Shown in pieces: positions 1 to 20,722 of a stretch of 20,722 nt of DNA; within the stretch, counting starts at the first letter, position 1; each line of letters starts with the position of its first letter. This DNA is from a virus. The position numbers were made by a program, and so were the translations under genes. The stretch is taken from IMG/VR virus record IMGVR_UViG_3300030118_005674, positions 1-20,722 of that record; one strand, written 5' to 3'. The notes beneath the pieces were generated by a model that was not told where the DNA came from, did no database searches, and saw nothing but the letters and a program-made list of their open reading frames with translations.

Positions 1-2726
1 AGTTCATCTGGAAGATACTTGTATGGAATCACACTGTCGCATGAACAAGGTCCGTTTACCTCACCATAGTAATTGTTACCAGAATTTATTGCAAAAGCGA
101 TAGGGTTAAATTTATTTGTTTCGGGACACAACGAACATCTGCTGTTATAACCATGACTGATACAGAAAGGATTTTCTCCTCGTGCGAGAACCGAACCATA
201 ATCATTTGGTTCACCAATCACACCAAGAAGAATGCCACCACCAAACTCACTTCCTGGCTCAAGTGAAGATGTTGGGTTGTTGTTTACTGCACATTGTTCT
301 CTTTCTTTTTCCCGATCAAACACTTCTGTAAATACATCAGGTTTGATGTAAGATTTGGTACTTGCTGTTTTTGGAGGTTCGTTTGGTACATCGGCAAGAC
401 TTGAAAATTGTCCAGAGTTAAATGCCTCGCCGCAACTTCTCAAACATGCGCCATTGGGACCATCGACGCTTGGTTCGTTGCCAATACATCTATTGAATAT
501 CCATACGTTTTTGGTGCAGTAACAATTATCATCTGCACTCGTACTACAACAAGAACCGTTATTCCCATTCTCATCAAAGACGAAGCAATTACCGTTACAT
601 TCAATTCGCTGGATTGGGTCGAAACTTGTATCACTTATTGGTTCACCCGTGATTTCATCAACAAGAAGCACGCCGTTCTCCGATACATAACTCAAATCCA
701 CATTTGTACGGCAATACACACATTCATCAGAACTGTCTTCTGAGCCTGTGCATTGCTCCAATGCTACGCAAACTGCTAATTCCGTATCCCAACCGTAAAG
801 TGCGAACCAACCGCACGGACCTCCACCAGCGGCAACATCTAAATCGCATAGCACATCTGGAATACACGTTCTTGTTGTAATTTCCGTGATTTTTCTTTCA
901 CAACACTGGTCCGCCGGAGGTCCCACACAAAGTCCGCCAGTAATTCTATTACCAGAACACTGACCCGGACATGGTTCGTTGAGTGAGCAATACTGGGCTA
1001 TATTGCAAGTTCCATTATCTGTCGTTGCAATCGGACAATATGAAGAATTATCTTCAAGTATGCAACCGAAAATAGAACAAGAGTAATTATTATAATACCC
1101 TTGAATGAAGTTTTGAATGTCAAATCGAATCGGTGGACATGAGAGTTCCTGTCCGGCATTGTCAAAATACCGACATGGCCCATTAAATGTCTCGCTGACA
1201 AAACTTGCACTCGGAGAAATACCTCTGATTCTAAATTCCTCTGCGAGTCTAGCACAATCGGCTTGTTCGGGGACTGAGAAATTTTGTGTAAATCCGTCTA
1301 AATTAAATGTGCAACACTTACATGTTGGAGTAAAACTTTGTGCGGCACAACAATCAGTTTCTTCACAAAGTGTTCCATTCCCTTGGAATATGCCACCCCG
1401 ATCATTACATGATACTGGTGTTTCATCGGGGAAGCATTGGAACGCAGGTCCGTCACCCTCTGGAGTGTAAACACAACAAGCACCACGATATAAGTCTTGT
1501 AAGCAGCAATTAAAGTTAGAACAAGATTCCCCTTGGAAAAAAGTACCTCCCGCTAAAGAACATTCAATTGGACTAAAATCATAACAAACTCCACCAACAC
1601 AACAAGCACCAACCTCGCAAGGATCTGGACACTCAATTCCACTATTCTGGTTTGCGCCGGGGAAGAAAACTCCACCGTATTTGTCACAGAGAAGTTTTGT
1701 GGAAATTGTTTGAGTTCCGTTAACACAACAAAGACCTCCAAGTGAACAGTCGGAATCATTTGATCTTTCAATACAGGTGGATCTATTATCAAACTTGCCA
1801 CCGACTCCTTCGCAGTATAGTTTAGAAACATAATCTATGCACTCACCATTGAACAAGTTCGCTTCTGCGTCTTTACAAAAACAGCAGGATCCAAACTGAT
1901 CCTCACCTGCGTATGTTTCCGTCATTCCTTCATCGTTGGAGAATTGACCGAACGGAATGTAAACTGGATTACCATCTGCTGAAATTCCAGCGTTCAAAAT
2001 TGGAGTTGTATTGTTAGGACCCTTTTGAAAACTTAAGTGAGTTTTACTTGCCGTTAAGCCCGCTGTTAATTGTGGAAAGGTGTAATCAAGATCCGTTGCT
2101 CCAATATTTCGGAAGTTTGTGTTTCCCTCAATATACTGAAGAAGTGTGGTAACATTTACTGTTAAATTATCCGAGGAGCCACTTATACCACCTTTTGAAT
2201 AAAACGAATAATCCAATCCTTCCGCAGATCCACCTGAAGGAACAAACAAAAGTTGCCCTGTGACACCAACGAATGATGCCGCCTCTGTTCCATAAATGTT
2301 AAGACCGGTAAGGCCAGACGCATCTGCTGTCAAAGATGCCGCACCACTAAAACCAAGAGTCTTGAAGTTTGCGGTTTGTCCTGTTGGTGGAAGGAAAATA
2401 TCAATACCGTTGAAACCCGCACCAATAACAGAAATATTTGTTTCAATATTATCATCACCAGTCGGACCTGTTGCCTCTAATTTACCATAGATAAATCCCG
2501 TGGAGCCGCTTTGTAAAGCGTTTTGATCATCGAAGATAAATGTGATGGATTCGTTTGTCGCTGTCACTCCAACGAGTCTGCTACCAGTGACACCAATCGG
2601 TCCAGTTGATCCGGTTGGGCCAGTTGGGCCGGTAGGTCCGGTTGGGCCGGTAGGTCCGGTTGGACCGTCAGGCCCAAGTCCTGCGATATTTGTTAAACTA
2701 CTACTACCGTAAAAAGTTGGAGACAC
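1..2726 (-). CDS. Giant collagen-like, Cys-repeat virion adhesin (3' end outside window)
   Basis: The frame is open from a GTG at 2724-2726 to the left edge, giving 908 visible residues with no stop. I chose GTG because AGG lies six bases upstream, as at neighbouring genes; no better ATG is near. Residues 1-17 are a short head with YGSSS, matching the IGSS head of the upstream 1619-aa protein. Residues 18-48 are collagen-like (GPT)n. Residues about 49-278 are Gly/Ser/Thr-rich, probably beta structure. Residues 279-460 hold repeated Cys modules of the type GACC-x-G-x-C-x-C-x3-GG-x-C. Cys-rich sequence continues to about residue 900 (about 64 Cys in total by my count). The motif GSEFGGG at 825-831 followed by YGSVL parallels GAEYGGG/YGSIL in the upstream protein, so the two are tandem paralogues. 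By analogy a lectin-like C-terminus may lie beyond the edge. The likely role is a distal virion fibre or adhesin; this is inference from domain style and operon position. Confidence 0.8.
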   Translation of the reverse strand, partial: MSPTFYGSSSLTNIAGLGPDGPTGPTGPTGPTGPTGPTGSTGPIGVTGSRLVGVTATNESITFIFDDQNALQSGSTGFIYGKLEATGPTGDDNIETNISVIGAGFNGIDIFLPPTGQTANFKTLGFSGAASLTADASGLTGLNIYGTEAASFVGVTGQLLFVPSGGSAEGLDYSFYSKGGISGSSDNLTVNVTTLLQYIEGNTNFRNIGATDLDYTFPQLTAGLTASKTHLSFQKGPNNTTPILNAGISADGNPVYIPFGQFSNDEGMTETYAGEDQFGSCCFCKDAEANLFNGECIDYVSKLYCEGVGGKFDNRSTCIERSNDSDCSLGGLCCVNGTQTISTKLLCDKYGGVFFPGANQNSGIECPDPCEVGACCVGGVCYDFSPIECSLAGGTFFQGESCSNFNCCLQDLYRGACCVYTPEGDGPAFQCFPDETPVSCNDRGGIFQGNGTLCEETDCCAAQSFTPTCKCCTFNLDGFTQNFSVPEQADCARLAEEFRIRGISPSASFVSETFNGPCRYFDNAGQELSCPPIRFDIQNFIQGYYNNYSCSIFGCILEDNSSYCPIATTDNGTCNIAQYCSLNEPCPGQCSGNRITGGLCVGPPADQCCERKITEITTRTCIPDVLCDLDVAAGGGPCGWFALYGWDTELAVCVALEQCTGSEDSSDECVYCRTNVDLSYVSENGVLLVDEITGEPISDTSFDPIQRIECNGNCFVFDENGNNGSCCSTSADDNCYCTKNVWIFNRCIGNEPSVDGPNGACLRSCGEAFNSGQFSSLADVPNEPPKTASTKSYIKPDVFTEVFDREKEREQCAVNNNPTSSLEPGSEFGGGILLGVIGEPNDYGSVLARGENPFCISHGYNSRCSLCPETNKFNPIAFAINSGNNYYGEVNGPCSCDSVIPYKYLPDE
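1347..1892 (-). repeat. Array of GACC-type cysteine modules, left-edge adhesin
   Basis: Residues 279-460 contain successive units starting GSCC, GLCC, GACC and GACC, each about 40-50 residues. The shared pattern is G-x-CC, a first C after about 4-15 residues, C-x3-GG-x-F near the middle, and one or two C at the end. Comparable GACC repeats are common in secreted proteins of planctomycetes and related environmental bacteria, where they look like small disulfide-stabilised units. Their binding function is not known to me. Confidence 0.8.
2583..2675 (-). repeat. Collagen-like GPT triplet repeat, left-edge adhesin
   Basis: Codes for residues 18-48: GPD, then a run of GPT triplets, ending GST-GPI-GVTG. 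The DNA alternates near-identical 9-base units (ACCGGACCT/ACCGGCCCA), so it is also a direct repeat at the nucleotide level. Collagen-like Gly-X-Y stretches in phage fibres usually form trimeric stalks; that role is inferred here. Confidence 0.9.
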
Positions 2727-2737
2727 TACTCACCTCA
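2724..2737 (-). promoter_or_regulatory. Stop/ribosome-binding-site fusion that sets a GTG start
   Basis: The minus strand reads TGAGGTGAGTAGTG. The TGA is the stop of the 1619-aa gene, its last base begins AGG of the Shine-Dalgarno sequence, and GTG follows six bases after AGG. This spacing supports GTG as the start of the next gene. Confidence 0.75.
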
Positions 2738-5700
2738 ATAACCACTCGATTGTGAACCACCCATGCCCGGATTAGACATACCTGCACTTCTATTTATAGA
2801 ACCTGTGGAGCGATTTTGTGAAGGTAATGTTCCTCTACTGTATTCTTCTAACAAACTCTGACCTGTTTTGTTAACGGCTCTTGCGTATGTGTTTATGATC
2901 TCTCTTGGACATCGAGATCCTTCACCACCAAAATTTCCAACATAATAATTTACACATTCATATCTACTCGTAACAAAACAATATCCAGAAGATGTGGTGC
3001 ATGAGCCATATTTCTCACCAATAAATTCTGATGGGAATTGTTGTCTTGCACCATCGGGAATGCCTGGAGTTCCAACCAAATAATTCCATTCTCTATCTTG
3101 TGGTCTGTTGTGTCTAAACCCCCAGTTATAAATGTTTGCTGGTCCAGTTACTCCTGCTGCTTCGTGGATAAAGTGATATTTATTTGTTTCAGGATTCGCA
3201 CCCGGCTCAGATGAATTGAAAACATATGGAATGTACCAAAGTCTAGCGTGCTTATCGTGCCAAATACCAGATTGTTCTGGGTTGTAACGATCAAATCCTG
3301 CTCTTGGATAACGACCATCCGCACGAACAAGTCGAATCGGTCTAACTTTTGCGGTATCAGAATCTTTTCTAAGTTTTCGAGAACTGAACCCTTCTGTTGG
3401 ATTTTGAACACTGATATTGTCGGGGAACTTCATCGCCCATGCTCGTGTCATATGTCCAACAATTTCATCACCCTGTCCTTGTCTCAATCTGTTATCTGAT
3501 CTCGGAACTTTTGTTCCAACAAACGGAGCGAGTCCAGTCATACCATCAACAGGTCCGGTTCCGATTCCTGTAGTTGCTCCCGTCGTTCCAGTAAACAACA
3601 AACCCTCTGGACTTCCAAGATGAGTTGATTGTCCAGTGATCACATACTCATTCCATTCGATCATCTTCTCACGAATGGTTTCATATCTCTCTTTTTCCGC
3701 TGGATCGGTTGGAAGAGCACTTCCCGACACAAACGCTGCCACTCTCTCCTCTGGATCTGTTGGTAAGAATTCTTGGAAAGGTGACAAATCAACATTTTGA
3801 AAAATTTCCGACAGTTTTGTTCTTGCCTCAAAAACATCAATAAGTTTTCCACTGAAGTCGAACGCACCCATTGATGTCCAATATTCACCAACAATTGGAT
3901 CACCACCGAGTTCAACTAACTTATCATTCAAACCTTCGAGTGCAACTTTTCTTGCGATAAATGCCATTTCATCTGGACTCGGTAAATACCAAGGGGACAT
4001 GAATGGTGGGTTTGGATAGAGTAAGTTATTCGCAGGATCACAGTATTGATCTGGACACGGTTGTTCTGCTCCACTAAATCTATCTGGACTTGTTGCTCTG
4101 TCGTCAAACTTAGTTCTCACCGCATGAACGGCAGAGAGTCTAGCATCTGCTTCGGCAGCGGCGCTACCGATTGATTGAATTTTACCAAAGAGATATTTAC
4201 CAATATATGCTTGAGCGTTGTAGTAATCTTTTAATGAGTCGTGAGTTATACCCTGCGTTATAAAATCACTCAAACCATATGGTTCTCTTAATTTATATTC
4301 TTCATAATAATTACCACGAGATGTTATTCCAACCGCTCTTACATCTTGTGGGAATGATGATCTATTATATGGACCGAAATTGGTGTCAGAACTGTCGTCA
4401 CAACCAATTAAGAAACCACCCGTTCCATTTTCGTTTGGTGGAGCATTGTCACAACCACAGTTGAATGCAGCAGACATACCACCTATCGGGAACGGAACTT
4501 CAAAGGCAGCGGCAGTATTTCCGCATCTTTGAGTTATAAATCCGTCTGGTGAAATATAATCATAAGTTCCATTACAAGCAGTGGTGGTGCCATATGTAGG
4601 CTTACAATCGTAATAAGCATGATTTATAGCGTGTGCCATGCGAATAGTATTATACAATCCCCAGTTCTTATGGTAATGTCCAAACATGTCGGGAGCAAAC
4701 TCATAACGACCAGTCCCGTTAACTGAGCCATTTTGACTGTGAACTTTTGATTTGGTGAAGAGTGCCTCTATGGAACCACCGATAGAAAGTTCATCGTGAT
4801 TTCTTCCTAGTATTCTTGAATACTCATAGGATGTCGCAGACTGAGTGAATATATCTTTTTTAAGTGCTCGTTCTGGAACGAGATAATCAAATGCTTCTGG
4901 GTAAAATGAATAAGCCTTCGGTTGAGGTTTTACCGGCCAACCAGAAACATATCCAAATGGTTCGGATACAGTTCTTCTCCAGTGACCCTCTTTCATTTTA
5001 AACATATTACGAAGATATCCGCCCGCTTTCTTTTCTTCAGAGCCGACCAACATTTCATTAAACTGACTGCCTGGAGTTTGAATTGCATCGGGTGATCCAT
5101 TTAACATGTCAATGTCAAGATCGAGATATCGTTGGAAATCTGCATTATCTTCAATATCTGTGCCTTCAAAAGATGGTGCGTTAATATCTGACATTGGTGC
5201 CCAGTTTGATCCAGTGACACCCCATTTGAATTGATCTGTATTGTCTGAAAGTTTCGCATCATTCATCGAAATAACAATGTACCACGCATCTTTTCTTACC
5301 TGACCTAAACTTTCGTTTGGTAACGAAAGATCGCTCCAATATGTGGCATCTCCATCTGTTGGAATCGCTGGAGTTGCATCAAAACCATAACCAGTGTAAT
5401 CATATGATGATCGGTAAAAGTTTGAGTTCACTGTTTCATTTTGAAGTGTTAAAAGACTTCTAGGCCAATAGTAAGCAGAAGTTGTGTATGCAAAAAGATG
5501 TTGTAATGGATCTGTTGTTATCGTTGGAGAAAGAGTATGACTTCCAGGCCAATATTGATTAACCCATCCATAACCGGGAATAACATTTACCTTCGCTGCT
5601 TCCTCATCATCAAAGACCCCGCCAGTTTTACCACCACCTCGATAAAATGGCAATGAACTTTCAACAGCGGTAATAGGAACTCTCTCTTCCACAATATCTC

Positions 5701-7594
5701 TTGCGGTGACAGAAAAACCAGCGTTACCTAAAAGAATCGAACCATATGGATTGTAAAGTCCACTGACAACCCCACCACCATATTCTGCACCATCTTGGAA
5801 TCGAGGAGAAACATCTGGGTGTCTAAAGAAATCATTTACCAAGGAAGAATTTACTGTGACGGGACAAGTTGTAGTAGAGCAACGACTTGACTTGCCGGCA
5901 TACTTTGATCCACCTGAAATACAAGTGTCTGCCTCTACACCATCAACACATGATCCAAAGGTACAACATGCACCAGTTCCACCAGAACAAAGAGTGTCTG
6001 TGCAAGGAATACCTTTTCCTCGGAAGAATCCACCCGTTTCTTCACAAACGTATTGACTTACCTCCGTACAATTTCCGTGTCCATCACAACACGCACCGAC
6101 ATCGAAAATAGAGTTAATACAATTTACTTGTCCACAGCCTGGATCTGAGTCCGGATCTGGATCTGGCATATAATCGTTAAACTCATTAAACGAAGAGAAA
6201 AGATCCTCGTTACCATACCCAATCGCAAGACACTCATCTGGTGCCATGTTGTCAAAACACTGCAATGGATTTTCTGGATCGAAATTTATATCTAATGGTG
6301 GATTTAGAGAACCAAAACTACCCAAGTTAAATTGATTTTCAATTTCACCATTGATACCAGCGGGATCTAATTTTTCGTTGTAAACACAACAAGGACCAAC
6401 TGCATCTGAATTGTATGGTCCTGTGGGTAAACCACAAACCTTTAGTCTATCGACACCAGTAAATCCATATGCCTCTGAAATGTAATCAGGTACAAAGAAG
6501 CCTGGACAATTGGTATAGGTTGTAAAAACTGGAACACCCGTTCCCAAACAGCAGACACCAGTTTGTTCTGGGTCGGTTTCAAGATCAGGTAATTCATTAC
6601 AATAGTGTGTCTCGTCGTAAGTTTTAAGTGACGATGCACTCTCGTCCCAATAAACCAAATTACCATACCACTCATTTCCATATGAGATAAAGGTGAACAC
6701 ATCTCTGGTTCCACTAAAGCATGGTTTCTTTGTGAATGGGAATTTAACAATAGAATCGGTAGATGTGAATCTATCGACAATTGCTGATGTTCCAGTCGCA
6801 CCCTCAACGACTAAGAAAAAAGATGCCGATTTATTTGCCGGTGGTTTTTTAATATTAACTGTAAGTGGTGCGAGATCAGAATAAGAGTTTTGTGTTTGAA
6901 TAACAAATGTTTTTGCTTTAGTCCAATCAATCTCTGCTCGAAGACCAGCGGTCGATCCAACTGTGTCTGCACTTACTCCACCGTCTGCTGTGCCTAAAAG
7001 TAAACTTGGCTCCAAGAAAGAAGAGACACCAAGACCTTCGATTTCATGACGGGCAGAAAACTCAGATGCTGTTGATCCGGCAAGATCCTCAAAAAGACCA
7101 CTAGAACCAGCCTTGATAATTTGTTTTGGTGCTGCGTTTACATTTAAATATCCAGTGCCAGATATGTCATATGAAACAACAATTTTCTCACCCTCGTCGA
7201 TGAGATTAATTAAAGGTGACTCTGTTCCAATTTTACGAACAGTAATTTCGTTTCTTGTTGCTTGTTTGCCGAAAGTAAATCCAAAACTAAAGTTTTGAAC
7301 TGCGAGATCCTCAAACACAGTCGGTCCAGTATTACCTAAAATTTTACTTCCGTCGATCCCTCCAGTAACAGCGTCAATCGCTCTTTCTGTAGTGGCTCCA
7401 GAGAAAAGAGAAATAAAGGTTATACCTGAAGATTTTTGAGAGAAGCCCTCGAATCGCTCACCCGTAGCACCAGTAGGTCCAGTGGGTCCAAGAAGAGTTG
7501 GTCCTGTTGGTCCTGTTGGTCCGGTAGGGCCTGTCGGTCCCGTTGGACCAGTTCCTGTCCTCACAAAATGACTACTACCGATGTATATGGGCAT
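2735..7594 (-). CDS. Giant collagen/Cys-repeat/DUF1566-lectin-like virion adhesin (1619 aa)
   Basis: Probable host-recognition or decoration protein. The start ATG overlaps the upstream stop as TAATG. Domain order: short head with YIGSS (1-13); collagen-like GPT repeat (14-45); long beta-type region with GNEWYGNLVYWD at 307-317; Cys pairs GVCC (346-349) and GPCC (400-403); two full GACC modules (500-536 and 541-577); GAEYGGG/YGSIL (602-621); a large Tyr/Trp/Asn-rich region (about 620-1190). A DUF1566/Lcl-like domain (C-type-lectin or FGE-like fold) follows: WYLPSPDEM (1202-1210), YWTSM (1238-1242), AWAMKF (1385-1390), VRPIRLVR (1417-1424). It contains an insertion of about 140 residues with a TGATTG low-complexity stretch. 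A degenerate Cys unit (1529-1562) and a Ser/Gly/Asn-rich tail end the protein. It is a tandem paralogue of the next gene. DUF1566 domains occur in phage and bacterial surface proteins; the receptor-binding role is inferred. Confidence 0.85.
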   Translation of the reverse strand: MPIYIGSSHFVRTGTGPTGPTGPTGPTGPTGPTLLGPTGPTGATGERFEGFSQKSSGITFISLFSGATTERAIDAVTGGIDGSKILGNTGPTVFEDLAVQNFSFGFTFGKQATRNEITVRKIGTESPLINLIDEGEKIVVSYDISGTGYLNVNAAPKQIIKAGSSGLFEDLAGSTASEFSARHEIEGLGVSSFLEPSLLLGTADGGVSADTVGSTAGLRAEIDWTKAKTFVIQTQNSYSDLAPLTVNIKKPPANKSASFFLVVEGATGTSAIVDRFTSTDSIVKFPFTKKPCFSGTRDVFTFISYGNEWYGNLVYWDESASSLKTYDETHYCNELPDLETDPEQTGVCCLGTGVPVFTTYTNCPGFFVPDYISEAYGFTGVDRLKVCGLPTGPYNSDAVGPCCVYNEKLDPAGINGEIENQFNLGSFGSLNPPLDINFDPENPLQCFDNMAPDECLAIGYGNEDLFSSFNEFNDYMPDPDPDSDPGCGQVNCINSIFDVGACCDGHGNCTEVSQYVCEETGGFFRGKGIPCTDTLCSGGTGACCTFGSCVDGVEADTCISGGSKYAGKSSRCSTTTCPVTVNSSLVNDFFRHPDVSPRFQDGAEYGGGVVSGLYNPYGSILLGNAGFSVTARDIVEERVPITAVESSLPFYRGGGKTGGVFDDEEAAKVNVIPGYGWVNQYWPGSHTLSPTITTDPLQHLFAYTTSAYYWPRSLLTLQNETVNSNFYRSSYDYTGYGFDATPAIPTDGDATYWSDLSLPNESLGQVRKDAWYIVISMNDAKLSDNTDQFKWGVTGSNWAPMSDINAPSFEGTDIEDNADFQRYLDLDIDMLNGSPDAIQTPGSQFNEMLVGSEEKKAGGYLRNMFKMKEGHWRRTVSEPFGYVSGWPVKPQPKAYSFYPEAFDYLVPERALKKDIFTQSATSYEYSRILGRNHDELSIGGSIEALFTKSKVHSQNGSVNGTGRYEFAPDMFGHYHKNWGLYNTIRMAHAINHAYYDCKPTYGTTTACNGTYDYISPDGFITQRCGNTAAAFEVPFPIGGMSAAFNCGCDNAPPNENGTGGFLIGCDDSSDTNFGPYNRSSFPQDVRAVGITSRGNYYEEYKLREPYGLSDFITQGITHDSLKDYYNAQAYIGKYLFGKIQSIGSAAAEADARLSAVHAVRTKFDDRATSPDRFSGAEQPCPDQYCDPANNLLYPNPPFMSPWYLPSPDEMAFIARKVALEGLNDKLVELGGDPIVGEYWTSMGAFDFSGKLIDVFEARTKLSEIFQNVDLSPFQEFLPTDPEERVAAFVSGSALPTDPAEKERYETIREKMIEWNEYVITGQSTHLGSPEGLLFTGTTGATTGIGTGPVDGMTGLAPFVGTKVPRSDNRLRQGQGDEIVGHMTRAWAMKFPDNISVQNPTEGFSSRKLRKDSDTAKVRPIRLVRADGRYPRAGFDRYNPEQSGIWHDKHARLWYIPYVFNSSEPGANPETNKYHFIHEAAGVTGPANIYNWGFRHNRPQDREWNYLVGTPGIPDGARQQFPSEFIGEKYGSCTTSSGYCFVTSRYECVNYYVGNFGGEGSRCPREIINTYARAVNKTGQSLLEEYSRGTLPSQNRSTGSINRSAGMSNPGMGGSQSSGY
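2791..2798 (-). promoter_or_regulatory. Candidate T4-type late promoter box TATAAATA
   Basis: A perfect TATAAATA on the minus strand, 64 bases before the GTG of the left-edge adhesin, inside the codons for Ser-Ile-Asn-Arg near the C-terminus of the 1619-aa protein. T4-like late promoters consist essentially of this octamer, recognised by the gp55-type sigma factor with the sliding clamp. It lies in the correct orientation and just upstream of a gene. Chance occurrence is possible in AT-rich DNA. Confidence 0.55.
2909..3010 (-). repeat. Degenerate Cys module near the C-terminus of the 1619-aa adhesin
   Basis: Residues 1529-1562 read GSC, then GYCF, a YEC, G-x-F-GG-x-G and SRC. The spacing resembles the GACC modules upstream but with one Cys of the CC pair missing. 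It lies after the DUF1566-like domain and before the low-complexity tail. Confidence 0.5.
5864..6559 (-). repeat. GACC-type cysteine modules, 1619-aa adhesin
   Basis: Residues 346-577. Two clear tandem units start GACCDGHGNC (500) and GACCTFGSC (541). Both follow G-x-CC, G-x-C, C-x2-x-GG, G-x-C, x4-C. Two looser CC pairs (348-349 and 402-403) precede them, with other Cys between, among them C446, C455, C487 and C492. The same module type is seen in the left-edge adhesin. Confidence 0.8.
7460..7555 (-). repeat. Collagen-like GPT triplet repeat, 1619-aa adhesin
   Basis: Codes for residues 14-45. GPT triplets are interrupted by a Leu-Leu at 34-35 and end GATG. At DNA level it is an array of GGTCCNGTNGG-type units on the plus strand, very similar to the array at 2583-2675 in the paralogue. 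Confidence 0.9.
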
Positions 7595-8769
7595 TATGAC
7601 AATCCTAAAGTTGTTTTAATGGTATTTACATCCGTATTTAGGTTGTTTACTGAGAGGTTTAGATCGGTATTTTCACTTGCAGACGCAGTTTTCGCTGTAA
7701 GTTTGTTTGTTACTTCTAAGTCTTGAACTGTTACTTTTGTTGGAATAGTTAAACCAACTTCTGTTTTTACTTTCAAGAAATATTTAAGTTCAGTTTCTTT
7801 CAAATTTCCGTTTACATCAAAAGTAAATTCACTCTTACCCCGAATTCTAGGAACGGTGAATTTTTCAACTTCGGAATTTGTCACGGTGTAATTAACACCG
7901 TCAATTTTCAAAGACAAGTTTGTTTCTGCCTGTGGCTCGTTACTGTCTCGTCTAACAGTGACCGTGTTATTTGTTGAGTCTATTGATAAAATAGATCCGT
8001 TGTAAACAATGGATCTTGCATTTGTTTGTGTGGCAGACTTTCCAAGTTTTGTCGATGGGAGTTTTACAGATCCATCAAGAGTTATCTTTTCAGTATAACC
8101 AAAAGTTTTACCAAAGAAACCGTAAGCATCGGGATAATCGGAGACAGAAAGATCCTTTGATCCATCCGTGACATCAACATAATTGGTCGGTGGCTTTGGA
8201 TTATCAATATTTAAAACGGTTAATACCTCACCCATTGCACGATCTGAGGAATCACTTGAAACAATTTCGCCACCAATAGAATAACCAATATAGTTCAAAA
8301 CAACAGCGTTGTTTTGTCCGTCGTCTGCTCTTTGAAGTATGGGTTTCACAACTTCAGTCGCATTAGTTGGTGCAAGGTTTTGAATTCCACCTGTCACACT
8401 GGGACTCAAGAAGTAAATATCATTTCCACCCGATGCCCCTGATGGAACACCATCCACGCTTAAGTTTGTGAACAATTCTGATGGATAATCAATCTGACCG
8501 AAGATAACAACATTTAAAGAGTCATCATCCACGGATTCTATAACACCAACAACTTCAGCATTTTCAGCGTTGTCTGCAAGAGATGTTTTATACACAGGGG
8601 GACTTTGAGTGACATCATAACGAATAACATCTCCGGCAGTAAGTCCAGCCTCTAAGTTGTAAACAGAACTTACTTTAGGAATAGTTGCAAGAATTCGTGA
8701 ACCGATGCTGTTAAGGTTCACCGAAGTGATTGATGACATTATGTTTGAACTGTTAGAGCAACTTGGCAT
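7594..8769 (-). CDS. Short fibre-like protein sharing the GDVxRYD domain (391 aa)
   Basis: I do not recognise a named T4 homologue. Residues about 38-165 contain LTAGDVIRYD, NAEVVGVIE, VVIFGQIDY, DIYFLSP, VVKPIL and VVLNYIGY, which align in order with TAGDVVRYD...VVTQGLVEF...CIHFLSP...VSKPLF...VFFNYRG of the upstream 745-aa fibre protein. Residues 212-245 (YPDAYGFFGKTFGYTE, then KLPSTKLGK) are somewhat reminiscent of phage collar or fibre domains, but weakly so. The last 45 residues (TVQDLEVTNKL to the end) are Asn/Leu-rich and heptad-like, suggesting an oligomerising coiled coil. The first ATG is preferred over Met11 because TGAGGTAAAAT precedes it. A stop/start TAATG couples it to the 1619-aa adhesin. 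It may be a fibre adaptor or short fibre. Confidence 0.75.
   Translation of the reverse strand: MPSCSNSSNIMSSITSVNLNSIGSRILATIPKVSSVYNLEAGLTAGDVIRYDVTQSPPVYKTSLADNAENAEVVGVIESVDDDSLNVVIFGQIDYPSELFTNLSVDGVPSGASGGNDIYFLSPSVTGGIQNLAPTNATEVVKPILQRADDGQNNAVVLNYIGYSIGGEIVSSDSSDRAMGEVLTVLNIDNPKPPTNYVDVTDGSKDLSVSDYPDAYGFFGKTFGYTEKITLDGSVKLPSTKLGKSATQTNARSIVYNGSILSIDSTNNTVTVRRDSNEPQAETNLSLKIDGVNYTVTNSEVEKFTVPRIRGKSEFTFDVNGNLKETELKYFLKVKTEVGLTIPTKVTVQDLEVTNKLTAKTASASENTDLNLSVNNLNTDVNTIKTTLGLS
7623..7630 (-). promoter_or_regulatory. Weak late-promoter-like box TGTAAATA
   Basis: One mismatch to TATAAATA on the minus strand, 28 bases before the ATG of the 1619-aa adhesin, inside the 3' end of the 391-aa gene. 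A CTAAATA lies just upstream. The spacing is good but the match is imperfect. Confidence 0.25.
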
Positions 8770-8780
8770 ATTTTACCTCA
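8767..8780 (-). promoter_or_regulatory. Stop/ribosome-binding-site fusion TGAGGTAAAATATG
   Basis: The TGA stop of the 745-aa gene overlaps the AGG of the ribosome binding site for the 391-aa gene, six bases before its ATG. This arrangement allows terminating ribosomes to restart on the next gene. Confidence 0.75.
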
Positions 8781-11015
8781 ACTAATGTTATTGTTCAAAT
8801 CCGCATCGGCAACGTAATGAACCGAAATTCTGTCGTAGTCAACAAGACCAGCGACGGGCTGTATCAAGAAACCATCTTTACTTGTGGCATCTGTCGTAAT
8901 CGTTGTTGCTCCCGCTGGAGCAACTCGAACATTTCCGGCAAAACCACGGGAACCAGAGGAGGTTGCGAGATCATCACCGAAACTCCTATTGTATGCTTCT
9001 CCTGTTTCTCCTGAGAATGGAGAGTATAGTGTAACCGCTGGTGTCCCTCTCATTCGAGTTGGGAATCTTTCATAGAAGTCTCGTTCAGCGGGAACGGCAG
9101 CAAAATTTACTGAAGTTGCATCAGGTGAATTGGAAACAAAAGTTTTTGTTCTTGTTGCAACATCAGGGGCATAACTTCTTTGATAATACCTTGCACATAA
9201 ATCATATTCACTCTCAATCGTTCTGGGTTGAACTGGAGTGGATGCAACACCACGTTCGAGTTTAAATTGTGCCAAGTCAACTTGTCCCGAATGAGTAATA
9301 TCCAAACCAACAGCGAAGTAGTGATTTCCACTTGGGGTTGCTGTCAATTCGGGAACTTCAAATACAGTCACAAATTTTTGCCAGTCATTATTTGGAAGTC
9401 TAATGTCTGCAATATTTGTTTTTGTTTCAGTGCTCGTACCGTCAGTGTTTTGTTTCACAAAAATAGTTGCTGTTTTGCCAGCGGAGTTTGCTTTTGCATA
9501 GAATCCGAGAGTGACATTTTCACCTCGCAGTGTATCAGATCCCTCAACACGATTTTCAACGTGAATAATATCATTGTATGTGTTACCAGCAATTGTGGTA
9601 TTGAATCGAGCATAATATAATGGATTACCTTCAACATCTGTTTGTGTTGTTGTGAAATCTTTTCTCTCCAACGACAAACTACCGCTACCCGTCGATCCTG
9701 CGACATCCACATTTGTTCTGTTTAATCTCACCCAACGATCTGCAAAGTATGTGCTTCCTGTTCCTGTAAAGGCACTTCCAACACCGATACCTCGTTGCCA
9801 AATTGAGAATGAACCGTTTGGAATGAGATTATCATTAACATAAGAAACACCACCTGTGGTTGCAGTTACCCCACCCAAGTTTGCTGGTGCGGATCTTGAG
9901 TATTGCTGAGAACCGCTTGGAACACCTCCGTTAAAGCCGCTGACTTCCCCCAGAGAGGGATTTACGACTAAAGCATAGTCACTACCCACAAGAGATCCAA
10001 CAGCGACCACGGGACTTCCTGTTGACGTGGGGGTAAGATTCCCGTCACCGTCAACAAAGAGAGGTCCGGCAGCATTTACTGGACTTTCGTTCACAAAACC
10101 AGAGGTAATGATTTTTACTGTTGTTGAATTTGGTTTTGCTACGATGACACCAATTATCGAGTTTAATGAACCAGCGTCACTGTTCTTCGTAATCTTCCAA
10201 GTTCCATCATAAGAAACAACTCTACCAACAGTAAAGTCGGCAAAAGAGGAAAGACCAGAACTCGCTTGCGTGAGGAAGAAAGCGTTATTATCTGCATTCG
10301 TATCCCCAGTGCCACCTGTTCCAGCAAGGTGTTGACCACGATAGTTAAAGAACACACCACTTGTGGAGCCCGTCGCTAAGAAAAGTGGTTTTGAAACTTG
10401 TCCAATAACTGTAGGTTCAGTATTTGTTAATTCACCATGATTAGTTGGAGACAAGAAGTGAATACAACCAGCAGAGAGACCACCAAATCTAATGCTATTA
10501 AATTCCACAAGTCCTTGAGTTACAACAGAAACTTCGTTGTTCCTTTCGCCGTTAACAATACCAAGAACTTCTGCGTTTGTCGGAGAATCTGCACGAGCAA
10601 ACGTCACTCCACCGAGATCAGCGTCGTAACGAACAACGTCACCTGCCGTGAAACCAGCAGTTCCGCCACTAAAACCTATACTGACAGTTTTAACTCCACC
10701 GAATGCTTGGGTAAAATCGTAATTTAACGTTCCGTTGACGGTAACATCACCATTAAAAGTAACACCCTTTTCAACGGTCCCACTCATCTCAACAAAAATA
10801 TCACCAGCAGTTATAGAAGTCGCTGTTGGTGTTCCTGCCTCTGTGATTGTAGCGGATCCAACGACAACATTAATACCATCTCCCGAAATGCCATCATATA
10901 GACGCATTCGGTTAAGTTTTCCGATTATGTCGGTGTTCGTTTTACTTGCCCACTCAAAAAATGAAGTGTTTGAAGTTAAGTCGCTAATTTGAAAATCGTT
11001 GTCTTCTACACCCAT
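8778..11015 (-). CDS. Tail fibre protein with repeated GDVxRYD domain and CBM-like domain (745 aa)
   Basis: Probable long tail fibre or receptor-binding protein. The N-terminus (about 10-50) has FFEWASKTNTDIIGKLN followed by YDGISGDG, resembling virion-attachment heads of marine T4-like fibre proteins. Residues 122-230 form one copy of the GDVVRYD domain (AEVLGIV, VVTQGLVEF, CIHFLSP). Residues 261-352 form a diverged second copy (VGRVVSYD, IIGVIV, IITSGFV, GPLFVDGDG, DYALVVNP). Residues 397-590 start LIPNGSFSIWQRG and contain FADRWVR, LGFYAKAN, DWQKF and a final QFKLERG, the layout of carbohydrate-binding-like (CBM4/9-type) beta domains found in many phage fibres. The segment ends YDLCARYYQRS (605-615), also typical of those proteins, then a 130-residue C-terminal part. 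The first domain is shared with the downstream 391-aa gene. Glycan binding is inferred. Confidence 0.8.
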   Translation of the reverse strand: MGVEDNDFQISDLTSNTSFFEWASKTNTDIIGKLNRMRLYDGISGDGINVVVGSATITEAGTPTATSITAGDIFVEMSGTVEKGVTFNGDVTVNGTLNYDFTQAFGGVKTVSIGFSGGTAGFTAGDVVRYDADLGGVTFARADSPTNAEVLGIVNGERNNEVSVVTQGLVEFNSIRFGGLSAGCIHFLSPTNHGELTNTEPTVIGQVSKPLFLATGSTSGVFFNYRGQHLAGTGGTGDTNADNNAFFLTQASSGLSSFADFTVGRVVSYDGTWKITKNSDAGSLNSIIGVIVAKPNSTTVKIITSGFVNESPVNAAGPLFVDGDGNLTPTSTGSPVVAVGSLVGSDYALVVNPSLGEVSGFNGGVPSGSQQYSRSAPANLGGVTATTGGVSYVNDNLIPNGSFSIWQRGIGVGSAFTGTGSTYFADRWVRLNRTNVDVAGSTGSGSLSLERKDFTTTQTDVEGNPLYYARFNTTIAGNTYNDIIHVENRVEGSDTLRGENVTLGFYAKANSAGKTATIFVKQNTDGTSTETKTNIADIRLPNNDWQKFVTVFEVPELTATPSGNHYFAVGLDITHSGQVDLAQFKLERGVASTPVQPRTIESEYDLCARYYQRSYAPDVATRTKTFVSNSPDATSVNFAAVPAERDFYERFPTRMRGTPAVTLYSPFSGETGEAYNRSFGDDLATSSGSRGFAGNVRVAPAGATTITTDATSKDGFLIQPVAGLVDYDRISVHYVADADLNNNIS

Positions 11016-11026
11016 TTCTTACCTCA
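11013..11026 (-). promoter_or_regulatory. Stop/ribosome-binding-site fusion TGAGGTAAGAAATG
   Basis: The TGA stop of the 818-aa gene overlaps the AGG that serves the 745-aa gene, six bases before its ATG. Confidence 0.75.
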
Positions 11027-13480
11027 GATTATGTTTGCGATTGTTAAGTTATTTAGATACTTAATCTTTTTATTTATGTGATCTATAACGAATACTGGCT
11101 CAAATGATGTAATTTCACTCGCATTGTCGGCAACTTGATACATTGCCTCCGAGAACATAATTTGAATCCTACCAGTACCCAATATACTTTTATTTATAGG
11201 CTCTAATGATGGATCTTCATCTTGAAAAATTTCATTCTGTATAACTTTTAATCCAACATAAGTTTTTCCTGTTTTTGCTCTGGGAATTTCCAAAACAAAA
11301 TTACTCTTTGCCGATAATTTATGAGAAAGGCTCACCCTATATTTAAACCCATTATCTCTTGAATCAAGTGATCTGGTTGTTGTAACATAATCCACTTCAT
11401 TGAAAGTTACTTTAATCACATTTTCTTTTAACTCAAATGTAAGGGGATCAGGTTTTTTTGAATTGAAATCTGATATCAAACCATCTGCATAAAACAGTGA
11501 AAATTTATTTGGGTAGGTAGGAGTCGCACCATTCCAAAGAGGTGCGGTTGCTCTACTAACTCCAGCAGGAAGCGGAGATGAATCTCGATAAAATCCAGTG
11601 TAACTTAACGACTCTGCAATAGCACTAAGTTCTCCGATTCCTTCCTCTTGAATAAAGTTTAGATCGGACGATGAAAGAGTAGAATCTTCGAGAACGGAAG
11701 CATATCTATATTCTTTACTGTCCTTTGGAATATCAAGAGAATCAATACCAAAATCGGATTCAAATTTAATTTGCTCAAACTTATTGAAATTCCCGTGATA
11801 TTGTAAACCAAGTTCTTCTAATCCGTTTGGCATATAGTATGTTATGCCATTGACGATGTGCGTATGAAAGCCTATTTTTCCATCAATCTCCTCTTGTTTA
11901 TTTCTCGCAACGCCTGGAGTTGGACTTGCTTGTTTCGCTGCCGATGATGTTAAGTATAACGGGAAAAATCCCTGTCTTTCAATTGGTTTTTCTGGAGTTA
12001 TTCCAGCGTCGGTGATCGAACTTGCCTGAACTGGTTCTTGACCGGGACAGAATTTTCTATATGGGTGTCTTTGTGGCAGTTGATCCTGTATGTTATATTT
12101 ACATGCGAGATATCCCTCGACTTTTTGAACAATTTCATCGTCAATTAAATATGTTGTTGGAGACTCAGGATCAGGGGTATCGGGTGTAGTTGCCTTTATC
12201 ATAATAACTTCAGAAATGACTAAGGTGGAATAGAGTGCTACATCAGGATTTTGAAGGACCTGGCGCTTGCCCATGTGTGTTGGATTCAATTCAAAAACTT
12301 CATAATCAGGGCCGACATAAAGACCGTCTGGGTTACTTTGATTTGGAATCACATTAACACCATATTGTTCTTGTGATATTTTATTGATTGGGAGAACTTC
12401 ACCACGAGATCCATCAATCAAACCAAAAATAGTATGATCTTGGTATGTTGTTCTTCTTGGAAGATTTAGATCAGGATACACGAAATAGCCGGGAGAAAGT
12501 CGTAAGAATGTTCCAAACATATGTGGTTTAAAATCCATAATGTTGCCAACTTCGATTTCAACCTCAGCCCCGCCGCCGATTGCACTCGGAATAATATCGG
12601 GATTACCATCACCATCGCTGTCTTGTAACACGGCACCAACATGTGATGAGTAACGCAAAATGTCCAGCCCGCCATTGGCATAGCGTGTTGTAAATTCAAT
12701 ATCGGTGAATCCCGGCAAAAATGCTTGACCTGGAGGATATGCGTAATAATAACCAGAAAAATTCCAGAAGTTTCCTACTGTGCTTTCACCATTATGTAAG
12801 ATAGAATATCTATCCTCACCTGCTGTATAGAGTGCTCCATATCTTCCGTTTGATTGAGATGAACCTTGGGGCCAGTCGTTGAAATTATATGGATTTGTTC
12901 CCGGCCAATTTGGGAACGCTTCTTTCATTGTTTGAAACACTAAATTTGGTGGATCATTTGGATTTGATCCAGCACCACCACAATTTGGATTATCAGCACA
13001 AGACTCATTATACTCAATAATTTTATTGTATGGATTTTTCATAACAGCGTACAAAAGAACATCTTTTCCTTTGCTTATGTTAAAAAGACTTCTACTGTAA
13101 AATCCATCGCTAGTCAAAAATTGTTTGAGTCTCTGATCAAAATATAATGCTCTTTCAAATGTATTTGGACCATACAAAGTTGAAGGAAGAACCTTTGGCG
13201 CAGAGTTTATCAAATCACTGAACTCGTCCCCATCTGGTGCTGGACCCGGAACAAATTCGACTCCAGATGCCGGGTCTTTCCAAGTGCCATCATCACCTAT
13301 GTTGCGGGGATCGAGGTGAACAACAACAAAACCTTGACCTCTTAAGTCCGTTGGCCTCCATAGTCGGGGAGTAAGTTGTCCATTATATTGCGACGGTAGA
13401 AAAGAATAACTCTGTCTCGGTATCCCCGGATCTGGTCCTCTCAATTCCTCCGGAACATATTGTGTATATTCACAACTCAT
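11024..13480 (-). CDS. LamG/concanavalin-like virion protein with paralogous C-terminal domain (818 aa)
   Basis: Residues about 45-480 look like a concanavalin A/LamG-type beta-sandwich. LRGQGFVVVHLDPRN (46-60) starts it, FGLIDGSRGE lies mid-domain, and VISEVIMI (421-428) with KVEGYLACKYNIQDQLPQ (453-470) then HPY closes it. That closing block matches the 'EGYLAHKWGL...LP..HPY' signature common at the end of LamG-like lectin domains in marine bacterial proteins. A DSDGDGNPD loop (287-295) looks like a calcium-binding aspartate loop. FHTHIVNGITYYMPNG (538-553) and YHGNF follow. Residues 648-818 are a domain shared with the upstream 310-aa protein (WNGATP, DNGFKY, GKTYVG, VIDHINKKIKYLN). The start overlaps the upstream stop by four bases (ATGA). 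Probably a virion lectin or baseplate-attached fibre; no T4 gene name can be given. Confidence 0.78.
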   Translation of the reverse strand: MSCEYTQYVPEELRGPDPGIPRQSYSFLPSQYNGQLTPRLWRPTDLRGQGFVVVHLDPRNIGDDGTWKDPASGVEFVPGPAPDGDEFSDLINSAPKVLPSTLYGPNTFERALYFDQRLKQFLTSDGFYSRSLFNISKGKDVLLYAVMKNPYNKIIEYNESCADNPNCGGAGSNPNDPPNLVFQTMKEAFPNWPGTNPYNFNDWPQGSSQSNGRYGALYTAGEDRYSILHNGESTVGNFWNFSGYYYAYPPGQAFLPGFTDIEFTTRYANGGLDILRYSSHVGAVLQDSDGDGNPDIIPSAIGGGAEVEIEVGNIMDFKPHMFGTFLRLSPGYFVYPDLNLPRRTTYQDHTIFGLIDGSRGEVLPINKISQEQYGVNVIPNQSNPDGLYVGPDYEVFELNPTHMGKRQVLQNPDVALYSTLVISEVIMIKATTPDTPDPESPTTYLIDDEIVQKVEGYLACKYNIQDQLPQRHPYRKFCPGQEPVQASSITDAGITPEKPIERQGFFPLYLTSSAAKQASPTPGVARNKQEEIDGKIGFHTHIVNGITYYMPNGLEELGLQYHGNFNKFEQIKFESDFGIDSLDIPKDSKEYRYASVLEDSTLSSSDLNFIQEEGIGELSAIAESLSYTGFYRDSSPLPAGVSRATAPLWNGATPTYPNKFSLFYADGLISDFNSKKPDPLTFELKENVIKVTFNEVDYVTTTRSLDSRDNGFKYRVSLSHKLSAKSNFVLEIPRAKTGKTYVGLKVIQNEIFQDEDPSLEPINKSILGTGRIQIMFSEAMYQVADNASEITSFEPVFVIDHINKKIKYLNNLTIANII
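11071..11078 (-). promoter_or_regulatory. Late-promoter-like box CATAAATA
   Basis: One mismatch (first base) to TATAAATA, 55 bases before the ATG of the 745-aa fibre gene and in the right orientation. It could be a functional late promoter alone or together with the perfect box at 11191-11198. Confidence 0.4.
11191..11198 (-). promoter_or_regulatory. Candidate T4-type late promoter box TATAAATA
   Basis: A perfect octamer on the minus strand within the codons for Pro-Ile-Asn-Lys of the 818-aa protein, 175 bases before the 745-aa fibre gene. It is more distant than the other boxes, so a role is less sure. Confidence 0.4.
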
Positions 13481-14409
13481 TCTGAGAATGTTCCAAACTG
13501 GGTTGCACCAAGAGAGTCAGAAACAACAACGGGAACACCATTCATGTACCGAATTTTATTATTGGTGTGATCAACATATAAAACTTTAGATATAGTATTA
13601 TCTGGAACGGGAACTCCACCACCTGCTAAGTCTCCTGATGTTACAACCCGTTGGAAGAAAATTTTCACACGAGCGGCACCTGCGGCAACATCGTTAGTAA
13701 ATCCAGAAGAGTTGTCGTTTAAACTTGCATCACTAAACTGATCTTCTTGAGAGTATGTTGATGGAACAATGTATGATTGACCCATTGAGAATCCAACATA
13801 AGTTTTTCCTGCTTCGAGTTTATTTAACGTTATGGTGTTTGTTCCCGCAGTAAGAACATTATAGTAAATAAAATACTTAAAGTTGTTATCGACTTGCGAT
13901 CCAGTTTTTACGGAGGAGTAGTAAAGACCTTCATTCAAAGTAATTGTCAAAGTGGTTCCATTATCTGTGATTTGAACCAAATCTGGAATTTGAGCCAAAG
14001 CACTTGGAAAGGCATCTAAAGTTATAACTGGATCGTCACCACTTGAAAGTTCTATGTAGGTTCCTTGATTATATGGCATGATTGGTGTCGCCCCATCCCA
14101 AGCAGGACCAGCATATCTTAAATTTGTATCCTCATCACCAGATCCACTAAAAGGATCACCGGCAAACGCTGACCAACCGTTTACCATGTAACCAAAGGCA
14201 CTGTGATTGTAGTGGTGTCTTTCTTGAATTTCATCTAATTCAGATGACTGTAAAGGATAACCCGGTCTGAATGCCGTGTATTGATAATTTTTTGCAACAT
14301 CAAAGGCATTAAGTTCTTGTTGAAAAAACCTTGAGTTATATGGAGAAACTGAAAGTGGTGTTTTCGGTTCGTCGTCGTTTATTTTGAATGGTGCAATACT
14401 TCTAGCCAT
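13477..14409 (-). CDS. Virion protein with FRPGYPLQSSELDEIQ head, paralogue of the 818-aa C-terminus (310 aa)
   Basis: Residues 44-63 carry YTAFRPGYPLQSSELDEIQE, a segment seen near the N-terminus of structural proteins of marine T4-like phages, where a helix follows a conserved PG-x-LQ-x-SEL. Residues 104-292 are homologous by eye to 648-815 of the next protein: WDGATP, DNNFKY, GKTYVGFSMGQ, ARVKIFF and VLYVDHTNNKIRYMN. The gene follows the gp8-like wedge gene with a TGAGG stop/RBS fusion and overlaps the 818-aa gene by ATGA, so it is translated with them. The position corresponds to gp9/gp10 in T4, suggesting a connector between baseplate and fibre, but no clear similarity to gp9 or gp10 is visible. 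Function is inferred from context. Confidence 0.75.
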   Translation of the reverse strand: MARSIAPFKINDDEPKTPLSVSPYNSRFFQQELNAFDVAKNYQYTAFRPGYPLQSSELDEIQERHHYNHSAFGYMVNGWSAFAGDPFSGSGDEDTNLRYAGPAWDGATPIMPYNQGTYIELSSGDDPVITLDAFPSALAQIPDLVQITDNGTTLTITLNEGLYYSSVKTGSQVDNNFKYFIYYNVLTAGTNTITLNKLEAGKTYVGFSMGQSYIVPSTYSQEDQFSDASLNDNSSGFTNDVAAGAARVKIFFQRVVTSGDLAGGGVPVPDNTISKVLYVDHTNNKIRYMNGVPVVVSDSLGATQFGTFSE

Positions 14410-14419
14410 TTTTACCTCA
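14407..14419 (-). promoter_or_regulatory. Stop/ribosome-binding-site fusion TGAGGTAAAAATG
   Basis: The TGA stop of the gp8-like gene overlaps AGG of the ribosome binding site of the 310-aa gene, five bases before ATG. Confidence 0.75.
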
Positions 14420-16231
14420 ATATGATCCGAGTGTGTATAAGAACGTAAATGAAACTTGTTGCGGGGTATTTGTCACAGTGATGTCGGTTGAGTTTGATGA
14501 TACAATTTTACCCGTGAATGGTTTAACATCAGGTGAAGAAACAATCTCCGTGATTTCAAACGATGTTCCGATGTTGGAGTTTGCTGCGAGTCTATCGCCA
14601 ACAACAAAAGGTGTATCTTTTACTGCAATCGCTTCCACTTCCGCAACGCCACCACCAGCATCTTTAGAACTTAAAATAACACAACTGTTGGGTGTAACTT
14701 GAGTTGGAATGGATCCAATCGAGGAAATCTTGCCCGTGCTTTCGTTTGTCACGTTTGTGAATTTTGAAGAGCGAGAAAAGGTTTCAGAACCCGATGCAAA
14801 ACTAAATGAGGATGAGCCAGGAGACACTTTAAACTTGTGAACATTAGAAAAAGTTTCTGCTTGATCCGTATTTGTTTTTGAGCCAGCAATGTATGATGAA
14901 GTATCATTTTTCACTTTAACATCTCGAATAATTCCATATCGTTTAAATATTGTCTGGTTTGTGTTTGCATTCGTTGGAATCTGATCCACACGAACAATAG
15001 ATTTGATCATGACTTTTGCTGCCCCCAATAATCTTCTAGGATCTGCAAAAAGTCCACCTTGATAATCTAGACTAAACGTAACTCTACTTTGTAAGTCGCC
15101 TGGTGTAGAAACACAAGTTAAATCACGATATCCGCTACCTTTGTTAACAACACGAATACCATCAACAACATGGCTTCCATCTTTTTTATACGTTGTAAGT
15201 ATGACGGTAGCATCAGTTCCACTTAGCGAACTTAGTGTAATTTCCGGATTACTTGTAGAAATTGTTCTCTCACTTTCAGTCAATCCACTCAAATCAATAA
15301 ACGCATTATGAACTTGACCTTCATCTCGTTTAGCATCACGATAAACCTCTGTCTGAAGTTTGTTGTTTGAGTTTGGTGAAAAGAATTTTAAATTCGCAAG
15401 TGCTTTTTCATATCCAGTATTGGAACTGATGCTTGCTGCACACGCAGTTGCACCACCTGTTGCCGCACACAATCCACCTCGTTTGTAAGTAAACTCTCTA
15501 TTTAATCGTCGTGCAATCTTAAAACATTTTGCACACGGCACATTATCTAAACAAAAGTCAAAAGATCCTTTGGTGAACAAAGTATCTAGAACAGGCTCAA
15601 CCTCATCTTCTTTGTGATAGAAGCAGCACGATCCTGTTAGACCACTATTATTTCCACATCCTCGTCTAAGTGCCTCTTCACTTAAAGTGGCAGAAGATGA
15701 AATTGGATCATATTCATTAATGTCGGGAACGGGGATATTGTTCGGTGTTTTGAATTTAATTTTAGTAACGTCAATTTTGTATAAGAATTTCCAGCGATAA
15801 CCATCAGATAAAGTTTGATTATCTTTTGTTCTGGATGGTTTTACTGTTGAAGTGCTTTGTCCATTTAAATCTTTTCTATTTTTTGCATTACTTCCAAGAC
15901 AAACAAAAACTTCGTCGTCTTCAGTTAGAGCGTAATAGTTTCTTTCTGGTCCACTGACGCCAGTTGGAATTCCCGATGATTCATACGGATGATAAACGTT
16001 ACCGCTCGACCAGTTCACTCGTCTTGCGACAATTTCAACGTCGCTCTCTCTTATCTTTTGAAAGAAGTTAGAGGACTCCCAAACTTTGTTGTCATCGTCA
16101 ATGCTATTGAGCGGAACGTCAGCAGCACTCTCTCCACCCAAGAAAAGAAGCCAATTTGTTTGATCTCCTCTAATTAAATCATAGAGAGTCTTTGCGTTGT
16201 CAATACCAAGTGATCGTTGAGTAGTTACCAT
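14417..16231 (-). CDS. 8: Baseplate wedge protein, gp8-like (604 aa)
   Basis: A baseplate wedge subunit that in T4 joins gp7, gp10 and gp6. The N-terminus follows the gp8 plan: a short helix (DNAKTLYDLI), a strand WLLFLGG (27-33), VWESSNFFQKIRESDVEIVARRVNW (50-74; compare the IPRRDW region of T4 gp8), YYALTEDDEVFVCLG (99-113), and SDGYRWKFLYKI (142-153; compare GDGYVWEYLFEI). The C-terminus ends in VSFTFLYTLGSY, like the INILFTF end of T4 gp8. The protein is almost twice the T4 length (334 aa). The extra sequence includes a Cys-rich insertion at about 190-265 (GCG, GSCCFYHKEDE, CLDNVPCAKC, GGLCAATGGATAC) that begins like the GACC modules of the downstream adhesins. The start has AGAGGTTAAAAATG. 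It lies directly after the gp7-position gene, as in T4. Confidence in gp8 family membership is moderate to good. Confidence 0.75.
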   Translation of the reverse strand: MVTTQRSLGIDNAKTLYDLIRGDQTNWLLFLGGESAADVPLNSIDDDNKVWESSNFFQKIRESDVEIVARRVNWSSGNVYHPYESSGIPTGVSGPERNYYALTEDDEVFVCLGSNAKNRKDLNGQSTSTVKPSRTKDNQTLSDGYRWKFLYKIDVTKIKFKTPNNIPVPDINEYDPISSSATLSEEALRRGCGNNSGLTGSCCFYHKEDEVEPVLDTLFTKGSFDFCLDNVPCAKCFKIARRLNREFTYKRGGLCAATGGATACAASISSNTGYEKALANLKFFSPNSNNKLQTEVYRDAKRDEGQVHNAFIDLSGLTESERTISTSNPEITLSSLSGTDATVILTTYKKDGSHVVDGIRVVNKGSGYRDLTCVSTPGDLQSRVTFSLDYQGGLFADPRRLLGAAKVMIKSIVRVDQIPTNANTNQTIFKRYGIIRDVKVKNDTSSYIAGSKTNTDQAETFSNVHKFKVSPGSSSFSFASGSETFSRSSKFTNVTNESTGKISSIGSIPTQVTPNSCVILSSKDAGGGVAEVEAIAVKDTPFVVGDRLAANSNIGTSFEITEIVSSPDVKPFTGKIVSSNSTDITVTNTPQQVSFTFLYTLGSY

Positions 16232-16242
16232 TTTTAACCTCT
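16229..16242 (-). promoter_or_regulatory. Ribosome binding site AGAGGTTAAAAATG
   Basis: Shine-Dalgarno AGAGG with six bases between AGG and ATG, in the short gap after the stop of the 413-aa gene. It confirms the ATG start of the gp8-like gene. Confidence 0.7.
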
Positions 16243-16248
16243 AATAAA

Positions 16249-17490
16249 TTAAGAACATGTTGGAATATTTATATTCGGACTCTGTGCCGCTGGTGAGAGA
16301 AAGAAAAAATCACCGATTTCAATGTCATTAAAGGCTGTTCCCTCCGGAATATCTGTTGCCCAGCCTGGGTGGTTGTGTGTTGGAAATGCGTCTGCGGATC
16401 CATCTCCATCCAAATCGTATGTGCAACCTGTTCCGTAAGTCAATCCTGAAGTTTCCGTAACTCTATACGGATTGTAATGACCAATCAATGTTGTCTCTGT
16501 TAAACCAAATTCACCTTCAAAATCATCTGGTGGAATATAGTCATCGTTTTCCTTATTAAAGATAAGTTGTAATCCTGCCGGATGAATCATTTCCTTAATG
16601 ATGTTGTAAGTTTCATCTTCGGGAACTTCTAGATCACCACCACTTCTGATTCTCAGAAGATATGAATAGTCGTGATACCAACAGTTGTCGGGTAACACTT
16701 GAGCAGATGCAACTCCCGTTCCATGAAAGTAAATACCATCTTCAAAGTTTCTATTTGGTAAGTTATACGCAAGTGGAACACCTCCATCGAGACGATAGAC
16801 ATCTCGTTTTGGCTCATAGATTTCAACTTCCGGTGTTGGACTCCATCCACCATACACAGTGCTCAATAACCATTGAATCCCCTCTTTGCTTGATTTCCGA
16901 ACGTAAAATTTTTCCCGAATCTCTTTGAGAACAAAAACCAACCAACGCTCATCCGTGCCACCCCCGATACATCCAGACTCACTTGGATCATACGACAACA
17001 TGAAATTGTTTTCAAGACCGGTCGCATATTGACCGATGAAAGATTTCATTATTCGTTTTCTCAGATTTCTATTAATAATATTTCCAGTTGGATCGGTATA
17101 GTCTGGAAAATAAAATTCATATCCAACTTTTTCAAAATCAATCAATCGGTAAACATCATCGGGTGTTATGTAATAATTAGCACCAAAATCTGTCTCGCAG
17201 GGATCAAGAGTATACATCCACTCATAATATTGCTCAACGAACGATATAAAATCGGTATAGCCTAAAAGAGACAAATATTTTGGTAGAGCAGTATCATAAT
17301 AAGTGTAGTAACCCACACCCGAAATAGTTCTTTCACTATTGAGTGGAATTACAGGTCGGGGATAATCTGGAAATGACTGAGGCTCATATTGTCTTTGAGT
17401 TGACGAAAAACGATTTTCATAATCAGAAAACAGTTCATTAAATCTGTATTCTTCGTTCTTTGTCGTATTTTTAAAGACTGATCCAAACAT
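16249..17490 (-). CDS. Baseplate wedge protein in gp7 position (413 aa)
   Basis: A structural protein between gp6 and gp8, the place of wedge initiator gp7 in T4. Visible landmarks are YLSLLGYTDFISFVEQYYEW (72-91), LRKRIMKSFIGQYATGL (143-159), an ERWLVFVLKEIREKFYVRKSSKEGIQWLL block (181-209), a short EVEIYEPKRDVYRLDGG stretch (221-237), DYSYLLRIRS (274-283) and MIHPAGLQL (301-309). This series (NFY-x-KG-like block, then YSY, then HPAG) is typical of baseplate proteins annotated gp7-like or 'virion structural' in marine T4-like phages. It is much shorter than T4 gp7 (1032 aa), so the gp7 name is inferred from synteny. The C-terminal DLDGDGSAD (359-367) looks like a calcium-binding loop. The start overlaps the gp6 stop as TAATG. 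A late promoter for the next gene lies inside its end. Confidence 0.75.
   Translation of the reverse strand: MFGSVFKNTTKNEEYRFNELFSDYENRFSSTQRQYEPQSFPDYPRPVIPLNSERTISGVGYYTYYDTALPKYLSLLGYTDFISFVEQYYEWMYTLDPCETDFGANYYITPDDVYRLIDFEKVGYEFYFPDYTDPTGNIINRNLRKRIMKSFIGQYATGLENNFMLSYDPSESGCIGGGTDERWLVFVLKEIREKFYVRKSSKEGIQWLLSTVYGGWSPTPEVEIYEPKRDVYRLDGGVPLAYNLPNRNFEDGIYFHGTGVASAQVLPDNCWYHDYSYLLRIRSGGDLEVPEDETYNIIKEMIHPAGLQLIFNKENDDYIPPDDFEGEFGLTETTLIGHYNPYRVTETSGLTYGTGCTYDLDGDGSADAFPTHNHPGWATDIPEGTAFNDIEIGDFFFLSPAAQSPNINIPTCS
16266..16273 (-). promoter_or_regulatory. Candidate T4-type late promoter box TATAAATA
   Basis: A perfect TATAAATA on the minus strand, 34 bases before the ATG of the gp8-like gene, coding Asn-Ile-Asn-Ile at the C-terminus of the 413-aa protein. 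This is the best-placed late promoter in the window: it leaves room for a transcript start and a short leader with the ribosome binding site AGAGG. Confidence 0.65.
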
Positions 17491-19400
17491 TATTGATCTA
17501 TAATCCTTACATCTCGTTGATTAATATTTAAGACCATTTCTTGACCGGCAAAAATATCAAGAAATTCTGACTTGGCTGTGAAAGTAACCGTGGAATTTGC
17601 TTGAATCACATCTGGATTGATTCTTATCAATCCTGTCTCATAATTAATGTCACCCACACCACCAGTTTCAACGATTACTCTGGTTGTTCCTACATCTGTC
17701 GCAAGGAACAAAGGACTATACCCATAAATGTCTGGTTCCAAACTAGAATCGACAATGTAAACATCACCTCGATTATACTTGTCTGAGGTAAATGTTGAGG
17801 AGAAAAGTGCCTGACCTTCAATTCCATCATCAAGTTTATTCTTAAATGAAATGAAAGTTCTTTTCCCTGCGGTTATCGTTGTCTCTGTTGTCATGTTATG
17901 ACTCAATGTTATTGATGGTCGAATAATTGATGGATCGACCGCTAAAATCGCATCAATAAAATCTGTAAGGACAAAACTATTGTTGAACCGTTTGTTTCCA
18001 CCAAATCGGGTGTTCACCGCATCTTGAATCAATCTAGTGATCGCTGATTTTGTCTTGGTTGTTTGCCCTGCGACATAGTTTACAGAGTAAGCAAGATCGA
18101 GATTGAAATCTGTGTATGGAATAAATTCTGGAATGATTGAAACAGGGGCCTTTTCACCTAATCTGTCAACGATTTCCTGAGAAGCGGTTTCTGACGAGTC
18201 CGTGATGGCAGAAACAAAAACTCTACCATAGTATGGTGGATTTAAATCCTCCCCACCAAAAACAGCGACAGTTTCATCGACAGTGGAGTCTTGAGAAACA
18301 AGATCCGATATGAGAGCATAGTAATCATTTTTCGTTACCGCTCTGTCTTGTGCAGCAAACCATTTTGGTGCAAAGAAACGAATCAAGTCTGGATTTGGTC
18401 CATCTGATCCAAAAGAACTTTCTCCAACGACCGCAACTGTTCCTGCACCAGAATACTCAAATGTTCTGACATTGTTGGCTTGCTCACCAGAGGGAATAAA
18501 GTAAGTGATTCTTACTTTATCGGTCGCAACAATTTTTCTACCAACGTTATCAGTTGAAATATTTTTATTTGTCCCCAACTCATCGTTGTAAACATACTCA
18601 CCCTCACCTCTTGCCGAGAATATAATTTTTATTCCGTCATTTAGTCTCTCAACAAAATACACTCTACTGCTAGAACTAATTGTGGTATTTACTGCATTTG
18701 ATTTGGTATACTCAGTGAAAGTAGAGCCTCCATCTTCACTGACCTCAATTAGTATGGAACTAATGTCAATTCGATTATCTACTAAAATATATTCCTGTTG
18801 GGTAAGATCAATCTGTGAAGTGATATCTCGATTTAAAACTAAATCTTTCGCTTCATATACAACAACACCGTTTGCTTGATTTTCATCATTTCTTTCATAT
18901 GATTGTCTTGTATAAAAAGAAAATGTTTTTCCAGTATCATCAGTTCCCGTAAATTTTGAGAACTTTGGAATTCTTCCTGTTAAGGAGGACATATTCAAAG
19001 TTACTTGAGATGATGTTTTTGCATTGACTGTAAAGCCAAGTGGTTTCGTGATTGAAATTAACGACTCTAATCTTTGTGCTGTGTCGAGATATAACTCATT
19101 CACAATAGCGTTTGAATAATAAGCATAATACAAAGTATTGTATGCAAGAGCATCAACAAGAACATTTATGGCAGACGAAGCAAAATCAATATCCTTTAGT
19201 GGGTTGTCAACTTCATTCCGTGAAAGATATGATATTATACTCTCTTTGATTTCCTGAAATCCAAGCCTACCAATTTGAATTTGATCTTCACTTAAAAGCA
19301 AACTTTCTTGAGTTTCTGTGTACGTCCCCGGTCTAGTAGGTGCATTAGTGTCAATTGACGGCACCAAAGATTGTCCTGTGTAACTGCTATACGCTGACAT
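17490..19400 (-). CDS. 6: Baseplate wedge subunit gp6 (baseplate J-like)
   Basis: Structural core of the baseplate inner ring; in T4, gp6 dimers link wedges and bind gp25 and gp53. Length 636 aa compares with about 660 in T4. The N-terminal helical block has IKESIISYLS (51-60), DIDFASSAINVLVDALAYNT (70-89) and NAIVNELYLDTAQRLESLIS (97-116), then KPLGF, the usual gp6 signature. The baseplate J-like core is seen at AVTKNDYYALISDL (354-367), VFGGEDLNPPYYGRVFVSA (380-398), and a following strand-rich region to about 470. The C-terminus is beta-rich (TGLIRINPD, then VTFTAKSEF). The start overlaps the gp25 stop (TAATG) with AAAGGG upstream, and the stop overlaps the next start in the same way, indicating translational coupling of the wedge proteins. 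Confidence 0.92.
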   Translation of the reverse strand: MSAYSSYTGQSLVPSIDTNAPTRPGTYTETQESLLLSEDQIQIGRLGFQEIKESIISYLSRNEVDNPLKDIDFASSAINVLVDALAYNTLYYAYYSNAIVNELYLDTAQRLESLISITKPLGFTVNAKTSSQVTLNMSSLTGRIPKFSKFTGTDDTGKTFSFYTRQSYERNDENQANGVVVYEAKDLVLNRDITSQIDLTQQEYILVDNRIDISSILIEVSEDGGSTFTEYTKSNAVNTTISSSSRVYFVERLNDGIKIIFSARGEGEYVYNDELGTNKNISTDNVGRKIVATDKVRITYFIPSGEQANNVRTFEYSGAGTVAVVGESSFGSDGPNPDLIRFFAPKWFAAQDRAVTKNDYYALISDLVSQDSTVDETVAVFGGEDLNPPYYGRVFVSAITDSSETASQEIVDRLGEKAPVSIIPEFIPYTDFNLDLAYSVNYVAGQTTKTKSAITRLIQDAVNTRFGGNKRFNNSFVLTDFIDAILAVDPSIIRPSITLSHNMTTETTITAGKRTFISFKNKLDDGIEGQALFSSTFTSDKYNRGDVYIVDSSLEPDIYGYSPLFLATDVGTTRVIVETGGVGDINYETGLIRINPDVIQANSTVTFTAKSEFLDIFAGQEMVLNINQRDVRIIDQ

Positions 19401-19813
19401 TAGATTGCCCTTTCAACTTGTATTTGCACGGTTCTTACAATTTCTCTATTTTCCAATATTCTGTATGATAAGTTAATAAAAACATTATTAGAATCAATTT
19501 TGGAGTCGTCGATTTCGAGTGATTCAAATTCAACTCTTGGCTCATACAGAGTAAGGTTATATCTTACGAGACTGTTTACTCTACCAATAACTTCTGGTGT
19601 CAAAGTTTCAAATAATAATGAGGAAAGTCCTCCACCAAAACCAGGCTCAAATGGTTTTTCGCCGGGATTTGTCAGGACAAGGTTTTTTATAGATTGGACT
19701 ATTGAATTTTCGTTTCGCTTAATCGCTATTGCATATGGTGTATCTTGACCCACACGAGTAAATGCAAGATCAAAATCCGAATATGTATTTGAAGTAAATA
19801 CTTTTTGTGCCAT
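19400..19813 (-). CDS. 25: Baseplate wedge subunit gp25 (GPW/gp25 family)
   Basis: Small wedge protein of 137 aa (132 in T4) that joins gp6 to the tube/sheath side and helps start sheath assembly. Residues 51-69 contain GEKPFEPGFGGGLSSLLFE, the classic core of the GPW/gp25 family, and LYEPRVEFESLEI (89-101) carries the conserved EPR motif. A DLAFTR/IKRNENSIVQSIKNLVLT region precedes the core, as in the family. The ribosome binding site is strong: GGAGG with four bases before ATG (19811-19822). The gene lies between the probable hub gene and gp6, consistent with baseplate gene order in marine T4-like phages. No anomalies seen. Confidence 0.95.
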   Translation of the reverse strand: MAQKVFTSNTYSDFDLAFTRVGQDTPYAIAIKRNENSIVQSIKNLVLTNPGEKPFEPGFGGGLSSLLFETLTPEVIGRVNSLVRYNLTLYEPRVEFESLEIDDSKIDSNNVFINLSYRILENREIVRTVQIQVERAI

Positions 19814-19832
19814 AATTCCTCCAATCTATGTA

Positions 19833-20722
19833 TTAGTCTTGCGTGTATTGTGGTTCTGTAACGCTGTCTGGATCCTGTGGTATGCCATCTCGGAATAATG
19901 TGACACCCATAACATGAGTGTTGGATGATAAAAGGTGTTTAATTTCACCAACAAGCCAGTTTCCAGCGGATCTCTTACTGGTATGTTTTAACAGAATTGG
20001 GTGTCTATTTACGACATTAATTATTGTACCCGGTCGAAGAGAAAAATCACCGGGCAACACACCCACTGCCTTTTGTGATGTTAATTGAATCATCTGTGCT
20101 TCTCTTCTCAGCGGTGCTTCATCTGGAGTGTTCCAGAATGTTGCGTATGTTCGTGATGCTTCAAGATAATCCTTAAACTTTGGACCCTGATTTGGACAAT
20201 CACAACTGCCCGGAGAATCTGGATCCGAGTATATGCACCCAAGGTAATCTGATCCAAGTCGTTCATTAATTAGTTTACACTCATCAATTTTTTCTTCGAG
20301 ATCCTGTATTTCACTTATTGTTGGTTCCTTGAAGTCATCTGAAGTAAGATCCTTAAGAAGTTTATAGACTCCCTCAAACCTTTCATCTTCTTTTTGTTGT
20401 TGGTATTTTTCAAATTCAATTTGATCTGGCCGAAGTTCCTGAAGAGGACAGTTTACATACGGATCATAGTTTGCTTCTCCGTTGTCCACTGGAGCCTCAA
20501 CCGGTCCATCTGGATTCGCACAATTGTATTTTGTGCATGGATCCTCAATACCAGATTTAGAATAAACAACAAATTGTCCAGAGAAGTTTCTTTCTAAGTC
20601 GTGGATGTAATCATCTAATTTTGCGTCGTCGAGTGTATGAGATATTTCGGGTGGAGTGAAGAATCCATACTCCGACTCACCTGATATATCATATCTCCAA
20701 ATGTTACTGACGACCGACTCTG
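19833..20722 (-). CDS. Probable baseplate hub/central tail protein, C-terminal part (5' end outside window)
   Basis: The frame is open to the right edge, giving 295 visible residues before the TAA. An in-frame GTG at 20487-20489 is not the likely start, because at least 77 further codons continue upstream without interruption and there is no clear ribosome binding site. The middle has a charged helical stretch (IEFEKYQQQKEDERFEGVYKLL, then SEIQDLEEKIDECKLINERL). The C-terminus reads GDFSLRPGTIINVVN, then KRSAGNWLVGEIKHLL and THVMGVTLFRDG, a pattern typical of the last domain of tail hub or central-spike proteins (LRPG, GKWLV, HxM-x-L-x-RD). In T4-like cyanophages hub genes lie next to gp25, which agrees. 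Extra Cys residues (C-x-K-x-x-C; GCIYSD...GSCDC) echo the Cys-rich style of other proteins here. Alternatives are a gp5-like or gp27-like hub; I cannot separate them. Confidence 0.65.
   Translation of the reverse strand, partial: ESVVSNIWRYDISGESEYGFFTPPEISHTLDDAKLDDYIHDLERNFSGQFVVYSKSGIEDPCTKYNCANPDGPVEAPVDNGEANYDPYVNCPLQELRPDQIEFEKYQQQKEDERFEGVYKLLKDLTSDDFKEPTISEIQDLEEKIDECKLINERLGSDYLGCIYSDPDSPGSCDCPNQGPKFKDYLEASRTYATFWNTPDEAPLRREAQMIQLTSQKAVGVLPGDFSLRPGTIINVVNRHPILLKHTSKRSAGNWLVGEIKHLLSSNTHVMGVTLFRDGIPQDPDSVTEPQYTQD

Follow-up and report, generated by a model that had tools for sequence, protein, structure and literature searches.

Probable receptor-binding fibres encoded by an array of collagen-stalked, cysteine-rich paralogues in an uncultured T4-like phage lineage

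Two adjacent minus-strand genes, P0002 and P0001, open an old array of paralogues whose products are probably receptor-binding fibres of an uncultured T4-like phage lineage. They were found in the virus record IMGVR_UViG_3300030118_005674, which was analyzed in its entirety (20,722 bases; hereafter, the window). Features and coordinates are given in Table 1.

Table 1 Genes and protein features of the adhesin locus in the window
Feature	Position	Strand	Basis
P0002, group I adhesin, 1619 aa	2735..7594	-	ORF check, orthologues
P0002 N-terminal GSS peptide, residues 1-14	7553..7594	-	sequence
P0002 collagen-like GPT repeats, residues 16-45, one break	7460..7549	-	sequence
P0002 beta region, residues 47-345	6560..7456	-	profile match to P0001 beta region
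P0002 Cys region, four CC modules, residues 348-577	5864..6553	-	sequence
P0002 DGAEYGGG...YGS motif, residues 601-623	5726..5794	-	sequence
P0002 KDAWYIVIS...KWG segment, residues 768-798	5201..5293	-	aligns with group II WALV..WG, E 3e-4
P0002 Lcl_C core, first half SPWYLPSPDEM...EYWTS, residues 1200-1245	3860..3997	-	orthologue HMM, E 1.7e-10
P0002 Lcl_C core, second half AWAMKF...VRPIRLVR, residues 1384-1425	3320..3445	-	orthologue HMM, E 5.5e-5
P0002 Ser/Gly-rich C-terminal tail, ends SSGY, residues 1590-1619	2738..2827	-	sequence
P0001, group II adhesin, at least 908 aa, GTG start, 3' end past window edge	3..2726	-	ORF check, orthologues
P0001 collagen-like repeats, residues 18-50	2577..2675	-	sequence
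P0001 beta region, residues 54-275	1902..2567	-	profile match to P0002 beta region
P0001 four conserved CC modules, residues 281-459	1350..1886	-	alignment
P0001 additional variable Cys-rich region, residues 460-770	417..1349	-	sequence
P0001 GSEFGGG...NDYGS motif, residues 822-847	186..263	-	sequence
391 aa gene, MPSCSNSSN start	7594..8769	-	ORF
745 aa tail-fibre-like protein	8778..11015	-	phrog_4492, E 2e-36
Baseplate wedge subunit	14417..16231	-	phrog_438, E 6.5e-27
gp6-like baseplate wedge	17490..19400	-	similarity search
Baseplate wedge, which we take to be gp25-like from T4 gene order	19400..19813	-	phrog_261, E 2.4e-30

Shared architecture and paralogy

The original prediction described two genes built to one plan, and both ORFs contain every element of it: an N-terminal GSS peptide, a run of GPT collagen triplets, a beta region free of Cys, Cys modules of the CC type, and a GGG motif. 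The GSS peptide is the probable virion anchor of P0002 and was present in most distinct N-termini of group I (31 of 37), group II (36 of 43), and group III (29 of 37). Unbroken GPT runs span residues 16–33 in P0002 (6 triplets) and 18–50 in P0001 (11 triplets), with matches to the Pfam Collagen family (PF01391) below its 27.2-bit cut-off (P0001: 19.6 bits; P0002: 11.2 bits). CC pairs are located at residues 348, 402, 502, and 543 of P0002 and number nine in P0001; among the other window ORFs of at least 150 aa (six frames), none has two or more CC pairs and one has a single pair. Some array proteins have cysteines in the hundreds, with 438 in one of them. Judging from where it lies in the two paralogues, the GGG motif probably marks the beginning of the lectin-like head and is not a separate element; on its own, it did not match significantly between group I and group II profiles (E = 0.3). 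A tail resembling the Ser/Gly-rich tail of P0002 is present in both paralogues of a related contig (G005).

Using ortholog profiles of the beta region with collagen triplets masked, we found a match between groups I and II at E = 7e-6 (reversed and shuffled controls: E = 0.52 or more; 4 of 26 group II rows omitted for long inserts or short length). Head profiles matched at E = 2.7e-9, with reversed and shuffled controls also run and with 6 of 26 rows in the group II profile (20 omitted because the GG motif was not found or because the row was the truncated window protein). The near-copies L088 and L096 were omitted from the profile sets. Therefore, similarity is not confined to the GPT and Cys segments, a restriction that had been named in advance as evidence against the proposed tandem duplication, and the matches in both regions bear that duplication out. 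Judged by sequence, P0002 and P0001 are true paralogues. Divergence marks the duplication as old, because the head cores of groups I and II lie on either side of a single branch with 100/100 support in a tree of 46 rows (omitting identical cores and heads that did not carry both WYxPS and RPVR), and because the two window proteins share no significant BLASTP segment outside the Cys modules (none better than E = 0.05; GGG motif: E = 0.057).

Gene array between wedge and neck genes

Compared across relatives, 43 of 54 contigs have a group II gene immediately after group I, and in 34 of these 43 a third GSS-collagen-Cys gene comes next. The pair that was originally taken as a unit thus opens an array that comprises at least three genes in relatives. 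Group I matches occurred in 39 of 78 records from a gp6 scan: 32 of 39 in one set (best group I E-values of 1.6e-16 or less), 6 of 38 in another (8 match P0002, from which G073 and G076 were discounted, as they match only via the Cys modules of a different Cys-rich frame), and G001. The remaining 39 records stop 0–8.4 kb past gp6, and the array, where present, starts 7.7–9.9 kb past gp6. The group II head motif was seen in 24 of 51 contigs and missing in 27, only 4 of which have shortened genes; a lectin-like head is predicted for the first gene and for many second genes.

The array genes form part of the tail operon. Baseplate wedge genes flank them on one side (window) and neck genes on the other (G005), where genes for a head-tail adaptor, for head closure, for a sheath stabiliser, and for a terminase were found. 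In T4, gp9–gp12 and wac occupy the corresponding place between wedge and neck genes, and the array therefore probably replaces the short tail fibres. Among the best 25 and 15 PHROG matches listed for the two window proteins, no family was described as T4 gp10, gp11, gp12, or wac; the matches listed were mainly to tail-fibre and unknown families, at the collagen run and just after it. The location of the genes and the build of the proteins are consistent with a host-recognition fibre. Upstream, genes resembling the 391 aa gene sit before group I in several relatives, and the 745 aa protein has a weak CBM_4_9 match (19.5 bits, below the 25.9 cut-off). Promoter and terminator scans gave chance-level results only.

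The Lcl_C/DUF1566 head and its variability

A DUF1566-like end had been predicted for the left protein, and it is found in near orthologues of the truncated P0001. The nearest, a C-terminal fragment (L129), matched Pfam Lcl_C (PF07603) at 39.0 bits, over the 34.9 cut-off, and two others were below it (L160: 28.7 bits; L087: 23.4 bits), so that cut-off-level membership applies to one orthologue only. P0002, and P0001 without its C-terminus, had no match at E ≤1. Lcl_C matched at E ≤1 in 10 of 23 group I members (best 2.3e-6) and in 7 of 16 related records (0 of 16 over the cut-off), compared to 2 of 14 control genomes. Using an HMM of 20 compact orthologues (P0002 excluded), both halves of the domain were located in P0002, separated by an insertion of about 135 residues; in the alignment, P0002 keeps the colinear W[YF][LI]PS..E[LM] / YW[TS]S / F / RP[IV]R core in these two halves.

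AlphaFold models were poor (mean pLDDT of 48.5 and 53.1, the former with a few better core pieces), and fold searches with them did not recover a C-type-lectin structure. The 973-residue head model matched only in one helical insertion (Z of 4.0 or less), and a second fold search with it gave nothing at E of 0.001 or less; because one domain may mask others, these searches rule out no fold. A PDB profile search with the Lcl_C alignment returned only 4eps (E = 0.18), and one with the alignment of full group I proteins matched at the collagen run. Compact group I heads of about 440 aa, such as the 439 aa head at L109:13274-14590:-, lend themselves to expression, structural, and glycan-array studies.

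The proteins could be decoration or whisker proteins at the neck or a baseplate collar, in which collagen and Cys modules would stiffen the protein as a scaffold and the Lcl_C head would serve only for trimerisation, and we regard this as unlikely. Such a role would agree with the position of the array just ahead of neck-type genes, the site of T4 wac, and with the group II contigs that are missing the head motif. It is argued against by the large lineage-specific head insertions, by the gene two positions away, whose tail-fibre-like product weakly matches a carbohydrate-binding family, and by the comparison of the window with G001, which revealed 77 nonsynonymous differences in residues 801–1200 versus no amino-acid change in residues 1–300. 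This variable-head pattern was absent by pN in four other pairs (L097/L101, L093/L095, L103/L108, L098/L109), where the stalk and beta region exceeded the head, which is in line with a scaffold; by pN/pS, L097/L101 is the only one of the four with a higher value in the head core (0.41) than in the stalk (0.31). The pair L146/L149 is identical and therefore uninformative for head variability.

DUF1566 proteins can be targets of diversity-generating retroelements (DGRs), which raises the idea that the Lcl_C heads are variable domains that set tropism and that a phage-encoded reverse transcriptase rewrites them. The term DUF1566 is used 12 and 5 times in two DGR papers (PMC4159848, PMC6642488). 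RVT_1 was absent from 15 of 15 related records, which are possibly fragments, and matched in 3 of 14 control genomes. We regard this origin of head variation as very improbable.

Proposed fibre and known counterparts

The array proteins are most likely baseplate-anchored receptor-binding fibres and, by analogy, would be trimeric. The GSS peptide would anchor each protein at its N-terminus, a short collagen triple helix would form the stalk, and the beta region and four putatively disulfide-bonded modules would widen it. A C-type-lectin-like Lcl_C/DUF1566 head, enlarged by insertions, is predicted at the end from the sequences of P0002 itself and the near orthologues of P0001. Three chains would make a lollipop whose heads grip a surface glycan, as suggested by Legionella Lcl, and the fibres would be carried in the virion, probably in place of T4-type short tail fibres. 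A more specific version is speculative: a collectin analogue, in which at least three co-assembled, collagen-stalked, disulfide-hardened trimers replace the T4 short fibres as a stable device for reaching and gripping sulfated surface glycans, with disulfides closing only extracellularly or by some other route, and with an Lcl_C head on the first and often the second protein.

If the cysteines are disulfide-bonded, it has to be explained how a virion protein that is synthesised in the cytoplasm becomes oxidised. Evr1/Alr was found in none of 16 records, which is uninformative because control genomes gave none either; thioredoxin had one match, below the cut-off, and the 2OG oxygenase family PF13640 had none in the 16 records, compared to 2 of 14 controls. 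One Cys module of the P0001 model resembled an ADAM17 segment, presumably the membrane-proximal domain (Z of 3.8–4.1, rmsd of 1.5–1.6 Å over 39–41 residues, and 27–31% identity in ranks 2–4; rank 1, also ADAM17: rmsd of 8.4 Å over 80). This likeness is a structural lead only, with Z in the possible-chance range and no PDB match to the profile of the group II Cys/beta alignment.

Legionella Lcl is described as trimeric, with a collagen stalk that carries a C-type-lectin-like DUF1566 head (PMC11162425). Like the array proteins, it combines an anchor at the N-terminus with a collagen stalk and an Lcl_C head at the C-terminus, whereas the array proteins are phage-encoded in a baseplate operon as tandem paralogues, add a beta region and Cys modules, and have a head split by insertions. 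No protein exceeded the cut-off (500) of the Lcl equivalog NF046116 (P0001: 12.5 bits, spanning the collagen run and the region just after; L129: 21.7; L160: 11.5; P0002: no match). Lcl binds sulfated polysaccharides including fucoidan, according to PMC6111780 and PMC11162425, so the adhesins might tether virions to particles or glycan-rich environmental surfaces instead of a bacterial host; with the Lcl surface lysines little conserved even among Legionella species (PMC11162425), this reading is improbable.

According to PMC7029224, marine T4-like phages encode, within the structural operon, putative receptor-binding proteins that contain triple collagen repeats, and pelagimyophages and cyanomyophages have a host recognition cluster between VrlC and the neck gene gp14, a place similar to that of the array. 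Collagen alone is therefore not new. For Cys modules together with an Lcl_C head in paralogous arrays, no description was found among the literature titles and abstract starts listed. The word cysteine is absent from the main text of PMC7029224.

No homologue of the array proteins was found in 50,697 phage records, including HTVC008M, by tblastn searches with six protein queries (E limits of 1e-5 for P0002 and P0001, 1e-3 for the L109 group I head and group II protein, and 0.01 for the L160 group II protein and nearly whole L146 group I protein), in which the low-complexity filter may weaken Cys-rich queries and the collection may omit records very near the window's genome. The array is yet recurrent in dozens of metagenomic T4-like contigs, and a bacterial adhesin design (collagen and DUF1566 head) would thereby be linked to phage host recognition.

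A bacterial or prophage origin was considered and rejected, as one Cys/beta-profile peptide pattern gave no relative in 84,980 genomes. Two Lcl_C-profile patterns in these genomes gave one relative, a Bathymodiolus gill symbiont protein (33%), whose alignment with the heads was limited to the WYLPS core (E = 1.5e-4 and 3.5e-4, against 0.14 or higher in five shuffles); the alignment expected for its GG segment was absent. The phage family phrog_4245, which carries no functional annotation, matched only through its C-terminal part, which aligned with Lcl_C in three group II proteins (E = 4.9e-7, 2.7e-5, and 0.001); a scanned group I head gave no match.

Operon context of the two putative adhesin genes

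The genes on the minus strand of the window, which is a complete IMG/VR record (20,722 bases), read as a T4-like baseplate operon. Downstream of gp6, which by tblastn matched 1,111 phage records, each at <60% identity, the operon encodes additional wedge proteins and unknown proteins, a tail-fibre-like protein of 745 aa, a protein of 391 aa, and the group I (P0002) and group II (P0001) adhesins. Both adhesins display the plan described in the original prediction, i.e., GSS, GPT repeats, a Cys-free region (ca. 230–300 residues between the GPT repeats and the CC modules), CC modules, and a GAEYGGG/GSEFGGG motif. Past the array, the related record G005 encodes a head-tail adaptor, head closure and sheath stabiliser proteins, and a terminase. 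This place (wedge genes before, neck-type genes after) is that of gp9–gp12 and wac in T4.

Features of the window and of related loci (L)
Feature	Locus	Position	Strand	Details
gp25-like wedge protein	window		minus	phrog_261
gp6	window		minus	Gp6-like_1st, E 1e-14
818 aa protein	window	11024-13480		flanked by wedge and tail-fibre genes; unmatched in Pfam and PHROG at E ≤1
P0002	window	2735-7594	minus	1619 aa; 36 Cys
P0001	window	start 2726 (GTG)	minus	908 residues, then off window edge; 64 Cys
P0001 Cys module, residues 372-412	window	1491-1613		model superposed on an ADAM17 segment: rmsd 1.5-1.6 Å over 39-41 residues, Z about 4; no sequence-profile support
Downstream gene	L090	16157-17113	counted on reverse	WY[IV]PS Lcl_C-like motif
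Downstream gene	L086	13101-14885	counted on reverse	WY[IV]PS Lcl_C-like motif
Group II gene	L106 (G036)	3131-14776	its reverse	3882 codons; 438 Cys
Cys-rich ORF upstream of gp6	L070	3-8084		no PHROG match at E 0.001, no Pfam match at E 1

Conservation and paralogy of the array

P0002 has a close relative (94% in the best segment, residues 1–1234). Scanning with gp6 yielded 79 loci in 78 records, all of which were searched with P0002, and group I matches were found in 39 of the 78 (32 of 39 in one set, best E 1.6e-16 or less; 6 of 38 in a second; and the record G001). In the second set, eight of the 38 matched P0002, two of which were not counted because they matched only Cys modules of another gene. 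The 39 records without a match stop 0–8.4 kb downstream of the gp6 match and the array, where present, starts at 7.7–9.9 kb, therefore its absence from them is uninformative. Four of these records pass 7.5 kb (L026, L028, L038, and L053), and the array begins later in records closely related to the first three (L027 at ~9.8 kb, L039 at ~8.0 kb).

Scanning with a profile of the group II Cys region yielded 41 loci. Over the 70 loci that were classified, 54 contigs have a gene of group I, II, or III. A group II gene comes directly after group I in 43 of these contigs, which is not a natural frequency, given that several of them are nearly identical to one another and that they were picked by similarity. 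A third GSS-collagen-Cys gene follows in 34 of these 43 pairs; in the other nine, including the window, the stretch examined stops in or soon after group II. Among the 11 contigs lacking this adjacency, G001 and L169 are cut or short, five (L129, L154, L157, L165, and L167) start within group II or III or shortly ahead of it, and in L161–L164 the gene ahead of group II is a shorter GSS-collagen gene that was not recognised as group I. The first frame of L154, L157, and L167 is cut and bears a WYxPS motif. In several relatives, L154, L158, and L160 among them, a further Cys-containing gene type (N-terminus like MSVQFRSRIK) lies after group III.

By BLASTP, P0002 and P0001 match in the Cys modules (E 4e-4) and in weak additional segments. 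Using beta-region profiles with collagen-like triplets masked (24 group I, 22 of 26 group II, and 18 group III rows), matches were obtained for I vs II (E 7.2e-6), I vs III (3.3e-6), and II vs III (2.2e-4), with reversed or column-shuffled controls at E ≥0.24. C-terminal profiles (24 group I rows; the 6 of 26 group II rows having the GG motif) matched over the WYIPS...RPIR core (E 2.7e-9) and the WALV...WG segment (E 3e-4); the GGG motif, not significant alone (E 0.3), is colinear with both, and the controls (one reversed, five shuffled) stayed at E ≥0.15. Profile alignment thus bears out the earlier claim that the two genes are tandem paralogues. In a midpoint-rooted tree of 46 head cores, with L090_II on a long branch, one 100/100 branch separates the 32 group I from the 14 group II rows, and we infer that the duplication predates the spread of the clade.

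The Lcl_C/DUF1566-like head

An HMM built from 20 compact group I heads matches P0002 as two halves (E 1.7e-10 and 5.5e-5) about 135 residues apart. With Pfam Lcl_C, 10 of 23 group I members match at E ≤1 (best 2.3e-6); matches occur in seven of the 16 records searched and two of 14 control genomes, none over the cut-off, and P0002 and P0001 themselves fall below Pfam cut-offs. The nearest orthologue of P0001 is a 1342-codon frame in L129, with 55% identity over the part that matched; its C-terminus is an Lcl_C domain scoring 39.0 bits (cut-off 34.9), and proteins of L086, L087, and L089 have a similar end by eye. The DUF1566-like end predicted for P0001 therefore holds through its orthologues.

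Judged by its motif, the head occurs in the group I gene of 44 of 45 contigs, being missing only from a 153-codon frame, and in the group II gene of 24 of 51. Four of the 27 without it are cut short; the headless genes mainly belong to one subclade with more Cys-rich sequence at the end, and others are the short genes of L161–L164, L167, and L168. A putative head of this type recurs beyond groups I and II, as judged from WY[IV]PS motifs in downstream genes of L090 and L086.

The AlphaFold models were poor, and a fold search with the head model returned nothing useful. Between P0002 and G001, pN/pS is 0.00 over residues 1–300, then 0.05, 0.22, and up to 0.35 (801–1200), a rise such as would be expected of a constant stalk and a changing head. 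In four other informative pairs, however, the head had a lower pN than the stalk and beta region together, hence the P0002/G001 pattern may reflect relaxed constraint on insertions of the window lineage. A search of 15 records detected no reverse transcriptase.

Probable function and further Cys-rich genes

In pelagimyophages, a host recognition cluster is reported between VrlC and gp14; triple collagen repeats are also reported there, in putative receptor-binding proteins of the structural operon (PMC7029224). The nearest design to the array proteins is the Legionella collagen-like adhesin Lcl, described as having an N-terminal anchor, a collagen stalk, and a DUF1566 head, which is C-type-lectin-like, trimeric, and able to bind sulfated glycans (PMC11162425). 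The array proteins are likely baseplate-anchored trimeric receptor-binding fibres of Lcl-like plan. Six array protein queries found no match in 50,697 phage records, and titles and abstract openings, drawn mostly from outside subscription journals, contained no description of such proteins.

Cysteine numbers in array genes other than that of L106 reach 359 (L109) and 279 (L098). Upstream of gp6, relatives likewise contain giant ORFs rich in Cys (at most 2694 aa, 289 Cys), with ORFs similar to that of L070 in L051, L052, L071, L082, and L084.
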